Source: Alteraurantiacibacter aquimixticola (lineage in GTDB: Bacteria; Pseudomonadota; Alphaproteobacteria; Sphingomonadales; Sphingomonadaceae). Taken from it: a stretch of DNA of 64,000 bases. The translations under genes and the position numbers were made by a program. A model generated the notes under the pieces. That model was given only the letters and a program-made list of their open reading frames with translations. It was not told where the DNA came from and ran no database searches. This document shows, in pieces, positions 1 to 64,000 of the stretch. Location: positions 1 to 64,000 of the forward strand of contig NZ_SSHH01000004.1 of NCBI RefSeq assembly GCF_004965515.1, in the 5' to 3' direction. How positions within the stretch are numbered: the first letter of the stretch is position 1; the number at the start of each line of letters is the position of its first letter.

Positions 1-386
1 ATGCCGAGCATCACGCCCACCGGTTCGCGCAGGGCCATGGCGATGGTGCCTTCGTGATCGGAGGGGATAACCTCGCCCGAAATCTGCGTGGTGATCGCTG
101 CTGCTTCGCGGACCATCCCGGCGGCCAGGCCCAGGTTGAACATGGCCCAGCCCGCCGTCGCGCCGATTTCCCCCATCATCGCGGCGACGAAATCGTCCTT
201 CTTCGCCATCAGCGCATCGGCGGCCTTGTTCAACACCGCGCGGTGGGCATTGGGGCCCAGCTTCGACCACTCGGCAAAACCGGCCTGCGCCCTGGCGGCA
301 ATGGCTGGAATGTCGCCGGGCTGCATTGCCTCGGCACTGGAGGCGACATCGCCGGTCATCGGGTTCAGGCGTTCGAACATAGCCAT
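1..386 (-). CDS. Aldehyde dehydrogenase, N-terminal part (runs off the window)
   Basis: The first 128 codons of an NAD(P)-dependent aldehyde dehydrogenase are read on the minus strand; the rest lies before base 1. The protein begins MAMFERLNPMTGDVASS and reaches the family motif MALREPVGVMLG that precedes the conserved PWN loop, so the catalytic Cys and Glu are not visible. The start at 386 was chosen because GGAG sits about 7 nt upstream. The N-terminus resembles vanillin/benzaldehyde-type dehydrogenases of sphingomonads (LigV-like), which would fit the aromatic-catabolic surroundings; that substrate is inference. It lies 104 bp downstream of a TonB receptor on the same strand and is probably co-transcribed with it. 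Confidence 0.8.
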   Translation of the reverse strand, partial: MAMFERLNPMTGDVASSAEAMQPGDIPAIAARAQAGFAEWSKLGPNAHRAVLNKAADALMAKKDDFVAAMMGEIGATAGWAMFNLGLAAGMVREAAAITTQISGEVIPSDHEGTIAMALREPVGVMLG

Positions 387-413
387 TTCAAGCATCTCCA
401 GAGTCGAAACAAC

Positions 414-453
414 TTGCCTCGCCTACCGGCTGGAATGCCGGCAAGCGAGGCAA
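414..453 (-). promoter_or_regulatory. Intercistronic hairpin between TonB receptor and aldehyde dehydrogenase genes
   Basis: A 9-bp outer stem (TTGCCTCGC / GCGAGGCAA) encloses a 5-bp inner stem (CCGGC / GCCGG) with a 6-nt loop. It lies in the gap between two minus-strand genes. There is only a weak T-rich tail on the minus strand, so it may be a partial terminator, an mRNA-stabilising structure or a small repeat. Confidence 0.55.
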
Positions 454-490
454 ATCGGGCAATCGGGCTATCGGCCAGGCTTTCAGAGCA

Positions 491-2899
491 TCAGAACTCG
501 AGGCTTGCCTGGACATACCATTGGCGGGGCCGTGCGTAGATTTTCTCCGCATAGCCCAGCGTGGCGAGTGATGCGTTGCCCTGAATCAGGTAGCGCTCGT
601 CAAACAGGTTGCTGACACCCGCCTGCAGCTTCCACCCGTCATCATGTTCCAGCGTGACCGACGCGTTGCCGACGAAATATCCATCCTGCTCGATCTCCGG
701 CACGCTACCGGTGATGAAGGTTACACGCGACGTGTAGGAGCCGTCGAAGCGCGGGGTCAGGTAGAGGGAACCACCGACCGGGACTTCGTAGGAAATCCCG
801 AAATTGCCCTGGAAGGAGGGTGTCAGCGGGAGTTCGTCCCCCGGAGCCACAGTCGCAGTCGCGCCCGGAACCGGCGTGATGGTGAGGATCTCGTCGTCGA
901 GGATGCTCATCCCGGTATCGAAGGTGAAGCCGCCCGCGCGATAGGCGGCCTCAGCCTCAAACCCCTTGATGCGCGCCTTGCCAGCGTTGAACAGCAGCGG
1001 AACCACACCTTGGCGGAATACCAGCTGGATATCCTTGTAGTCGGCCTGGAACGCGACGAGGTTCAAGCGGAAGTCGCCAAAATCCATCTTCGCGCCCAGT
1101 TCATAGCTGTCCACCGTCTCCTCGTCGAAAGGCACCGGCACGAAGCCCGGCGGCGGTGCGTTGTAACGCGTGTTGAAGCCGCCGGACTTGAAGCTGCGCG
1201 CGTAGGAAAGGTAGGTGCTGATCCAATCGGCTGCCTGGTAGCGAATGCTCGCCGACCCCGTCAGCGCCGAGAAGGATTCCTCATTCGGAGTGTTGTAGAT
1301 GAACAGCGGGCCACCATCCGGTATCGCCTCGGTCGGCAGCGGATCGGGATCCGGCAGAGTTGCAGGGAACAGGTTCAGAACCGTGCCCTGATAGGTCTTC
1401 TGGTCGTCCGTGTAGCGAAGACCCCCCGTCAGTTCGAGGCCTTGGACCACCTCTACCGATACTTCGCCGAACACGGCGAGCGATTTCGTTTCGAGTTGGG
1501 AAAACTGGAGATCGCGTGTGCCCGGTCCACCGGCAAGTATCGAACCGATCACGGGCGGTGAGGGCGGGAATGACAGGGGCACGGTCGCCCGTTCCTCCGT
1601 ATCCTCGTCAAAGTAGTACGCTCCCACGATCCCGTTTACGGCACCCGCATCCAGTTGCAGCTGCAGCTCCTGGCTGAACTGGTCGGACTCGGCGCCGACA
1701 TCGGTAGTAATGATCAGGAATGGCGTATTGTCTGCATCGCGGATACCGCGCGACTGAGTCGAACGGTAAGCGGTGATGCTCTTCAGTGTCAGGCTGTCGG
1801 TCAGGTCCAGGCTGACCGTTCCGGACACGCCCCACACCTCAGACGTGCTTGTGACCGGCGCAGTGCCGCCGTTCACATAAGGGCCCAGGTTGTAGAAGTC
1901 GTTGGCACAGCGTGCATCATCGATCAACGGAACGTTCGGTGCACCGAACTGCGGATCGCCCGGCACGAGCGGCGCGAACGGAATCGTCGCACCCGGGCAA
2001 CCCGCCGCGACGCTAACGATCGCGGGAACCGGAGCATTCTCGTTCATTCCGGCGAACACGAACGGTGCGCCGTTTTCGTCGCGCTTCGTATAGTCGCCGC
2101 GGACCACGATATCGAGAGCTGGACCCGCCTCCCACTTCAGCGACCCGTTTACGGTGTAGACATCGTCGTTGCCCAGATCGAGCCCGTCGAAAGCACGGAT
2201 CACGTAGCCATCCCGGCTGCGGAACCCGCCCGAAACCCGCATGGCCGCATCCTCGCCAAGGGGAACATTGAGCGCGGCGGAGCCTTCGAAAAGATTGTCC
2301 TCACCAACGCGGAAGCGGGCCCGACCCGAAAATTCGCCAAGTTCCGGTTCGCGTGTCCTGACAAGGATCGCACCGCCGATGGTATTGCGACCGAACAGCG
2401 TGCCCTGCGGTCCGCGCAGCACTTCCACGCTGGCTATGTCGCCGAGTTCGATGGTCCCGCCAACCGAGCGGCCAACGTAAACCTCGTCAATATAGACGCC
2501 TACGCCCGGATCGACCGCGGCAGTCGGGTCGAGCTGGCCGATCCCGCGAATGAATACGACCGATGCAGCGCTATTGCCGGAAAGTTGGCCCGCCGGCTTG
2601 AACTGCAGGCTGGGCGTGAACTTTTCGAGGTCCTGCGTCTGTGTGATCTGGCGCGCCTCCAGCGCCTCGCCACTGAAGGCCGTTACCGCGACGGGTGTTT
2701 CTTGCAGCGATTCATCGCGGCGGCGCGCAGTCACGATGATCTGCCCGCTTGCGGCCGCATCATCCTCTGCATTTTCCGCGGCGTCAGCATCCTGCGCGGC
2801 GGCTGGCGCTGCGGCAACGAGGCCTGCAGCGGCGATAATCGCCGCCATGCAGCTACTCCGGGCAAGGCGCATGTCGATATCGGTGAATGACTGTCTCAC
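491..2899 (-). CDS. TonB-dependent outer-membrane receptor
   Basis: An 802-residue outer-membrane beta-barrel that would import a substrate using TonB energy. A signal peptide ends near AAPAAAQ, and a TonB-box/plug motif GQIIVTARRR lies at about residues 52-61. The plug domain follows (VFIRGIGQ, VEVLRGPQGTLFGRNT), and the barrel ends in the aromatic terminus WYVQASLEF. The start is GTG at 2899, with AGAGAGGA 8 nt upstream. This is the FecA-like type common in sphingomonads. The neighbouring aldehyde dehydrogenase and the divergent MarR regulator suggest uptake of an aromatic compound, but the substrate cannot be read from sequence. Confidence 0.93.
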   Translation of the reverse strand: MRQSFTDIDMRLARSSCMAAIIAAAGLVAAAPAAAQDADAAENAEDDAAASGQIIVTARRRDESLQETPVAVTAFSGEALEARQITQTQDLEKFTPSLQFKPAGQLSGNSAASVVFIRGIGQLDPTAAVDPGVGVYIDEVYVGRSVGGTIELGDIASVEVLRGPQGTLFGRNTIGGAILVRTREPELGEFSGRARFRVGEDNLFEGSAALNVPLGEDAAMRVSGGFRSRDGYVIRAFDGLDLGNDDVYTVNGSLKWEAGPALDIVVRGDYTKRDENGAPFVFAGMNENAPVPAIVSVAAGCPGATIPFAPLVPGDPQFGAPNVPLIDDARCANDFYNLGPYVNGGTAPVTSTSEVWGVSGTVSLDLTDSLTLKSITAYRSTQSRGIRDADNTPFLIITTDVGAESDQFSQELQLQLDAGAVNGIVGAYYFDEDTEERATVPLSFPPSPPVIGSILAGGPGTRDLQFSQLETKSLAVFGEVSVEVVQGLELTGGLRYTDDQKTYQGTVLNLFPATLPDPDPLPTEAIPDGGPLFIYNTPNEESFSALTGSASIRYQAADWISTYLSYARSFKSGGFNTRYNAPPPGFVPVPFDEETVDSYELGAKMDFGDFRLNLVAFQADYKDIQLVFRQGVVPLLFNAGKARIKGFEAEAAYRAGGFTFDTGMSILDDEILTITPVPGATATVAPGDELPLTPSFQGNFGISYEVPVGGSLYLTPRFDGSYTSRVTFITGSVPEIEQDGYFVGNASVTLEHDDGWKLQAGVSNLFDERYLIQGNASLATLGYAEKIYARPRQWYVQASLEF

Positions 2900-2950
2900 T
2901 GTCGGTGTCCTCTCTCCTGGAATGGGTCTCCCAACGCCATTCTCCAGAGG

Positions 2951-2985
2951 TTGTTATTGTCCATAGCAGTTATTGGCAATAACAA
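2951..2985. promoter_or_regulatory. Probable MarR operator (tandem palindromes)
   Basis: A perfect 15-bp palindrome, GTTATTGGCAATAAC, lies at 2969-2983. A second, degenerate copy, GTTATTGTCCATAGC, is centred 16 bp upstream at 2953-2967. The outer arms TTGTTATTG (2951-2959) and CAATAACAA (2977-2985) are also perfect inverted repeats. The site sits between the TonB receptor start and the MarR gene, the usual place for an autoregulated MarR operator. Confidence 0.7.
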
Positions 2986-3027
2986 AATCGGTTGCATGTC
3001 ATTTGGAAATGGAGTCTTGATGGGCGC

Positions 3028-3522
3028 GTGGATCGGCCAACAAACTCTCTTCTCGCGATAGACGATGTCCGAGTACGAGCTCCCAAACTCTCGGAGAGCG
3101 AAGTCAATTACGGAATGCTGGCCGAGCTCACGGGCTTTTCCGTCAAGCTGGTGTGGATCCTGGGATATTCGCTGCTGCAGCGTGCAATTGACGATCCCGC
3201 CATCACCCCGTTGCGTTTTTCCATGCTGGAGCTGGTTGGGCGCAATCCCGGCACGGCCCAGGTCCTGTTGGGGAATGCGCTTGGCCTGTCTCGTTCGGCC
3301 GCGACGCTGGCGATCGACTTCTGGGCAGAACGCGGCTGCGTGGAGCGGCGGATCGGGGCCACGGATCGTCGCAGTTTCGGCGTGTACCTAACGGAGGCCG
3401 GCGCTCGTGAGCTGGAACGCCTTCGTCAGCGCGTTCTACAGGCCGATGCGGCCCTGGTCGAAGGTCTGACGGCGGACGAAGTCGCCGAACTCAACCGCTT
3501 GCTCGGCAAGATCCACCTTTAG
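3028..3522 (+). CDS. MarR-family transcriptional regulator
   Basis: A winged-helix regulator of the MarR type, probably a dimeric repressor released by an aromatic ligand. The recognition region is LLGNALGLSRSAATLAIDFWAERGCVERR, followed by the wing DRRSFGVYLTEAG and a C-terminal dimerisation helix ending LNRLLGKIHL. The start is uncertain: GTG at 3028 gives 164 residues, TTG at 2992 is also in frame, and ATG at 3115 would give 135. Residues between 3028 and 3115 (LSESEVNYGMLAELTGF) look coding, so I favour an upstream start. It is divergent from the TonB receptor, with a palindromic operator between them. Confidence 0.85.
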   Translation: MDRPTNSLLAIDDVRVRAPKLSESEVNYGMLAELTGFSVKLVWILGYSLLQRAIDDPAITPLRFSMLELVGRNPGTAQVLLGNALGLSRSAATLAIDFWAERGCVERRIGATDRRSFGVYLTEAGARELERLRQRVLQADAALVEGLTADEVAELNRLLGKIHL

Positions 3523-3728
3523 CCGAACGGCCTGTCAAATCGATATTTGTTCCTGATGGTGGACTCGGCGCCGACAACGATGCCTGCTTTTCCGCACGAC
3601 GAGCAAGTCGCTCAATGTCAGAAATGAAGGCGCTAAACCGACACTGTGGCGCCCTACTCACTCGAAAGTTCTCAGCTGTCTTGAATGGGGTTAGCAAGAA
3701 ATGGCAGCTTTCTGCCATTCATGAAAAA

Positions 3729-3815
3729 TGGTGCCCAGAAGAGGACTCGAACCTCCACGCCCTTGCGAGCGCCGCCACCTGAAGACGGTGCGTCTACCAA
3801 TTCCGCCATCTGGGC
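3729..3815 (-). tRNA. tRNA-Leu (anticodon CAG)
   Basis: An 87-nt cloverleaf on the minus strand. The acceptor stem is GCCCAGA/TCTGGGC with a discriminator A and an encoded CCA. The D-arm contains GGCGGAATTGGTAGACGC, the anticodon loop is TTCAGGT (CAG) on stem CCGTC/GGCGG, there is a long class-II variable arm, and the T-arm contains GGTTCGAGTCC. All features agree with tRNA-Leu. Confidence 0.96.
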
Positions 3816-4060
3816 ACCGGGGCGGCGTGGTCGTCGTGGTCCATGCCGCTTGGTAGGGGCGCGCCACTAGCTGGTGTGGGGGCATGTTGTCAACGCGGGA
3901 AAGAGGGCGCGATGCAAAAAGAATTGGCAGGCTGCTGTGCCGGCACATCCGGCACGATAATCGCACCCGGGCGTTCACTGGCCATTGCCCGTTGCCGCAC
4001 CGATGTGCATAGGCGGGGTCAGCAATTTGTCACCGCATCGATGAAACGGGTTTCACCACC

Positions 4061-4996
4061 ATGAGCAATTCGCTGGAGAACAAGCTGGTCGTGCTGATCG
4101 GCGGCAATGGCTTCCTGGGCACGCATGTGGCGCAGGACCTGCTCGATCGCGGGGCGCGGCTGCGCATCGTGGCACGCAATCCGGAAAGCGCGCGCAAGCT
4201 GAAGCCGCTCGCCAATCTCGGCCAGCTGCAGCTGGCGCGCTGCAATGTGAAGAACGCCGACAGCATCCGCGCCTGCGTGAAAGATGCCGATGCCGTGGTC
4301 TACCTCGTCGGAACCTTCGGCAGCGACCAGAAGGAGCTGCACGCCGAAGGCGCGCGGATCGCGGCAGAGGCGGCGAAGGCGGAAGGCGCGGAAGCCTTCG
4401 TCTATGTCTCCAGCCTCGCGGCAGATGCCGAAGCCGAGGGCACCTATGCCAGCACCAAGGGGATTGGCGAGGCGATGGTCCTGGAAGCCTTCCCCAAGGC
4501 GACCATCATGCGCCCGAGCGTGATCTTCGGCCAGGACGATGCCTTCATCAACATGTTCGCCGGCCTCGTCGCCAGCCTGCCCGCGCTGCCCGTCTTCGGT
4601 CCCGACGCGAAGCTTCAGCCGGTATGGGTGGACGATGTAGCGGAAGCGGTAGGGGTGGCGCTGGCCGATCCCGCCACGCATGGCGGCAAGACCTATGAGC
4701 TCGCCGGGCCGGACGTCATCACCATGGAGCAGCTGCACGAGGACATCGCGGCAGCGCAGGGCCGCAAGCGCGGCTTCATCCCGGTGCCCGACGCGCTGAG
4801 CGGCATCTTCGCCGCCCTGCCCGGCACGCCGATGACCTCCGACCAGTGGCGCATGCTGAAGACCGGTAGCACCGCCAGCGGCACGCTGCCCGGGATCGAG
4901 AAGCTGGGCGTGACGCCCAAACCGCTCTCGCTGTTCCTCGACAAGTGGATGGTCCGCTACCGCCGGCACGGGCGGTTTACGGTGGAGAAGGCCTGA
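4061..4996 (+). CDS. NDUFA9-like complex I-associated NAD(P)-binding protein (atypical SDR)
   Basis: A 311-residue extended/atypical short-chain dehydrogenase of the kind annotated as complex I NDUFA9 subunit family in alphaproteobacteria. The Rossmann motif GGNGFLGTHV is at residues 14-23, and further marks are VYLVGTFGS, VYVSSLAAD and the STKGIGEAMV region. NDUFA9 homologues bind NADPH and associate with respiratory complex I; a direct role here is inferred from family only. The ATG lies 245 bp downstream of the tRNA-Leu 5' end. No partner genes adjoin it. Confidence 0.85.
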   Translation: MSNSLENKLVVLIGGNGFLGTHVAQDLLDRGARLRIVARNPESARKLKPLANLGQLQLARCNVKNADSIRACVKDADAVVYLVGTFGSDQKELHAEGARIAAEAAKAEGAEAFVYVSSLAADAEAEGTYASTKGIGEAMVLEAFPKATIMRPSVIFGQDDAFINMFAGLVASLPALPVFGPDAKLQPVWVDDVAEAVGVALADPATHGGKTYELAGPDVITMEQLHEDIAAAQGRKRGFIPVPDALSGIFAALPGTPMTSDQWRMLKTGSTASGTLPGIEKLGVTPKPLSLFLDKWMVRYRRHGRFTVEKA

Positions 4997-5011
4997 GTTT
5001 GCATTTGCGTT

Positions 5012-5109
5012 GCGAAGGCGCATCCGCGCCTTCGTCCTCGCGGCTATTCCCTCCGCTACGCTGCGGGGCCGCTGCGGGCGGCCGTTCGGCCTTGCGGTCG
5101 CCTTGCGAC
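5012..5109. repeat. Dispersed palindromic repeat, family C (copy 1)
   Basis: Begins with a hairpin CGAAGGCGCATCCGCGCCTTCG, continues with TCCTCG, and then contains CGCTGCGGGCGGCCGTTCGG. The same blocks recur in the same order at 27950-28176. It is non-coding and lies in the gap after the NDUFA9-like gene. Confidence 0.7.
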
Positions 5110-5134
5110 CGTTTCCCTCCTCACCGCGTCAGTC

Positions 5135-5220
5135 GTCATTGCGAGGAGCCGAAGGCGACGCGGCAATCCAGTGAGGTTGCGCGTCGACGCTCTGGATTGC
5201 TTCGCTTCGCTCGCAATGAC
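5135..5220. repeat. Dispersed palindromic repeat, family A (copy 1)
   Basis: An imperfect inverted repeat with ends GTCATTGCGAG and CTCGCAATGAC and inner arms GGCAATCCAG and CTGGATTGC. Copies at 12548-12632 and 47578-47667 share both ends and both inner arms. It resembles the widespread REP/BIME-like intergenic elements of proteobacteria. Confidence 0.8.
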
Positions 5221-5231
5221 GAGGCCCGCGC

Positions 5232-5714
5232 TTAATCCTCGACCTTCGTTGGATTGTCCTCTGTAAGCAGTCCAACCGGCTCCACCAGCAGCGCGGTTCC
5301 CTCGCTGCCGGTGACCCGCACACGCTGGCCCATTTCGACATCGGGACCCTTCGCGGTCCATTCGCTGTCACCGATATGCACGCGGCCGCTGCCGTGTTCG
5401 ATCGCCTGCGTCACCAGTGCCACCTGCCCCACCAGCTGCGCGCCGCGGCGATTGAGTAGCGGGTCGGGACCCTCTCCTGCCTGGTCACGGAAGAAGCGGC
5501 GGGCAGAGAAGACCGCGATCAGCGCAAGGAAGGCGAAGTCGATGACCTGCATGGTCAGCGACAGGTCGAACAGGCCCGTCAACGCGCCGGTGATGATCGC
5601 TGCGACGGCGAACCAGATCAGGTAGACGCCGGGAACCAGCATCTCGAGGATGGCAAGCACGAGACCCAGCGCGACCCAGGCCCAGGCGGCATCCGTGCCT
5701 TCGAGGAAACCCAT
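5232..5714 (-). CDS. NfeD-family membrane protein
   Basis: A 160-residue NfeD-like protein. Two or three hydrophobic segments occupy about residues 10-75 (WVALGLVLAILEMLVPGVYLIW and following), and the soluble C-terminal OB-fold domain runs from about 85 to 150 (GQVALVTQAIEHGSGRVHIGDSEWTAKG). NfeD proteins partner with SPFH/stomatin proteins in membrane microdomains. It starts 14 bp after the stop of the SPFH gene on the same strand, giving the typical stomatin-nfeD operon. Confidence 0.93.
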   Translation of the reverse strand: MGFLEGTDAAWAWVALGLVLAILEMLVPGVYLIWFAVAAIITGALTGLFDLSLTMQVIDFAFLALIAVFSARRFFRDQAGEGPDPLLNRRGAQLVGQVALVTQAIEHGSGRVHIGDSEWTAKGPDVEMGQRVRVTGSEGTALLVEPVGLLTEDNPTKVED

Positions 5715-5728
5715 CAGCGGTGCGCCTC

Positions 5729-6730
5729 TCAGCCGTCGCCGTCGCGGCGGCTGCGCGGCACGGCGCTGCGCCCGCGGCCCATGTCGAGCGGGGTGGTGAC
5801 ATCGCCGGAGCGGCCCTCGCCGATCACTTCGCGCGCCAGCTCGCCGATCCCGCCCAAGGTTCCGATCAACTGCGTGGCTTCCACCGGGAAGAGGATCGTC
5901 TTCGCATTCGGGCTGTCGGCGAACTTGGCTACCGCCTTGGTATATTCCTGCGCGATGAAATAGTTGATCGCCTGGCTGCCCGAGGTGGCGATGGCGTTGG
6001 AGACCATCTCGGTCGCCTTGGCCTCCGCCTCCGCCGCACGCTCGCGCGCCTCGGCATCGCGGAAGGCGGCTTCGCGCTTGCCCTCTGCTTTCAGGATGGC
6101 GCTCTGCTTGTCGCCCTCGGCCCGAAGGATGTTGGAGGCACGGTCGCCCTCGGCCTCGAGGATCTCGGCACGCTTCAGGCGCTCGGCCTTCATCTGCCGC
6201 GCCATGGCTTCGGAGATATCAACCGGGGGGCGGATATCCTTGATCTCCACACGGGTGATCTTGACGCCCCATGGCGAGGTGGCGTGATCGACCACGGCGA
6301 GGAGGCGGGCATTGATCTCGTCACGCTTGGACAGCGTCTCGTCCAGATCCATGCTGCCCATCACCGTGCGCAGGTTCGTGGTCGTGAGCGCCATGATCGC
6401 ATTGTAGAGGTTGGACACCTCGTAAGCAGCCTTGCCGGCATCGAGCACCTGGAAGAACACCACCGCGTCCACGCCGACCATGGCATTGTCCTTGGTGATG
6501 ATTTCCTGGCCGGGAATATCCAGCACCTGCTCCATCATGTTCACCTTCTGCCCGACGCGGTCGATGAAGGGGACGATGATGTGGAGGCCCGGATCGGCGG
6601 CGGTGACGAAGCGGCCGAACCGCTCGATCGTATAGACATAGCCCTGCCGGACGACGCGGATCCCCATCAGTATGAAGACCAGCACCAAGAACAGGATCAG
6701 CACCAGGACGATCGTTGCGAAATCCATCAT
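5729..6730 (-). CDS. SPFH (stomatin/slipin-like) membrane scaffold protein
   Basis: A 333-residue SPFH-domain protein. One N-terminal membrane anchor occupies about residues 5-25, followed by [19 protein letters not shown], the classical start of the SPFH domain. The family stretch [21 protein letters not shown] is at about 165-185. A charged, Ala/Glu-rich coiled coil (about 190-265) drives oligomerisation. The sequence is closest to the QmcA/HflC-like paraslipins. Together with the downstream NfeD protein it probably organises membrane microdomains or membrane protein quality control. Confidence 0.93.
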
Positions 6731-6821
6731 TTACCCCTCCGCAGGCGAAACCGCATATCGGGATATGGTAGCGCGCGGTCGGTTTGGAGCAAGTTAAACC
6801 GGACGGTGCCGGGATGGCGCC

Positions 6822-7802
6822 CTATTGGTCGCGCGGCGCTTCTTCGTCGCCGTCCATGACCAGCTGCGCCGCCTCTATCCGGCGCACTTCCTCTGCCACG
6901 CGGCCCAGCTTGCGGAAGGCGGGCAGGTTGGGAATGTAGTCATAGACGGCGGTGAGATAGGCGCGGTCGAAATCGGTCAGTTCGTCCGGCCAGGGTCCGT
7001 CTTCGTTGAACAGGCCGAGGATGGAGGAGATGGCGAGGTCTTCCTGCGGTTCGGTCTGCACCAGCCCGCGCATGGTGGCATAATCGGCAAGCTGCATCAG
7101 GCTGAGCCCGCGCGCCGCCTCGCGGTCGATGATCACCCAGACCATGTCGATCTCGTTCCGCACCGTGGTGTAGATATGCGAATGCGCCATATCCATGCGG
7201 ACCTGCGGCGGGTTCACGAGATTGCGCGAGCGCGGCACACGCATGCCGTCGCGCGTCGCCTGCTGCACATCGGTCCACACACGCACCGGGCCGGGCGCGC
7301 GCAATTCCTGCCGCGCAACGGGCGTCAGATACTGGAAGCGCGCGGGGTTCTCTTCCATCATGCCGGAAAGCAGCGCCTGCCCGTCATCGGCGAAGACGAG
7401 GACCATGTTGGGATTGCATTCGTCCGGGGCGAGGCGGACGCCCAGCACTTCTGCATTGGTACGGATGCGGTCGATCATCGGCACCGCCGCCTGCACGGTC
7501 AGCCCGATAATGCCGGGACAGAGCGGTGTTTCGTAGCGTGCCAGCGGTGTTTCGCGAATGTCGCCGGGCGGGGTGACGTCGCGCGCTTGGCGATGAATCT
7601 CCGCCCGGCTGGCTTCTTGCGCCCGGCCGGTAACGACGATCTCGTCCTCGGCAATCCGCTCCTGCCGTTCCTGCCGCAGCGCCTCACCGCTCTCATTGGC
7701 GAGATCGGAGGCTTCGTCCGGCGCAGGCGTATCCTGCGCCGCGACCGAGCTTGCCAGCAGCGCGCCCACCAGCGCGGGCAGGATAGCACGAATAGAGGTC
7801 AT
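6822..7802 (-). CDS. Secreted protein of unknown function, paralogue 1 (with IVVTG motif)
   Basis: A 326-residue exported protein with signal peptide MTSIRAILPALVGALLASSVAAQ. The linker to about residue 95 carries DEIVVTGRA, which matches the TonB-box-like/plug motif of sphingomonad TonB receptors although no barrel follows. The globular part (ARYETPLCPGIIGL, VPMIDRIRTNAEVLG, DECNPNMVLVFADDG, AHSHIYTTVRNEID, LMQLADYATMRGL) is shared with the upstream paralogue. Its start overlaps that gene's stop by 4 nt (ATGA), so translation is coupled. I do not recognise a named family or enzymatic motif. Confidence 0.85.
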   Translation of the reverse strand: MTSIRAILPALVGALLASSVAAQDTPAPDEASDLANESGEALRQERQERIAEDEIVVTGRAQEASRAEIHRQARDVTPPGDIRETPLARYETPLCPGIIGLTVQAAVPMIDRIRTNAEVLGVRLAPDECNPNMVLVFADDGQALLSGMMEENPARFQYLTPVARQELRAPGPVRVWTDVQQATRDGMRVPRSRNLVNPPQVRMDMAHSHIYTTVRNEIDMVWVIIDREAARGLSLMQLADYATMRGLVQTEPQEDLAISSILGLFNEDGPWPDELTDFDRAYLTAVYDYIPNLPAFRKLGRVAEEVRRIEAAQLVMDGDEEAPRDQ

Positions 7803-8575
7803 TCCGTGTGCGCCATTCCTTCAAGGCCTGCCAGCCGCGTATTGGCGGGCAGGTTGGGGATGGATGAGTAGAGCCGGTCGAGATAGGCCATGTCGAAATC
7901 GCTCAACCCTTCGGGTGCGGAAGAACCGCCGGCAAACAGCGTCTGGATCGTGGGCACGCCGGGCGCCGCCTGCGGCACGAAATCGGCGAGGCCGTAAAGC
8001 GTAGCGTAATCGGCCATCTGCCGTGCGTTGAGGCCGCTCGCCGCATCGCGATCGATCAGCACCATGGAGGCGAGAATATCCTCCCGCGTGGGGGTATAGA
8101 TCAGCGAATGGGCGGACCACATCGCCGCCTGCGGAACATCGGCGAGGTTTATCCTGCGGCCATAGCGCAGACCGTCGCGCGTGCGGCTTTCGGTCGACAC
8201 CCAGGCACGAGTCGGGGCTTCCTCTTCCAGCAGCGCCTGTCTGGCGGAGCGGTCGAGCGGTTCGAACAGATGGGGGCGGTCTGCCGCCAGCCTTTGCAGG
8301 TAATCGCGCCCGTCCTCGAGCACGATGACGACGAGGTTGGGCTCGCAATCGTCGGCATCGGCCAGCTGCAGGCCCAGGCCCTGCGCATTTTCGCGAATGC
8401 GGTCGACCATGCTGGTGGCGAAACCGGCCTCCAGCCCGATAATGCCGGGGCACAGCGGCTCCTCGAAACGGGCCAGCGGCTCATCCGGCAGGCCATCCGC
8501 GGCGGCGGGTGCGGAGGCAAGGGCCACGGCGCAACCGGCGAACGCGCACAAGGTACGGGCGATCAGCGTTGTCAT
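7799..8575 (-). CDS. Secreted protein of unknown function, paralogue 2
   Basis: A 258-residue exported protein starting MTTLIARTLCAFAGC, with a signal peptide ending ASAPAAA. Its body parallels paralogue 1 through the blocks LARFEEPLCPGIIGL, SMVDRIRENAQGLGL, DDCEPNLVVIVLEDG, AHSLIYTPTREDI and ARQMADYATLYGL. It lacks the IVVTG-containing linker. The ATG at 8575 was preferred over 8641 because the signal peptide begins there. The two conserved Cys (in LCPG and DDCEPN) may form a disulphide. It is the first gene of the pair. Confidence 0.82.
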   Translation of the reverse strand: MTTLIARTLCAFAGCAVALASAPAAADGLPDEPLARFEEPLCPGIIGLEAGFATSMVDRIRENAQGLGLQLADADDCEPNLVVIVLEDGRDYLQRLAADRPHLFEPLDRSARQALLEEEAPTRAWVSTESRTRDGLRYGRRINLADVPQAAMWSAHSLIYTPTREDILASMVLIDRDAASGLNARQMADYATLYGLADFVPQAAPGVPTIQTLFAGGSSAPEGLSDFDMAYLDRLYSSIPNLPANTRLAGLEGMAHTE

Positions 8576-8783
8576 CTCTCTCACTCCGTTCATCAGCCCC
8601 CGATGAATGGCAATTATCCCTCTTTTCCAGATGCAAGGCAAACACGCCCCGCGACAGGGTACAAGAGGCTTTCCGGTCGCAAATTGTCACATGGGGTTAA
8701 TCCCGCGCGGCAATTGCGTTAGAGGGGCCGCGCAAGACCCACTCGGCGCGATTCTGGAAAGCAGCGCCACGCAGGAGTTACCC

Positions 8784-9983
8784 ATGTCCAAGCATATCCT
8801 TGAAAAGCTCGCTGACACCAATCCGGAAGCCGAAATCTGGTGGGACAGCTCGCCGCTGGTCTATCCGAGCTGGAAGGAAGAAACCCTCGCCGCTGCCCCC
8901 GCGGGCAAGGCCGACGAATGGGCCGAGCAGCTCGCCCGCCTCTATGACCAGGACACGGTCAATGCGCAGGGCACGATGGGCTTCCGCGGCGTCACCACCA
9001 ACCCGCCGCTGTCGCTGCAGGCCGTGCAGCTGGACCCGCAGGGCTGGACCCAGCTGGTGAAGGACATCGCCGCCGCCAATCCCGGCCTCGGCGTCGAAGG
9101 CGTCTACTGGAAGATGTATCTGGAGCTGGTGAAGAAGGGCGCCGATGCGATTCTGCCGGTGTTTGACAAGTCTGGCGGCAAATACGGCATGCTCTCCGGC
9201 CAGGTCGATCCGCGCTTCGTCACCGATGGCGAAGCAATGCTGGAACAGGGCCTCTCGATCGCCGAAATGGGCGAGAACGTGATGGTCAAGCTGCCCGGCT
9301 CCAAGGAAGGTTACGAGGTGCTGGAGGAGCTGACCGCACGCGGCATTTCCACCAACAACACCACCAGCTTCGCCGTGGCGCAGTACAGCCGCTGCATGGC
9401 CGCTGTCACTGCCGGCCTCCAGCGTGCGAAGGCCGCGGGCGTTGACCTCAGCAAGTGGCGTTCGGTCATCACCCACATGTCCAGCCGCCTGGGCGAAAAG
9501 GGCGACTGGCAGAAGGAAGCCAAGCTGCGCGGTATCGACCTGTCGCTGGACGAGATCCGCGATGGCGAGGAAGCGGTGCTCAAGCGCGCCTACTGGTACG
9601 GCAAGAACACCAACCACCCGTCCAAGATGCTGCAGTGCTCGATGCGCGTGGAAAAGGACAAGGACGGCAAGACCGTGTCCCGCCATATCCAGGACTTTGC
9701 CGGCTCCGACATGGTCTACACCTGCCCGCCGAGCTACATCAAACAGCTGATGGACGTGGCTGACGAGCTGGCGCCCTTCGATCCCAAGGCGATCGAGCGT
9801 GAGCCGAACCCGGCCAGCGTCGAAAAGCTGATGAAGCTGCCCAGCTTCCGCCAGGCTTACGAGTTCGAAGGCATGAAGCCGCACGAATTCAGCAAGTACG
9901 GCGCATTCCAGGCGACCGCGACCGAATTCGCCGCTGCCACCCGCCAGACGGTCGATTTCGTCCGCATGGTTATGGAAGGCTGA
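8784..9983 (+). CDS. Transaldolase-family protein
   Basis: A 399-residue TIM-barrel protein of the transaldolase family. FRGVTTNPPLSLQAV corresponds to the TTNPS motif, VMVKLPGSKEGYEVLEEL carries the Schiff-base Lys position, ARGISTNNTTSFAVAQY matches the family's NVTLLFS segment, and VDLSKWRSVITHMSSRLG follows. It is longer than Escherichia coli TalB (317 residues) and is more divergent, so transaldolase activity itself is not certain. The ATG at 8784 with GGAG upstream was preferred to an in-frame start at 8607 that would add an unrelated extension. It stands alone and is followed by a strong terminator. Confidence 0.8.
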   Translation: MSKHILEKLADTNPEAEIWWDSSPLVYPSWKEETLAAAPAGKADEWAEQLARLYDQDTVNAQGTMGFRGVTTNPPLSLQAVQLDPQGWTQLVKDIAAANPGLGVEGVYWKMYLELVKKGADAILPVFDKSGGKYGMLSGQVDPRFVTDGEAMLEQGLSIAEMGENVMVKLPGSKEGYEVLEELTARGISTNNTTSFAVAQYSRCMAAVTAGLQRAKAAGVDLSKWRSVITHMSSRLGEKGDWQKEAKLRGIDLSLDEIRDGEEAVLKRAYWYGKNTNHPSKMLQCSMRVEKDKDGKTVSRHIQDFAGSDMVYTCPPSYIKQLMDVADELAPFDPKAIEREPNPASVEKLMKLPSFRQAYEFEGMKPHEFSKYGAFQATATEFAAATRQTVDFVRMVMEG

Positions 9984-10016
9984 CGCGCACAATATTGCGA
10001 TTGCGCATCCGCAATT

Positions 10017-10057
10017 GAAGGGGCGGGAAGTTAGCGCTTCCCGCCCCTTCTTGTTTT
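10017..10057 (+). terminator. Rho-independent terminator of the transaldolase-family gene
   Basis: A 14-bp perfect stem (GAAGGGGCGGGAAG / CTTCCCGCCCCTTC) with a 6-nt loop TTAGCG is followed by TTGTTTT, 34 nt after the stop codon. Confidence 0.9.
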
Positions 10058-10147
10058 ACATCGCATAAGTAAATGCACCCTCTATTGCCTAATTTGGATC
10101 GATATTGTTAGGTTGTGACGGCAAGGGGCGTTCTGGGGGGATATGGA

Positions 10148-12632
<2,485 letters not shown>

Positions 12633-12638
12633 GATACA

Positions 12639-13712
12639 CTAAACGAAAACCACCCCGTCCATCAGCTTGCGGGCGGTGCGCAGCAGGGCGGCGGTTTCCA
12701 CCTGGCCGTTCTCACCCACATTGAGAATGCAGGTCGTCTCCCCGCTGGGATGTTCGATGGAGAGCGACTTGCGAGCGCCCTCGGGAATATCGGCCACTTC
12801 GGCGGCGGGCGAGCCTTCCACGAGGCAGGCGGTCGCCGCGGTCACCGCGCCCAGCACGCCGATGCTGGCATGCGCGCGATGCGGGATGAAGACGCGGGTG
12901 GTCAGCGCGCCGCCATGCTTCGGCGGCGCGACCAGCGTCATCTTGGGCACGCTCTTTTGCGACACGTCGCCGAGGTTCATCAGCGGACCTGCGGCAAGGC
13001 GGATCGCCTCGATCTTCTCGCGGATCGGCGCGAAGGCATCGCTCTCCAGCTCGGCGCGGGTTTCATAGCCGGTGGCGCCGACATCCTCGGCCTTGAAGAC
13101 GATGCAGGGCATGCCGTTATCGATCAGCGTGCAGCGCACGCCTTCGATCACGTCGAACGCATTGCCGGTGGGCAGCAGCGATCCGCAGCTCGAACCCGCG
13201 GTGTCGCGGAATTCCAGCGGCACGGGCGCATGGCTGCCGGGCACGCCGTCGATCTTCGCATCGCCATCGTAATTTACCGCGCGCTTGCCGAGTTCGTCCG
13301 CCGGGGTCTGGACGGTAGCGACGGCGACCTGGCCGGTATTCTCCATGAAGATGGCGACCTGCGTCTCATCGCCGGTAGGCGCGACCAGCCCGCGCTCGAT
13401 CGCGAAGGGGCCGACACCGGCAAGGATATTGCCGCAATTCTGCGCATCGCTGACGATCGGCTTGTCGACGAAGACCTGCAGGAACAGGTAATCGACATCG
13501 ATCCCCTCGCGCTCCGACTTCCTGACCACCGCGACCTTGCTGGTCAGCGGGTCGGCACCGCCCATGCCATCGATCTGGCGCGGGTCGGGGCTGCCCATCA
13601 CGCCGAGCAGGAAGGCGTCGCGATCCTCGACATCGGCGGGAAGGTCTTCGGCGAGGAAATACCCCCCCTTGGAGGTCCCCCCGCGCATCCACATAACGGG
13701 TGCGGTAGCCAT
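12639..13712 (-). CDS. ligU: 4-oxalomesaconate tautomerase (PrpF family)
   Basis: A 357-residue isomerase of the PrpF/diaminopimelate-epimerase fold that interconverts the keto and enol forms of 4-oxalomesaconate for LigJ. Family marks are MWMRGGTSKGGYFL at the N-terminus, DGMGGADPLTSKVAVV, DAQNCGNILAGVGPFA, the second conserved Cys region GSSCGSLLPTG, and the C-terminal HPSGETTCIL. LigU of SYK-6 and GalD of Pseudomonas putida belong to this family. The start is ATG at 13712 with GAGG 8 nt upstream; TTG at 13715 directly precedes it. It follows ligK by 10 bp. Confidence 0.93.
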   Translation of the reverse strand: MATAPVMWMRGGTSKGGYFLAEDLPADVEDRDAFLLGVMGSPDPRQIDGMGGADPLTSKVAVVRKSEREGIDVDYLFLQVFVDKPIVSDAQNCGNILAGVGPFAIERGLVAPTGDETQVAIFMENTGQVAVATVQTPADELGKRAVNYDGDAKIDGVPGSHAPVPLEFRDTAGSSCGSLLPTGNAFDVIEGVRCTLIDNGMPCIVFKAEDVGATGYETRAELESDAFAPIREKIEAIRLAAGPLMNLGDVSQKSVPKMTLVAPPKHGGALTTRVFIPHRAHASIGVLGAVTAATACLVEGSPAAEVADIPEGARKSLSIEHPSGETTCILNVGENGQVETAALLRTARKLMDGVVFV

Positions 13713-13722
13713 CAACTGTGCC

Positions 13723-14397
13723 TCAGACCCACTTGAGGCCCATATCGGTCAGCTTCTGGCGGAAGCCATACATGTCGAGGCCAAGCACGCCGTCGGCGAG
13801 CTTCTGGCGTTTCTCTTCCTCATTCGCCTCGCGCGCCTGCGCCTTCTTGAGCACGTCCTCGGCTTCCTCGCGCCTGACCACGCAGACGCCGTCATCGTCG
13901 GCCACGATCACGTCGCCCGGGCGGATGAAGGCATTGGCGCAGACCACGTCGACATTCACGCTGCCGAGCGAAGCCTTGATCGTGCCTTGCGCGAAGATGC
14001 GCTTGGACCAGACGGGGAAGTTCATCTCGGTAAGGTCGCGCACGTCGCGGATACCCGCATCGATGATCAGGCCGCGCACGCCGCGCGCCTGTGCGCTGGT
14101 GGCGAGCAGGTCGCCGAAATAGCCATCCTCACAAGGCGAAGTCGGCGCGATCACCAGGATATCGCCGTCCTGGCACTGCTCGATCGCGGCATGAACCATG
14201 TAGTTGTCACCCGGCGGGACCGAGATGGTGACGGCCGAGGCGCCCACGCGCATGCCCGAGTAGATCGGCCGCATATAGCTCGCCAGCAGGCCCTTGCGCC
14301 CCTGCGCTTCATGCACGGTGGCGACACCGCATGCGCCCAGCGCATCGACAACTGCCTTGTCCGCGCGCTGGATATTCTGGACGACGATTCCGGACAT
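13723..14397 (-). CDS. ligK: 4-carboxy-4-hydroxy-2-oxoadipate aldolase/oxaloacetate decarboxylase
   Basis: A 224-residue RraA-like/HMG-CHA class II pyruvate aldolase that splits 4-carboxy-4-hydroxy-2-oxoadipate into pyruvate and oxaloacetate, the last step of the 4,5-cleavage pathway. Characteristic segments are [69 protein letters not shown] (the Arg/Asp metal and pyruvate site) and [14 protein letters not shown]. The ATG at 14397 has GGGAG upstream and fits the family N-terminus. It is the first gene of the minus-strand operon and is divergent from the LysR regulator gene. Confidence 0.96.
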
Positions 14398-14492
14398 GGC
14401 GGAAGCTCCCTTGATCCTGCTGATTGATCCTGTTTGCGCGGTGCTCTGCGCCTTCTTGCGCCCTGCGCCAAATCCGAAGTTGGCGGCTGTCA

Positions 14493-14511
14493 TAACAAAA
14501 TGCTAATGTTA
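14493..14511. promoter_or_regulatory. LysR-type operator candidate in the ligK/LysR intergenic gap
   Basis: An inverted repeat, TAAC-N11-GTTA, ends 5 bp before the ATG of the LysR gene and lies about 95 bp upstream of ligK. The dyad and its position between the regulator and a target operon fit a LysR recognition or autoregulation site. Confidence 0.5.
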
Positions 14512-14516
14512 ACCTG

Positions 14517-15668
14517 ATGGACCGACGCTCGTTCAATATCCGCCACTATGCCGCTTTGGCCGCGACCGTGCAGCATGGCAGCGTGAGCGCGGCGGCCAAG
14601 GCGATCCACCTCACCCAGCCCGCGCTGACGCAGGCCATCGCCCGGCTTGAAAGCGACCTGGAATGCTCCCTGTTCGAGCGCGGCCCCACCGGCATGACGC
14701 CGACCGAGCCTGCCCTGCTGCTGGCCCCCCGTGCCGAGGCCGCCATCGCCCATGTCGGCAGCCCGCGCGTGACCGGCACGCAGATGCGCGCCTTCCTCGC
14801 CGTGGCTCGTGCGGGCAGCTATGCCGAAGCGGCGGCCAATACGGGCCTCTCCGCCGCCTCGCTCCACCGCGCGATTGCGGACCTTTCGGTGGCGTTGGGG
14901 CAGCGGCTGATCGACCGGCGCGGACGCTCGATCGCGTTGACGACGCAAGGGCAGAGAAGGGCGCGCGGCTTCGGCCTGGCGATGGCCGAATTGCGCGCCG
15001 GGCTGGACGAGGTAGCGGACTGGCAGGGCAAGGCGGCCGGCCGCATCGTGATCGGCGCCATGCCGCTGTCTCGCGCACGCTGGCTACCCGCCGCTCTGGC
15101 GGAATTCACCCGCAAGCGCCCGCAGGTGGATATTGCCGTGATAGAGGGCAGCTATGCCGAACTCTCCGGCCCACTGCGCGATGGCGAAATCGACTTCATG
15201 CTCGGCGCACTCCGCGAAGCCGATCCGCCGGACGACCTCGATCAGCAGCCTGCCTTTATCGACCGGCCGCAGCTGATTATGCGGCCCGGCCACCCTCTGT
15301 TGGTGGACGGCGAGAAGTTCGAGAGCGCGCGCCTGGCGGATTATCCGTGGATCCTCCCCGGCCGCGACACGCCCCTACGCCACTATTGGGAGGACATGAT
15401 GCGCCGCTGCGGGATAGAGCCACCGCATGTGGGTATCGAATGCGGATCGGTGCTGACCATTCGCGAGCTGCTGCTGGCTGGCGACGGGCTTACCCTGCTT
15501 TCCCCCGACCAGTTGCGGGTGGAGCTGGAAAGCGGGGTGCTCGCCTCCGCCCCCTGCCCGGTGGAAGTGCAACGCGCCATCGGGATCATCACCCGGCGAG
15601 ACTGGCGCCCGACCCGGTCGCAGGCGACCATGCTGGAGCTGCTGCGGGAGCAGGCCGAGGCCAACTGA
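14517..15668 (+). CDS. LysR-family regulator of protocatechuate catabolism, with two HTH-like segments
   Basis: A 383-residue LysR-type regulator, longer than the usual ~300. Residues about 7-70 form a normal LysR HTH (GSVSAAAKAIHLTQPALTQA). A second HTH-like block follows at about 88-145 (QMRAFLAVARAGSYAEAAA, then TGLSAASLHRAIADLSVALG and RRGRSIALTTQGQ). The effector-binding domain runs from about 165 to the end. By position, divergent from ligK and upstream of ligJABC, it is the likely LigR-type activator responding to protocatechuate or gallate. ATG at 14517; no clear Shine-Dalgarno sequence. Confidence 0.9.
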   Translation: MDRRSFNIRHYAALAATVQHGSVSAAAKAIHLTQPALTQAIARLESDLECSLFERGPTGMTPTEPALLLAPRAEAAIAHVGSPRVTGTQMRAFLAVARAGSYAEAAANTGLSAASLHRAIADLSVALGQRLIDRRGRSIALTTQGQRRARGFGLAMAELRAGLDEVADWQGKAAGRIVIGAMPLSRARWLPAALAEFTRKRPQVDIAVIEGSYAELSGPLRDGEIDFMLGALREADPPDDLDQQPAFIDRPQLIMRPGHPLLVDGEKFESARLADYPWILPGRDTPLRHYWEDMMRRCGIEPPHVGIECGSVLTIRELLLAGDGLTLLSPDQLRVELESGVLASAPCPVEVQRAIGIITRRDWRPTRSQATMLELLREQAEAN

Positions 15669-15739
15669 TTCGTAAAAATTTATGGGTAGTGCGTTCTATC
15701 CATTTGTCCGGGACCCCGCCCTGCACCAGATAGGCCGCG

Positions 15740-16546
15740 ATGGAAGAGAAGCTGGCCCTTGTCGGATTCGGTGAAGCCGGATCGACCTTCGCCCTTGCCG
15801 GGGACTGGCAGGGTGCGGCCGCGTGGGACCTGTTGCCCGAACGCCGCGAAGCCGCGCGTGAGGCGGGCCTCGTTTCCGCCGAGGATGCCGCGACGACGCT
15901 GGGCCAGGCCGACTTGGTCCTTTCGCTGGTAACCGCGGACCAGGCAGTGGTCGCGGCGCAGGATTATGCCGGGATGCTGAAGCCCGGCACGATCTGGTGC
16001 GACCTCAATTCGGTGTCCCCGCCCACCAAGCGCGCGGCGGCGGCGGCGATCGAAGCGGCGGGCGGACATTATGTCGACGGCGCGATCCTGGCCCCGGTCA
16101 ATCCGGCGCGGCTGAACGTGCCGGTATTGCTGTCCGGCGCCAAGGCCGATGCGGCGCGCGACCTGCTCACGGAAGCCGGCTTCGCCAAGCTCAGCATCGT
16201 GGGCGATACGGTGGGCGCGGCCTGCGCGATCAAGATGATCCGCTCGGTCATGGTCAAGGGTATCGAGGCGCTGACTTGGGAATGCGCCGCTGCGGCGGAA
16301 CAGGCAGGCGTGCTGGAAGAGGTGATGGCCTCGCTCGATGCCTCGGACAAGCCGTGGAGCTGGCTGGAGCGTACCGCCTACAACCGCGAACGGATGGAAA
16401 CGCACGGGCTTCGCCGTGCGGCAGAAATGGAAGAAGTGGCGAAAACGCTGCGTGACCTTGGCGTCGAACCCGTGATGAGCGAGGGGACCGTCAGGCGCCA
16501 GCGCGAGGCCGCACTAACAAACAGGGAAAGGGATCACGCAGCATGA
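15740..16546 (+). CDS. NAD(P)-dependent oxidoreductase, DUF1932 (6-phosphogluconate dehydrogenase-like)
   Basis: A 268-residue two-domain protein. The N-terminal Rossmann domain begins LALVGFGEAGSTFA, and the beta-hydroxyacid-dehydrogenase-like core contains VLSLVTADQAV and YVDGAILAPVNP. The conserved Lys helix is AACAIKMIRSVMVKGIEAL, and the C-terminal part matches DUF1932. The gene overlaps ligJ by 4 nt (ATGA), so it is co-translated with the 4,5-cleavage genes, yet no step of the standard pathway needs it. It might reduce a keto acid side product; that is speculation. Confidence 0.85.
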   Translation: MEEKLALVGFGEAGSTFALAGDWQGAAAWDLLPERREAAREAGLVSAEDAATTLGQADLVLSLVTADQAVVAAQDYAGMLKPGTIWCDLNSVSPPTKRAAAAAIEAAGGHYVDGAILAPVNPARLNVPVLLSGAKADAARDLLTEAGFAKLSIVGDTVGAACAIKMIRSVMVKGIEALTWECAAAAEQAGVLEEVMASLDASDKPWSWLERTAYNRERMETHGLRRAAEMEEVAKTLRDLGVEPVMSEGTVRRQREAALTNRERDHAA

Positions 16547-17568
16547 CGCTGATCATCGATTGTCATGGCCATTACACGGTGCTGCCCAAGGGGCACGACC
16601 AGTGGCGCGAGGCGCAGAAGGAAGCCTATGCCAACGGCACCGAATGGCCGCCTTATCCGGAGATCTCGGACGATGAGATCCGCCAGACGATCGAGGAAAA
16701 CCAGCTGCGCCTGATCAAGGAACGCGGCGCGGATTTCACCATCTTTTCACCCCGTGCATCGGCCATGGCGCCGCATGTGGGCGACCAGAAGGTGGCGAGC
16801 GAATGGGCGCGCCGCTGCAACGACCTGATCTATCGCGTCACCCAGCTCTTCCCCGATACCTTCATCGGCGGCTGCATGCTGCCGCAGAGCCCGAAGTCGG
16901 ACCTGTCCGAAAGCGTCAAGGAACTGCGCCGCTGCGCCGAGGAGCTGAACTTCGTCGTCTGCAACCTCAATCCCGATCCGGGCGGCGGGCACTTCCAGCA
17001 TCCGCCGCTGACCGACGAATACTGGTTCCCGATCTACGAGGCGATGTGCGAGCTGCAAATGCCCGGCATGATCCACGTCTCGGGCAGCTGCAACCCGGCC
17101 ATGCATGCGACGGGCGGCTATTACCTCGCCGCCGATACGGTCGCCTTCATGCAGCTGCTGCAGGGTGACCTCTTCAGCCGCTTCCCGGACCTGAAGCTGA
17201 TCATCCCGCATGGCGGCGGCGCGGTGCCTTATCACTGGGGCCGCTATCGGGGCCTCGCCGACATGCTGAAGCAGCCCTCGCTCGACAAGCATCTGATGAA
17301 CAATGTATTCTTCGATACCTGCGTCTACCACCAGCCGGGCGTGACCCTGCTGGCCGACGTGATCGACAACAAGAACATCATCTTCGGCAGCGAAATGGTC
17401 GGCGCGGTGCGCGGGATCGATCCCACCACCGGCCATTATTTCGACGATACCAAGCGCTATATCGACGCGCTCGATATCTCTGATGAAGAGAAGCATGCGA
17501 TCTTCGAGGGCAATGCGCGTAAAGTGTATCCGCGCCTCGATGCGATCCTGAAGGAAAAGGGTCTTTAA
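16543..17568 (+). CDS. ligJ: 4-oxalomesaconate hydratase
   Basis: A 341-residue amidohydrolase-fold hydratase that adds water to 4-oxalomesaconate to give 4-carboxy-4-hydroxy-2-oxoadipate. It begins IIDCHGHYTVLPKGHDQWR, carrying the metal-binding HxH, and continues with FTIFSPRASAM, GCMLPQSPKSDL, LNPDPGGGHFQHPPLTDEYW, MIHVSGSCNP, LIIPHGGGAVPYHWGRY and IIFGSEMVGAVRGIDP. All are typical of SYK-6-type LigJ. The start codon overlaps the preceding stop by 4 nt, and the DUF2218 gene follows after 11 bp. Confidence 0.96.
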   Translation: MTLIIDCHGHYTVLPKGHDQWREAQKEAYANGTEWPPYPEISDDEIRQTIEENQLRLIKERGADFTIFSPRASAMAPHVGDQKVASEWARRCNDLIYRVTQLFPDTFIGGCMLPQSPKSDLSESVKELRRCAEELNFVVCNLNPDPGGGHFQHPPLTDEYWFPIYEAMCELQMPGMIHVSGSCNPAMHATGGYYLAADTVAFMQLLQGDLFSRFPDLKLIIPHGGGAVPYHWGRYRGLADMLKQPSLDKHLMNNVFFDTCVYHQPGVTLLADVIDNKNIIFGSEMVGAVRGIDPTTGHYFDDTKRYIDALDISDEEKHAIFEGNARKVYPRLDAILKEKGL

Positions 17569-17579
17569 GGGAGAGGAGT

Positions 17580-17906
17580 ATGGTGAGCGACGCCGAAACT
17601 TCCGTCACTGCTCTGTGCCTCGCCAGGTGCGAGAAGCCGGAGAAGTATATCCAGCAGCTCGTCAAGCACTGGAGCCACAAGATGGCGACCAGCTATGACG
17701 AGGGCGACGGAATGGGCGCCTTCCCTTTCTCCGAACATGAGAACGCGGTGATGATGGCGCGGCCCGAAGGCATCGCCATCACCCTCACCACCGGGGACCG
17801 CGAACGCAACGAACATATGCGCGGCGTGATCGAACGCCATATCGATCGCTTCGCCTTTCGCGAGGCGCCGCTCGACTACACATGGACAGAAGCCAAGGAC
17901 GATTGA
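17580..17906 (+). CDS. DUF2218-domain protein in the lig operon
   Basis: A 108-residue soluble protein resembling DUF2218, with VKHWSHKMATSYDEGDGMGAF near the N-terminus and IALTLTTGD-like ITLTTGDRERNEHMRGVIERHIDRFAFRE near the C-terminus. The function of the domain is unknown; members often occur near siderophore or oxygenase genes. Here it lies between ligJ (11 bp gap) and ligA (3 bp gap), so it is certainly co-transcribed. A role in iron supply to or repair of the Fe(II) dioxygenase is possible but unproven. GGGAGAGGAG precedes the ATG. Confidence 0.8.
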   Translation: MVSDAETSVTALCLARCEKPEKYIQQLVKHWSHKMATSYDEGDGMGAFPFSEHENAVMMARPEGIAITLTTGDRERNEHMRGVIERHIDRFAFREAPLDYTWTEAKDD

Positions 17907-17909
17907 GAG

Positions 17910-19246
<1,337 letters not shown>

Positions 19247-19266
19247 TCGGAAACTGATGTGAACCG

Positions 19267-19357
19267 CCGTTCGTCCTGAGCCTGTCGAAGGACCGCTTTG
19301 CCTTCTGCGCCGTTGTCCGAGTGGAGAACGGCCCTTCGACAGGCTCAGGGCGAACGG
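19267..19357. repeat. Dispersed inverted repeat, family B (copy 1)
   Basis: A long inverted repeat with arms CCTGAGCCTGTCGAAGG and CCCTTCGACAGGCTCAGG and outer ends CCGTTCG/CGAACGG. It lies between ligB and ligC. A related copy is at 43750-43840. This kind of element is very common in proteobacterial intergenic DNA. Confidence 0.85.
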
Positions 19358-19410
19358 AAATCGGGTGACGCGCTTTGGGCAGCGCTCCCCGCCTAACAGG
19401 AGAAACCCCC

Positions 19411-20373
19411 ATGAAGATCGCACTCGCCGGTGGCGGCGCATTCGGTGAAAAGCACCTCGACGGCCTGAAGAACATCGACGGCGTGGAAGTGACCGCGCTG
19501 GTCGGCCGCACGATCGACAAGACGCAGGAAATGGCCGACAAATATGGCATTCCCTACGCGACCACCGATTACGACGAAATGCTGGGCATGGAAAATGTCG
19601 ATGCGGTGATCCTGTGCACGCCCACGCAGATGCATGCCGAACAGGCGATCAAGGCGATGGATGCGGGCAAGCATGTCGAGGTGGAAATCCCCCTCGCCGA
19701 CAGCTGGGCCGATGCCGAAGCGGTGATGAAGAAGCAGGAAGAGACGGGCCTCGTCTGCATGGCCGGCCATACCCGCCGCTTCAATCCCAGCCACCAATAC
19801 GTCAAGCAGCAGATCGAAGCGGGCAAGTTCAACGTCCTGTCGATGGACGTCGAAACCTATTTCTTCCGCCGCGAGAACAAGAACGCCAAGGGCGAGCCGC
19901 GCAGCTGGACCGACCACCTGCTGTGGCACCATTCCGCGCATACGATCGACATCTTCCAGTACATGACCGGCTCCAAGGTCGTGAAGGCGAATATCCTGCA
20001 GGGCCCCAAGCATCCCGATCTCGGCATCGCCATGGACCAGTCGATCCAGATGAAGACCGATAAAGGCCAGATCCTGACCCTGTCACTGTCGTTCAACAAT
20101 GAAGGGCCCTTCGGCACCTTCTTCCGCTATATCGGCGATACCGCGACCTACCTTGCGCGCTATGACGATCTCTACACCGGCGCGGACGAGCCGATCGACC
20201 TGTCGGGCGTCGATGTGCCGTCGAACAACGGGATCGAGCTGCAGGACCGTGAATTCATCGCCGCGATCCGCGAAGGGCGGGAGCCGAACAGCTCGGTCCA
20301 TGGCGTGATCGAATGCTATCGCACCATCGGCCAGCTCGCCGCCTCTCTCGAAGAGCAGGACGGCTGGTCCTGA
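19411..20373 (+). CDS. ligC: 4-carboxy-2-hydroxymuconate-6-semialdehyde dehydrogenase
   Basis: A 320-residue Gfo/Idh/MocA-family oxidoreductase that oxidises the hemiacetal of the LigAB product to 2-pyrone-4,6-dicarboxylate, using NADP. The Rossmann start is MKIALAGGGAFGEKHLDGL, followed by AVILCTPTQMHAEQAI, GKHVEVEIPLADSWADAE, MAGHTRRFNPSHQYV, SWTDHLLWHHSAHTIDIF and IELQDREFIAAIREGREPN, all as in SYK-6 LigC. The ATG at 19411 follows AGGAG. It is separated from ligB by a repeat element of about 90 bp but is on the same strand and probably in the same transcript. Confidence 0.97.
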   Translation: MKIALAGGGAFGEKHLDGLKNIDGVEVTALVGRTIDKTQEMADKYGIPYATTDYDEMLGMENVDAVILCTPTQMHAEQAIKAMDAGKHVEVEIPLADSWADAEAVMKKQEETGLVCMAGHTRRFNPSHQYVKQQIEAGKFNVLSMDVETYFFRRENKNAKGEPRSWTDHLLWHHSAHTIDIFQYMTGSKVVKANILQGPKHPDLGIAMDQSIQMKTDKGQILTLSLSFNNEGPFGTFFRYIGDTATYLARYDDLYTGADEPIDLSGVDVPSNNGIELQDREFIAAIREGREPNSSVHGVIECYRTIGQLAASLEEQDGWS

Positions 20374-21374
20374 TGGCTATCGCGAAGCGCGAAATTGGCG
20401 GGCGGGCGCTTCACCCGGTGGGCTTGGGATGCATGAACGTGTCCTGGGCCTATGCCTCGCCGCCGCCGCATGAGGATTGCGTCAAGCTGCTCCACCGTGC
20501 GCTGGACCTTGGCTACGACCATCTCGACACCGCGCGCATCTATGGCGCGGGCAAGAACGAGGCGCTGATCGGCGAGGCGCTGAAAGGCCGCCGGAGCGAG
20601 TTCTTCCTCGCTTCGAAATGCGGCATCGTGGTGGACGGACCCAAGCGCGGCGTCGATTGCTCGCCCGACAAGATCGCAGCCGATATCGAGACCAGCCTCG
20701 AGCTGCTGCAAACCGATCATATCGATCTCTACTACATGCACCGCTTCGATCCCAAGGTGCCGATCGCCGACAGCGTGGGCGCGCTGGCCCGCGCGATCGA
20801 GCAGGGCAAGATCGGCGCCTATGGCGTCTCCGAATGGTCCGCCGCCCACATCCGGGAAGCGCATGGCGTCCATCCGGTCGGCGCGGTGCAGACCGAATAT
20901 TCGCTATGGACGCGCAATGTGGAGCTGGGCGTGCTGCCGGTGTGCGAGGAACTGGGCATCCCGCTCGTCGCCTTCAGCCCCGTGGGGCGCGGGGCGCTGG
21001 GCGGCGTGCTGAAGGACCCCTCGACGCTTGAGGAGCAGGACCTGCGCAACAAGATGCCGCGCTTCAATGCGGAGAACTGGCCCAAGAACCTCGCCTTGAT
21101 CGAGCAGTTCGTGGCGCTGGCGGAAGGCGCGGGCGTCACGCCCGGCCAGCTCGCCAATCGCTGGGTGCTGGCGCAGAGCGATGTGCTCCACGTCATCCCC
21201 GGCACCACCAACCTCCAGCACCTGGAGGACAATTACAACGCGGCCAATGTCGAGATCGCGGACGATGTGCTGGCCAAGGCCGATGCGCTGATCAATCATT
21301 CCACCGTCCACGGCCATCGCTATCACGATGCCATAAGGCCCACGATCGATACCGAGGAATTCGAGGACGCGTGA
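20373..21374 (+). CDS. Aldo/keto reductase
   Basis: A 333-residue (beta/alpha)8 NADPH-dependent reductase. The tetrad is visible: Asp and Tyr in HLDTARIYGAGKNE, Lys in FFLASKCGIV, and His in IDLYYMHRFDPK. The cofactor segment lies in VIPGTTNLQHLEDN. Its ATG overlaps the ligC stop by one base (TGATG), indicating translational coupling. The pathway does not require such an enzyme, so it may reduce an aldehyde or semialdehyde by-product; the substrate is unknown. Confidence 0.9.
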   Translation: MAIAKREIGGRALHPVGLGCMNVSWAYASPPPHEDCVKLLHRALDLGYDHLDTARIYGAGKNEALIGEALKGRRSEFFLASKCGIVVDGPKRGVDCSPDKIAADIETSLELLQTDHIDLYYMHRFDPKVPIADSVGALARAIEQGKIGAYGVSEWSAAHIREAHGVHPVGAVQTEYSLWTRNVELGVLPVCEELGIPLVAFSPVGRGALGGVLKDPSTLEEQDLRNKMPRFNAENWPKNLALIEQFVALAEGAGVTPGQLANRWVLAQSDVLHVIPGTTNLQHLEDNYNAANVEIADDVLAKADALINHSTVHGHRYHDAIRPTIDTEEFEDA

Positions 21375-21401
21375 CAAGCGGCCCGGGGGAGGGGCCTGAG
21401 C

Positions 21402-22205
21402 ATGGGAGAGCTGCGCGCCGAAATCGGCTATAGCGAACGGACCGAAAAGCGGCCGTTCTTCTACGCCAATGCGCATGAGAAGGACTTCGTCCCTCTCGCA
21501 CCGGTAGAGGTGGAAATCCGCGATGCGCGCGGGGCCGGCTGCTCGCTCGATGTCGAGGGGTTCACCCTTGTCGAGCACAAGAGCGCGGTCGAAGACCTCA
21601 CCGATCTCGATCAGGTAATGAAGGTCCATTCGGGCGAGATCGCCGAAATGCTCAAGGACCTCACCGGCTGCGACCATGTGGCGATGACGCCGATGGGCAT
21701 ATTGCGCTTCTCCGAAAAGGCAGGCGCAAATGAGATCCACGACAATTCGCATCCGGCGCGCTTCGTCCATGTCGACATGGCGAAGGAGGCGGCTGCCGGG
21801 ATGCGCGCGCAGGCCGCGCCGGAGGGGCGCGAAGTGCTCCGCAGCGCGCAATATAATGTCTGGCGCGTGCTCTCCGATCCGCCGCAGGACGTGCCTTTGG
21901 GCCTGTGCGATTACAGCTCGCTGGAGGAAGGCGACCTCCTCGATTGCGATGCGATATTCGATCCGCTCGACGGGTCCCCCGAATGGGGCTTTCCCAATTA
22001 CCTGCTGGCCCACAATCCGGCGCACCGCTGGTATTATTATGCGAACATGACACCGGCAGAGGCGCTTGTGTTCAAGACCAGCGAGAGCGATCCCGCCCGC
22101 GCGCAGCTGATGCCGCATGGCGCCTTCGACAACCCGCTCGCCGGCCCCGACGCGCCGCCGCGCATCAGCCTGGAAATGCGCGGCACCGCCTACTGGTTCG
22201 CCTGA
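21402..22205 (+). CDS. CmcJ/NvfI-family putative Fe(II)/2-oxoglutarate oxygenase
   Basis: A 267-residue protein of the CmcJ/NvfI type. Family signatures are YNVWRVLSDPPQDVPLGLCD and WYYYANMTPAEALVFKTSES. A possible facial triad is formed by HxD in RFVHVDMAKEA and a distal His in LMPHGAFDNP. Fungal NvfI is a non-haem iron oxygenase, whereas cephamycin CmcJ is a C7 methoxylation component; the bacterial members are largely uncharacterised. It lies 27 bp after the reductase at the end of the lig operon and is convergent with an SDR gene. Confidence 0.78.
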   Translation: MGELRAEIGYSERTEKRPFFYANAHEKDFVPLAPVEVEIRDARGAGCSLDVEGFTLVEHKSAVEDLTDLDQVMKVHSGEIAEMLKDLTGCDHVAMTPMGILRFSEKAGANEIHDNSHPARFVHVDMAKEAAAGMRAQAAPEGREVLRSAQYNVWRVLSDPPQDVPLGLCDYSSLEEGDLLDCDAIFDPLDGSPEWGFPNYLLAHNPAHRWYYYANMTPAEALVFKTSESDPARAQLMPHGAFDNPLAGPDAPPRISLEMRGTAYWFA

Positions 22206-22209
22206 GCGA

Positions 22210-22959
22210 TCAGAGCTTCACCGCCGCATTCCCGCCATCGGCCAACAGCGCCGACCCGGTCACGAAGGAGGACATGCCGGAGGCAAGGAACAGCGCCGCG
22301 CGGGCGATCTCCTCCGGTTCGGCCAGCCGTTTCATCGCGTGGAGGCCCGCAGCCCATTCCTGCTGCCCCGCGCTTCCGGCCATCTCGGTCTTCGTGCCGC
22401 CGGGAAGCAGTGCATTGGCGCGTATGCCCTGCTCCGCGTAATCGGCAGTGATCCCCTTCACCAGGCCGAGAAGCCCCGCCTTGCTGGCGCCATAGGTCGT
22501 CATCCCCGGAAGTCCGGCGCTCACCCCCACGAAACTTCCGGTAAAGACCAGCGAGCCGCCGCCACGCTCGATCATCGCGGGTATCTGCGCCTGCGCAGCG
22601 AGGAAGCCGGAGGTGAGATTGGTGGCCAGGACATGCTCCCAGTTTGCGAACTGCATGGTGGCGAGCGGCGCCAGCTCCCCGACCGTCCCGGCATTGTTGA
22701 GCGCGATGTCCAGCCCGCCGAAGCTTTCCTGCGCCGCCTTCACCGCGCGGCTGTGCGTCTCTGCCTCGGTAACATCGCCTGCCGCAATGACAGCACTGCC
22801 GCCTTGCGAAGATATCTCTTCGGCCAACTCTTCCAGCTTGTCGCGACGGCGGGCGACCAGCACCACTGCCGCCCCCTCACCGGCGAAGAGGCGGGCGGCG
22901 GCGCGCCCTATGCCGGAGCTGGCACCAGTGATGATGGCGGTCTTGTCGGCAAGAAACAT
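22210..22959 (-). CDS. SDR-family oxidoreductase
   Basis: A 249-residue classical short-chain dehydrogenase. It shows the cofactor motif TGASSGIG near residue 12, NNAG, and the catalytic Ser/Tyr/Lys in FTGSFVGVS and YGASKAG. The acidic residue after the second strand is replaced by ARRR, suggesting NADPH preference. It is convergent with the CmcJ-like gene (4-bp gap) and lies alone on its strand. The substrate is unknown. Confidence 0.92.
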   Translation of the reverse strand: MFLADKTAIITGASSGIGRAAARLFAGEGAAVVLVARRRDKLEELAEEISSQGGSAVIAAGDVTEAETHSRAVKAAQESFGGLDIALNNAGTVGELAPLATMQFANWEHVLATNLTSGFLAAQAQIPAMIERGGGSLVFTGSFVGVSAGLPGMTTYGASKAGLLGLVKGITADYAEQGIRANALLPGGTKTEMAGSAGQQEWAAGLHAMKRLAEPEEIARAALFLASGMSSFVTGSALLADGGNAAVKL

Positions 22960-23147
22960 CGCGCTTTCTCCTGCTGTGAGCAGCGCGATGTGTGGCAGGC
23001 GGGATTACGCAATACGTTCCGTTTCCTGCGATGACTGCAAAGTGGCAAAGTAACGCGACGGCACCGGCTGGAACGGGATGCACCGCTAGGCACCTCTCCC
23101 CACGATCCCGCCGACACCGCCGCGAAGCAAAGCCGCCGTGTCTTGCC

Positions 23148-23654
23148 CTATTCGGCGGCTTCCGCCTCCGCCCCATCGTCGGCCGCGGACTCCTCGGCCA
23201 GCGCGACGTTGTAGGCAGAGATGATCTTCCAGGTGGAGCCGGTCTCGCGATGCCACACGGTCTGGCTGGTCATCGGCAGCGTCACCGGCTCACCCGTTTC
23301 GGGATCGCTGGTGGTGAAGTTCACCAGCGAATCGATGACCGCAAGATCGCCGCCTTCGGAGCCCCAGCCTTCCTGCGGTTCGATCGCGATGGAGAAGTTC
23401 GGATCCTCCAGCAGCGCGGCATATTCATCGACGATGGCGACCCCGCCTTCGAGCACGGTGCCGTCCGGCTTCACCAGCACGGCATCGTCGCGATAGAGGC
23501 GGGCAATGCCGACCAGGTCCTTCGATTCGATCGACTGCAATTGCGACAGCTCGGTCTGGCGGATCGCATCGACCGATTCCTGCGGATCGACGCCGCTGCC
23601 GCAAGCAGCCAGCATCAGCACGGGCGCGAGCGCGGCGAGGTGGAGTTTCTTCAT
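23148..23654 (-). CDS. SnoaL/NTF2-like lipoprotein
   Basis: A 168-residue lipoprotein with signal MKKLHLAALAPVLMLAAC (lipobox LAAC) and an NTF2-like cone-fold domain of the DUF4440 type, with ELSQLQSIESKDLVGIARLYRDDAVLVKPDG and WHRETGSTWKIISAYNVAL. The acidic tail (ESAADDGAEAEAAE) is low-complexity. ATG at 23654 follows GGGGGAAG. No active-site residues can be assigned. Confidence 0.85.
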   Translation of the reverse strand: MKKLHLAALAPVLMLAACGSGVDPQESVDAIRQTELSQLQSIESKDLVGIARLYRDDAVLVKPDGTVLEGGVAIVDEYAALLEDPNFSIAIEPQEGWGSEGGDLAVIDSLVNFTTSDPETGEPVTLPMTSQTVWHRETGSTWKIISAYNVALAEESAADDGAEAEAAE

Positions 23655-24341
23655 GGTGTCTTCCCCCAATCAACTGTGCGGGCCGCGATCCGGGCCCTTG
23701 AGACTGTCGGGGGATAGGCACGGACGATTCGCCGCGCCTTGATTTGGGGCAAATTTGTTTGCGAAGGCGCGGCCGCATCCTCCCTGTTTGCGTAGCAAAT
23801 GGGGAGGGGGACCGCCGAAGATGGTGGAGGGGCCATGCGCCAACGGTGCAAAGGCCCCTCCGTCAGCGCTGACGCGCTGCCACCTCCCCATGCCTTCGGC
23901 ACAGGGAGGAGGTGACGCGCGCGAGCACGCATCATGTATCACCATTCACGCAACCGGCATGCGCCAGACGGCGCGGCGGGGGCTTTGCAGGTCTTGTCAG
24001 GCGAATGACCGGGCGGGCCTTGCTGCTATCCCGCATCCGGTTCCGTTCCTGGGGTCGGCGGGCGGCCGAGGGATGCAGGGGGAACTCGCGCTTGGCCCCG
24101 CATCCTCCGCGCGGCTGGTCGTGCCGCGCCAGTGGCGGGCCGGTCCATCGGGTGAGAGCCTGCCAGCGAGTTGGGCAGGGTTGACCCGGAAGGTAGCGGC
24201 CCGCGCATCCGCCCTGCCGCATCTGGCTTGCCATCACATGGGCTTGGGGAGGAACCCCCGAAAGGCGCATGGCATGCCGGTTGCGTCGCTTCGGATGAGC
24301 GAAGGAACATGGCCGTGCACTGCAATGCTCCCGAATCACTT
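23655..24341. other. Gene-poor stretch with repeats and possible RNA structure
   Basis: No convincing protein gene is seen in this stretch between the lipoprotein gene and the insertion sequence. The first part carries a palindromic repeat (23757-23912). The remainder is GC-rich with strong hairpins, including arms GCCAG (24162-24166)/CTGGC (24223-24227) enclosing GGCAGGG (24174-24180)/CCCTGCC (24212-24218). The loop contains CCGGAAGGTAGCGGCCC, similar to the apical loop of SRP RNA. Flanking conserved SRP residues do not match, so I do not call an SRP RNA. Confidence 0.5.
23757..23912. repeat. Imperfect palindromic repeat, family D
   Basis: The outer part CCTCCCTGTTTGCG is mirrored by a downstream CACAGGGAGG, and GGAGGGGCC is mirrored by GGCCCCTCC. 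It includes GGGGACCGCCGAAGATGG, of a type common in sphingomonad intergenic regions. It opens with GCGAAGGCGCGG, like the start of family C. No second full copy is in this window. Confidence 0.55.
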
Positions 24342-24362
24342 TGGCAATTATATACTTTACTT
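24342..24362 (+). repeat. Left terminal inverted repeat of the IS
   Basis: Begins TGGCAATTATATACTTTA and matches the complement of 26673-26693 at 19 of 21 positions. It lies 28 bp before the transposase start codon. Confidence 0.88.
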
Positions 24363-24390
24363 CGCAGTTGTCTTGGGGTATAAAATCCCC

Positions 24391-25305
24391 ATGGACATCA
24401 ACATCACAAACCCGATCTTCCACGACGAAGCCAAGGCCGCTGCCCACATCGAGGCGACCCGCTGGAATGGCGAACCTGTTTGCCCCCATTGTGGTTCAGT
24501 CGAAGTGACCCGCCTCAAGGGCAAGACGCAGGCTGGTTACTTCCAGTGCAACGGTTGTCGCGACAAGTTCACCGTCCGCACCGGCACCGTCATGGAGCGC
24601 AGCCACGTCCCGCTGCACAAGTGGCTTCTCGCTACGCACATCATGGCCGCCTCCAAGAAGGGCATGAGCGCCGCGCAGATGGGCCGCATGATCGGTGTCA
24701 CCTACAAGACCGCTTGGTTCCTCTGCCATCGCATCCGCGAGGCCATGGACGGTGCCAATGACGGCAACGGCCCCCTCGGTGGCCCCGGCCAGATCGTAGA
24801 GGCCGATGAAACCTTTGTAGGCGGTAAGGCCAAAAACCGTGCTTGGGGCGCTATCCCCAAGAAGAAGGTTGTTGTCTCCCTTGTCGAACGTGGCGGCAAG
24901 TCCAAGTCGTTCCATGTCGCCAATATCCACGCCAACACCCTGCGCGGTGTGCTGGTGCAAAATATCGACCGTGGCTCTACGCTCATGACCGACGATAACC
25001 GCAGCTACACCACCGTGGGTCGCGAGTTCAAAGGCGGTCACTTCGCCGTCAATCACACCCTCGCGCAGTATGCGCAGGGCCTCTATCACTCCAATACGGT
25101 CGAGAACTTCTTTTCGATCTTCAAGCGTGGCGTGATCGGTACCTACCACCACCTTAGCGAGGCTCACATGCACCGCTATCTTGCCGAGTTCGACCTGCGC
25201 GCAAACACTCGCGACATGAGCGACGCCGAACGCGCTGGCGAAATCATCCGTGGTGCAATCGGTCGCCGCCTTACTTATCGGCGGACTGGTCAAAGCGCCG
25301 CCTAA
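24391..25305 (+). CDS. IS1595-family transposase (ISXO2-like DDE domain)
   Basis: A 304-residue transposase. An N-terminal zinc ribbon (VCPHCGSVEVTRL, FQCNGCRDKF) is followed by a helix-turn-helix-like segment (KGMSAAQMGRMIGVTYKTAWF). The catalytic domain has the first Asp in IVEADETFVGG, the second in TLMTDDNRSY, and an Asn/His/Glu region VNHTLAQYAQGLYHSNTVENFFSIFKRGV. Full length and intact, so it may be active. The ATG at 24391 is preferred; the open frame extends upstream through the IS end but has no family similarity there. Confidence 0.95.
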   Translation: MDINITNPIFHDEAKAAAHIEATRWNGEPVCPHCGSVEVTRLKGKTQAGYFQCNGCRDKFTVRTGTVMERSHVPLHKWLLATHIMAASKKGMSAAQMGRMIGVTYKTAWFLCHRIREAMDGANDGNGPLGGPGQIVEADETFVGGKAKNRAWGAIPKKKVVVSLVERGGKSKSFHVANIHANTLRGVLVQNIDRGSTLMTDDNRSYTTVGREFKGGHFAVNHTLAQYAQGLYHSNTVENFFSIFKRGVIGTYHHLSEAHMHRYLAEFDLRANTRDMSDAERAGEIIRGAIGRRLTYRRTGQSAA

Positions 25306-25319
25306 GAAGGTGGAGACGC

Positions 25320-25336
25320 CTCGCCAAATCGGCGAG
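25320..25336 (+). other. Short hairpin after the transposase gene
   Basis: CTCGCC-N5-GGCGAG lies 14 bp after the transposase stop. There is no T-run, so it is not a typical intrinsic terminator; it may still separate the transposase from the cargo. Confidence 0.4.
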
Positions 25337-25409
25337 AAACGAAAGCGCTGGACTCGACTCTAGTTCTACTTTGGCTAATCTCTACTCTCCACTCGGAGAG
25401 GTAAGGACA

Positions 25410-25553
25410 ATGACCGAAACCAAGTCTAACGAAGACCGCAAAGTTGAGGCCTTAGAAGAAATCGCCAAGAGCCTGTCGAATATTGACGGCCACCTGTTTC
25501 AAATTCACGCCCTCCTTACGTTGGCGCGGAGCGATAATCCGTTGCGGGGCTAG
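25410..25553 (+). CDS. Small cargo protein of unknown function
   Basis: A 47-residue protein, MTETKSNEDRKVEALEEI followed by an amphipathic helix and the end ARSDNPLRG. A good ribosome site (GAGAGGTAAGGACA) precedes ATG 25410. It resembles small helical proteins often seen in phages and mobile elements. Its last 102 bp overlap tail-to-tail with the minus-strand 76-residue frame, and possibly only one of the two is expressed. Confidence 0.55.
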   Translation: MTETKSNEDRKVEALEEIAKSLSNIDGHLFQIHALLTLARSDNPLRG

Positions 25554-25682
25554 AACGAAGTCGAGATACAACTCTGCCCTAGCAATAGTCGCCCCTGCAT
25601 CCTCACCGGGGCGAGCGTGAAGCATGGCCCACTGCATGCAATCATAGCGGACAGCAGCGCGCTTACGCTCGCTTTCATCCAT
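25452..25682 (-). CDS. Small cargo protein of unknown function
   Basis: A 76-residue frame, MDESERKRAAVRYDCMQWAM, containing GATIARAELYLDFVLAP, which resembles small phage/IS hypothetical proteins with an A.LYLDF-type helix. Its start overlaps the stop of the upstream 41-residue gene by 8 bp, suggesting a coupled pair. The C-terminal half overlaps the plus-strand small gene. Confidence 0.5.
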   Translation of the reverse strand: MDESERKRAAVRYDCMQWAMLHARPGEDAGATIARAELYLDFVLAPQRIIAPRQRKEGVNLKQVAVNIRQALGDFF

Positions 25683-25800
25683 TGCTCTTCTTTGGCTTCT
25701 TGTGTGGCTTGCGAGGGGTCGCCAGCATCCGCTCTAGGGCCGCTTGGCGGCGGCGCTCGGTTTCCTCTTCGGAATAGGTTTCAGCATCGGATTTGGTCAT
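25675..25800 (-). CDS. Small charged cargo protein
   Basis: A 41-residue basic protein, MTKSDAETYSEEETERRRQA, continuing LERMLATPRKPHKKPKKSNG. Similar short proteins with an ERRR...ALxRML.TP.KPHKP pattern are common beside mobile elements and toxin-antitoxin-like loci in alphaproteobacteria. The ATG shares two bases with the ATG of the divergent HNH-like gene (CATG). No strong ribosome-binding site is visible. Confidence 0.6.
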   Translation of the reverse strand: MTKSDAETYSEEETERRRQAALERMLATPRKPHKKPKKSNG

Positions 25801-26611
25801 GATAAAAGCACCCAGGAAATGCATTTTCTGCGGGGAAAACGCTAACAGCCAAGAACACATCTGGCCAACTTGGCTTCACGACCTCTTGGGGCCACCGCCC
25901 GACAACGTGCGCCACAATCGCCAGAACTTCAGTTACCACCCCTGTGACGGAACAAAAGTAACCGGCCCCACGGACCGCCAAGGGGATCAACGCACAATCC
26001 GCATCCGCACCGTGTGCAATGTCTGCAACAACGGTTGGATGAACCGCCTTGAAGGTGAGGTTCGACCTATACTAACTCCCATCATTACCGGCGAGAAAAC
26101 TACCCTCAACCGCGGACATGTCGAGACGCTTTCGCGATGGATATCCCTAAAGGTAATCATCGCTGAAAACGAAGACCCCGCCATCGCCCTGACGCCACAG
26201 GTGGATCGTGAGCGCTTCTGGAAAGATGGGACCATTCCAGAATACTTCCGGCTGTATGTCGCCCACAACATAGGCGAACAGCAGATGTTCTATCTGCGCC
26301 ACTCACATTGTGTGGCTTACTCAGAGGGCGGGCCAAACCCTCCGCTCGATGGAACTGCTAAGAATGTGCAGTTTGTCACCCTCGTGGTCGGTAAAGCAGT
26401 CATACAAGCTGTCTGCACACGCATTGCCGGTGTCGCCATGGAAGAACGAGCATCTATCATTGGCTTCCACGACCGTTGCCGCATCTGGCCCAATCCCGAT
26501 GACGAAACCAGCTTCCCCAGAAGACCCCGCCTCGACGAAGATAGCATCGAAAGGGTGGCCACCATCTTCCAACGCTACATCGACCAATCCAACGCCACTT
26601 GGGCTGACTAA
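25799..26611 (+). CDS. Cys-rich HNH-like cargo protein
   Basis: A 270-residue protein starting MIKAPRKCIFCGENANSQEHIWPTWL. CxxC followed by EHIWP and a second CxxC pair in VCNVCNNGWMNRLE form a zinc-binding HNH-like core with QEHIWP as the possible metal/catalytic His segment. The C-terminal half has no feature I recognise. Such proteins are annotated as HNH endonuclease-like or hypothetical. It could be a nuclease carried by the IS; activity is unproven. The start at 25799 has a poor Shine-Dalgarno sequence. Confidence 0.75.
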   Translation: MIKAPRKCIFCGENANSQEHIWPTWLHDLLGPPPDNVRHNRQNFSYHPCDGTKVTGPTDRQGDQRTIRIRTVCNVCNNGWMNRLEGEVRPILTPIITGEKTTLNRGHVETLSRWISLKVIIAENEDPAIALTPQVDRERFWKDGTIPEYFRLYVAHNIGEQQMFYLRHSHCVAYSEGGPNPPLDGTAKNVQFVTLVVGKAVIQAVCTRIAGVAMEERASIIGFHDRCRIWPNPDDETSFPRRPRLDEDSIERVATIFQRYIDQSNATWAD

Positions 26612-26672
26612 CTCACTCATTATGCACCTACGTTGACATCGCAGGCCCGCACCATAGCGCAGAGTCGCTGCT

Positions 26673-26693
26673 AAGTTAAGTATATAGTTGCCA
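26673..26693 (-). repeat. Right terminal inverted repeat of the IS
   Basis: The complement begins TGGCAACTATATACTTAA and pairs with the left end at 24342-24362. The direct repeat TCACTT follows immediately. Confidence 0.88.
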
Positions 26694-26765
26694 TCACTTT
26701 CGGTGATAAAGTGCGGGGCTTATAACCTATTTGGTTATTATTGTCAAGTGTGGCGTGATGGCATG

Positions 26766-26993
26766 TCAGTTTCGTCGGGTCAGTTTGATAATAATATGCC
26801 ACATCGAGGCGCCCACCAAGATAAGCCATCCCAATAGAAAGAGACTGCCGCCCAGGAGTCCGACTCCAGATGTTTCGCTTGCGAGCATCAGAGGCAAAGA
26901 CAATGCCAATAGCGCAAGGCCAACGAACACGCCTTTGGGAGGTCGGCAGACCAGCCGCTGACCTCCCTCATGCCTGACCCGAAAGGGGATCAA
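26766..26993 (-). CDS. Small two-segment membrane protein, hypothetical
   Basis: A 75-residue frame with two hydrophobic stretches (VFVGLALLALSLPLMLA and LGGSLFLLGWLILVGASMW) and a basic C-terminus IIIKLTRRN, a plausible small inner-membrane protein. The only start is TTG at 26993, overlapping the stop of the dienelactone-hydrolase-like gene by 3 bp. I recognise no family; it may be a chance frame. Confidence 0.45.
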   Translation of the reverse strand: MIPFRVRHEGGQRLVCRPPKGVFVGLALLALSLPLMLASETSGVGLLGGSLFLLGWLILVGASMWHIIIKLTRRN

Positions 26994-27874
26994 AGCTTGT
27001 CGGCGTAAAGCGCCAGCAGGTTTGCCCAGGCGCGTTCCGCCTCGGCCTCATTGTAAACGGGGCTGTCGAGCACGGTCCAGCCGTGGTCCCCGGCATAGAC
27101 TTCCACGGTGACATCGGCAGCAGCAGCCTCGCCTGCTTCGGAAAGCGCGGTCTTGTCGCCGGGTGCATTGGCATCGTCATTCTGCGCGATGGCGATCAGC
27201 GCGCCGGCATCCTCGGCCATGTCGCCCAGCAGGTTGACGGGCGCGGTAGCATCGTCACCCACAAGTCCGCCGCCATGGAAGCTGGCAGCGGCCTTCACCC
27301 GATCCGGCACGGCGGCGGCGGCGCGGATGGTCCAGCTGCCGGTCATGCAATAGCCCTGGTTGCCGATGCCGCGCGAGGCATCGACGGCATCCTGGCTGTC
27401 GAGCCATGCGACCACGGCCTGCGTGGTCTCCGCAATCGCCTCAGGCGTATTGGCCTGCATCCACGGGCCGACGGTTTCGAAACCGGCCTCGCGGAAGGCC
27501 TCGAAATCGGCGAACTGCTCGCCCGAAACGCTACGATAATAGGGATTGGCGACGAGCACGGCATAGCCTTCGCCCGCCAGCCGCCTGCCCATCTCCAGCT
27601 TGGCGGGACGCAGCCCGGCAATGTCCGGCCACAGGATCACCGCAGGCGAGGCGACGCCCGCCGGGTGGATGAACACGCCATCGAACGTGCCGCCCGGAGC
27701 TTCGAAGCTGACGGCGTTTTCGACGATCGTACCTTCCTCCGGTTCGGCCTCTTCGGCATTGCCGTCGCTCGTAGTGCAGGCGGCCATGGCCCCTGCCCCC
27801 ATCACCGCACCCATGCGGGCAAATTGCCGCCGGTTCACACGCGGCATGCTGCTGACGAGATCCTGGTCACACAT
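26990..27874 (-). CDS. Exported dienelactone-hydrolase-family protein (Tat signal)
   Basis: A 294-residue alpha/beta hydrolase. The N-terminus carries a twin-arginine signal (VNRRQFARMGAV...AACTTSD) that may also be a lipoprotein signal. The DLH core shows FIHPAGVASPAVILWPDIAGL, the nucleophile elbow GNQGYCMTGSW with Cys, and the His in VYAGDHGWTVLD. Known DLHs open lactones in aromatic pathways in the cytoplasm; an exported version suggests another substrate. The start at 27874 follows from the signal peptide. Confidence 0.88.
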   Translation of the reverse strand: MCDQDLVSSMPRVNRRQFARMGAVMGAGAMAACTTSDGNAEEAEPEEGTIVENAVSFEAPGGTFDGVFIHPAGVASPAVILWPDIAGLRPAKLEMGRRLAGEGYAVLVANPYYRSVSGEQFADFEAFREAGFETVGPWMQANTPEAIAETTQAVVAWLDSQDAVDASRGIGNQGYCMTGSWTIRAAAAVPDRVKAAASFHGGGLVGDDATAPVNLLGDMAEDAGALIAIAQNDDANAPGDKTALSEAGEAAAADVTVEVYAGDHGWTVLDSPVYNEAEAERAWANLLALYADKL

Positions 27875-27949
27875 AATCGGCCTCCACTGCCCTCTCGAAT
27901 TCCGGTGGGAGGATAGCAGGGGTGGGAGCGGGGTCCATCCTTTGATTTT

Positions 27950-28176
27950 CGAAGGCGCATCCGCGCCTTCGTCCTCGCTAGACGGGCAGCAAGCTGCCCC
28001 CGCTGCGGGCGGCCGTTCGGCCTTGCGGTCGCTTAAGCGCCCGTGCTCCGCGACTGACCCGGCTAGCGCTGGAAACGGGCCGCAGGTCCGCAAGCGCGAA
28101 CGCGCGCCCGGACAGGCCCCGAAGCGTAGCGGAGGGATTAGCCGGGAGGACGAAGGCGCGGATGGGCCTTCGCAAA
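27950..28176. repeat. Dispersed palindromic repeat, family C (copy 2, extended)
   Basis: Occupies most of the 307-bp gap between the DLH-like and SDR genes. It starts with the same hairpin CGAAGGCGCATCCGCGCCTTCG, shares CGCTGCGGGCGGCCGTTCGG with copy 1, and ends with a mirrored GACGAAGGCGCGGATGGGCC arm. No gene is seen in the gap. Confidence 0.72.
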
Positions 28177-28181
28177 ACAAG

Positions 28182-29123
28182 CTAGGTCAAATCATCCAGG
28201 TCGATCACCAGACCCGCTTCGGCATCGCGCATGGCCTTGCGGCGCAGTTCCTCGATCTTCATGCGGCCCGGCGGGCAGGCCTCAACCGGCAGGGCCGCAA
28301 CCTGCTTCATATATTCCTCGGCGAAGTCGAGGCCGTGTTCCGGATGGGTCAGGATCAGCCCGTCCTGCTGCGTCATGCCGCGCAGGATCTTGGCGCCGAC
28401 TTCATAGGGATCCATCCCTTCCTCGAAAGCCGTGCCAAACTGTTCGAGCGCGCCTTCGGGCACGTCGGGAAAGCCGCTTTCATCAAAGCTGTCGGGCCGC
28501 TTCTGCGCGCTCTTCCACGCATTGGTGCGAGTGAGCGCGGGGCAGCACAGCGAGCAGCCGATGCCATGCGGGGCAAGGTTGTAGCGCAGGCTATCGGTCA
28601 GCCCGCGCACGGCAAACTTGCTGGCGGTATAAATGCCCGCCTGCGGACCGGGGAGGAAGGCGGCCATGGAAGAGACGTTGACCACATGGCGGCGCCCCTC
28701 GCTCGCCTTGATCTTGGGCAGGAAGGAGACGATCCCGTTGACCACCCCGCCGAAATTGACGCCCATGATCCAGTCGAAATCGTCATAGCTCGCCTCGTCG
28801 GTCGGGCCAAAGACGGAGACGCCGGCATTGTTCACCAGCACGTGGACTTCGCCGAAGTGATTCACCACCTGTTGGGCGGCCTTCGCGAAGCCATCGCGGT
28901 CGGTGACATCGAGCTTGATGAAGAGCGGCTTCTCATGCCCCTTGTCGGCAAACCACGCCTCGGTCGCGGCGCGATCGTCCTCGTTGCGATAGCTCAGCGC
29001 CAGGCGCATGCCCGCATCGGCAAAGGCCTGCGCCACGCCCAGGCCGATGCCCGTTGCGGCCCCCGTCACAAAGGCCACACGGCCTTCCCACTGGTCGCGA
29101 TATTCCGCCGGATTCAGGCTCAT
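28182..29123 (-). CDS. SDR-family oxidoreductase
   Basis: A 313-residue short-chain dehydrogenase. It has TGAATGIG in the cofactor loop, NNAGVSVFG, and catalytic VNVSSMAAF and YTASKFA. The C-terminal extension of about 60 residues (HPEHGLDFAEEYMKQ) is longer than usual and resembles SDRs found in aromatic and dimer-lignin clusters. ATG 29123 was chosen because a purine-rich ribosome site (GGGAGGAGAAAAA) precedes it. It is divergent from the NTF2-like gene, with an operator-like palindrome between them. Confidence 0.9.
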   Translation of the reverse strand: MSLNPAEYRDQWEGRVAFVTGAATGIGLGVAQAFADAGMRLALSYRNEDDRAATEAWFADKGHEKPLFIKLDVTDRDGFAKAAQQVVNHFGEVHVLVNNAGVSVFGPTDEASYDDFDWIMGVNFGGVVNGIVSFLPKIKASEGRRHVVNVSSMAAFLPGPQAGIYTASKFAVRGLTDSLRYNLAPHGIGCSLCCPALTRTNAWKSAQKRPDSFDESGFPDVPEGALEQFGTAFEEGMDPYEVGAKILRGMTQQDGLILTHPEHGLDFAEEYMKQVAALPVEACPPGRMKIEELRRKAMRDAEAGLVIDLDDLT

Positions 29124-29171
29124 TTTTTCTCCTCCCTCAAGCCCGCAAGGGGCTGGCATTGACTCTATCAT

Positions 29172-29193
29172 TCGTTACTAACGGACATAACGA
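29172..29193. promoter_or_regulatory. Operator-like site, TCGTTA/TAACGA motif (site 1)
   Basis: TCGTTA, C, TAACG, a 4-bp spacer and TAACGA occur in sequence, forming the palindrome CGTTACTAACG (29173-29183) plus another half-site. It lies between the divergent SDR and NTF2-like genes. The same half-site occurs at 31620-31645 and 42063-42074. Confidence 0.55.
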
Positions 29194-29212
29194 TTTGAGG
29201 GAGAGAGTCGAT

Positions 29213-29908
29213 ATGAGTGACACCGAAAACCGCCTTGCCGAGCTGGAACAGCGTGTCGGCATCCTGGAGGACATGGCGGCGATCAGGCGCCTGCACTGGG
29301 CCTATGGCTATTACATCGATTTCAACCGCCCGAACGAGGTGGCGGACCTGTTCGCGGAAGATGGCGCGGTGGTGTTCCTCAGCGGTGAGTATGTCGGCCA
29401 TGCGGGCGTGAAGCGGCTTTATGGCGACTGGATCGCCGGGCGCTTTACCGGCGGCAAGCCCGGTCCGGTCAACGGGTTGCTGCTCGACCATTTCCAGATG
29501 CAGGACATCATCACCGTCGCGCCCGATCGCAAGACCGCAAAGGGCCGCTTCCACGGCATCCTGCTGGGTGGCTGGCACGATGATTTCCAGGACACGCGCG
29601 AAGAAATGATGCCGCAGCAGTTCATGGAGGCCGGCATTTACGAGAATGACTATGTGAATGTCGACGGCGTGTGGAAGATCCAGCGGCTCGACTACATGAT
29701 GCAGTGGCAGGGCGATTACGAGAAGGGCTGGGCGCACACCACCGCGCATCTGCAGCCCGCCGAAAAGCTCTATCCCGAAGACCCGCTCGGCCCTGACCGG
29801 ATTCTGACCGAAGAGCATCACCGCCAGACCTGGCCCTATCGCCAGGACGTGCCGATGCATTTCGCGCATCCGAAATTCGGCATCGCCTTCGCCAACGAGG
29901 CGAAGTGA
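29213..29908 (+). CDS. NTF2/SnoaL-fold protein, possible gamma-formaldehyde lyase (LdpA/PcfL-like)
   Basis: A 231-residue NTF2-like protein with an N-terminal coiled segment ENRLAELEQRVGILEDM, then IRRLHWAYGYYIDFNRPNEVADLFAEDG and a Trp/His-rich C-terminus (LTEEHHRQTWPYRQDVPMHFAHPKFG). Length and layout recall the sphingomonad enzymes LdpA and PcfL, NTF2-fold lyases that remove formaldehyde from lignin dimers to make stilbenes. That function is inference from fold, size and context. ATG 29213 has GAGGGAGAGAG upstream. It is the first gene of a run with SnoaL-like and LigW-like genes. Confidence 0.75.
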   Translation: MSDTENRLAELEQRVGILEDMAAIRRLHWAYGYYIDFNRPNEVADLFAEDGAVVFLSGEYVGHAGVKRLYGDWIAGRFTGGKPGPVNGLLLDHFQMQDIITVAPDRKTAKGRFHGILLGGWHDDFQDTREEMMPQQFMEAGIYENDYVNVDGVWKIQRLDYMMQWQGDYEKGWAHTTAHLQPAEKLYPEDPLGPDRILTEEHHRQTWPYRQDVPMHFAHPKFGIAFANEAK

Positions 29909-29919
29909 GGCGCGCCGCC

Positions 29920-30363
29920 ATGGCGGACCGCAGCACATTGGGTTTCGACCCGGTCGATACATCGAACCGTTCCGCCCTCTCCAACCGGGAGGTCGCGGAG
30001 CGGTTCATCCACCTCTTCTATGAAGAGGACAATCCGGAGGAGGCCTTCACCTGCTGGGTCCATCCGGATTACATCCAGCACAACCCGAACGCGCCGACGG
30101 GCCGCGACAATACGCTGGCGATGATGCGCACTTCGATGGCAAAGTACCCGGACCTCACCCATGATGTGAAACGCATCATCTGGGGTGAGCCGGATTGTTC
30201 GATGGTGGCCGTCCATTTCCACTTCAAACGCACGAAGGAGGAGCGCGGCTATGCTATCGTGGACTTGCTGCGTTTTGCCGACGGCTATCTTGTCGAACAC
30301 TGGGACGTGATGCAGGAAATACCCGAGCCGGGGACGACGAAGAACGATAACGGAATGTTCTGA
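29920..30363 (+). CDS. SnoaL-like protein
   Basis: A 147-residue SnoaL-like/NTF2 domain protein, with NREVAERFIHLFYEEDNPEEAFTCWVHPDYIQHNP followed by FADGYLVEHWDVMQEIPEP, the latter typical of polyketide-cyclase-like SnoaL proteins. An in-frame GTG at 29905 overlaps the preceding stop; ATG 29920 gives the better family N-terminus. Its position between the NTF2 lyase candidate and the LigW-like gene points to a shared pathway. Confidence 0.85.
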   Translation: MADRSTLGFDPVDTSNRSALSNREVAERFIHLFYEEDNPEEAFTCWVHPDYIQHNPNAPTGRDNTLAMMRTSMAKYPDLTHDVKRIIWGEPDCSMVAVHFHFKRTKEERGYAIVDLLRFADGYLVEHWDVMQEIPEPGTTKNDNGMF

Positions 30364-30393
30364 CGGGCTCGAACAGGCAGAGGGGGAGAGCTG

Positions 30394-31533
30394 ATGCCGA
30401 AACTGGAAGATGGCAGCGAGAAGGGCCTGAAGGGCCATTTCAAGGAAGATTTCAGCCACCGCACGCGGGAGGGGCTGGCCCCGCGCTCCGGGCATGTCGA
30501 TCGTGACGTGCCCTACAAAAGGATCGCGACGGAGGAGGCATGGACCTTCCCCGACCTCGTGAAGGCGCAGGTCGACTATTTCGAAAGCGGCGCGGCGCCA
30601 GACGATGACTCGCTCAAGATGGCAGGCATGTTCGCCAAGATGCCGAGCCTGCAGGAGATGCTGCAGGACCTTGGCGAGCTACGCATCTCGCACATGGACG
30701 AGCTGGGGATCGACCGCCAGCTGCTGCTCCTCACCGCGCCCGGCGTGCAGGTGGTGTGCCCCGGTGACGGGACACCCCTGTCGATCATGGCGAACGATAT
30801 CGCCGCCGAGGCTTGCGCCAGGCACCCGGACCGCTTTTCCGCCTGCGCCGCCTTCGATCCGCGCGACGTGGCGGGATCGGTGAAGGAGCTGGAGCGCGCT
30901 GCCGGCCTCGGCCTCAACGGCGCGGTGCTCAATTCGCACTGGCAGGGGCATTATCTGGACGAGCCCGAATTCTGGCCGATCCTGGAGGCGCTGGAGGCGA
31001 ACGACCTCGCGCTCTATATCCACCCGACCGCACCCTATAACGCGCCGCATTACGAGAAGCGCGGCTTCTTCGGCGCGCTGGGCGGTTTCCCGCATGATGT
31101 CTGGCTGCACACAATGGGCCTGATCATGTCGGGCGCCTTCGACCGCTTCCCCAAGCTGCGCCTCGTCATCGGGCATATGGGCGAATGCATGCCGCTGCAT
31201 CTCTATCGCTTCGACTGGATGCAAGGGAATGCCGATGGCCGCCCGCGCCCCGGGCTGTTCGGCGATATGGAAACGCCCAAGCTGGCGCATCCGGTCAGCC
31301 ATTATTTCAAGCACAATATCTGGATCACCACCAGCGGCGTAGGCTGGGAACCCGCGATCAAGTTCTGCCAGGACGTGCTGGGGCCGGACCGGGTGATCTA
31401 CGCGATGGACTATCCCTACCAGCAGAGCAGCGACGAGGTCGCCGCCTATGACCGGATGGATATGAGCGCCGAGCACAAGAAGATGCTGATGGAAGACAAT
31501 GCCCGCCACGTCTTCCGGATCACCGGCCCATAA
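30394..31533 (+). CDS. Amidohydrolase-family decarboxylase, LigW-like
   Basis: A 379-residue metal-dependent decarboxylase of the ACMSD/LigW branch. The amidohydrolase HxH is replaced by the ExA form in RIATEEAWTF (45-52), as in 5-carboxyvanillate decarboxylase. Other metal-site segments are LYIHPTAPY, LVIGHMGECMPLHLYRFDW and VIYAMDYPYQQSSDEV. IWITTSGVGWEPAIKFCQDVLG also matches LigW. Its likely reaction is non-oxidative decarboxylation of an ortho-hydroxybenzoate-type acid; 5-carboxyvanillate is the leading candidate. There is an N-terminal extension of about 40 residues. GGGGGAGAG precedes the ATG. Confidence 0.82.
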   Translation: MPKLEDGSEKGLKGHFKEDFSHRTREGLAPRSGHVDRDVPYKRIATEEAWTFPDLVKAQVDYFESGAAPDDDSLKMAGMFAKMPSLQEMLQDLGELRISHMDELGIDRQLLLLTAPGVQVVCPGDGTPLSIMANDIAAEACARHPDRFSACAAFDPRDVAGSVKELERAAGLGLNGAVLNSHWQGHYLDEPEFWPILEALEANDLALYIHPTAPYNAPHYEKRGFFGALGGFPHDVWLHTMGLIMSGAFDRFPKLRLVIGHMGECMPLHLYRFDWMQGNADGRPRPGLFGDMETPKLAHPVSHYFKHNIWITTSGVGWEPAIKFCQDVLGPDRVIYAMDYPYQQSSDEVAAYDRMDMSAEHKKMLMEDNARHVFRITGP

Positions 31534-31566
31534 CCCTTCATCGACGGCCTGTCGCGGTCGGTCGAG

Positions 31567-31586
31567 AATTGTCGCAAATTGTCGCA
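31567..31586 (+). promoter_or_regulatory. Tandem 10-bp direct repeat upstream of TonB receptor
   Basis: AATTGTCGCA occurs twice head-to-tail with one-turn (10-bp) phasing, about 80 bp before the receptor start. It is a candidate activator site or promoter element. Confidence 0.4.
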
Positions 31587-31619
31587 AAAGCTGTTGCATC
31601 CGCCTTCCCGGGCGGCATA

Positions 31620-31645
31620 ATCGTTAGGCGTCATAACGATAACGA
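31620..31645. promoter_or_regulatory. Operator-like site, TCGTTA/TAACGA motif (site 2)
   Basis: ATCGTTA-N7-TAACGAT is a perfect inverted repeat (31620-31640), followed directly by another TAACGA overlapping at 31640-31645. It lies about 25 bp upstream of the TonB receptor start. Confidence 0.6.
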
Positions 31646-31667
31646 TTGTGACGATAGGGGAGGATTT

Positions 31668-34193
31668 ATGAGAGCTTTTTCGAAGGCGCCCTTGCGCCAT
31701 GTGCTGGCCGCGTCAGCGTCGACACTGGCCTTGCTGGCCACGCCGGCCTTGGCGCAGGAAGATGCCGAACAGCAGGACGAACGCATCGGTAACACCACCA
31801 TCGTGGTGACCGCGCAGTTCCGCGAGCAGGCGCTGCAGGACACGCCGCTGGCCATCACCGCGGTGACCGGCGAGATGATCGAGGCGCGCAGCCAGAACGA
31901 CCTCGCCACAGTGGCAGACAGCGCGCCCAACGTCTCGATCCGCCCGCAAGGCTCCTCCTTCGGCCCCTCGGTCTCAGCCTCGATCCGCGGCATCGGCCAG
32001 ACCGACTTCAACCCCGCCTATGAGCCGGGCGTCGGCATCTATATCGATGACGTCTACTACCCGCAGCTGACCGGCGCGATCTTCGACACGCTCGACCTGG
32101 AGCGGGTGGAAATCCTGCGCGGTCCGCAAGGCACGCTTTCGGGCCGCAACTCGCTGGGCGGCGCGATCAAGATGTATTCGCGCATGCCGAACGGCGATTC
32201 CAGCGGCTATGTCGAGGCGGGCTATGGCTCGCGCGATCGCATCTCGCTGCGCGCCGCGGCCGATTTCGCGATCACCGACACGCTGTTCATGCGCGTCTCC
32301 GGCGTCTCCAAGAACCAGGATGGCTATGTCGACCAGATCGACTTCGGCTGCCGCTTCCCCGCTGGCGGTGGCGACACTTTCGTCGACAATGATGGCGTGA
32401 CGCAGGAAGTGAACCCGGCACCGGGCGTGGCCGCCCGCGTCAACACGTCCGATTGTGTGGTCGATAAGCTTGGCGGCGTCGGCTACCAGGCCCTGCGCGG
32501 CATTTTGCGGTTCGAGCCGAATGCCGATTTCGATTTCACCATCATCGCCGATTATACCAATGACGACCGCACGGTAGCGGGCGAAGTGATCGACGCCACC
32601 GCCATCGTCACCAACCCGAACATCCAGCCCGCGCCGGGCATCCTTTATGACGACCGCTTCATCTGCGGCCCCTTCTGCTCCTACCAGACGGACGGCAACG
32701 AAGCGGGCGTGTTCCAGGCGCTCGTCCCCGGCGATCCCTTCGGCGCGGACGGCACGCCGCTGGCGGCAACGCCTGGCAACAACCGCAGCAAATATTCGAG
32801 CTGGGGCGTCTCGGGCCAGATGAACTGGAACCTGAATGACTGGCTGCAACTGCAGTCGATCACCGGCTACCGCGAGTTCGATACCTACTTCTTCGCCGAT
32901 GGCGACCTCTCGCCCGCCTTCATCGGTTATGGCGAGAACGATCTCACCAACTGGAGCGTCAGCCAGGAAGTGCGCCTGAACGCGGAGCTGACCGAGAACA
33001 TCTTCGCCACCGTCGGCGGCTATTACTTCGAGCAGTTCTCGATCTACGATTCGGCGCAGGACCTGCGCTATGTCCCGGTCTATCCGCTGCAGTTCCGCCA
33101 GCCTGACGAGATTGCCGCCGATGCCTGGGCCGCCTTTGCCAACGTCGCGTGGGAGATTGTTCCCGACCTCAACATCAATGCCGGCATCCGCTATACTGAA
33201 GAAACCAAGCAGCAGACCTATTTCCGCTACAATTTCGACGGGACGGTCAACGCCTTCCTCGATCCGGTGGGCGCGGCCTGCGGCGAGGGTTTCGACGGTG
33301 TCGATACGAATGACTGCGATAATGACGGCAACACCACCGAAGTGCTGCGCGCGCTTTCCGGCAACACCGCCAATTACGAAGGCGACAAGATCGACTGGCG
33401 CGTGGCGGTGGACTATCGCTTCAGCGACCAGGTGCTGGCCTATGCCTCGGTGGCGACGGGCTTCAAGGGCGGCGGCTCCAACCCGCGTCCGTTCAACGCC
33501 TTCCAGCTCGTGCCCTTCGGGCCGGAAGAACTGGTGGCCTATGAAGTCGGCCTGAAGACCGACCTGCTCGACCGCCGCCTGCGCGCGAACCTGTCAGCCT
33601 TCCTCAACAAGTTCACCGACATCCAGACCGGCGTGAACATCTGCCCCACCGGCGTGCCGGGCACAGAAACGCCCAGCGCCTGCCGCGTGAATGCTGGCGA
33701 TGCCGATATTCGCGGCTTCGAGCTGGAGCTGCAGGCAGAACCGGTGGACGGGCTGATGCTGGACGCATCGCTCAGCTATATCGACCTCAAGTACAAGACG
33801 GTCAGTCCGCTGAGCCAGACGCAGATCGACGATCCGGGCACCGCGCCGCCGTGGAAGGCGAGCTTCGGTGCGCAATATCGCATCGACCTCGACAGCGCCG
33901 GCACGCTGACCCCGCGTTTCGACGTGTTCTACCAGGATGACCAGTTCACCGGCCCGCTGACTTTGGGCGGCGTGCGCATGCTGAACTTCCTGCCCAGCTT
34001 CACCACGGTGAATGCGCGGCTGACCTGGCGCAACGAAGCGGACGATCTGGCGGTCTCGCTCGAGGTGACCAACCTCACCGACGAGTATTACCTCTTGTCT
34101 TCCTTCGACCTGCGCGGTGCCGGCACCGGCTACCGCAAGGTCCTGCCCGCCCGCCCGCGCGAATGGGCGCTGACGGTTCGCAAGGACTTCTAA
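31668..34193 (+). CDS. TonB-dependent outer-membrane receptor
   Basis: An 841-residue receptor with signal peptide MRAFSKAPLRHVLAASAS...TPALAQ and TonB-box-like NTTIVVTAQ at about 45-53. The plug motifs are SIRGIGQTDFNPAYEPGVGIYIDDVYYPQ and VEILRGPQGTLSGRNSLGG, and the barrel ends WALTVRKDF. ATG 31668 follows GGGGAGGA. It lies 134 bp after the LigW-like gene on the same strand with its own operator-like site. Uptake of a dimeric or acidic aromatic, as for DdvT in SYK-6, is plausible but unproven. Confidence 0.94.
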   Translation: MRAFSKAPLRHVLAASASTLALLATPALAQEDAEQQDERIGNTTIVVTAQFREQALQDTPLAITAVTGEMIEARSQNDLATVADSAPNVSIRPQGSSFGPSVSASIRGIGQTDFNPAYEPGVGIYIDDVYYPQLTGAIFDTLDLERVEILRGPQGTLSGRNSLGGAIKMYSRMPNGDSSGYVEAGYGSRDRISLRAAADFAITDTLFMRVSGVSKNQDGYVDQIDFGCRFPAGGGDTFVDNDGVTQEVNPAPGVAARVNTSDCVVDKLGGVGYQALRGILRFEPNADFDFTIIADYTNDDRTVAGEVIDATAIVTNPNIQPAPGILYDDRFICGPFCSYQTDGNEAGVFQALVPGDPFGADGTPLAATPGNNRSKYSSWGVSGQMNWNLNDWLQLQSITGYREFDTYFFADGDLSPAFIGYGENDLTNWSVSQEVRLNAELTENIFATVGGYYFEQFSIYDSAQDLRYVPVYPLQFRQPDEIAADAWAAFANVAWEIVPDLNINAGIRYTEETKQQTYFRYNFDGTVNAFLDPVGAACGEGFDGVDTNDCDNDGNTTEVLRALSGNTANYEGDKIDWRVAVDYRFSDQVLAYASVATGFKGGGSNPRPFNAFQLVPFGPEELVAYEVGLKTDLLDRRLRANLSAFLNKFTDIQTGVNICPTGVPGTETPSACRVNAGDADIRGFELELQAEPVDGLMLDASLSYIDLKYKTVSPLSQTQIDDPGTAPPWKASFGAQYRIDLDSAGTLTPRFDVFYQDDQFTGPLTLGGVRMLNFLPSFTTVNARLTWRNEADDLAVSLEVTNLTDEYYLLSSFDLRGAGTGYRKVLPARPREWALTVRKDF

Positions 34194-34218
34194 GGAGGAG
34201 GTCAGACCTGAGAACGAG

Positions 34219-34252
34219 AAGGGGGCGGGCCGCACAGGCTCGCCCCCTTTTT
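34219..34252 (+). terminator. Rho-independent terminator of the TonB receptor gene
   Basis: GGGGGCGGGCC pairs with GGCTCGCCCCC (one G-T pair) around a 5-nt loop, followed by TTTTT. The A-rich 5' flank is short, so it may work in both directions for the convergent genes. Confidence 0.88.
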
Positions 34253-34298
34253 CGTGGTCTGCATTATTGCGGTGCCAGGTGACGCCTGTCTCGAGAAC

Positions 34299-35573
34299 CT
34301 ATTCCACGCCGGCGAGGAATTCGGTCATCGCCGCCATCATCTTGTCGAAGGCAGGCTCGCCCGCCAGCGGCACGTGATTTCCCGTCGGCAGCGTTTCGAA
34401 CTGCGCATCGCCAAGGCTGGCGGCCAAGTCGCGCCCGACGCTTAGCGCCGCGCGCCGGTCGCCGCGTGAATGCAGGATCAGTGCCGGGGCCTGCACCTCA
34501 TCCAGCCTGTCACGCACGTCGATATCGCCGAAGCAGTGGATGAAGCGCGCGGCATTGGCGGCGCTGGTGGTCTGCTTCTGGAACTCGTTGAAGCGGTCGA
34601 TGTCCTCGGAGGAGGCATCGGGCAGGAAGGAATGCGAGAAGATCTGGCGATAGGCGGGTGAATTGTCGCCCCACCCTTCTTCCACCAGCGTGATCTCCGC
34701 TTCGCGGCGGCGCCTGTCGGCCTCACCGGAGAAGCTCCGCCAACCGACCGGATAGGCGCCGACCAGGATGAGTGCGGAGACTCGTTCCGGATGGCGCGCG
34801 GCATATTCGATCGACACTGCCCCGCCCTGGCTGATGCCGAGCAGCGGGAAGCGCTCCAGCCCCAGCGCATCGGCCACGCATTCAAGGTCGCTGACGAAGG
34901 AATCGAAGGACAGGTCCTCCACCTCCCAGTCGGACAAGCCGTTGCCGCGCTCGTCATAGCGATAGAGCCGGTGGCTATGCGCCAGCCGCGTATAAAGGCC
35001 GGACCAGACGGGCACGTCCATATCCGCCTCCAGATGGGTCAGCCAATTGGCCGCCTTGAGCAGCGGCGGGCCCTTGCCCATGGCGGAATAGGCGATGCTC
35101 GTCCCGTCGGGCGTCTTTGTATAGCGGATCTCCTGCCGCAGCTGTTCGGCTGGATCGCCGCGGTCCTGCGCGGCATCCGGCGATGCTCCGCGCCCCTCGC
35201 GCAGCGCGGCGACGAAAGCGGCATATTCGTCATGCTCGCCCGAAAGCGTCGCACCGAGCAGGCGGTCCCCGGCGCTTTCGTCGAAGTCGATGCAGTCCGC
35301 GGGAACTTGCATCTTCACGCTCAGCCGGTCGGCAATCAGCCAGTCCTCGTCATCGCCCAGCGCGCGGCGCAATTTGGCCAGCGCCCAGCGCAGCCCGCCG
35401 CGCGGATCGGCCGCACGGTCCCAGAACATGTCGCACAGATGCTCGCGCGTGGCGGACCTCTCGCGCAGCAGCAGGAAGGCGAGCAGCGCACGGGTCTTGC
35501 GGGAAGGCGGCAGATCCACCGTCTCCCCGTCACGCAGGACCTCCACGTCCTCACCAATGGAAAACCGGGTCAT
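34299..35573 (-). CDS. Alpha/beta hydrolase fused to N-terminal BTAD/SARP-type DNA-binding domain
   Basis: A 424-residue fusion. Residues about 1-95 form an OmpR/SARP-like winged helix (VEVLRDGETVDLPPSRKTRALLAFLLL, HLCDMFWD, LRWALAKLRRALGDDEDWL). Residues about 150-420 are an alpha/beta hydrolase with RYDERGNGLSDW, the nucleophile elbow GISQGGAVS (Ser near 248), LILHSRGDRRAALS and the final His in GNHVPLAGE. It may be a regulator with a hydrolase fold as ligand sensor, or an active enzyme. AGGAGG lies very close to ATG 35573, so the start is slightly uncertain. It is divergent from a methyltransferase gene. Confidence 0.88.
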   Translation of the reverse strand: MTRFSIGEDVEVLRDGETVDLPPSRKTRALLAFLLLRERSATREHLCDMFWDRAADPRGGLRWALAKLRRALGDDEDWLIADRLSVKMQVPADCIDFDESAGDRLLGATLSGEHDEYAAFVAALREGRGASPDAAQDRGDPAEQLRQEIRYTKTPDGTSIAYSAMGKGPPLLKAANWLTHLEADMDVPVWSGLYTRLAHSHRLYRYDERGNGLSDWEVEDLSFDSFVSDLECVADALGLERFPLLGISQGGAVSIEYAARHPERVSALILVGAYPVGWRSFSGEADRRRREAEITLVEEGWGDNSPAYRQIFSHSFLPDASSEDIDRFNEFQKQTTSAANAARFIHCFGDIDVRDRLDEVQAPALILHSRGDRRAALSVGRDLAASLGDAQFETLPTGNHVPLAGEPAFDKMMAAMTEFLAGVE

Positions 35574-35610
35574 CCCTCCTGATCCGTCATCCCCAAGCCA
35601 ATTGCGTGCA

Positions 35611-35640
35611 AATACCACGCTCGGCCTGCGAATACCACGC
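35611..35640. promoter_or_regulatory. Direct repeats in the divergent hydrolase-regulator/methyltransferase gap
   Basis: AATACCACGC occurs at 35611-35620 and again at 35631-35640, two helical turns apart, with a partial third copy (ACCACGC) at 35647-35653. Direct repeats are the usual targets of SARP/OmpR-like winged helices, so this is a likely binding site of the fused regulator. Confidence 0.6.
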
Positions 35641-35732
35641 AAGGAAACCACGCTGGCTACCACCATGCGGGCCGAGCGGGCGGCATCCCCAAAAACCGAA
35701 CTGAACCGAATAGACGAACAAGGAGAGTATCT

Positions 35733-36800
35733 ATGTGCCTGACCCATACACTTGAAGCAGCCAGCCAGAACGAGGGCATGCCGCCTTTCGCGCAGGAGCT
35801 GTTGCAGACCATCAATCACGGGGCCACGGCGATGGCGATTTCCATCGGCCACCGCCTGGGCATTTTCGACACCATGCGCGAAAAGAGCCCCGCCACCGCG
35901 GCGCAATGGTCCGCGCGCACCGGCCTCAACGAGCGTTACATAGCCGAATGGCTGGGCGCGATGGCGACCGCCGGGATCGTGACCATGGATGCGGAGGGCC
36001 GCTACGTGCTGCCCAACGATCATGCCGATTTCCTCGGTGCCGAGGCGCCTGCCGGCAGCATGTCGAGCATGATGCAGTGGATCGGCGTGCTGGCGCCGGT
36101 CGAAGACGAAATCGTCAAGTGCTTTCGCGAAGGCGGCGGCGTGCCCTATTCCGCCTATCCGCGCTTCCATGAAGTCATGGCCGAGGAGAGTGCCGGCACT
36201 TTCGACCAGGACGCCACGATCGCACTGGTGCCGGGCCTCGACGAGCAGCTGGAAGAGGGCATTTCGGTGTGTGACGTCGGCTGCGGGCGCGGACGGTCGA
36301 TCATCCAGCTGGCGCAGGCCTATCCGCGCAGCCACTTCACCGGCTACGACCTCTCGACCGAGGCGATTGCGGACGCACGGCGCTTTGCAGCAGGCCTGCC
36401 CAATGTCGAGTTCACCGTGCTCGATTGCATGGAGATGACCGATCGCGGCCGCTTCGACCTCGTGCTCACTTTCGATGCCATCCACGACCAGCCGCACCCG
36501 GACAAGCTGTTGTCCAATATCGCGCGCTCGCTGGCGCCGGGCGGCGTCTATATCGCGCAGGATATCTGGGCACACACCAAGGTCGAGGACAATGTCGGCC
36601 ACCCGATGGGGCCGTTCATCTATACGGTCAGCCTGATGCACTGCATGACGGTGAGCCTGGCGCAGGGCGGTGTCGGCCTCGGCGCGGCCTGGGGCGAGGA
36701 GCAGGCGATCTCGCTGCTGCAGCAGGCCGGCTTCGGCTCGATCGCGATGCGCCGGCTCGAGCACGATCCGCTTAACGCTTACTACATCTGCCGCAGCTAG
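35733..36800 (+). CDS. SAM-dependent class I methyltransferase with winged-helix N-terminus
   Basis: A 355-residue methyltransferase. An N-terminal winged-helix-like part (AMAISIGHRLGIFDTM, SARTGLNERYIAEWLGAMATAGIV) resembles O-methyltransferase dimerisation domains. The Rossmann-like domain has motif I ISVCDVGCGRGRSIIQLAQ (about 178-196) and FTGYDLSTEAI, then LTFDAIHDQPHPDKLL and LAPGGVYIAQDI. The substrate is unknown. The strong ribosome site AGGAGAG precedes the ATG. It is probably controlled by the divergent BTAD-hydrolase protein. Confidence 0.88.
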   Translation: MCLTHTLEAASQNEGMPPFAQELLQTINHGATAMAISIGHRLGIFDTMREKSPATAAQWSARTGLNERYIAEWLGAMATAGIVTMDAEGRYVLPNDHADFLGAEAPAGSMSSMMQWIGVLAPVEDEIVKCFREGGGVPYSAYPRFHEVMAEESAGTFDQDATIALVPGLDEQLEEGISVCDVGCGRGRSIIQLAQAYPRSHFTGYDLSTEAIADARRFAAGLPNVEFTVLDCMEMTDRGRFDLVLTFDAIHDQPHPDKLLSNIARSLAPGGVYIAQDIWAHTKVEDNVGHPMGPFIYTVSLMHCMTVSLAQGGVGLGAAWGEEQAISLLQQAGFGSIAMRRLEHDPLNAYYICRS

Positions 36801-36851
36801 CCCCCGGCGGGCAGATTCCTCCCGCGAGGATGCGACCCCCAAACGGGAGGG

Positions 36852-36886
36852 AAGGGGGCAGCCGGCACGCGCCGGCTGCCCCCTTT
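36852..36886. terminator. Bidirectional rho-independent terminator
   Basis: A long stem GGGGGCAGCCGGC/GCCGGCTGCCCCC with a 4-nt loop (ACGC) is flanked by AA on the left and TTT on the right. It lies between the convergent methyltransferase and PilZ genes. Confidence 0.85.
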
Positions 36887-36893
36887 ACGCATG

Positions 36894-37178
36894 TCAGGCT
36901 GCTTGCGCTGCCAGCCGTTCGATGGCGGCGGGGTGGAGCTGGCCGAAAAAGCGGATAGCCGCACGGCGGCCCTTGTGCTGCAGCACGCGGCCATTGATCT
37001 CGATGCTGTCGGCGATTTTCAGCTGCAGGAAATCGGCGTCGCACTCCCAATCGCAATCGGCCTCCGCGCTGCAACCCTCGGCTGTGAGGTCGCGCAAGGC
37101 GACGGGGACGCGGCGGCCCTCCATTTCGCACATTCCGCCAATGGGCGGGGTGGTCTTTTCCATCTTGCCACGAGCCAT
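36894..37178 (-). CDS. PilZ-domain protein
   Basis: A 94-residue protein consisting of one PilZ domain. EGRRVPVALRDLTAEGCSAEA corresponds to RxxxR/D.S..G of the cyclic di-GMP-binding motif, although the first Arg is shifted and the D/NxSxxG is degenerate (DLTAEG). VRFIG-like IRFFGQLHPAAIERL ends the fold. It may sense c-di-GMP or have lost binding. It is a monocistronic gene on the minus strand. Confidence 0.8.
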   Translation of the reverse strand: MARGKMEKTTPPIGGMCEMEGRRVPVALRDLTAEGCSAEADCDWECDADFLQLKIADSIEINGRVLQHKGRRAAIRFFGQLHPAAIERLAAQAA

Positions 37179-37269
37179 CTCGGCCTCCGCAACTGCCTGA
37201 TGAAGTAAAGGCTAGCCAGTCGAGGGTTAATTTCGGGTTGTCGCCCTGTTCATCGCCCGTTTCGCTTTG

Positions 37270-38430
37270 TCATGCGGCGGCGGCGCGGCGCATTGCCATC
37301 GCCCATGTCCCGCGCGTAGCCGCGCGCCAGAGCCATTCGAGCGGGCCGTAGCGGAAGTGGCGGAACCACAATGCGGCAAGCGCCATCTGGACGGCGAAGA
37401 ACACCATGCCCCACGCCAGCGCCTCGGCATGAGAGATACGATTCCACAGGCCCAGCCCATATCCGTAGAAGACCGGAACCGCGATCAGCGACTGGCCGAT
37501 ATAGAGCGTCAGCGTCATCCGCCCCGCCGGCGCGAGCCATTCGAGAATAGGGCGCAAAGCCGTCTGCCACAGCAATACGAAAGCGGCGACCTGGAAGGCG
37601 GTGGCGGGGAGCGCGGTCCATTGACCCACCTGCCATTCGCGAACTTGTGCCTGTTCGGGCGCTCCGGCGATATTCTCCAGAACGGAAGGCAGCAGCCATG
37701 TGGTCGCCGCCCAGATCGCCGCGGAGGCCAGCAGGATACCGAACCAGAAGCGCAGCCGCTCCCCGGCATCGGCAAACCAGCCGCGCCTTTTCGCCACCAT
37801 GCCGACAAGGAACAGGCCGACGATTTCGGTCACGCGCCCGGCCTCGAGATAGAAGGACCACTTGCCGACCGAGCCCGGGCCGAGATTGTCGGCGGCAACC
37901 TGCCAGGGCGTTCCCTCCGCCAGCGTGGGCAGGCTACCCCAGCTGAAATAGAGCGGGTCCGCCACCGCCCAGCCATGCCCTTGCCCCGCTGCCCACAGGC
38001 GCAGCAATTGCGGCAGTTGGAGGAAGGCGAGCGCCGCCACGATCAGCAGCGTGCGATCTGAACGGACGCGGTCGAACGGGACCAGCAGCAGGCCGACCAG
38101 CGCCAGTACCTGCAAGATGTCACCGCGATAGAACAGCACGTGAAAGGTGCCGAAAGCGAACAGCAGCACCAGCCGCCATGCGAAGCGCCAGGTGTAATCG
38201 CCGCCCCGCACGCGCTCATTGTCCATGATCGTGGCGAAGCTGAAACCGAACAGCAGCGCGAAGATCGCGAAGGCCTTGCTGCCGAACAGGGCAAAGGTGC
38301 CATCGAACCAGGCATCGGGCTGCGGATCGAGCCAGGCGAGCTCGAACCGCTCCACGCAATGGACCAGGAACAATCCCAGCAGCGCGAAGCCGCGCAAGGC
38401 ATCGACCATCTCTATCCGGCGTTGCGGCAT
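37270..38430 (-). CDS. DUF418-domain integral membrane protein (YeiB-like)
   Basis: A 386-residue protein with about ten hydrophobic segments. It starts MPQRRIEMVDALRGFALLGL, the acyltransferase-3-like DUF1624/DUF418 signature, with VHCVERFEL after it. The C-terminal DUF418 part is GRMTLTLYIGQSLIAVPVFY and FRYGPLEWLWRAAT. YeiB-type proteins are membrane proteins of unclear function, perhaps transporting or modifying small molecules. The start at 38430 fits the family. Confidence 0.9.
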   Translation of the reverse strand: MPQRRIEMVDALRGFALLGLFLVHCVERFELAWLDPQPDAWFDGTFALFGSKAFAIFALLFGFSFATIMDNERVRGGDYTWRFAWRLVLLFAFGTFHVLFYRGDILQVLALVGLLLVPFDRVRSDRTLLIVAALAFLQLPQLLRLWAAGQGHGWAVADPLYFSWGSLPTLAEGTPWQVAADNLGPGSVGKWSFYLEAGRVTEIVGLFLVGMVAKRRGWFADAGERLRFWFGILLASAAIWAATTWLLPSVLENIAGAPEQAQVREWQVGQWTALPATAFQVAAFVLLWQTALRPILEWLAPAGRMTLTLYIGQSLIAVPVFYGYGLGLWNRISHAEALAWGMVFFAVQMALAALWFRHFRYGPLEWLWRAATRGTWAMAMRRAAAA

Positions 38431-38483
38431 CGTCCCTCTCCCGGCTTTTCTGGTAGCGCTACCATGGCCGGGCGGAGGAGGCC

Positions 38484-38523
38484 ACGAAAAAGGGGCGGCA
38501 CCTCGCGGCACCGCCCCCTCTTT
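38484..38523 (-). terminator. Rho-independent terminator of the MetE-like gene
   Basis: On the minus strand, GGGGCGG pairs with CCGCCCC around an internal loop and is followed by TTTTT. It lies 20 bp after the MetE-like stop codon. Confidence 0.8.
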
Positions 38524-38542
38524 CATTTGCGGGAGGAAAGGA

Positions 38543-39673
38543 TCAGGCGTCGACCGACACCTTGCCCCACACTTCCTCGGCCACTTCCACGCAGAGGCGG
38601 ATCTTGTCCGCCTGCTGTTCGGTGGTGATGTCATTGCCATGCACCGTGCTGGCAAAGCCGCATTGCGGGCTGAGCGCCAGCTGGTCGAGATCGGCATATT
38701 TGCATGCCTCGTCGATGCGGCGCTTGATATCGTCCTTGGTCTCCAGATCGCCCAGCTTGGTGGTGACGAGGCCGAGCACCACGGTCTTGCCCTTGGGCAG
38801 GAACCGCAAAGGCGCGAAATCGCCCGAGCGGGGATCGTCATATTCAAGGAAGAAGGCGTCGATATCGAGCTCGTTGAACATGATCTCCGCCACCGGCTCA
38901 TAGCCGCCTTCCGCCGCCCAGCTGGAGCGGAAGTTGCCGCGGCACAGGTGGATTGCGCGGATCATGTCGGCAGGCGCGGATGCGAAGCTGTCATTGATGA
39001 GCTTGGCATATTGCCGCGTCGTCGCATCGGGATCGAGGCCGCGCTTGGCGGCATCTGCGCGCTGCTCGTCATCGCACAGATAGGCGAGGTTGGTGTCGTC
39101 CATCTGGATGTAACGGCAGCCCGCATCGACCAGGCTGTCCACCTCGGCGCGATAAGCGGCGGCGACATCGGCATAGAACTCGTCCATCTCGGGATAGACG
39201 TCCTCGGGAATACCCGAACGGCCGGCGCGGAAATGCAGCATGGTGGGCGAAGGGATCGCCACCTTGGGCATGCAGTCGGCGGAAACCTTGGAAGCGAGAT
39301 ACTGGTAATCGGCCAGCTGGATCGGCTTCTGGTGCGCGATCTTGCCGGTCACCACCATCACCGGCGGGGCGAAGGACACATCCTTGCCGGCATCGTTCTT
39401 GAAGGCTTTCTTCAGCCCCCCGCGCTCTTCCACGCCCGCCAGCTGCAGCAGGAAATCGGTATGGAAGAAATAGCGGCGGAATTCGCCATCGGTGATGGCC
39501 TTGAGGCCGAGGTCCTGCTGCCAGGAAACGAGCTCGGCAATCGCCGCGTCCTCGATGGCGCGCAGGTCCGCATAGGAGATGTTGTCGGCGGCGCGATGCT
39601 GGCGCGCCTCGATCACCTCACGCGGGCGGAGGAACGAGCCGACATGGTCGGCGCGCGAAGGCAGTTTGGTCAT
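38543..39673 (-). CDS. Short cobalamin-independent methionine synthase-family protein (MetE C-terminal type)
   Basis: A 376-residue TIM-barrel methyltransferase corresponding only to the catalytic half of MetE (about 750 residues). Zn ligands appear to be His and Cys in IRAIHLCRGNFRSSW, Glu in FFLEYDDPRSGDF and Cys in LALSPQCGFAS. The homocysteine region is DGEFRRYFFH, and YIQMDDTNLAYL is also conserved. It may accept methyl groups from 5-methyl-tetrahydrofolate or another donor. Next to a LigM-type demethylase this would be a methyl sink; that is inference. A palindromic site lies just upstream of the start at 39673. Confidence 0.87.
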   Translation of the reverse strand: MTKLPSRADHVGSFLRPREVIEARQHRAADNISYADLRAIEDAAIAELVSWQQDLGLKAITDGEFRRYFFHTDFLLQLAGVEERGGLKKAFKNDAGKDVSFAPPVMVVTGKIAHQKPIQLADYQYLASKVSADCMPKVAIPSPTMLHFRAGRSGIPEDVYPEMDEFYADVAAAYRAEVDSLVDAGCRYIQMDDTNLAYLCDDEQRADAAKRGLDPDATTRQYAKLINDSFASAPADMIRAIHLCRGNFRSSWAAEGGYEPVAEIMFNELDIDAFFLEYDDPRSGDFAPLRFLPKGKTVVLGLVTTKLGDLETKDDIKRRIDEACKYADLDQLALSPQCGFASTVHGNDITTEQQADKIRLCVEVAEEVWGKVSVDA

Positions 39674-39692
39674 TGTAGTTTTGTCCTGTCTA

Positions 39693-39707
39693 AACAAAGT
39701 GTTTGTT
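39693..39707. promoter_or_regulatory. Palindromic operator candidate upstream of the MetE-like gene
   Basis: AACAAA-GTG-TTTGTT is a perfect 6-bp inverted repeat with a 3-bp spacer, 20 bp before the MetE-like start codon. A TetR-like repressor site is plausible. Confidence 0.5.
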
Positions 39708-39850
39708 AGACCAGGGTCATGACGCGGGCTCGCGCTCGACTGGACAGGCCGCGCATACTCCAGATCCTCCCCGGCGCGCAAGACGCTATGTGCAGCTGCG
39801 AAGGCGGCGGGCACGGACGAAAATGGGTCTTGATCGCGCCACCCGGCTTA

Positions 39851-39865
39851 GTATGCACCGCATAC
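39851..39865. promoter_or_regulatory. GTATG-N5-CATAC operator-like site (site 1)
   Basis: The perfect 5-bp inverted repeat GTATG-CACCG-CATAC is followed by AAA and lies 47 bp before the alcohol dehydrogenase start. The same arms and spacer length occur in the ligM promoter region at 51258-51278. Confidence 0.55.
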
Positions 39866-39911
39866 AAATGGCGCGCGTCTTTCGGGTAGCGGCGCCAAGG
39901 GGAGAGAGAAG

Positions 39912-42038
39912 ATGACCATCCGCAACTGGTTTGCAGCCGCTTCCATGGCGCTGGCCCTGGCGGCCTGCGGCGACAATGCGATCGAAGGCGGGATCGACAA
40001 TGCCCGCCTCGTGAACGCAGCGCAGGATCCGGCCAACTGGATCAGCTATGGCCGCGACTATGCGGAACAGCGCTTCAGCCCGCTCGACCAGATCAATGCG
40101 GAGAATGTGGGTGAGCTGGGCCTCGCCTGGTTTGCGGACATGGACACGTCGCGCGGGCAGGAAGCCACACCGCTGGTGATGGATGGCCGCCTCTACACCA
40201 CCACCGCATGGTCCAAGGTGAAAGCCTATGACGCGAAGACCGGCGCGGTGCTGTGGGAATACGATCCCGAGGTTCCGGGCGAGACCGGCGTCAAGGCCTG
40301 CTGCGACGTCGTCAATCGCGGCCTCGCCGCGTGGGGCGACCGGCTGTTCCTCGGCACGCTGGATGGCCGCCTGATCGCGCTCGATCGTGAGACGGGCGAG
40401 GAAATCTGGTCCGAAGTCACCGTCGACCAGTCCAAGGCCTACACCATCACCGGCGCGCCGCGCGTGATCGATGGCAAGGTGCTGATCGGCAATGGCGGCG
40501 CCGAATATGGCGTGCGCGGCTATGTTAGTGCCTATGATGCCGAGGATGGCGACATGCTGTGGCGCTTCTACACCGTCCCCGGCGCTCCGGATGAGGCGGA
40601 TGAGGAAAGCGAGGCCATGGCCGCGGCGCGCGAGACCTGGAACGGCGAGTTCTGGGAACTGGGCGGCGGCGGCACCGTGTGGGACGCGATGGCCTATGAC
40701 CCCGATCTCGACCTGCTCTATATCGGCGTCGGCAACGGTAGCCCGTGGAACCAGTCCTATCGCAGCCCCGGCGGCGGCGACAATCTCTACCTCTCCAGCA
40801 TCGTCGCGCTGCGGCCCGAGACGGGCGACTATGTCTGGCACTACCAGACCACGCCGGGCGAGACCTGGGACTTCACCGCCACGCAGCACATCATGCTGGC
40901 CGACATGGAGATCGACGGGCGCACGCGGCAGGTGCTGATGCAGGCACCGAAGAACGGCTTCTTCTACGTCATCGACCGCGCGACGGGTGAGCTGATCAGC
41001 GCGAATAACTACGTGCCGATGAACTGGGCGACGGGCGTCGACATGGAAACCGGCCGCCCGATCGAAGTGCCCGCGGCACGCTATGGCGAGACCGGAATCC
41101 CCTTCGTCTCCACCCCCGGCGCGGGCGGTGCGCATAACTGGCACCCGATGGCGTTCCATCCGGGCGAGGGGCTGGTCTATATCCCCGCAATCGAGGCGGG
41201 CTTCCCCTATGTGCCCGAAGCCGATTGGGAGCCGGACACGGCGCGCGGCTTCAATGTCGGCGTGGACATGGCGGCAGGCGCGCTGCCCGCGGACGAAGCG
41301 ATCCGCGAAGCATCGGTCGCCGGGACGAAAGGCGCGCTGATCGCCTGGGACCCGGTCACGCAGACCGAGCGCTGGCGGGTGCAATATCCCGGCCCGTGGA
41401 ATGGCGGCGTCCTCGCTACCGGTGGCGGACTGGTGTTCCAGGGCACGGCGGGCGGCCAGTTCAAGGCCTTTGCCGCCGGTGACGGCAGCGAGCTATGGTC
41501 CTTCCCGGCGCAGACCGGCGTGGTCGCCCCGGCGGTGACCTATACCGTCGATGGCGAGCAATATGTCGCGGTCATGGCCGGCTGGGGCGGCATCTGGGCG
41601 CTGGCACCCGGCGGCATCCTCAACGAGACGTCCGGCCCCGTGCCCAATATCTCGCGCCTGCTGGTGTTCAAGCTGGGAGCGAGCGGCGAATTGCCGCCAG
41701 CCCCGCCGCTGCAACGCCGCCCGATCGATCCGCCCCCCTTCCGCGGCAGCGAGGAGCAGCTGGCCAGCGGCAACTATGCCTATGGCCGCTATTGCGGGCA
41801 GTGCCATGGCGATGCCGCGATCGGCTCCACCGTGCTGCCCGATCTGCGCCGCAGCGCAGTGCTCGACAATGGCGATACCTGGATGCAGATCGTCCATGAC
41901 GGCGCGCTCGGTTTCAACGGCATGGCCGGTTTCTCGGACTCGCTGTCGGCTGACGAAGTGGAGGCGATCCGTCAGTATGTGATCTTCCGCGCCAACCAGG
42001 ACAAGGAGCTGGGAGGCCTCGGCCTGCAGGGCTCCTGA
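39912..42038 (+). CDS. PQQ-dependent quinohemoprotein alcohol dehydrogenase
   Basis: A 708-residue periplasmic dehydrogenase. A signal with lipobox LAAC (about 16-19) is followed by the eight-bladed PQQ propeller with WISYGRDYAEQRFSPLDQI, the vicinal Cys pair GVKACCDVVNRG, the catalytic region GETWDFTATQH, and W-motifs. A C-terminal cytochrome c domain carries CGQCH at about residues 624-628, so electrons pass to haem c. It would oxidise primary alcohols to aldehydes; with the following aldehyde dehydrogenase this makes alcohol to acid. PQQ synthesis genes are not in the window. The start ATG follows GGGGAGAGAGAAG. Confidence 0.93.
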   Translation: MTIRNWFAAASMALALAACGDNAIEGGIDNARLVNAAQDPANWISYGRDYAEQRFSPLDQINAENVGELGLAWFADMDTSRGQEATPLVMDGRLYTTTAWSKVKAYDAKTGAVLWEYDPEVPGETGVKACCDVVNRGLAAWGDRLFLGTLDGRLIALDRETGEEIWSEVTVDQSKAYTITGAPRVIDGKVLIGNGGAEYGVRGYVSAYDAEDGDMLWRFYTVPGAPDEADEESEAMAAARETWNGEFWELGGGGTVWDAMAYDPDLDLLYIGVGNGSPWNQSYRSPGGGDNLYLSSIVALRPETGDYVWHYQTTPGETWDFTATQHIMLADMEIDGRTRQVLMQAPKNGFFYVIDRATGELISANNYVPMNWATGVDMETGRPIEVPAARYGETGIPFVSTPGAGGAHNWHPMAFHPGEGLVYIPAIEAGFPYVPEADWEPDTARGFNVGVDMAAGALPADEAIREASVAGTKGALIAWDPVTQTERWRVQYPGPWNGGVLATGGGLVFQGTAGGQFKAFAAGDGSELWSFPAQTGVVAPAVTYTVDGEQYVAVMAGWGGIWALAPGGILNETSGPVPNISRLLVFKLGASGELPPAPPLQRRPIDPPPFRGSEEQLASGNYAYGRYCGQCHGDAAIGSTVLPDLRRSAVLDNGDTWMQIVHDGALGFNGMAGFSDSLSADEVEAIRQYVIFRANQDKELGGLGLQGS

Positions 42039-42044
42039 CACACT

Positions 42045-42083
42045 CGATCAAGCTGGCGATCGTAACGATCGTTAACTTGATCG
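42045..42083. promoter_or_regulatory. Nested palindromes with TAACGATCGTTA core (site 3)
   Basis: The outer arms CGATCAAG (42045-42052) and CTTGATCG (42076-42083) enclose the perfect 12-bp palindrome TAACGATCGTTA (42063-42074). It lies between the alcohol dehydrogenase and the aldehyde dehydrogenase, 109 bp before the latter's start. Confidence 0.6.
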
Positions 42084-42191
42084 CAGCGCGATAGGCAGCC
42101 ATAGGCTGATTTGGTAAACACCCGCGCGTGGACTCGCTTTAGAGTCGTTTTCACGCCGAATGACGCGAATTTTTGGAGAGGAAGCCCCGTC

Positions 42192-43706
42192 ATGAACGAA
42201 GTCACCACCATCGACCGCACGCAGCGCGAATATTCCGAAGCCGCCAAGAAGGCGCTCGCGCGCAAGCCGCAGCTCTATATCAACGGCGAATGGGTCGACA
42301 GCTCGGGCGATGCCACGATCGACGTGGAGGACCCGTCCTCGGGCAAGGTCATCTCCAGCTTCGTCGAAGCGACGGACAAGGACATCGACCGTGCCGTCGC
42401 CGCCGCACGCGCCGCGTTCGACGATGGCCGCTGGCGCAACCTGCCGCCGATCGTCCGCGAAAAGACCATGCACGCCATCGCCGACCTGATCGAAGCCCAT
42501 GCCGACGAGCTGGCCGAGCTGGAAGCGATCGACGTGGGCAAGCCCAAGGGCATGGCCGCCGTGGTCGACGTGCCGGGCGCCGCCGCTCACTTCCGCTACA
42601 TGGCGGGCTGGGCCGGCAAGGTCGGCGGCGAAACGCTGCCCCCCTATTCCATGCCCGGCGGCATGATGTTCGCCTATACGCTGAAGGAGCCGGTTGGCGT
42701 CTGCGCGCAGATCGTGCCTTGGAACTTCCCGCTGCTGATGGCCTGCCTCAAGATCGCTCCGGCGCTGGCCGCAGGCTGCACCACCATCCTGAAGCCCGCC
42801 GAACAGACCAGCCTCACCGCGCTGCGTCTTGCCGACCTGATCCACGAAGCCGGCGTTCCCGCGGGCGTGGTGAACTTCGTCACCGGCTATGGCCACACCG
42901 GCGGTGACCGCCTGGTGAAGCACCCGGACGTCGACAAGGTCGCCTTCACCGGCTCGACCGAGATCGGAAAGCTGATCAACCGCAATGCCACCGACACGCT
43001 GAAGCACGTCACCCTCGAACTGGGCGGCAAGAGCCCGGTGGTGGTGATGCCCGATGTGGACGTTGCCGAAACCGCCCCCGGCGTCAGCCAAGCGATCTTC
43101 TTCAATTCGGGCCAGGTCTGCGTCGCCGGTTCGCGCCTCTATGCGCACAAGTCGGTGTTCGACAAGGTCGTGGAAGGCATGGCCGAAACCAAGGACTTCT
43201 GGGCCCCGCGCCCCTCGCTCGATCCGGCAGGTCATATGGGGCCGCTGGTCAGCAAGGAACAGCATGAGCGCGTGCTCGGCTATATCGAGGCTGGCAAGCG
43301 CGATGGCGCATCGGTGCTGATGGGTGGCGACGTCCCGTCCTCCGATGGCGGCTATTACGTCAACCCCACTATCCTCACCGATGTTAACCCGCAGATGAGC
43401 GTCGTGCGCGAGGAGATCTTCGGCCCCGTCGTCGTCGCCCAGCGCTTCGAGGATCTCGACGAGGTGGTGAAGGACGCCAATGACACGCAATACGGCCTCG
43501 CCGCCGGCGTGTGGACCAAGGACGCTTCGGCCGCCCACCAGATCGCTGCCAAGCTGCAGGCCGGCACCGTGTGGATCAACTGCCACGCGATGATCGACCC
43601 GGCGCTGCCCTTCGGCGGCTACAAGGAAAGCGGCATCGGCCACGAACAGGGCCGCCTGGGCCTCGAAGCCTATATGGAGACCAAATCGGTCATCATGAAG
43701 CTGTGA
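42192..43706 (+). CDS. Aldehyde dehydrogenase
   Basis: A 504-residue NAD(P)-dependent aldehyde dehydrogenase, full length. Motifs are VPWNFPLLMACLKIAPALAAGC, FTGSTEIGKLI, the catalytic Glu in LELGGKSPVVV, the catalytic Cys in FFNSGQVCVAGSRL, and the C-terminal EEIFGPVV and PFGGYKESG. It is closest in layout to phenylacetaldehyde/betaine-aldehyde types. ATG 42192 is preceded by GGAGAGGAAG. With the upstream alcohol dehydrogenase it can convert an alcohol to the acid; the nested palindrome suggests separate control. Confidence 0.93.
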   Translation: MNEVTTIDRTQREYSEAAKKALARKPQLYINGEWVDSSGDATIDVEDPSSGKVISSFVEATDKDIDRAVAAARAAFDDGRWRNLPPIVREKTMHAIADLIEAHADELAELEAIDVGKPKGMAAVVDVPGAAAHFRYMAGWAGKVGGETLPPYSMPGGMMFAYTLKEPVGVCAQIVPWNFPLLMACLKIAPALAAGCTTILKPAEQTSLTALRLADLIHEAGVPAGVVNFVTGYGHTGGDRLVKHPDVDKVAFTGSTEIGKLINRNATDTLKHVTLELGGKSPVVVMPDVDVAETAPGVSQAIFFNSGQVCVAGSRLYAHKSVFDKVVEGMAETKDFWAPRPSLDPAGHMGPLVSKEQHERVLGYIEAGKRDGASVLMGGDVPSSDGGYYVNPTILTDVNPQMSVVREEIFGPVVVAQRFEDLDEVVKDANDTQYGLAAGVWTKDASAAHQIAAKLQAGTVWINCHAMIDPALPFGGYKESGIGHEQGRLGLEAYMETKSVIMKL

Positions 43707-43749
43707 TCGGCTGACCGGAATGGGGAGCCTATGCGCTCCCCACTCTTCC

Positions 43750-43840
43750 CCGCTTGTGCTGAGCTTGTCGAAGCACCGCTTTTTCTTCTAGCTCACAGAG
43801 GAAGCGAAATACGGTCCTTCGACAAGCTCAGCACGAGCGG
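43750..43840. repeat. Dispersed inverted repeat, family B (copy 2)
   Basis: The arms GCTGAGCTTGTCGAAG and CTTCGACAAGCTCAGC, with outer ends CCGCTTGTG and CACGAGCGG, are related to the copy at 19267-19357. It lies between the aldehyde dehydrogenase and the DMP19-type gene. Confidence 0.85.
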
Positions 43841-43861
43841 TTTCATCGCGAGGTACTATTA

Positions 43862-44476
43862 GTGGCCAAGGTCCCTTGCGCGGAATGCGGTGCAATGATT
43901 CTTCCCGCTACTGCCGAGAGTACCGGCGGCATTTGCATGGCCTGTAAGCAAGGCATTCGCAAAAGCATGGAGGAATCGCGCGAGTTCTATAAAAAGCTCA
44001 AAGAGTATGATCCCGTCCGAGAGCTTTGGGTCTCGCTCGTGAAACGCTCATCACATGATCCATCGCTTCGGGACTGGTCGAGGTCGGAAGCAAGGTATTT
44101 TGCCGTCGGCCTTCTCGAGGGTCAAATCTTTAACGGCGGATTTGATCAGTACTTCTCGAATTCGTCAGGCGACTATTATGAAGAAGCCGTCTGCGGTCTC
44201 GAAGAAATAGGAGCGACCGATGCGCTGGCCTTGCTGCACGATGCGGTACGTTTGATTTTCGGAGAACATCAGCCGCCGAAGGCGCAGTCGGAGCGCTGGG
44301 ATCTAATGAAGCGCTTACAGCACACGTCGATAAACCGGAACTTGGAAGCAATTCGTTCTAGGGCTCTCGACGAGTTGGACCGAGCCTTTTACGAGATCTC
44401 GACACCATTATCGGACTCGCTCCTCAACTATGCCAAGGCGCAGGGCTTGATCGCGCCGTTTGAACAGGAATCCTGA
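43862..44476 (+). CDS. DMP19/DUF4375-family protein with N-terminal zinc ribbon
   Basis: A 204-residue protein. The N-terminus has two Cys pairs (KVPCAECGAMI and GICMACKQG), a zinc-ribbon-like hook. The middle part LLEGQIFNGGFDQYFSNSSGDYYEEAVCGLEEIGA matches DMP19/DUF4375, a family linked to DNA mimicry (DMP19 in Neisseria) and found in many mobile or defence contexts. Codon use is less GC-rich than in its neighbours. GTG start, GCGAGG upstream. Its stop directly abuts the next ATG. Confidence 0.8.
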   Translation: MAKVPCAECGAMILPATAESTGGICMACKQGIRKSMEESREFYKKLKEYDPVRELWVSLVKRSSHDPSLRDWSRSEARYFAVGLLEGQIFNGGFDQYFSNSSGDYYEEAVCGLEEIGATDALALLHDAVRLIFGEHQPPKAQSERWDLMKRLQHTSINRNLEAIRSRALDELDRAFYEISTPLSDSLLNYAKAQGLIAPFEQES

Positions 44477-45349
44477 ATGCCCATCGACCTGAACAAGATC
44501 CGCGCCATCGACGTGCATGTCCACGCCGAGATTTCCTGCCACGATCCGGAAGACCCGGTGATGGGCAAGTTCTTCGATGCGGCCTCCGCCTATTTCAAGG
44601 CCCCGCGCGAGCGGCCGAAGATGCCGGAAATCTGCGAGCTCTATCGCGAGGCGAATATCGCCTTCTGCATGTTCACCGTCGATTGCGAGAGCGGCATGGG
44701 CGCCAAGCGCGTCTCCAATTACGAGGTGGCGGAGGTCGCCGCCAAGAACGATGACGTCTGCATCCCCTTCGCCAGCATCGATCCGCACAAGGGCAAATAT
44801 GGTGCGCGCGAGGCGATCGATTTGATCGAGAACCACGGCGTGAAGGGCTTCAAGTTCCACGGCATCGCGCAGAACGCGCATCCGGCGGACAAGATGGGCT
44901 ATCCGATCTATGAGGTCATCAACGAATACAAGCTGCCCGCCATCTTCCACACCGGCCATTCGGGCATGGGCACGGGCATGCGCGGCGGCGGCGGCATGCG
45001 CCTGAAATATGGCCAGCCTATTCTGGTCGACGATGTCGCGGTGGACTTCCCCGACATGAAGATCATCCTCGCCCATCCCAGCTGGCCCTGGGTGGATGAG
45101 AGCCTGTCGATGGCGCTGCACAAGACCAATGTCTTCATCGACCTTTCCGGCTGGAGCCCGAAATACTTCCCCAAGCAGGTGATCCAGTATGCGAACACCC
45201 AGCTGAAGCATAAGATGCTCTTCGGCACGGACTTCCCGCTGATCCACCCGGACAAGTGGATGGCCGCCGCCAAGGACGTGGGCTTCAAGGAAGAAGTCAT
45301 GCCCGGCATCATGAAGGACAATGCCGCAAAGGTGCTGGGGCTGGCGTGA
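44477..45349 (+). CDS. Amidohydrolase-family protein
   Basis: A 290-residue amidohydrolase-2-type enzyme. The metal-binding DVHVH is near residue 12, and further sites are GFKFHGIAQNAHPA, IFHTGHSGM, IILAHPSWPW and MLFGTDFPLIHPDKW. It belongs to the branch that includes decarboxylases and the LigJ/LigI relatives. Its ATG directly follows the DMP19 stop, and its stop overlaps the next start by 4 nt. Substrate unknown, but probably an aromatic or pyrone acid. Confidence 0.9.
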   Translation: MPIDLNKIRAIDVHVHAEISCHDPEDPVMGKFFDAASAYFKAPRERPKMPEICELYREANIAFCMFTVDCESGMGAKRVSNYEVAEVAAKNDDVCIPFASIDPHKGKYGAREAIDLIENHGVKGFKFHGIAQNAHPADKMGYPIYEVINEYKLPAIFHTGHSGMGTGMRGGGGMRLKYGQPILVDDVAVDFPDMKIILAHPSWPWVDESLSMALHKTNVFIDLSGWSPKYFPKQVIQYANTQLKHKMLFGTDFPLIHPDKWMAAAKDVGFKEEVMPGIMKDNAAKVLGLA

Positions 45350-45804
45350 GCGACCCGACCGACATCCGCAACTGGCTGCGGCTGTCGGACCGCGTGACCA
45401 CATCGGGCAAGCTCGAACCGGCCGACCCGCAAAGGCTGGCGGACATGGGCGTCAAACGCGTGATCAATCTCGCGCTGGCCGATCACCCGGAAGCACTGCC
45501 CGATGCGGATGCCGCGATGGCAGCGGCGGGGCTCGGCTACACGCATATCCCCGTCCCCTTCGATGCACCGGAAGAAGCGCATTACCGCGCCTTCGTCACA
45601 GCGCTCGAAGCGGATGAGGCGCCGGTGCATGTCCATTGCATCATGAATTGGCGTGTCTCGGCCTTCTTCTGCCGCTATCACCGCGAGCGGGGAATGGATG
45701 ACGCCGAGGCCCGCGCCCTGATGCACAAGGTGTGGGACCCGGTCACCATGGATTACGCGAATGCGGACAAATGGGCCGCCTTCGTTGCAGGAGAGGACGA
45801 TTGA
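45346..45804 (+). CDS. Protein tyrosine phosphatase-like protein (DUF442/Blh-type)
   Basis: A 152-residue dual-specificity-phosphatase fold protein. The P-loop is VHVHCIMNWRVSAFF, with HCx5R, and the preceding strand is MGVKRVINLALADH, as in beta-lactamase-hydrolase-like phosphatases. GTG start overlapping the amidohydrolase stop by 4 nt. Its coupling to a catabolic enzyme run is odd; it may hydrolyse a small phosphate or thioester rather than act on proteins. Confidence 0.82.
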   Translation: MSDPTDIRNWLRLSDRVTTSGKLEPADPQRLADMGVKRVINLALADHPEALPDADAAMAAAGLGYTHIPVPFDAPEEAHYRAFVTALEADEAPVHVHCIMNWRVSAFFCRYHRERGMDDAEARALMHKVWDPVTMDYANADKWAAFVAGEDD

Positions 45805-46547
45805 ATTTCAACGGCAAGCATATCTGCGTCACCGGCGCATCATCGGGCATCGGCCTGGTCGCCGCGAAGATGCTGGTGGAGCGCGGCGCGCGCGTCAGCC
45901 TGATCGCGCGGCGCAAGGAGGTGCTGGACGAGGTCTGCGCAGAACTCGGCGACAACGCAGCGGGCTTCGCCGCAGATGTGGGCGACAAGGCCGCGCTTGA
46001 AGGCGCCTTGGATGCCGCTGCGGGCCACTTCGGCCCTGTTGAGGCCCTCTTCGCCAATGCTGGCCTGACCGGCGGCTTCACCCCCTTCACCCAGTTTGAT
46101 CCGGAGGTCTTTGCCGAGACGGTCAAGGTCAACCTCACCAGCGTGTTCTGGGCGGCGCAGAAGGTCATCCCGGCGATGATGGAAGCGGGCAAGGGCGCCA
46201 TCCTCGTCACCGGCTCCATGGGTTCCAAGCGCGGCATGGCGATGAACCCGGCCTATGTCAGCTCCAAGCACGGCGTTCTCGGCCTCACCCGCGCGATCGC
46301 GGTGGAGATGGCGCCGCACAATATCCGCGCCAATTGCATCATCCCCGGCTTCATCCGGACAGAGGCCTTGGACCGTATTCCCCCCGAACAGAAGGACAAG
46401 ATAGAAGCCCGCGTCCCCCAGCGCCGCATGGGCAGCCCGGAAGAGCTTGGCGAAGTCGCCTGCTTCCTGCTGTCCGATGCCGCCAGCCATGTCACCGGAC
46501 AGGACTGGGCCGTCGATGGCGGCGTGCTGGAATCGATCGAAGTATAA
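45801..46547 (+). CDS. SDR-family oxidoreductase
   Basis: A 248-residue short-chain dehydrogenase with TGASSGIG, FANAGLTG in place of NNAG, and catalytic VTGSMGSKRG and YVSSKHG. The C-terminus is a standard GQDWAVDGGVL. The TTG start at 45801 overlaps the preceding stop by 4 nt and follows GGAGAGGA. It is the third of four coupled genes. Confidence 0.92.
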   Translation: MNFNGKHICVTGASSGIGLVAAKMLVERGARVSLIARRKEVLDEVCAELGDNAAGFAADVGDKAALEGALDAAAGHFGPVEALFANAGLTGGFTPFTQFDPEVFAETVKVNLTSVFWAAQKVIPAMMEAGKGAILVTGSMGSKRGMAMNPAYVSSKHGVLGLTRAIAVEMAPHNIRANCIIPGFIRTEALDRIPPEQKDKIEARVPQRRMGSPEELGEVACFLLSDAASHVTGQDWAVDGGVLESIEV

Positions 46548-46564
46548 GCGAGGAGAACATAACA

Positions 46565-47566
46565 ATGCGCGCATGGATGCTGCCCGCCGGGTCCGACGGT
46601 TTCGAAAAGCTCTATATGGAAGACCTGCCCGATCCCGAGCCGGGTCCGGGCGAAGTGCTGATCGCGCCCAAGGCGTGGTCGATCAATTATCGCGATTTCG
46701 CGGTGGCGAGCGGCCACTATTTCGGCGGCGCGCTGCAGGCCCCGGCGATCCCGCTGTCGGACGGCGCGGGGGTGGTTCTCGCGGTGGGCGAAGGCGTGAC
46801 TTCGGTAAAGCCGGGCGACCGCGTGCAGGGCAGCTTCTTCCTCGACTGGATCGACGGCCCGCACACGATGGGCCGCGCTTTGGGTGACGGGCATGGCCCG
46901 GGCATGCTGGCCGAAAAGGTCGTGCTGCCAGCGCAAGCCGTGGTGAAGATGGCCGACAGCCTCGATTTCTCGCAGGCCGCCTGCCTGCCCTGCGCGGGCG
47001 TCACCGCATGGAACGCGCTCACCCGCGGCCGTCCGGTCAAGGCGGGGGACAAGGTGCTGGTGCTCGGCACCGGCGGCGTCTCCATGATCGCGCTGCAGCT
47101 CGCCAAGGCGATGGGCGCCGAGGTGATCGCCACCTCCTCCAGCGACGAGAAGCTGGGCCGGGTGAAGGATCTCGGTGCCGACCACACGATCAATTACAAG
47201 GAAACCCCGCAATGGGGCGCCGCGGTGAAGGAGCAGTTCGGCGGCGCGGACAAGATCGTCGAAGTCGGCGGCACCGGCACTCTGGGCCAGTCGATCGCGG
47301 CGCTTGCCAATGAAGGCGAGATCGCGCTGATCGGCGTGCTCAGCCAGGGTGAGCCGCCCAGCCCGCACGGGTTGATGATGACCGGCGGCAGCATTCGCGG
47401 CATTTTCGTCGGCAGCGTGCAGATGGCGAAGGACCTCAACGCCTTTGTCGATCGGCACAAGATCGAGCCCCCCATCGGCGGCCGCTATGCCTTCGACCAG
47501 GCGCCCAAGGCCTATGCCCATGGCTGGGGCGCGGACAGCTTCGGCAAGACCGTGATCGAGATGTAG
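46565..47566 (+). CDS. Zinc-type MDR-family alcohol dehydrogenase/quinone reductase
   Basis: A 333-residue medium-chain dehydrogenase/reductase. It has GroES-like N-terminal GEVLIAPKAWSINYRDF, then AACLPCAGVTAWNAL and the cofactor motif VLVLGTGGVSMIALQLAKAMGA. The usual structural and catalytic zinc Cys residues are not evident, so it is probably a zinc-free quinone or enoyl reductase. It lies 17 bp after the SDR gene in the same operon; AGGAGAA precedes ATG. Confidence 0.9.
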   Translation: MRAWMLPAGSDGFEKLYMEDLPDPEPGPGEVLIAPKAWSINYRDFAVASGHYFGGALQAPAIPLSDGAGVVLAVGEGVTSVKPGDRVQGSFFLDWIDGPHTMGRALGDGHGPGMLAEKVVLPAQAVVKMADSLDFSQAACLPCAGVTAWNALTRGRPVKAGDKVLVLGTGGVSMIALQLAKAMGAEVIATSSSDEKLGRVKDLGADHTINYKETPQWGAAVKEQFGGADKIVEVGGTGTLGQSIAALANEGEIALIGVLSQGEPPSPHGLMMTGGSIRGIFVGSVQMAKDLNAFVDRHKIEPPIGGRYAFDQAPKAYAHGWGADSFGKTVIEM

Positions 47567-47577
47567 CTTTGACATAG

Positions 47578-47667
47578 GTCATTGCGAGGAGCGCAGCGAC
47601 GCGGCAATCCAGAGCGTCGCGCGGCTCGCCCTGGATTGCCGCGCGGTCTCCGGTCGCTCGCAATGAC
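47578..47667. repeat. Dispersed palindromic repeat, family A (copy 3)
   Basis: The ends GTCATTGCGAG and CTCGCAATGAC with inner arms GGCAATCCAG and CTGGATTGCC match the copies at 5135 and 12548. It lies 11 bp after the MDR stop. Confidence 0.85.
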
Positions 47668-47690
47668 GATGGAGAACTGGGAGAGACACA

Positions 47691-48590
47691 ATGTGGGAAG
47701 TGCGCGTCACCCCGGCGGGGGATTTCGACAACCACCCGTTCAAGTCGAACCATTTCGGCGTCGAGCCGCTCGCCGCCGCCATGGGGGCGGAGATCACCGG
47801 GGTGCGCCTGCCCGAGCTTTCGGAAGAGGGGATCGAGAGCCTCAAGCAGGCGCTGTGGAAGCACAAGATGGTCTATCTGAAGGACCAGAACCTCTCCCAC
47901 GCAGAGCATGAGGAATTCGCCAGCCGCCTCGGCCCCTTCGCCGTGGATGCCTATACGCAAGGCGTGCCCGGCCATCGCGAGGTGCATCCCATCATCAAGG
48001 AAGCGGACGTGGTGACCCCATCGCTGTTCGGCGGCGGCTGGCACACGGACAGCCCTTTCCTGCCCGAACCGCCCAGCGTCACCACCCTGCGGCAAGTCGA
48101 AGGCCCGCCCTATGGCGGCGACACGGCATGGACGAACATGGCGCTCGCCTTCCGGCACCTTTCCAAGACCTACCAGGACATGCTGCGCGGCCTTCGCGTC
48201 CACATGAGCGCCGCCAACAATTTCGCCACCCAGCAGAAACTGCGCGGTGAAGCGATCGGCTTCGGCGATGCCTCAAAGCAAGAGCAGGGCCTCAAAGGCA
48301 GCATCCACCCGCTGGTGCGCAAGCATCCCTTCACCGGCGAGGAATCGCTCTATGTCTGTGACACCTACACGGTCGGGATCGAGGGGATGACGACGCATGA
48401 AGCCAAGCCCATCGTCGACTATTTGATCCAGCACGCCACCCAGCAGGCCTTCACCTGCCGCCTGCGCTGGCAGCCCGGCATGGTGTGCATGTGGGACAAC
48501 CGCGCGACGATGCATCTGGGCCCGAACGACTATGACGGCTTCCGGCGTGAGATGTACCGCACCACCACGGCGGGGGAAGTGCCGGTTTAG
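47691..48590 (+). CDS. TauD/TfdA-family Fe(II)/2-oxoglutarate dioxygenase
   Basis: A 299-residue dioxygenase. The iron-binding HxD is in GGGWHTDSPFLPEPP, and the distal His and 2-oxoglutarate-binding Arg are in WDNRATMHLGPNDYDGFRREMYRTT. ITGVRLPELSEEG marks the N-terminus. Relatives act on taurine, aryloxyalkanoates or other acids by hydroxylation; the substrate here is unknown. GGGAGAGA precedes ATG 47691. The convergent GNAT gene overlaps its stop by 4 bp. Confidence 0.92.
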   Translation: MWEVRVTPAGDFDNHPFKSNHFGVEPLAAAMGAEITGVRLPELSEEGIESLKQALWKHKMVYLKDQNLSHAEHEEFASRLGPFAVDAYTQGVPGHREVHPIIKEADVVTPSLFGGGWHTDSPFLPEPPSVTTLRQVEGPPYGGDTAWTNMALAFRHLSKTYQDMLRGLRVHMSAANNFATQQKLRGEAIGFGDASKQEQGLKGSIHPLVRKHPFTGEESLYVCDTYTVGIEGMTTHEAKPIVDYLIQHATQQAFTCRLRWQPGMVCMWDNRATMHLGPNDYDGFRREMYRTTTAGEVPV

Positions 48591-49066
48591 GCCTTGCGCC
48601 CCGCCAGCCTCTCCAGCGCTTCGCCGCTCACGCGCTGGATGCGCCATTCGTCCATGCCGACCGCGCCGATCTTGCGATAGACGTCGATGGCGGCCTTGTT
48701 CCAGTCGAGCACCGCCCATTCGAAGCGCGCGCAATCGCGGTCCAGCGCGACACCGGCAAGGTGTGCCAGCAGGGCCGTGCCCACACCCTGACCGCGCGCA
48801 TCGGGTGTGACGTAGAGATCCTCGAGATAGAGGCCCTTGCGCCCCGTCCAGGTCGAGAAGTTATGGAAGAAGAGCGCGAACCCCACGGGTTTGCCGCCAG
48901 CCTCCGCCATCACCGCCTCGGCGCTGCCTTCGCCGAAGAGCGCATGCTCCAGCATAGCCTCGGTCGCGACCACCGCATCGGGCTCGCGCTCGAATTCCGC
49001 CAGCTCACGCACGAAGGCGAGTATCTGCGGGACGTCGGCACGGGTGGCGGGGCGGATCGTGGTCAT
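48587..49066 (-). CDS. GNAT-family N-acetyltransferase
   Basis: A 159-residue acetyltransferase with TIRPATRADVPQILAFV at the N-terminus, LYLEDLYVTPDARGQGVGTALL carrying the acetyl-CoA-binding Q/RxxGxG/A motif, and FEWAVLDWNKAAIDVYRKIGA at the C-terminus. This resembles diamine or amino-acid acetyltransferases. It is separate from neighbours by strand. Confidence 0.92.
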   Translation of the reverse strand: MTTIRPATRADVPQILAFVRELAEFEREPDAVVATEAMLEHALFGEGSAEAVMAEAGGKPVGFALFFHNFSTWTGRKGLYLEDLYVTPDARGQGVGTALLAHLAGVALDRDCARFEWAVLDWNKAAIDVYRKIGAVGMDEWRIQRVSGEALERLAGRKA

Positions 49067-49120
49067 GGCAACTGCCTAGCGCTTTCGGCGCGCGCGGCAA
49101 GCATGGGCGAGCCTGCACAG

Positions 49121-50776
49121 CTACACACGGCTGAGCCTTCCCTGATAGTGAACAACAAGCCCCACGACCCGCAGGACGATTTCGACATCGAAGCAGAACA
49201 TCCCGTCGCGCTGGCACTCGAAGCTCCTGCCCCTTGGCAGTAGGAACTTCGGCAATGGTATTCCCAAAATCGACCCGCGACGGGGAACAAGATGGAGCCT
49301 CTCATCTTCCACCACGAGCGCCAGCCCGAATTCGACGATTCCGAACCGCTCGACGAGCAAATGACTGCTGCGGCCAACGCCGCAGGACTGGTGCGAGCTG
49401 AAGGAATGATCGCCGAAGGTCCGCGTCCAGCGCTCACCACCGCCTTCGGGTGAGAAGGTGACACTGACGGGAACCGGGTCCCCGCTCTTCGGGAAACCAA
49501 AGACCATGGCAATGACGCCCGCCAGCAAGCCACTGCCCCTTTTTACACTGGCGGTTCCCGCCCAGCTGCGCTCTGCCACGTCGTCATGAAGCTCGCGCAC
49601 TTTCTCCGGCAGGCCGTCGAATGCGCTACCGAGGATGCAGCGATATATGGGGCCGTGCGGCACATGGTCGCGAAAACCGGAATGGATCGTCCGCCCGGCA
49701 AACAAGCGACCATAGTCGTCCAGCTCTAGGGCATGCGTGGCTGGCCGGGCTCCCGGTTCCGGCCAGTTGCCCGCCAGCGCCTTGCGGATGATCCCCTCGA
49801 TCGCCATCGAGGGGATCAGCGGGCCGTCATCGGCCTCGGCCAGCAGGTGCCAACTCCGCTCTACCGGCTCGCCGTCGCGCGTGCCCTTCGCGTGGACATA
49901 CATGCCCCCGCGATGCTCGCCGAATTTCATCAGGTTCAGCACTGCGTAGAAGAGGCGCGAGAACGGTTCCGGCGAAGGCAGGTGCAGTAAATGCCGCGCC
50001 TTCGCCAGTAGGTTGAGCATGCGGTGCAGCGCTTCGGGCACCGGCCCTGCACCCATCCAGATGTCGGTCATGGCCGGGTGTTCTGGCGGCAGGACCTGCA
50101 GGTCCGGAACATCGACCAGCGAAAAGCGGATATTGCGGAGCGGCATCCGTCCCGGCACGGCGATAGTATAGCGTCGGCTTTCCGCCAGGCCGATGCCATG
50201 GCCAACACGACCAGCACGGGTGAGCTTTACCGGCGCTCCTGCATAACCGACCACCGCACGCATCACGTTGAGACCGATGCCGGCATAGGGCGAAGGAGCG
50301 ATGCCCCCCTCGACCTCGACGATCTCCATCGTCCGACTCAGTTCACGCAACACTGCCGCAGTCAGGACCGGAAAGCTGCTCACGCCCGAAAGGATACATA
50401 TGCCCGCCTGCCGCGCCGCTTCATCGAAACGCGAAATGCCGAAGACGAAATCGGCGCCGTCGGCAAAATCGAGATAGTGCACCTTCTGCGCCAGGCAGCT
50501 TTCGACGACGCGATATTGATCGGCGCCGTAGTCCTGGAAGGGTCCCGATGCGTCGACCACAAGATCCGGCTGCAACCGGGCCAGGGCATCAGCAATGTCG
50601 CGACGGTCCAGTCCGACCGGCTCCACGCGTGCTACGCCGGTGAAAACGGAGCAGAATTGCCGCGCCTTTGCCTCGCTCCTTCCGGCTAGCAGCAACGTCG
50701 CCTGCGGCATGTCGCTCAGCAGCCGGGCCAGGCGGCCACCAAAGACGCCATAGCCGCCAAGGATCAGGATTTTCAC
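49121..50776 (-). CDS. Saccharopine dehydrogenase-like NAD(P)-binding protein with C-terminal DUF4166
   Basis: A 551-residue two-part protein. The N-terminal half is a saccharopine-dehydrogenase-type Rossmann domain (ILILGGYGVFGGRLARLL, VVDASGPFQDYGADQYRVVESCL, FADGADFV). The C-terminal part from about residue 350 matches DUF4166 (AERSWAGTASVKRG, PVSVTFSPEGGGERWTRTFG, FGIVEFGLALVVEDERLHLV). Start GTG 50776, 7 nt after AAGGGGG, is preferred to two TTG codons just before it. The function of this fusion is unknown. Confidence 0.85.
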   Translation of the reverse strand: MKILILGGYGVFGGRLARLLSDMPQATLLLAGRSEAKARQFCSVFTGVARVEPVGLDRRDIADALARLQPDLVVDASGPFQDYGADQYRVVESCLAQKVHYLDFADGADFVFGISRFDEAARQAGICILSGVSSFPVLTAAVLRELSRTMEIVEVEGGIAPSPYAGIGLNVMRAVVGYAGAPVKLTRAGRVGHGIGLAESRRYTIAVPGRMPLRNIRFSLVDVPDLQVLPPEHPAMTDIWMGAGPVPEALHRMLNLLAKARHLLHLPSPEPFSRLFYAVLNLMKFGEHRGGMYVHAKGTRDGEPVERSWHLLAEADDGPLIPSMAIEGIIRKALAGNWPEPGARPATHALELDDYGRLFAGRTIHSGFRDHVPHGPIYRCILGSAFDGLPEKVRELHDDVAERSWAGTASVKRGSGLLAGVIAMVFGFPKSGDPVPVSVTFSPEGGGERWTRTFGDHSFSSHQSCGVGRSSHLLVERFGIVEFGLALVVEDERLHLVPRRGSILGIPLPKFLLPRGRSFECQRDGMFCFDVEIVLRVVGLVVHYQGRLSRV

Positions 50777-50803
50777 CAACAAGCCCCCTTGCCGCAGGTC
50801 ACC

Positions 50804-51205
50804 TCACCCCGCAAAGAAGTTCAGCTCCAGCAGGATGTTGTTCGGGTCGGCGGTGAAGATCTGCTGCAAGCCGATCGCTTCGACCAGGTTCTCCTGGTAC
50901 TCGGCCCCGCGCGCATCGAGGCGGGCCTTCACCTCGTCATAGCCCTGCAGGCGCAGCGCCACGTGGTGCAGCGCGCCGGTCAGCGCGCCTTGCGGCACGT
51001 CGCGGTCATAGGCGCGCGGACAATCGACGGTGTTGATGTGGATGATCGCGCGGCCTTCTGCATCGAACATCCAGGTCGCGTTCTGGGGCGTCAGCGGCGG
51101 CGGGGCATCGCGGCGTTCCAGATTGAGCAGCTCGGCATAGAAATCCGCTGTCTCCTCCATCCGGTCGGTGATGATGTTCACATGGTCGAGCGCTTCGACT
51201 TTCAT
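50804..51205 (-). CDS. VOC (glyoxalase/dioxygenase)-family protein
   Basis: A 133-residue single vicinal-oxygen-chelate domain, with VEALDHVNIITDRMEETADFY (first His ligand), ALHHVALRL (second His) and NNILLELNFFAG (final Glu). As a dimer it could bind a divalent metal for an isomerase or lyase reaction. It is divergent from ligM, with the shared gap containing a strong palindrome. Confidence 0.92.
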   Translation of the reverse strand: MKVEALDHVNIITDRMEETADFYAELLNLERRDAPPPLTPQNATWMFDAEGRAIIHINTVDCPRAYDRDVPQGALTGALHHVALRLQGYDEVKARLDARGAEYQENLVEAIGLQQIFTADPNNILLELNFFAG

Positions 51206-51251
51206 GCACGGCCTCCTGTCGCTTTGTGCGCCTTATGGCTTGCACCTCTAG

Positions 51252-52733
<1,482 letters not shown>

Positions 52734-52765
52734 TCTTCTTCGCAGCCAATCGGCTGACAGAATTT

Positions 52766-52797
52766 GGGGAGGCAGCGTCGCGTTGCCTCCCCTTTTT
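52766..52797 (+). terminator. Rho-independent terminator of ligM-type gene
   Basis: GGGGAGGCA pairs with TGCCTCCCC around a 9-nt loop, followed by TTTTT. It lies 32 bp after the stop codon. Confidence 0.9.
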
Positions 52798-52836
52798 CTT
52801 GGCACACGCTAGCTTGCAGAAAAAGGGAGAGTGCTG

Positions 52837-53520
52837 ATGGCCAATTACGTCCTCGTCCATGGCGCATGGGGCGGCAACCACACCTATGGCGAAGTGCCCG
52901 CGCGGCTGGAGGCGGCGGGGCACAAAGTGCTCAACTGCACGCTGCCCGGCCTCGGTTCGCGGCAGGAGGAGCTACATCGCGGCATAACCCTCACCGACCA
53001 TATCGATGCGGTGTGCGAGCAGGTGGAAGAAGCCGGCTTCGACCGCTTCATCCTTGCCGGTCATTCCTATGGCGGCATGGTCATCACCGGCGTCTCCGGT
53101 CGGCTCGGCAAGCGGATCGACGGCATCTGCTACATCGACGCCTTCTGGCCCGAGGATGGCGAGGCCTTGTGGCACATCACCGGCAAGTTCGAGCACGAAT
53201 GGTACCTTGAATCGCAGAAATACAATCCCGGCTTCGTGCGCCCGCTGATGAGCCCACCGGAATTCGCGCCGGTGCCGGGCGTGGTCGGCTACCACCCGCT
53301 CCTTACGCTGGTCGAAGCGGTGCAGTTGTCGGGCGATGAGCAGGGTATCGCGAAGAAGTCCTATATCTTCGCCACCGGATATGAAGGCACGCCCTTCCCG
53401 CGCTTTGCCGAGAAGGCGAAAGCGGCGGGCTGGGACTATCACGAAACGGATACCGACCATTTCGTGATGGAGAAGGACCCGGAGCTGACGGTGGAAGTGC
53501 TGCTCGGCCTCGCAGGCTAG
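52837..53520 (+). CDS. Alpha/beta hydrolase (methylesterase-like)
   Basis: A 227-residue hydrolase of the short MES/HNL type. It has NYVLVHGAWGGNHTYGEV, the nucleophile elbow ILAGHSYGGMVITG and the catalytic His in DTDHFVMEKDPEL. The family includes methylesterases and hydroxynitrile lyases; here the reaction is unknown. ATG 52837 lies 8 nt after AGGGAGAG. It is convergent with the following amidohydrolase gene. Confidence 0.92.
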   Translation: MANYVLVHGAWGGNHTYGEVPARLEAAGHKVLNCTLPGLGSRQEELHRGITLTDHIDAVCEQVEEAGFDRFILAGHSYGGMVITGVSGRLGKRIDGICYIDAFWPEDGEALWHITGKFEHEWYLESQKYNPGFVRPLMSPPEFAPVPGVVGYHPLLTLVEAVQLSGDEQGIAKKSYIFATGYEGTPFPRFAEKAKAAGWDYHETDTDHFVMEKDPELTVEVLLGLAG

Positions 53521-53521
53521 G

Positions 53522-54913
53522 CTACATTCCCAGCATGGCGGGATCGAGCGGCGTGCCCTGCGCCGCCATCCCTTCCAGCAGGTCAGTGCCGATTTGCTCC
53601 ACATCGTGCTGCACGGCCTTTGCAGCGAGTTCGTCCACCGCATGGGGACGGCCGGCGGCGATCACCAGCGCGGGCTGGCGCAAGCAGGCAATGTCCAGCT
53701 GCGGGTCGCAAGGGTAAAGGACGATATCGGCAGCGCAGCCTTCATCGAGGCAGCCGAGCCGCTCTTCTTCGCCCAGCACTTTCGCGGCATTGCCCGTTGC
53801 GCTCGCAAGCGCCTCGCCCGAAGTCAGCCCAGCTTCCACCAGCAGTTCCAGCTCGTCCACCAGCGAGCGACCCGGGACGTTGACGAAAATGCCCGCATCG
53901 CTTCCCGCCACCAGCAACACGCCTTCCCGCTGCATTATGCGGGTGAATTCGGCATAGTGGCCCGCGCGCTCGCGCTCATTCGCCGGGTCCTGCGCGGACC
54001 AGAAGGCGGTGACTTCCGCCTCCAGCGCCTGCAGCACCGGGTTGAGCCAGTCCACGCCCTCCCTCTGCGCGAAAGCACCGTCGCTTTCGGCCATGTGCAC
54101 GAGGTTGCGGTGGGCGACGAGTGTGGGCGTGACCGGCGTGCCCGAGGCGGCGATATCGCGCGCCAGTATCCTTGCTGCCTCCGCGTCCCAGCTGTCGCGC
54201 AGGCCGTGGAAATAGATCGTCTCGGTATGCTCGAAGGTCTCGAAACCGGCGTCGAGCAGGTTCGCATGCGGGATTTGGAAGGGTCGCACCTGCGGAATGC
54301 CCTCCAGCCGCTCGCCTTCGGGCGTATGGCCGGTAATCGCCATGCCCAGCGCCTGCGCCTCCGCCAGCACGCCCGACCAGGCATCGGCATTGAGGTTGGA
54401 ATAGACCTTGATGCGGTCATACCCCGCTTCATGCTGCGCGCGCACCGCCGCGCGGCCTTCCTCTTCGGTCAGCACCATCTGGTGGTTGATCTGCGCATTC
54501 GGGCCGGGCGAATTGAGGATCGGGCCGCTGGTGTAGAGGCGCGGACCGGCAAGCTCGCCCGCAGCAATCTCCTCCGCCATCCGCAGGTGGAACGGCATGC
54601 CGGAGAGGTTGCGGACGGTGGTCACGCCATAAGCGAGGTAGCCTGAAAGCTCGGCCTCTCCCCAGACATGCACATGCATGTCGATGAGGCCGGGATGCGC
54701 GAAGAGGCCCTGCGCATCGAGTATCTGGACGCTGCCCTCGACCGGCGGCATGTCGGCCGCATCGCCGGTGGTGGCGATCGCGCCGTCCTCGATCAGCAGA
54801 TAGCGGTTTTCCGGCCCGATATTGGCGAGGAGCAGGCGGTCCTGCGCGGCGAGGGGCGGGGCCGCGAACAGCAGGCACGCGGCGGCAAGCCGTGTCCAGT
54901 TCCGTGCCCGCAT
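53522..54913 (-). CDS. Exported amidohydrolase (imidazolonepropionase-like)
   Basis: A 463-residue metal-dependent hydrolase with signal peptide ARNWTRLAAACLLFAAPPLAA. The binuclear metal site shows HPGLIDMHVHVWGE, carboxylated Lys in DRIKVYSNL, His in AITGHTPEGE and FEHTETIYF, and Asp in VAGSDAGIF. The family includes prolidases and Xaa-Pro peptidases. A periplasmic location suggests peptide or amide hydrolysis. Confidence 0.92.
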   Translation of the reverse strand: MRARNWTRLAAACLLFAAPPLAAQDRLLLANIGPENRYLLIEDGAIATTGDAADMPPVEGSVQILDAQGLFAHPGLIDMHVHVWGEAELSGYLAYGVTTVRNLSGMPFHLRMAEEIAAGELAGPRLYTSGPILNSPGPNAQINHQMVLTEEEGRAAVRAQHEAGYDRIKVYSNLNADAWSGVLAEAQALGMAITGHTPEGERLEGIPQVRPFQIPHANLLDAGFETFEHTETIYFHGLRDSWDAEAARILARDIAASGTPVTPTLVAHRNLVHMAESDGAFAQREGVDWLNPVLQALEAEVTAFWSAQDPANERERAGHYAEFTRIMQREGVLLVAGSDAGIFVNVPGRSLVDELELLVEAGLTSGEALASATGNAAKVLGEEERLGCLDEGCAADIVLYPCDPQLDIACLRQPALVIAAGRPHAVDELAAKAVQHDVEQIGTDLLEGMAAQGTPLDPAMLGM

Positions 54914-54926
54914 GCCGCCCCCTTTC

Positions 54927-55937
54927 CTACCGCCGTTCGAGCGCCGCCTCGCTCTCGGCCATCAGCGTGGCGATGATATCGGCCACCGGCTCTTCCTGCT
55001 TGACCATGCCGACGCTCTGGCCCGCCATCAGGCTGCCATTCTCGACATCGCCGTCGATCACCGCGCGGCGCAATGCCCCGGCCCAGTAGTGCTCGATCCT
55101 CAGCTGCGCCTCATTCATGTCGACGCTGCCCTGGTCGAGCAACAGGCCGACTTCGCGCTGCTTGGCGGTGAATTCCTCGGTACCCTTGTTCTTCAGCGCG
55201 CGGACCGGAATCACCGGCAGGCGCGGGTCGAGCTGGACGCTCGCCACCGCATCGCGCGCACCGGCGCGGAAGAAGGCCTTCTTGAAATCGGGATGGGCAA
55301 TGCTCTCGGTCGCGCAGGCGAAGCGCGTGCCCAGCTGCACGCCTGCCGCGCCCATTTCCAGGTAGCTGGCGATCATGTCGCCCCGGCCGATGCCGCCGGC
55401 GACGAAGATCAGGTTCTCTTCGCTAAGTTCGGGCAGGATTTCCTGCGCCAGCACGCTGGTGGAAACCGGGCCGATATGACCGCCCGCCTCACTCCCCTCG
55501 ATCACCAGCGCATCGGCGCCCGACCGCAGCAGCTTCTTCGCCAGCGCCAGCATGGGGGCGAAGCAGATCAGCTTGGCGCCCTTTTCCTTGATCGCATCAA
55601 CGCTGCCCTTGGGCGGCAATCCGCCCGCCAGCACGACATGGCCGACTTCATGCTTGGCGCAAATGTCGATCAGGTCGAACAGGTCCGGGTGCATGGTGAT
55701 GAGGTTCACGCCGAAAGGCTTGTCGGTCAGCGCCTTGGTCGCGGCGATTTCCGCATCGAGGAGGTCGGTCGTCATCGCCCCGCAGGCGATCACGCCGAAG
55801 CCGCCGGCATTGGAAATGGCGGAAACAAGGTTGCGCTCCGACACCCAGCTCATCGCGCCGCACAGGATCGCGGTCTCGCTGCCGAGGAATTGGGCACCGC
55901 GCTGCATCAGCGCATCGGTCTTGGGATAGCTCGTCAT
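54927..55937 (-). CDS. Nitronate monooxygenase-family FMN enzyme
   Basis: A 336-residue FMN TIM-barrel protein of the nitronate monooxygenase/FabK-like family. AILCGAMSWVSERNLVSAISNAGGFGVI is at the N-terminus, DALVIEGSEAGGHIGP carries the FMN phosphate and catalytic His region, and FVAGGIGRGDMIASYLEMGAAGVQLGTRFACATES follows. It is 13 bp upstream of the exported amidohydrolase on the same strand. The substrate is unknown. Confidence 0.92.
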   Translation of the reverse strand: MTSYPKTDALMQRGAQFLGSETAILCGAMSWVSERNLVSAISNAGGFGVIACGAMTTDLLDAEIAATKALTDKPFGVNLITMHPDLFDLIDICAKHEVGHVVLAGGLPPKGSVDAIKEKGAKLICFAPMLALAKKLLRSGADALVIEGSEAGGHIGPVSTSVLAQEILPELSEENLIFVAGGIGRGDMIASYLEMGAAGVQLGTRFACATESIAHPDFKKAFFRAGARDAVASVQLDPRLPVIPVRALKNKGTEEFTAKQREVGLLLDQGSVDMNEAQLRIEHYWAGALRRAVIDGDVENGSLMAGQSVGMVKQEEPVADIIATLMAESEAALERR

Positions 55938-56051
55938 GGGCGGTGCGATTAGGGCCGCTGCTGCCGGACTGCAAGCATCGCTTGCCCCAACAGCGGCAGG
56001 GGCGGCGCGGACCGGCTGAGATAGCCAGTCCGCACCGCTGCCTGGCTTGCA

Positions 56052-59000
56052 TCAGAAGCGCACGCGCGCGCCGATGCGATAGGTCCGGCCAAACGTATCG
56101 AAATAGACCGGATTGGTGGGAAAGCCGTTGCCGCCCGGCGCAATCACCGGATCCTTGTCGAGCAGATTGTTGATCGACCCGAACATCTCGATCTCGTCGG
56201 TGATCTCGAACGAACCCGACAGGTTGAAATAGGCCGCCGCCTCCACCTTGTTATCGCTGATCGAATTGGGATTGGTGCTGTCATAGCCCGCATCGCTCGG
56301 ATCCACCGCCGGCCCGCCGCTCCCGGTCAGCGTGGCATAGCGGCCGGAGCCGATATAGCGCATCTGCAAGGTGAGCGTGGCTGGTCCGTTCTGGTAGGTG
56401 GCGAAGGCATTGCCCTGCCATTTGGGCGAAGTGTTGAACGTGCCGAAGGCCGCCGTCGGGCCCGTCTGCCCCGCATAATTATATACCGGGGAGCCGAGGC
56501 CGGTCGAAAACAGCTGGTCGTAGAGCAGCGAGGCCAGCACGCGGACGTTGAGCGAGGACTCCGCGCCCAGCGGCATATTGTAAGCCGCCTCGAAATCGAC
56601 GCCGCGCGTAGTGAAGCCCTGCAAGTTCGCCGCCGTATTGGTGATGGCGGTGATGTCGTCGGTGCCCTCGCCCTCCATCAGGTCGCAGAATTCCTGCGCC
56701 CCGGCGAAGCACTGGGCGACGATATTGGCCGCACCGATACCCGAAGGCGGACCGGCGATCGCGTCCTTGATGGTGATCTCGTACCAGTCGGCCGAGAAGC
56801 GGAAGCCGGAAAGCGCACCTCCTTGCGGGGTCAGCACCACGCCGACGGTCCAGGTGTCCGCCTTTTCCGGCTCCAGCCCGACATTGCCGCCGGTGGTGAT
56901 CGTGGCGGCATCGGTCAGGCCGTCATTCCATGGATTGGCGACCGAACCGAAGGGTCCGCCCACCGTGCGGTTGTAGGTCTGGAACAATTCGCGGAACTGC
57001 GGGGCGCGCACGTCGCGCGAGCGCGTCGCCCGGAAGCGCAGCCAGTCGGTCACGTCCCACAGCGCGCTCACCTTCCAGGTCACGAATTCGCTGCTGGCCG
57101 TCTCCCCGGCATATTCGCCCGCAGTGCCCTTGGCCTTGTTGCTGGTGCCGCGCGCCGCCAGGTCGAGCTCGAAATAGCGGCCCAGAGCGCCGTTCTCGAA
57201 GACCGGGACGATCAGTTCCGCATAGCCTTCGAGCACCTGGATATTGCCGCCGTAGTCGAGGCCGTAGCTCAGCGTGAAGTCGTTGTAGAACGGCGTGTTC
57301 TCAAGATCGTGCGTGACGTTCACCGTCTCGCGCCGCCATTCCGCGCCTGCCGCCAGCTTTACCGCGCCCGCTCCAAAGCCGTCGAACAGGTCGCCTGCGA
57401 CATTCACGGCCGCCACATCCTGCTTGATGGTGGAGAGTTCCTCCAGCGTGCGGAATGCATAGTCGACCGCCGCCGGATCGGCATTGCCGATGCCGAACAG
57501 GTTGAGCGGCACGCAGGGGCCGGCGCTGTTGGCATAGGCGACGTCGTCGGCCGTATAGGGCGCGCCGGTATTGGGATTGATCCGCCCCGGAACGTCCACG
57601 CCGCAAACGATGCCGCCATCCGTCTGCACCGCGTCGAGCGCGAAGGTCAGGAAAGGCGCGACCACATTGTGGAAGAGGTGCTGGTCGTTTTTGTTCTCGC
57701 CATGCGAGAAATAGGCATCCCAGATCCATCCGCCGCCCAATTCGCCTTCGAGCCCGCCAAGGGCGCGCCAGGTGGAATTGTTGGTCTCGTTACGGGCGGA
57801 CTGTTCGCTCAGCATGTTGCGCCCGAACCCGGCACCGGCCGGGCCGATCAGGGCCGCCGCTTCCGCCGGCAGGAAGGCATTGTCGTTGAACACCCGGAAG
57901 CCGACATAACCCCGATCGAAGATTTCCAGCGCATAGGGGCCGATCGCGCCAGTGGCGACGGGGTTCACCGCCGCACTGTGCGCATAGGAGCCTTCGAGGA
58001 AGAGCTCGATATTGCTGCCAAGCTCATAGGTGGCATGGCCAAGCAGCGTGTAACGTTCGACTTCGGGCCGCAGCGTCGTGCCGTCATATGCGCCGGCGCT
58101 GAATTCGTCGTCGCCATCCTGGCGGAAGCCGAAGAAGCCCGCGCCCGTGGAATGGAAGCCGCGATTAAAGGGGATAAGCTCGGTGCCGTCGGCATTGAAC
58201 TGCATCAGGTCACCGCTGACTTCGGGCACGTTGATGCAGGCCCCGGCGAATACCGTGCAGGGTACCAGCACTCCGGTCAGGCTCTGGTTCGCCGAATAGG
58301 CTTGCGGGCCGATGATATAGTGCGGCAGGCCGTTGGTCGCGTAGCCGGTATTGGTGAACAGGCCGTAGCGTTCCGAGCACCAGCCGCGCTCCTCGCTGCA
58401 ATTGCCGATGGCATCGGTCTGCTGGTACTCGCCGCCGAACACGAAGTGTCCGCGGCCGCCCGCAAACTCCGTGCCGAAGGCGGCGCTGGCGTGATACTCA
58501 TAGCCATCGCCCGCATCGGTGCGGGTAAAGTCCGCCTGCGCGCGCAGGCCCGTCAGGTCCTTGTCGAGGATGATGTTGACGACGCCGGCGATGGCGTCCG
58601 ATCCATAAAGTGCCGAAGCGCCGCCGGTCACCGTCTCGGTTCGCTCCACCAGCATCGAGGGGATGAGCGTGATGTCGACACCGCCGCCCGTCGCGGTCGG
58701 CACCACGCGGTGCGTGTCGACCAGGGTCAGCGTGCGCGTGCCGAAGAACGGGTTCAGGCCGCGCAGGTTCACGAATTGCGCGCCGACGTTGAAATTGCCG
58801 AGGCCGACATTGTTGGATGAAAAGAAGTTGGAGTTCGCAGGCAATTGGCTGACGATATCGCCGACATCGGTGAGGCCGAGATTTTCGATATTCTCCGAAT
58901 CGAACACGGTGACCGGGCTGGGCGTATCGAAAGTGCTGCGCTGGACGCGCGAGCCGGTGACGATGATCTCGTCCTCTTCGATTTCAGCGCCGTCCGAATC

Positions 59001-59105
59001 CTGCGCGAAGGCCGGATTGCTCAAGGCGCCGAGAAGGCCGATTGCGATTGCCGTCGTGCTCAGACCACGGCGAGTATGCGCAATGCCCATGGATAGTGCC
59101 TGCAT
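56052..59105 (-). CDS. Large TonB-dependent receptor
   Basis: A 1017-residue receptor with signal peptide GLSTTAIAIGLLGALSNPAFAQ and EDEIIVTGSRVQR as the TonB box/plug start. The plug contains FVNLRGLNPFFGTRTLTLVD and VTGGASALYGSDAIAGVVNIIL, typical of the large SusC-like/oar-type sphingomonad receptors. The barrel ends RTYRIGARVRF. GAGGAACAC precedes the ATG. A CATACAAT-containing palindrome is located about 120 bp upstream. It could serve the aromatic network, but the substrate is unknown. Confidence 0.94.
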   Translation of the reverse strand: MQALSMGIAHTRRGLSTTAIAIGLLGALSNPAFAQDSDGAEIEEDEIIVTGSRVQRSTFDTPSPVTVFDSENIENLGLTDVGDIVSQLPANSNFFSSNNVGLGNFNVGAQFVNLRGLNPFFGTRTLTLVDTHRVVPTATGGGVDITLIPSMLVERTETVTGGASALYGSDAIAGVVNIILDKDLTGLRAQADFTRTDAGDGYEYHASAAFGTEFAGGRGHFVFGGEYQQTDAIGNCSEERGWCSERYGLFTNTGYATNGLPHYIIGPQAYSANQSLTGVLVPCTVFAGACINVPEVSGDLMQFNADGTELIPFNRGFHSTGAGFFGFRQDGDDEFSAGAYDGTTLRPEVERYTLLGHATYELGSNIELFLEGSYAHSAAVNPVATGAIGPYALEIFDRGYVGFRVFNDNAFLPAEAAALIGPAGAGFGRNMLSEQSARNETNNSTWRALGGLEGELGGGWIWDAYFSHGENKNDQHLFHNVVAPFLTFALDAVQTDGGIVCGVDVPGRINPNTGAPYTADDVAYANSAGPCVPLNLFGIGNADPAAVDYAFRTLEELSTIKQDVAAVNVAGDLFDGFGAGAVKLAAGAEWRRETVNVTHDLENTPFYNDFTLSYGLDYGGNIQVLEGYAELIVPVFENGALGRYFELDLAARGTSNKAKGTAGEYAGETASSEFVTWKVSALWDVTDWLRFRATRSRDVRAPQFRELFQTYNRTVGGPFGSVANPWNDGLTDAATITTGGNVGLEPEKADTWTVGVVLTPQGGALSGFRFSADWYEITIKDAIAGPPSGIGAANIVAQCFAGAQEFCDLMEGEGTDDITAITNTAANLQGFTTRGVDFEAAYNMPLGAESSLNVRVLASLLYDQLFSTGLGSPVYNYAGQTGPTAAFGTFNTSPKWQGNAFATYQNGPATLTLQMRYIGSGRYATLTGSGGPAVDPSDAGYDSTNPNSISDNKVEAAAYFNLSGSFEITDEIEMFGSINNLLDKDPVIAPGGNGFPTNPVYFDTFGRTYRIGARVRF

Positions 59106-59225
59106 GTGTTCCTCCCTCCATTGCCGCCCGGTTGGTCCGGGTCAGCTGCACGGGAAGATGCGCGGCAAGGTTCTCGAATTAATAGCGAAGCGCGCGGCAC
59201 TCCCCCTTGCGACGATCAATAATGC

Positions 59226-59244
59226 ATACAATCGGGCGATTGTA
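59226..59244. promoter_or_regulatory. CATACAAT-containing palindrome (site 3) upstream of the large TonB receptor
   Basis: TACAATCG-GG-CGATTGTA is a perfect 8-bp inverted repeat (59227-59244), preceded by CA to give the CATACAAT half-site also found at the ligM promoter. It lies in the gap between the TonB receptor and lysC. Confidence 0.55.
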
Positions 59245-59297
59245 AAACCTTATTGCAAAGCGCAAAAAGCAGTGGCCGCAAGCGTGGCGGAATTTGG

Positions 59298-60578
59298 CTA
59301 GGCCGCTTCCGCCGGTGCATCCAGGCCATAGGCAGTATGCAGCACGCGCACGGCCAGTTCGGTCTCGTCCTCGTCGATCAGCACGGAAACCTTGATCTCC
59401 GACGTCGAGATCGCCTGCACGTTGATGCCGCGATCGGCCAGCGCCTTGAACATGGCGGCGGCGACGCCCGCATGGCTCTTCATGCCCATGCCGACGACCG
59501 AGACCTTGGCCACCTTGCTGTCGGTAATGATGCGGTTGAAGCCGATCTTCTCGCGCCGGTCTTCCAGCAGCGCCTGCGCGCGGGCGAGGTCCGCTTGCGG
59601 CACGGTGAAGGTGACGTCCGTCTCGCCCTTCTCGCGGCCGACATTCTGGATGATCATGTCGACATTGATGCCCGCTTCGCCCAGCGGCAGGAAGATTTCC
59701 GCCACTGCGCCGGGCTTGTCGGGCACGCGGGTCAGGACGATGCGTGCCTCGTTCTTGTCGTGGGCGATGCCGGTAACGGTCTGGCGTTCCACTTGGCTCT
59801 TCTCCAAAAGTTCGTCCATCTCCGCTTCGGAGACGATCATGGTGCCGGGAATGGTATCTGCGGCGGGCGCATCCTCGTCCACGAAGGAGGAGAGGACCTG
59901 CAGCCGCACGCCGCGCTTCATGGCGAGGCTGACCGAGCGGGTCTGCAGCACCTTGGCCCCGACCGAGGCGAGTTCGAGCATTTCCTCGAAGGTGACATAT
60001 TTCTGCTTGCGCGCGCGGGCAACGATGCGCGGGTCGGTGGTATAGACGCCGTCGACATCGGTATAGATGTCGCAGCGATCGGCCTTCACCGCCGCCGCCA
60101 CGGCCACCGCGCTGGTATCCGAACCGCCGCGGCCCATCGTGGTGATGCGCCCTTCGTCGGACACGCCCTGGAAGCCGGGGATCACCGCGATCTCGCCAGC
60201 CTGCATATGCTCGATCAGCTTGTCGGCATCGATATCGCCGACGCGGGCATTGGCATGGGCGGAGAAGGTGTGGATCGGCACCTGCCACCCCAGCCAGCTG
60301 CGCGCCTTGCAGCCCATCGCCTGCAGCGTGAGCGCGAGGAGGCCGCTGGTCACCTGTTCGCCGGAGGAAACGACCACGTCATATTCGGCCGGATCGTAGA
60401 GCGGGTTCGCCTCGCGGCAGAAGTTCACCAGCCGGTCGGTCTCGCCGGCCATGGCCGAGACGACCACCGCCACCTCGTTTCCGCCCGCGGCCTGCGCGCG
60501 CACGAGGTTGGCGACGCGGCGAATGCGCTCTGTCCCCGCCATGGAGGTGCCGCCGAATTTCATCACGATACGGGCCAA
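59298..60578 (-). CDS. lysC: Aspartate kinase
   Basis: A 426-residue aspartokinase that phosphorylates aspartate, the first step to lysine, threonine and methionine. It begins MARIVMKFGGTSMAGTERI (KFGGTS motif), and [17 protein letters not shown] is present. Two ACT domains at the C-terminus (VTGIAHDKNEARIVLTRV and KVSVVGMGMKSHAGV) bind effectors. TTG start at 60578 with GGGAG 6 nt upstream fits the conserved N-terminus. It is divergent from ubiG. Confidence 0.97.
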   Translation of the reverse strand: MARIVMKFGGTSMAGTERIRRVANLVRAQAAGGNEVAVVVSAMAGETDRLVNFCREANPLYDPAEYDVVVSSGEQVTSGLLALTLQAMGCKARSWLGWQVPIHTFSAHANARVGDIDADKLIEHMQAGEIAVIPGFQGVSDEGRITTMGRGGSDTSAVAVAAAVKADRCDIYTDVDGVYTTDPRIVARARKQKYVTFEEMLELASVGAKVLQTRSVSLAMKRGVRLQVLSSFVDEDAPAADTIPGTMIVSEAEMDELLEKSQVERQTVTGIAHDKNEARIVLTRVPDKPGAVAEIFLPLGEAGINVDMIIQNVGREKGETDVTFTVPQADLARAQALLEDRREKIGFNRIITDSKVAKVSVVGMGMKSHAGVAAAMFKALADRGINVQAISTSEIKVSVLIDEDETELAVRVLHTAYGLDAPAEAA

Positions 60579-60655
60579 GACGAACTCCCTGCTGCGCCCA
60601 ATTGGAAGGATATTCGAGTCTGGCCCGAAACCTCGCGCGCTGTTAGGGCGAGGAC

Positions 60656-61393
60656 ATGGGTGATGCAACTGTAGCAAATGAAACCATCCGCCCGCAGGAG
60701 GCGGCGCATTTCGGCGCGCTGGCGGCGGAGTGGTGGGACCCCAAGGGCTCCAGCGCGATGCTGCACAAGCTGAACCCCGTGCGGCTCGCCTTCATCCGAG
60801 AGGCGATCGACCTGCACTGGGCGGGCGATATCCACTCTGTGAAGCCGCTCGCGGGCAAGAGCGCGCTCGATGTCGGCTGCGGCGCGGGCCTGTTGTGCGA
60901 ACCCCTGGCGCGGCTGGGGGCAAACGTGACCGGCGTCGATGCGGCGGCGGAGAATGTCGCGGCGGCCAGGGCCCATGCCGAAGGTTCGGGCCTTGCCATC
61001 GATTATCGCCATGGCGAGCTGGGATCGCTCGGCCTCGGCCAGTTCGACCTCGTCACCTCGATGGAAGTGATCGAGCATGTGGCGGACAAGCAGGCTTTCG
61101 TTTCCGGGCTGGCCGCGCATCTTGCTCCCGGCGGGCTCATGGTCCTCTCCACCCCGAACCGTACGCTTGCCAGCCGCGCGCTGCTCGTCGGCGCTGCCGA
61201 GGCGCTTGGTGCGGTGCCCAAGGGCACGCATCACTGGGAGGATTTCGTAACGCCGGAGGAGCTGGAGGAGCTGCTAGTCGCTGCGGGTCTCACCGTGGGT
61301 ACGCCGAAGGGCATCTCGTGGTCGCCGACCAAGGGTCTGCACCTCTCGGACGATCTGGCGCTCAACTACATCGTCACGGCGCAACGCGCCTGA
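60656..61393 (+). CDS. ubiG: Ubiquinone biosynthesis O-methyltransferase
   Basis: A 245-residue SAM methyltransferase that carries out both O-methylations of ubiquinone synthesis. It has EAAHFGALAAEWWDPKGSSAMLHKLNPVRLAFI, motif I ALDVGCGAGLLCEPLARLGANVTGVDAA, and FDLVTSMEVIEHVADKQAF, all diagnostic of UbiG. It is divergent from lysC, an arrangement often seen in sphingomonads. Confidence 0.97.
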   Translation: MGDATVANETIRPQEAAHFGALAAEWWDPKGSSAMLHKLNPVRLAFIREAIDLHWAGDIHSVKPLAGKSALDVGCGAGLLCEPLARLGANVTGVDAAAENVAAARAHAEGSGLAIDYRHGELGSLGLGQFDLVTSMEVIEHVADKQAFVSGLAAHLAPGGLMVLSTPNRTLASRALLVGAAEALGAVPKGTHHWEDFVTPEELEELLVAAGLTVGTPKGISWSPTKGLHLSDDLALNYIVTAQRA

Positions 61394-61399
61394 TCAGGG

Positions 61400-61777
61400 C
61401 TAGGTGCAGCGCGCAAAAGTCACCGGAGGCGAGGCAACGCCGGTATTGGAGACCATCTCCACCCGGAATTTGCCGCCACGATCGATCACGTAGCGATTAC
61501 CTTCAAGGTCGCAGACGAAAGGGCGCATCTCGCGCCGCAAATACTGTTCGTTATAGGTATAGCCGCCGATCGGCAGGTTGGTGATCCGCATCACCAGCGT
61601 ATCGCCTTCGGCTACCGCGGCGACATTTCCGGGTAGGTCGGGCAGCATGCGCTGGCCATCGGTGTTGATGAATTGTGCCGTCCCCGCAATGATCTCTTCC
61701 AGCGGCTTCTCTTCGAACGAGGACGTGCCGCAAGCGGTCAGCAGTCCGGCGCAGAGCAAGGGCAGGATGGCACGCAT
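61400..61777 (-). CDS. Small lipoprotein of unknown function
   Basis: A 125-residue lipoprotein with signal MRAILPLLCAGLLTAC (lipobox LTAC). The mature domain is mostly beta with Cys in FVCDLEG and at the C-terminus FARCT, perhaps a disulphide. ATG 61777 is 7 nt after GAGGAG. I recognise no family. Confidence 0.82.
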   Translation of the reverse strand: MRAILPLLCAGLLTACGTSSFEEKPLEEIIAGTAQFINTDGQRMLPDLPGNVAAVAEGDTLVMRITNLPIGGYTYNEQYLRREMRPFVCDLEGNRYVIDRGGKFRVEMVSNTGVASPPVTFARCT

Positions 61778-61862
61778 GATATGGCTCCTCATCGCTTCGA
61801 GCCGTGAGCCATAGCACTGAAAAGGATAAGGTTTCGTTTCCCCGGCGGCAGTCAAGCGCCTG

Positions 61863-62906
61863 TCAGGGTTCGTAATTCCCGCTCGCCCGCAAGGTGACCG
61901 CAGCGCCCGGATGGTCGGTGAAAATGCCGTCCACCCCTGCCGCCACCAGCATTCCCATCAGCGGCGGCAATCCGCCCAGCCCGCGCGGATTGTCATTGGT
62001 CTTGAGCGCATCGGGCATGAAGGCATTTTCGCGCCGGAGGGTCCAGGCATGGACCAGCAGCCCTTGCGCATGCGCTGCTTCGACCAGCCCGCTCGACCGG
62101 CCGCCATCGCCCAGCACCAGCCGTATGTCCGCCCCGATCCCGTCGGCATAGCGGGCGATGTTTTCCAGTCCCTGCGGCAGCAGCATTTCGCCATAGGAGA
62201 CATCGGGGGTATCGACAGGGCTGCCACTCGCCGACACCAGCTGCACCAGCCGCAATTGCGTGATCCGGTTGAGGCGCACCAGCGGCTCGACATCGAAGCT
62301 CTGGATGAAAACCGGCGCATCCGCTCCCCCATAGCCTGCTGCATGGAGTTCGCGCACCAGCATGGCGCCGAGGTCATGGCCAATGCTGGCAAAATAGGTC
62401 GGGTGCTTGATTTCGGGATAGAGGCCGATAGTGCGGCCCGTCTCCGCCTCCTTGGCGCGGACCAGCGCGATGATCTCCGCCAGCGTGGGCACCTGGTAGA
62501 GCCCGTCATAGGCGGTGTTGTCGGGGCGCAGTTCGGGCAGCCGCTCGCGGGCGCGCAATGTGCGCAATTCGGCCAGCGTGAAATCCTCGGTGAACCAGCC
62601 GGTCAGCTCCTCCCCGTCGATCACGCGGGTGGTCAGCCGCGCGGCGAATTCGGGATGCTCGCCGATATCGGTGGTGCCCGAAATCTCGTTCTCGTGCCGG
62701 GCGACGAGCACGCCGTCCTTCGTGGCCACAAGGTCCGGCTCGATGAAATCCGCGCCCTGGTCGATGGCGAGCTCATAGGCGGCGAGCGTGTGTTCGGGCC
62801 GGTCGCCGCTGGCGCCGCGATGGGCGATCACGATCATGGCGTTATCCTCCTGCGCCATCGCCGGCGCGCATAGACAAAGGGCAAGGAAGGCAAGGAGCCA
62901 TTTCAC
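61863..62906 (-). CDS. Exported glycerophosphodiester phosphodiesterase
   Basis: A 347-residue GDPD/GlpQ-type TIM-barrel enzyme with signal KWLLAFLALCLCAPAMAQ. Catalytic segments are VIAHRGASGDRPEHTLAAYELAIDQGADFIEPDLVATKDG and VLVARHENEISGTT, and IGLYPEIKHPTYF carries another metal Glu. It hydrolyses deacylated phospholipids to glycerol-3-phosphate. It overlaps the DCC-family gene by 4 nt. Confidence 0.95.
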   Translation of the reverse strand: MKWLLAFLALCLCAPAMAQEDNAMIVIAHRGASGDRPEHTLAAYELAIDQGADFIEPDLVATKDGVLVARHENEISGTTDIGEHPEFAARLTTRVIDGEELTGWFTEDFTLAELRTLRARERLPELRPDNTAYDGLYQVPTLAEIIALVRAKEAETGRTIGLYPEIKHPTYFASIGHDLGAMLVRELHAAGYGGADAPVFIQSFDVEPLVRLNRITQLRLVQLVSASGSPVDTPDVSYGEMLLPQGLENIARYADGIGADIRLVLGDGGRSSGLVEAAHAQGLLVHAWTLRRENAFMPDALKTNDNPRGLGGLPPLMGMLVAAGVDGIFTDHPGAAVTLRASGNYEP

Positions 62907-63331
62907 AGGATTCGCTCCATATATTCAGGGCGCGGTACAAAGCAGGTCTCGCGCCTGCCGAAGATCCGATAGCGGTTGCGTGCGACAAAACGATAAAAGG
63001 GATCGCGGATCGCGCGCGGCACCAGCTTGAAGATCGAAAGGGCACGCCATGGCCAGCCGAGCGCGCCATAGATCGCCAGCACGCCATCGCTGTCGCGCAG
63101 CGCCTTGTTGCCATCGACCACGATCATCGTATCCGGGTCTGCGGGATCTATGCCGAAATGCCGGTAGAGCGCCGAACCAACCTCCCCCTGCATGGCGGCG
63201 AGGCGGAAATGGCCCTTGCGGTCATACTTCAACACGAATTGCGCATTGGCCGAGCACAGCACGCACATGCCGTCGAAGACGATGACCGGATGGCCAGCGG
63301 CATGTGCGGGAAGTGCCGGCGCCTCGCTCAC
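62903..63331 (-). CDS. DCC-family thiol-disulphide oxidoreductase (DUF393)
   Basis: A protein of about 142 residues with the DxxCxxC motif VIVFDGMCVLCSANAQFVLK, and FRLAAMQGEVGSALYRHFGID and RYRIFGRRETCFVPRPEY, the DUF393 signature. GTG at 63331 overlaps the stop of the Spx-like gene by 4 nt; ATG 63349 is an alternative that would overlap by 22. Thiol redox role inferred from family. Confidence 0.9.
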   Translation of the reverse strand: MSEAPALPAHAAGHPVIVFDGMCVLCSANAQFVLKYDRKGHFRLAAMQGEVGSALYRHFGIDPADPDTMIVVDGNKALRDSDGVLAIYGALGWPWRALSIFKLVPRAIRDPFYRFVARNRYRIFGRRETCFVPRPEYMERIL

Positions 63332-63678
63332 GTAAGCGCGTTCTCCCATTCGCTTTGCGCGAAGCCGACAAGGATGCGGGTGGAATCGGGCAATTCGACC
63401 ACCGGGCGCTTGATCATGCTGGGATGCTCCACCATCAGCGCGATGGCCTTGTCGCGGTCGATCCCTTCCTTGTCGGCATCGGGCAGCTTGCGGAAGGTGG
63501 TGCCGCGACGGTTGAGCAGGACTTCCCAGCCCGCCTCGTCCGACCAGCGAGCGAGCTTTTCCGCGTCGGCGCCTTCCTTCTTGTAGTCATGGAAGCTGTA
63601 GTCGAGACCCTGGCTTTCCAGCCACTTCCGCGCCTTCTTGACCGTGTCGCAATTGGGAATGCCATAGAATTGGATCAT
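63328..63678 (-). CDS. Spx/ArsC-family reductase-like protein
   Basis: A 116-residue ArsC-like thioredoxin-fold protein, with MIQFYGIPNCDTVKKARKWL (single active Cys), LLNRRGTTFRKLPDADK and HPSMIKRPVVELPDSTRILVGF. This is the YffB/Spx arsenate-reductase-like type. Its start overlaps the stop of the preceding monooxygenase-like gene by 4 nt (ATGA). Confidence 0.93.
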   Translation of the reverse strand: MIQFYGIPNCDTVKKARKWLESQGLDYSFHDYKKEGADAEKLARWSDEAGWEVLLNRRGTTFRKLPDADKEGIDRDKAIALMVEHPSMIKRPVVELPDSTRILVGFAQSEWENALT

Positions 63679-63989
63679 GAAATGTCCTTGTGGTCGAAGC
63701 GGTGCACCCGCGGATCGGCACAGGCGAACAGCGTGTAGCTGTCGTAATAGTCGCGCCTTCCGCGGCCCTGCACCTGCAGGTGCTCCGCCTGCCTGCCCCA
63801 TGCGCGCGCCGCCTCCTCGCTGTCCCATTCGGAAAGGGCGATCACCTCGCCATCATCGGCGGTATAGGATTTGAAGGAGCGGTAGCCCGGTTGTGCCGCG
63901 GCCATCTGTGCCATCCGCGCGGCATCATCGGCATAGGCGGCCGCATCCATGTCGGCGCGCTTGCGGTTGCGGAAGACGACGAGGAACAT
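63675..63989 (-). CDS. Antibiotic biosynthesis monooxygenase (ABM)-like protein
   Basis: A 104-residue dimeric alpha/beta-barrel protein, with MFLVVFRNRKRADMDAAAYADDAARMAQMAAAQPGYRSFKSYTADDGEVIALSEWDSEEAARAWG, matching ABM-domain proteins. Such proteins act in oxygenation or haem/quinone turnover. It heads the coupled minus-strand run ABM-Spx-DCC-GDPD. Confidence 0.9.
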   Translation of the reverse strand: MFLVVFRNRKRADMDAAAYADDAARMAQMAAAQPGYRSFKSYTADDGEVIALSEWDSEEAARAWGRQAEHLQVQGRGRRDYYDSYTLFACADPRVHRFDHKDIS

Positions 63990-64000
63990 GGCGCCCTTCT

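Follow-up and report, generated by a model that had tools for sequence, protein, structure and literature searches.

The divergent genes and the repeats between them

We analysed a stretch of 64,000 nucleotides from Alteraurantiacibacter aquimixticola (contig NZ_SSHH01000004.1, positions 1 to 64,000; hereafter the window). It carries a gene for a fusion of a SARP-type winged helix with an alpha/beta hydrolase and a methyltransferase gene, which are arranged head-to-head with a 159-bp gap between them. The following features were located, with coordinates counted from the first letter of the window:

34299..35573, minus strand: SARP-type winged helix/alpha-beta hydrolase fusion, 424 aa (ATG at 35573, coding 34302-35573 plus stop)
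35283..35573, minus strand: winged-helix DNA-binding part, aa 1-97 (AfsR structure matches and alignment)
35136..35282, minus strand: linker, aa 98-146 (BTAD position in longer relatives; pLDDT <50 across residues 92-141)
34302..35135, minus strand: alpha/beta hydrolase domain, aa 147-424 (Pfam Abhydrolase_1, 1.6e-19)
34830..34832, minus strand: codon of Ser248, the nucleophile in GISQG
34458..34460, minus strand: codon of the catalytic Asp372
34374..34376, minus strand: codon of the catalytic His400
35612..35620, plus strand: candidate operator unit 1, ATACCACGC
35632..35640, plus strand: candidate operator unit 2, ATACCACGC, 20 bp after unit 1
35645..35653, plus strand: candidate operator unit 3, looser, AAACCACGC, 13 bp after unit 2
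35720..35727, plus strand: Shine-Dalgarno-like AAGGAGAG ahead of the methyltransferase ATG (read from the sequence)
35733..36800, plus strand: class I SAM-dependent methyltransferase with an Rv2258c-like winged domain, 355 aa (Pfam and structure match)

An 847-aa open reading frame was rejected as the regulator, being merely a mechanical upstream extension of the 424-aa fusion. The N-terminus of the fusion stayed below the cutoff of Pfam Trans_reg_C (15.7 bits; cutoff 26.2), and the NCBIfam model AfsR matched residues 3-99 at 2e-5, far under its whole-protein cutoff. Structures of AfsR (8hvr, 8k60, 8jke) matched residues 3-72 with E values from 2.3e-4 to 7.3e-4, and an OmpR/AfsR-like N-terminal winged helix, as in the SARP family, is thus present. 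The AlphaFold model of the fusion has a mean pLDDT of 75, with the winged helix mostly at 62-76. Behind the winged helix of the window fusion, Pfam matched no BTAD. The spacing between winged helix and hydrolase is ~49 residues in this copy compared to ~150 in the longest relatives (~515-535 aa). Among related N-termini a BTAD was matched in 7 of 23 at E<=0.1, and only one of ten proteins (L072) reached the Pfam BTAD cutoff (22.2 bits; cutoff 22.1). A profile of the N-termini of the relatives led to EmbR (2fez) over both wHTH and BTAD (E 4.7e-4); several designed TPR proteins outranked EmbR in that search, where the match covers the BTAD part. Because the linker has ~49 residues and the BTAD is without a match in the window copy, the term "SARP/BTAD-like" given to this domain in the preliminary description holds for the winged helix but mostly not for the BTAD. 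Judged by its sequence, the protein would act like a SARP through its winged helix, yet without the BTAD it would not be a canonical one.

The hydrolase part, previously described as intact-looking, indeed has the GxSxG elbow and the Ser-Asp-His triad of the alpha/beta hydrolase superfamily: GISQG occupies residues 246-250, with Ser248 as the nucleophile originally named, and Asp372 and His400 complete the triad.

The methyltransferase combines a winged domain (HTH_65, 3.8e-23, 81.9 bits; cutoff 24.1) with a class I methyltransferase domain (Methyltransf_31, 2.9e-23, 82.6 bits; cutoff 27), as in Rv2258c. Its structure matches, both nearly full length, were 5f8c, which we take to be Rv2258c (E 9.3e-93), and 8g5s, TnmJ (7.8e-43). 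Relatives of the methyltransferase occur in six plasmid records, two of which were inspected; their neighbours were other regulators or none of the SARP-hydrolase kind and gave no clue to the substrate. Plasmid relatives of the regulator came from 114 records, none of which covered 80% of the protein, and the one inspected contributed nothing decisive. The surroundings in the window (26990-42038) look catabolic, with a dienelactone-hydrolase family protein, an SDR, an amidohydrolase, a MetE-like protein, a TonB-receptor-like protein (assigned by eye), and a PQQ alcohol dehydrogenase with a cytochrome domain.

The direct repeats that had been noticed between the two genes proved to be real and consist of two exact units and a looser third. 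The 10-mer AATACCACGC occurs at 35611 and 35631, and an exact 10-base direct repeat also arose in 14 of 1000 dinucleotide shuffles of the 159-bp gap. In a matrix-free test, none of 200 such shuffles equalled the three-unit array of the window. This test chose the unit at 35645, while the best triple of a matrix test joined the two strong units to a weak upstream one instead. A badly designed array test, with unlimited chain length and a noisy matrix, gave p=0.39 for the window. Genome-wide, the 10-mer has nine occurrences compared to three for the reversed control pattern. Taken with the shuffle results, this means that the lone 10-mer is not rare, but its tandem arrangement is. The pattern ACCACGCN{4,16}ACCACGC matched five places in the same genome (control: one). 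Four of these were rejected as further targets: two are the window array itself, and the other two, L126 and L127, fall within predicted genes. In the fifth place, L128, the predicted frame consists of masked bases.

Conservation of the array and its association with SARP-type fusions

Methyltransferase orthologues (at least 51% identity; n=10 including the window) were collected from 397 genomes of the family. Six of them face a SARP-hydrolase fusion (window, G364, G021, G390, G302, and G371), although in G371 (L125) the contig ends within the fusion and just the DNA-binding half is visible; L125 was therefore excluded from the 48-row alignment and the tree. An array of TTCCMACGC-like units with steps near 12 or 21 bp precedes all ten orthologues, including the four without an adjacent regulator. 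For a leave-one-out test with exactly three units, designed after the uninformative chain test, a matrix was built from the other nine promoters, with the units read by hand beforehand. Each of the ten promoters scored above 500 of 500 shuffles. With the matrix-free test, eight of the ten promoters reached p<=0.035, and the other two gave 0.055 (L123) and 0.47 (L120). Literal conservation of AATACCACGC can be rejected, since solely L118 of the other five pairs has ATACCACGC units and the rest use the TTCNAACGC type. Repeats are hence conserved beside homologous pairs, one of the checks on which the preliminary description had staked its proposal, as a looser unit with its spacing and not as a 10-mer. 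They resemble the direct-repeat operators near target promoters of the SARP family and are candidate operators by sequence.

In five relatives, a weak -10-like hexamer lies 8 nt past the last unit, which fits the expectation for a SARP promoter; it is at most suggestive and is not clearly present in the window. In G439, where no fusion was found, a methyltransferase relative (41% identity) has no array before it. As a control, we scored 326 intergenic strands that touch no called regulator, taking the first 260 bases per strand, so that some places are missed. Four scored at least 16: one is a methyltransferase promoter (L124) and the other three belong to loci of other SARP fusions (L063, L066, and L068).

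We then compared the upstream regions of 49 hydrolase-carrying regulators, excluding the methyltransferase pairs. An array was present upstream of 18 of the 28 other SARP-hydrolase fusions, but upstream of only one of 15 fusions with other output domains (Fisher 3e-4; 7e-4 with one of each close pair dropped, i.e., four close relatives). The SARP figure combines 18 of 25 at p<=0.05 (one at 0.050) with none of three added later, and that for CadC, AraC, or cyclase-type fusions one of 13 with none of two; fusions with an N-terminus of unknown type had none in five and none in one added later. The class labels in these counts come from Pfam for some proteins and from sequence reading for others, with the cyclase label given by eye, and six regulators (L052, L054, L055, L057, L060, and L069) were included after a check by motif instead of alignment. 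Relatives in G264 and G104 were left out of the fetched loci. The other ten of the 28 SARP fusions have no significant array directly upstream. For four of these (L063, L065, L066, and L068, with L066 being borderline), an array lies at another place in the locus that was fetched, and L062 has none anywhere in it. L068 (C3:538812) contains a second SARP-hydrolase fusion of the window's own genome, at positions 5986-7575 of the locus, and a TTCCAACGG-type array, another unit type, at ~5185-5230 ahead of a codirectional 384-aa gene. In L063 (~2136) and L066 (~10651), the arrays lie near glutamine synthetase-like genes (assigned by eye); the next genes code for a glutaminase-like protein and the SARP-hydrolase fusion.

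Fusion and orthologue also tend to occur in the same genomes. Among 298 genomes, a fusion was found in five of six with the orthologue compared to 27 of 292 others (p=6e-5, with genera that are not independent); without the window genome, the first figure is four of five (p=5e-4). When the other nine genomes with an orthologue were searched directly, eight yielded a fusion, which makes nine of ten with the window. The exception is G129 (L121), which is 99% complete and has the methyltransferase orthologue and a clear array, and in which no hydrolase fusion was found.

The hydrolase domain as a probable sensor

The complete catalytic triad is retained by 53 of the 54 relatives, as judged from 48 aligned sequences (Ser in 47, Asp in 47, His in 48) and six checked by motif. 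The exception, L075_4, has Ser replaced by Ala and Asp by Asn. It is encoded in tandem with an intact copy (CadC-type hydrolase fusions at L075 5659-6915 and 6929-8143), so that by their triads one dead copy stands beside a live one. Throughout the family, one hydrolase domain occurs with several outputs: SARP, CadC-type, and Cupin/AraC parts as well as cyclase-like ones, the latter recognized by eye at the N-termini of L046, L048, L049, L052, and L054. In a tree of the hydrolase domains, the methyltransferase-paired regulators cluster (95/88). Their cluster also includes L061, which lacks the array and lies opposite an OYE-type gene. Another clade (99/98) mixes CadC and SARP fusions, and every locus in it has a divergent AurF-like gene. 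Because the output domains are mixed in this clade while all members lie beside AurF-like genes, the DNA-binding part was changed with the hydrolase and the target being kept.

A divergent upstream neighbour is present at 37 of the 49 called regulators. Of ten neighbours compared to Pfam, six are likely small-molecule enzymes (an AurF-like diiron protein, barely at the cutoff, a P450, a fatty-acid hydroxylase, an OYE-type reductase, an acyl ligase, and an O-methyltransferase) and four are not clearly so (one alpha/beta hydrolase and one protein each of the OsmC, DUF1499, and PEP-CTERM types). L039, L040, and L044 received their P450 label by eye.

By Foldseek, the hydrolase of the fusion resembles KAI2, D14, DAD2, and RsbQ (E 5e-16 to 5e-15). 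Since esterases match equally well, the fold alone cannot demonstrate a receptor. The suggestion that the hydrolase senses a ligand nevertheless fits the conserved triad, the several output domains, and the domain exchange. Because the array goes with the SARP part, the triad is kept in nearly all relatives, and the DNA-binding domain was swapped beside a kept target, the hydrolase is most likely the sensing part of the methyltransferase regulator.

Altogether, we think it probable that SARP winged helices on the repeat array switch the methyltransferase gene, with the hydrolase serving as a small-molecule receptor. The 424-aa fusion would then be a one-component regulator, most likely an activator, whose SARP-type winged helices bind in tandem along the direct-repeat array at 35612-35653. 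Bound there, it would switch the divergent methyltransferase gene and perhaps its own. The hydrolase pocket may take up a small ester-, lactone-, or amide-like molecule, and binding of this ligand, possibly combined with slow turnover by Ser248-Asp372-His400, would set the DNA-binding or activating state. The methyltransferase would then modify the sensed compound or a related one.

The conserved triad could also point to an enzyme that destroys the signal. In that case the hydrolase would degrade either the inducer or what the methyltransferase makes (a methyl ester, for example) and would thereby provide negative feedback or a timer, binding itself being no switch. The complete triad is what a real enzyme would retain, and the nearest NCBIfam sequence models of the hydrolase part are true hydrolases such as the enol-lactonase PcaD, all far below their cutoffs. 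But direct fusion to DNA-binding or cyclase-like parts would be expected of a sensor rather than of such an enzyme, and the varied neighbours (diiron protein, P450, reductase, ligase) are not all ester makers. We therefore regard a signal-destroying enzyme as unlikely.

Trigger enzymes, of which PutA is the example for proline, offer another model. Here, the hydrolase would be a metabolic enzyme of the pathway and would signal the flux of substrate to the DNA-binding part, in keeping with the conserved triad and the catabolic-looking neighbours in the window. Among the relatives, however, the methyltransferase pair sits in differing surroundings, and therefore no common pathway gene is visible. 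Moreover, the regulator can be encoded elsewhere than the array-bearing promoter, which makes such a role quite improbable. Finally, it is very unlikely that the array serves another regulator and the fusion adjoins it by chance, as G129 with its array and the four orthologues without a fusion nearby might suggest, because arrays of this type also accompany SARP fusions that have different targets, whereas nearly all fusions with other outputs lack one, and because fusion and orthologue co-occur at the genome level.

For the sensor reading preferred here, a wider version can be proposed tentatively, with less confidence than for the window itself. The relatives may form a widespread bacterial family of hydrolase receptors, in which a sensor that binds and slowly cleaves its ligand, as plant receptors for strigolactone and karrikin do, is carried on swappable SARP, CadC, or AraC domains or on cyclases. 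Every member would switch an enzyme gene close by, in many cases with a single-span membrane microprotein co-transcribed ahead of it.

Relation to known regulators, and small peptides ahead of the target genes

An AfsR-related winged helix and a candidate direct-repeat operator link the window fusion to the SARP family (AfsR, EmbR, and small Streptomyces activators). Besides the mostly missing BTAD, it differs from this family in its distribution, with SARP-hydrolase fusions being met here mainly in alphaproteobacteria. EmbR, for comparison, carries an FHA domain. The window fusion ends in an alpha/beta hydrolase, unlike the SARP classes with NB-ARC, TPR, or LAL parts named in the excerpt of PMC10972967 used here. 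According to the same excerpt, SARP operators consist of direct-repeat heptamers with 4-15 nt spacers that overlap the -35 region (PMC10972967). The window-type unit sequence and the steps of 12 or 21 bp differ from the classical SARP step of 11 bp.

With plant D14, KAI2/HTL, and DAD2 and with bacterial RsbQ, the window hydrolase shares the fold and the intact triad; unlike them, the presumed receptor would carry a DNA-binding domain of its own. Hydrolase-cyclase fusions of the LipJ type (Rv1900c) have a related hydrolase part (NCBIfam LipJ, 68 bits; cutoff 800), but the output in the window would be DNA binding and not nucleotide cyclisation. Each of the elements, be it the SARP regulator, the direct-repeat operator, or the hydrolase receptor, is already known, and a SARP with a hydrolase receptor would be a variant of them. 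No paper evidently on a SARP-hydrolase fusion was among the matches listed from open-licence text, which is no proof of absence.

If the hydrolase is a receptor, the fusion would offer a one-protein bacterial model for how an enzyme fold turns into a hormone-like receptor. In strigolactone biology, this question is posed as "receptors, enzymes, or both" in the title of PMC3531792. The mapped candidate operator with its single target gene would make a ready reporter, and a simple biosensor design is suggested by the way in which DNA-binding domains have been exchanged in nature on a single sensor.

The AurF-like diiron genes (L070-L072, L074-L079, and L082-L085; thirteen proteins counted by BLASTP) face fusions with a SARP, CadC, or AraC domain. 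Predicted hydrophobic single-span peptides of 33-42 aa precede 11 of these 13 genes (L070, L071, L072, L074-L079, L082, and L084, with close relatives among the eleven) compared to 3 of 198 other genes (Fisher 4e-14). A similar peptide was predicted in the upstream gap of 4 of 42 regulators. At the methyltransferase loci, a predicted hydrophobic single-span peptide of 25-42 aa lies between array and methyltransferase in six of the ten promoters (L118, L064, L122, L123, L124, and L125), with none in 300 shuffles for each. It is absent from the window, L119, L120, and L121, the last of which has a frame-disrupted remnant as judged by eye.
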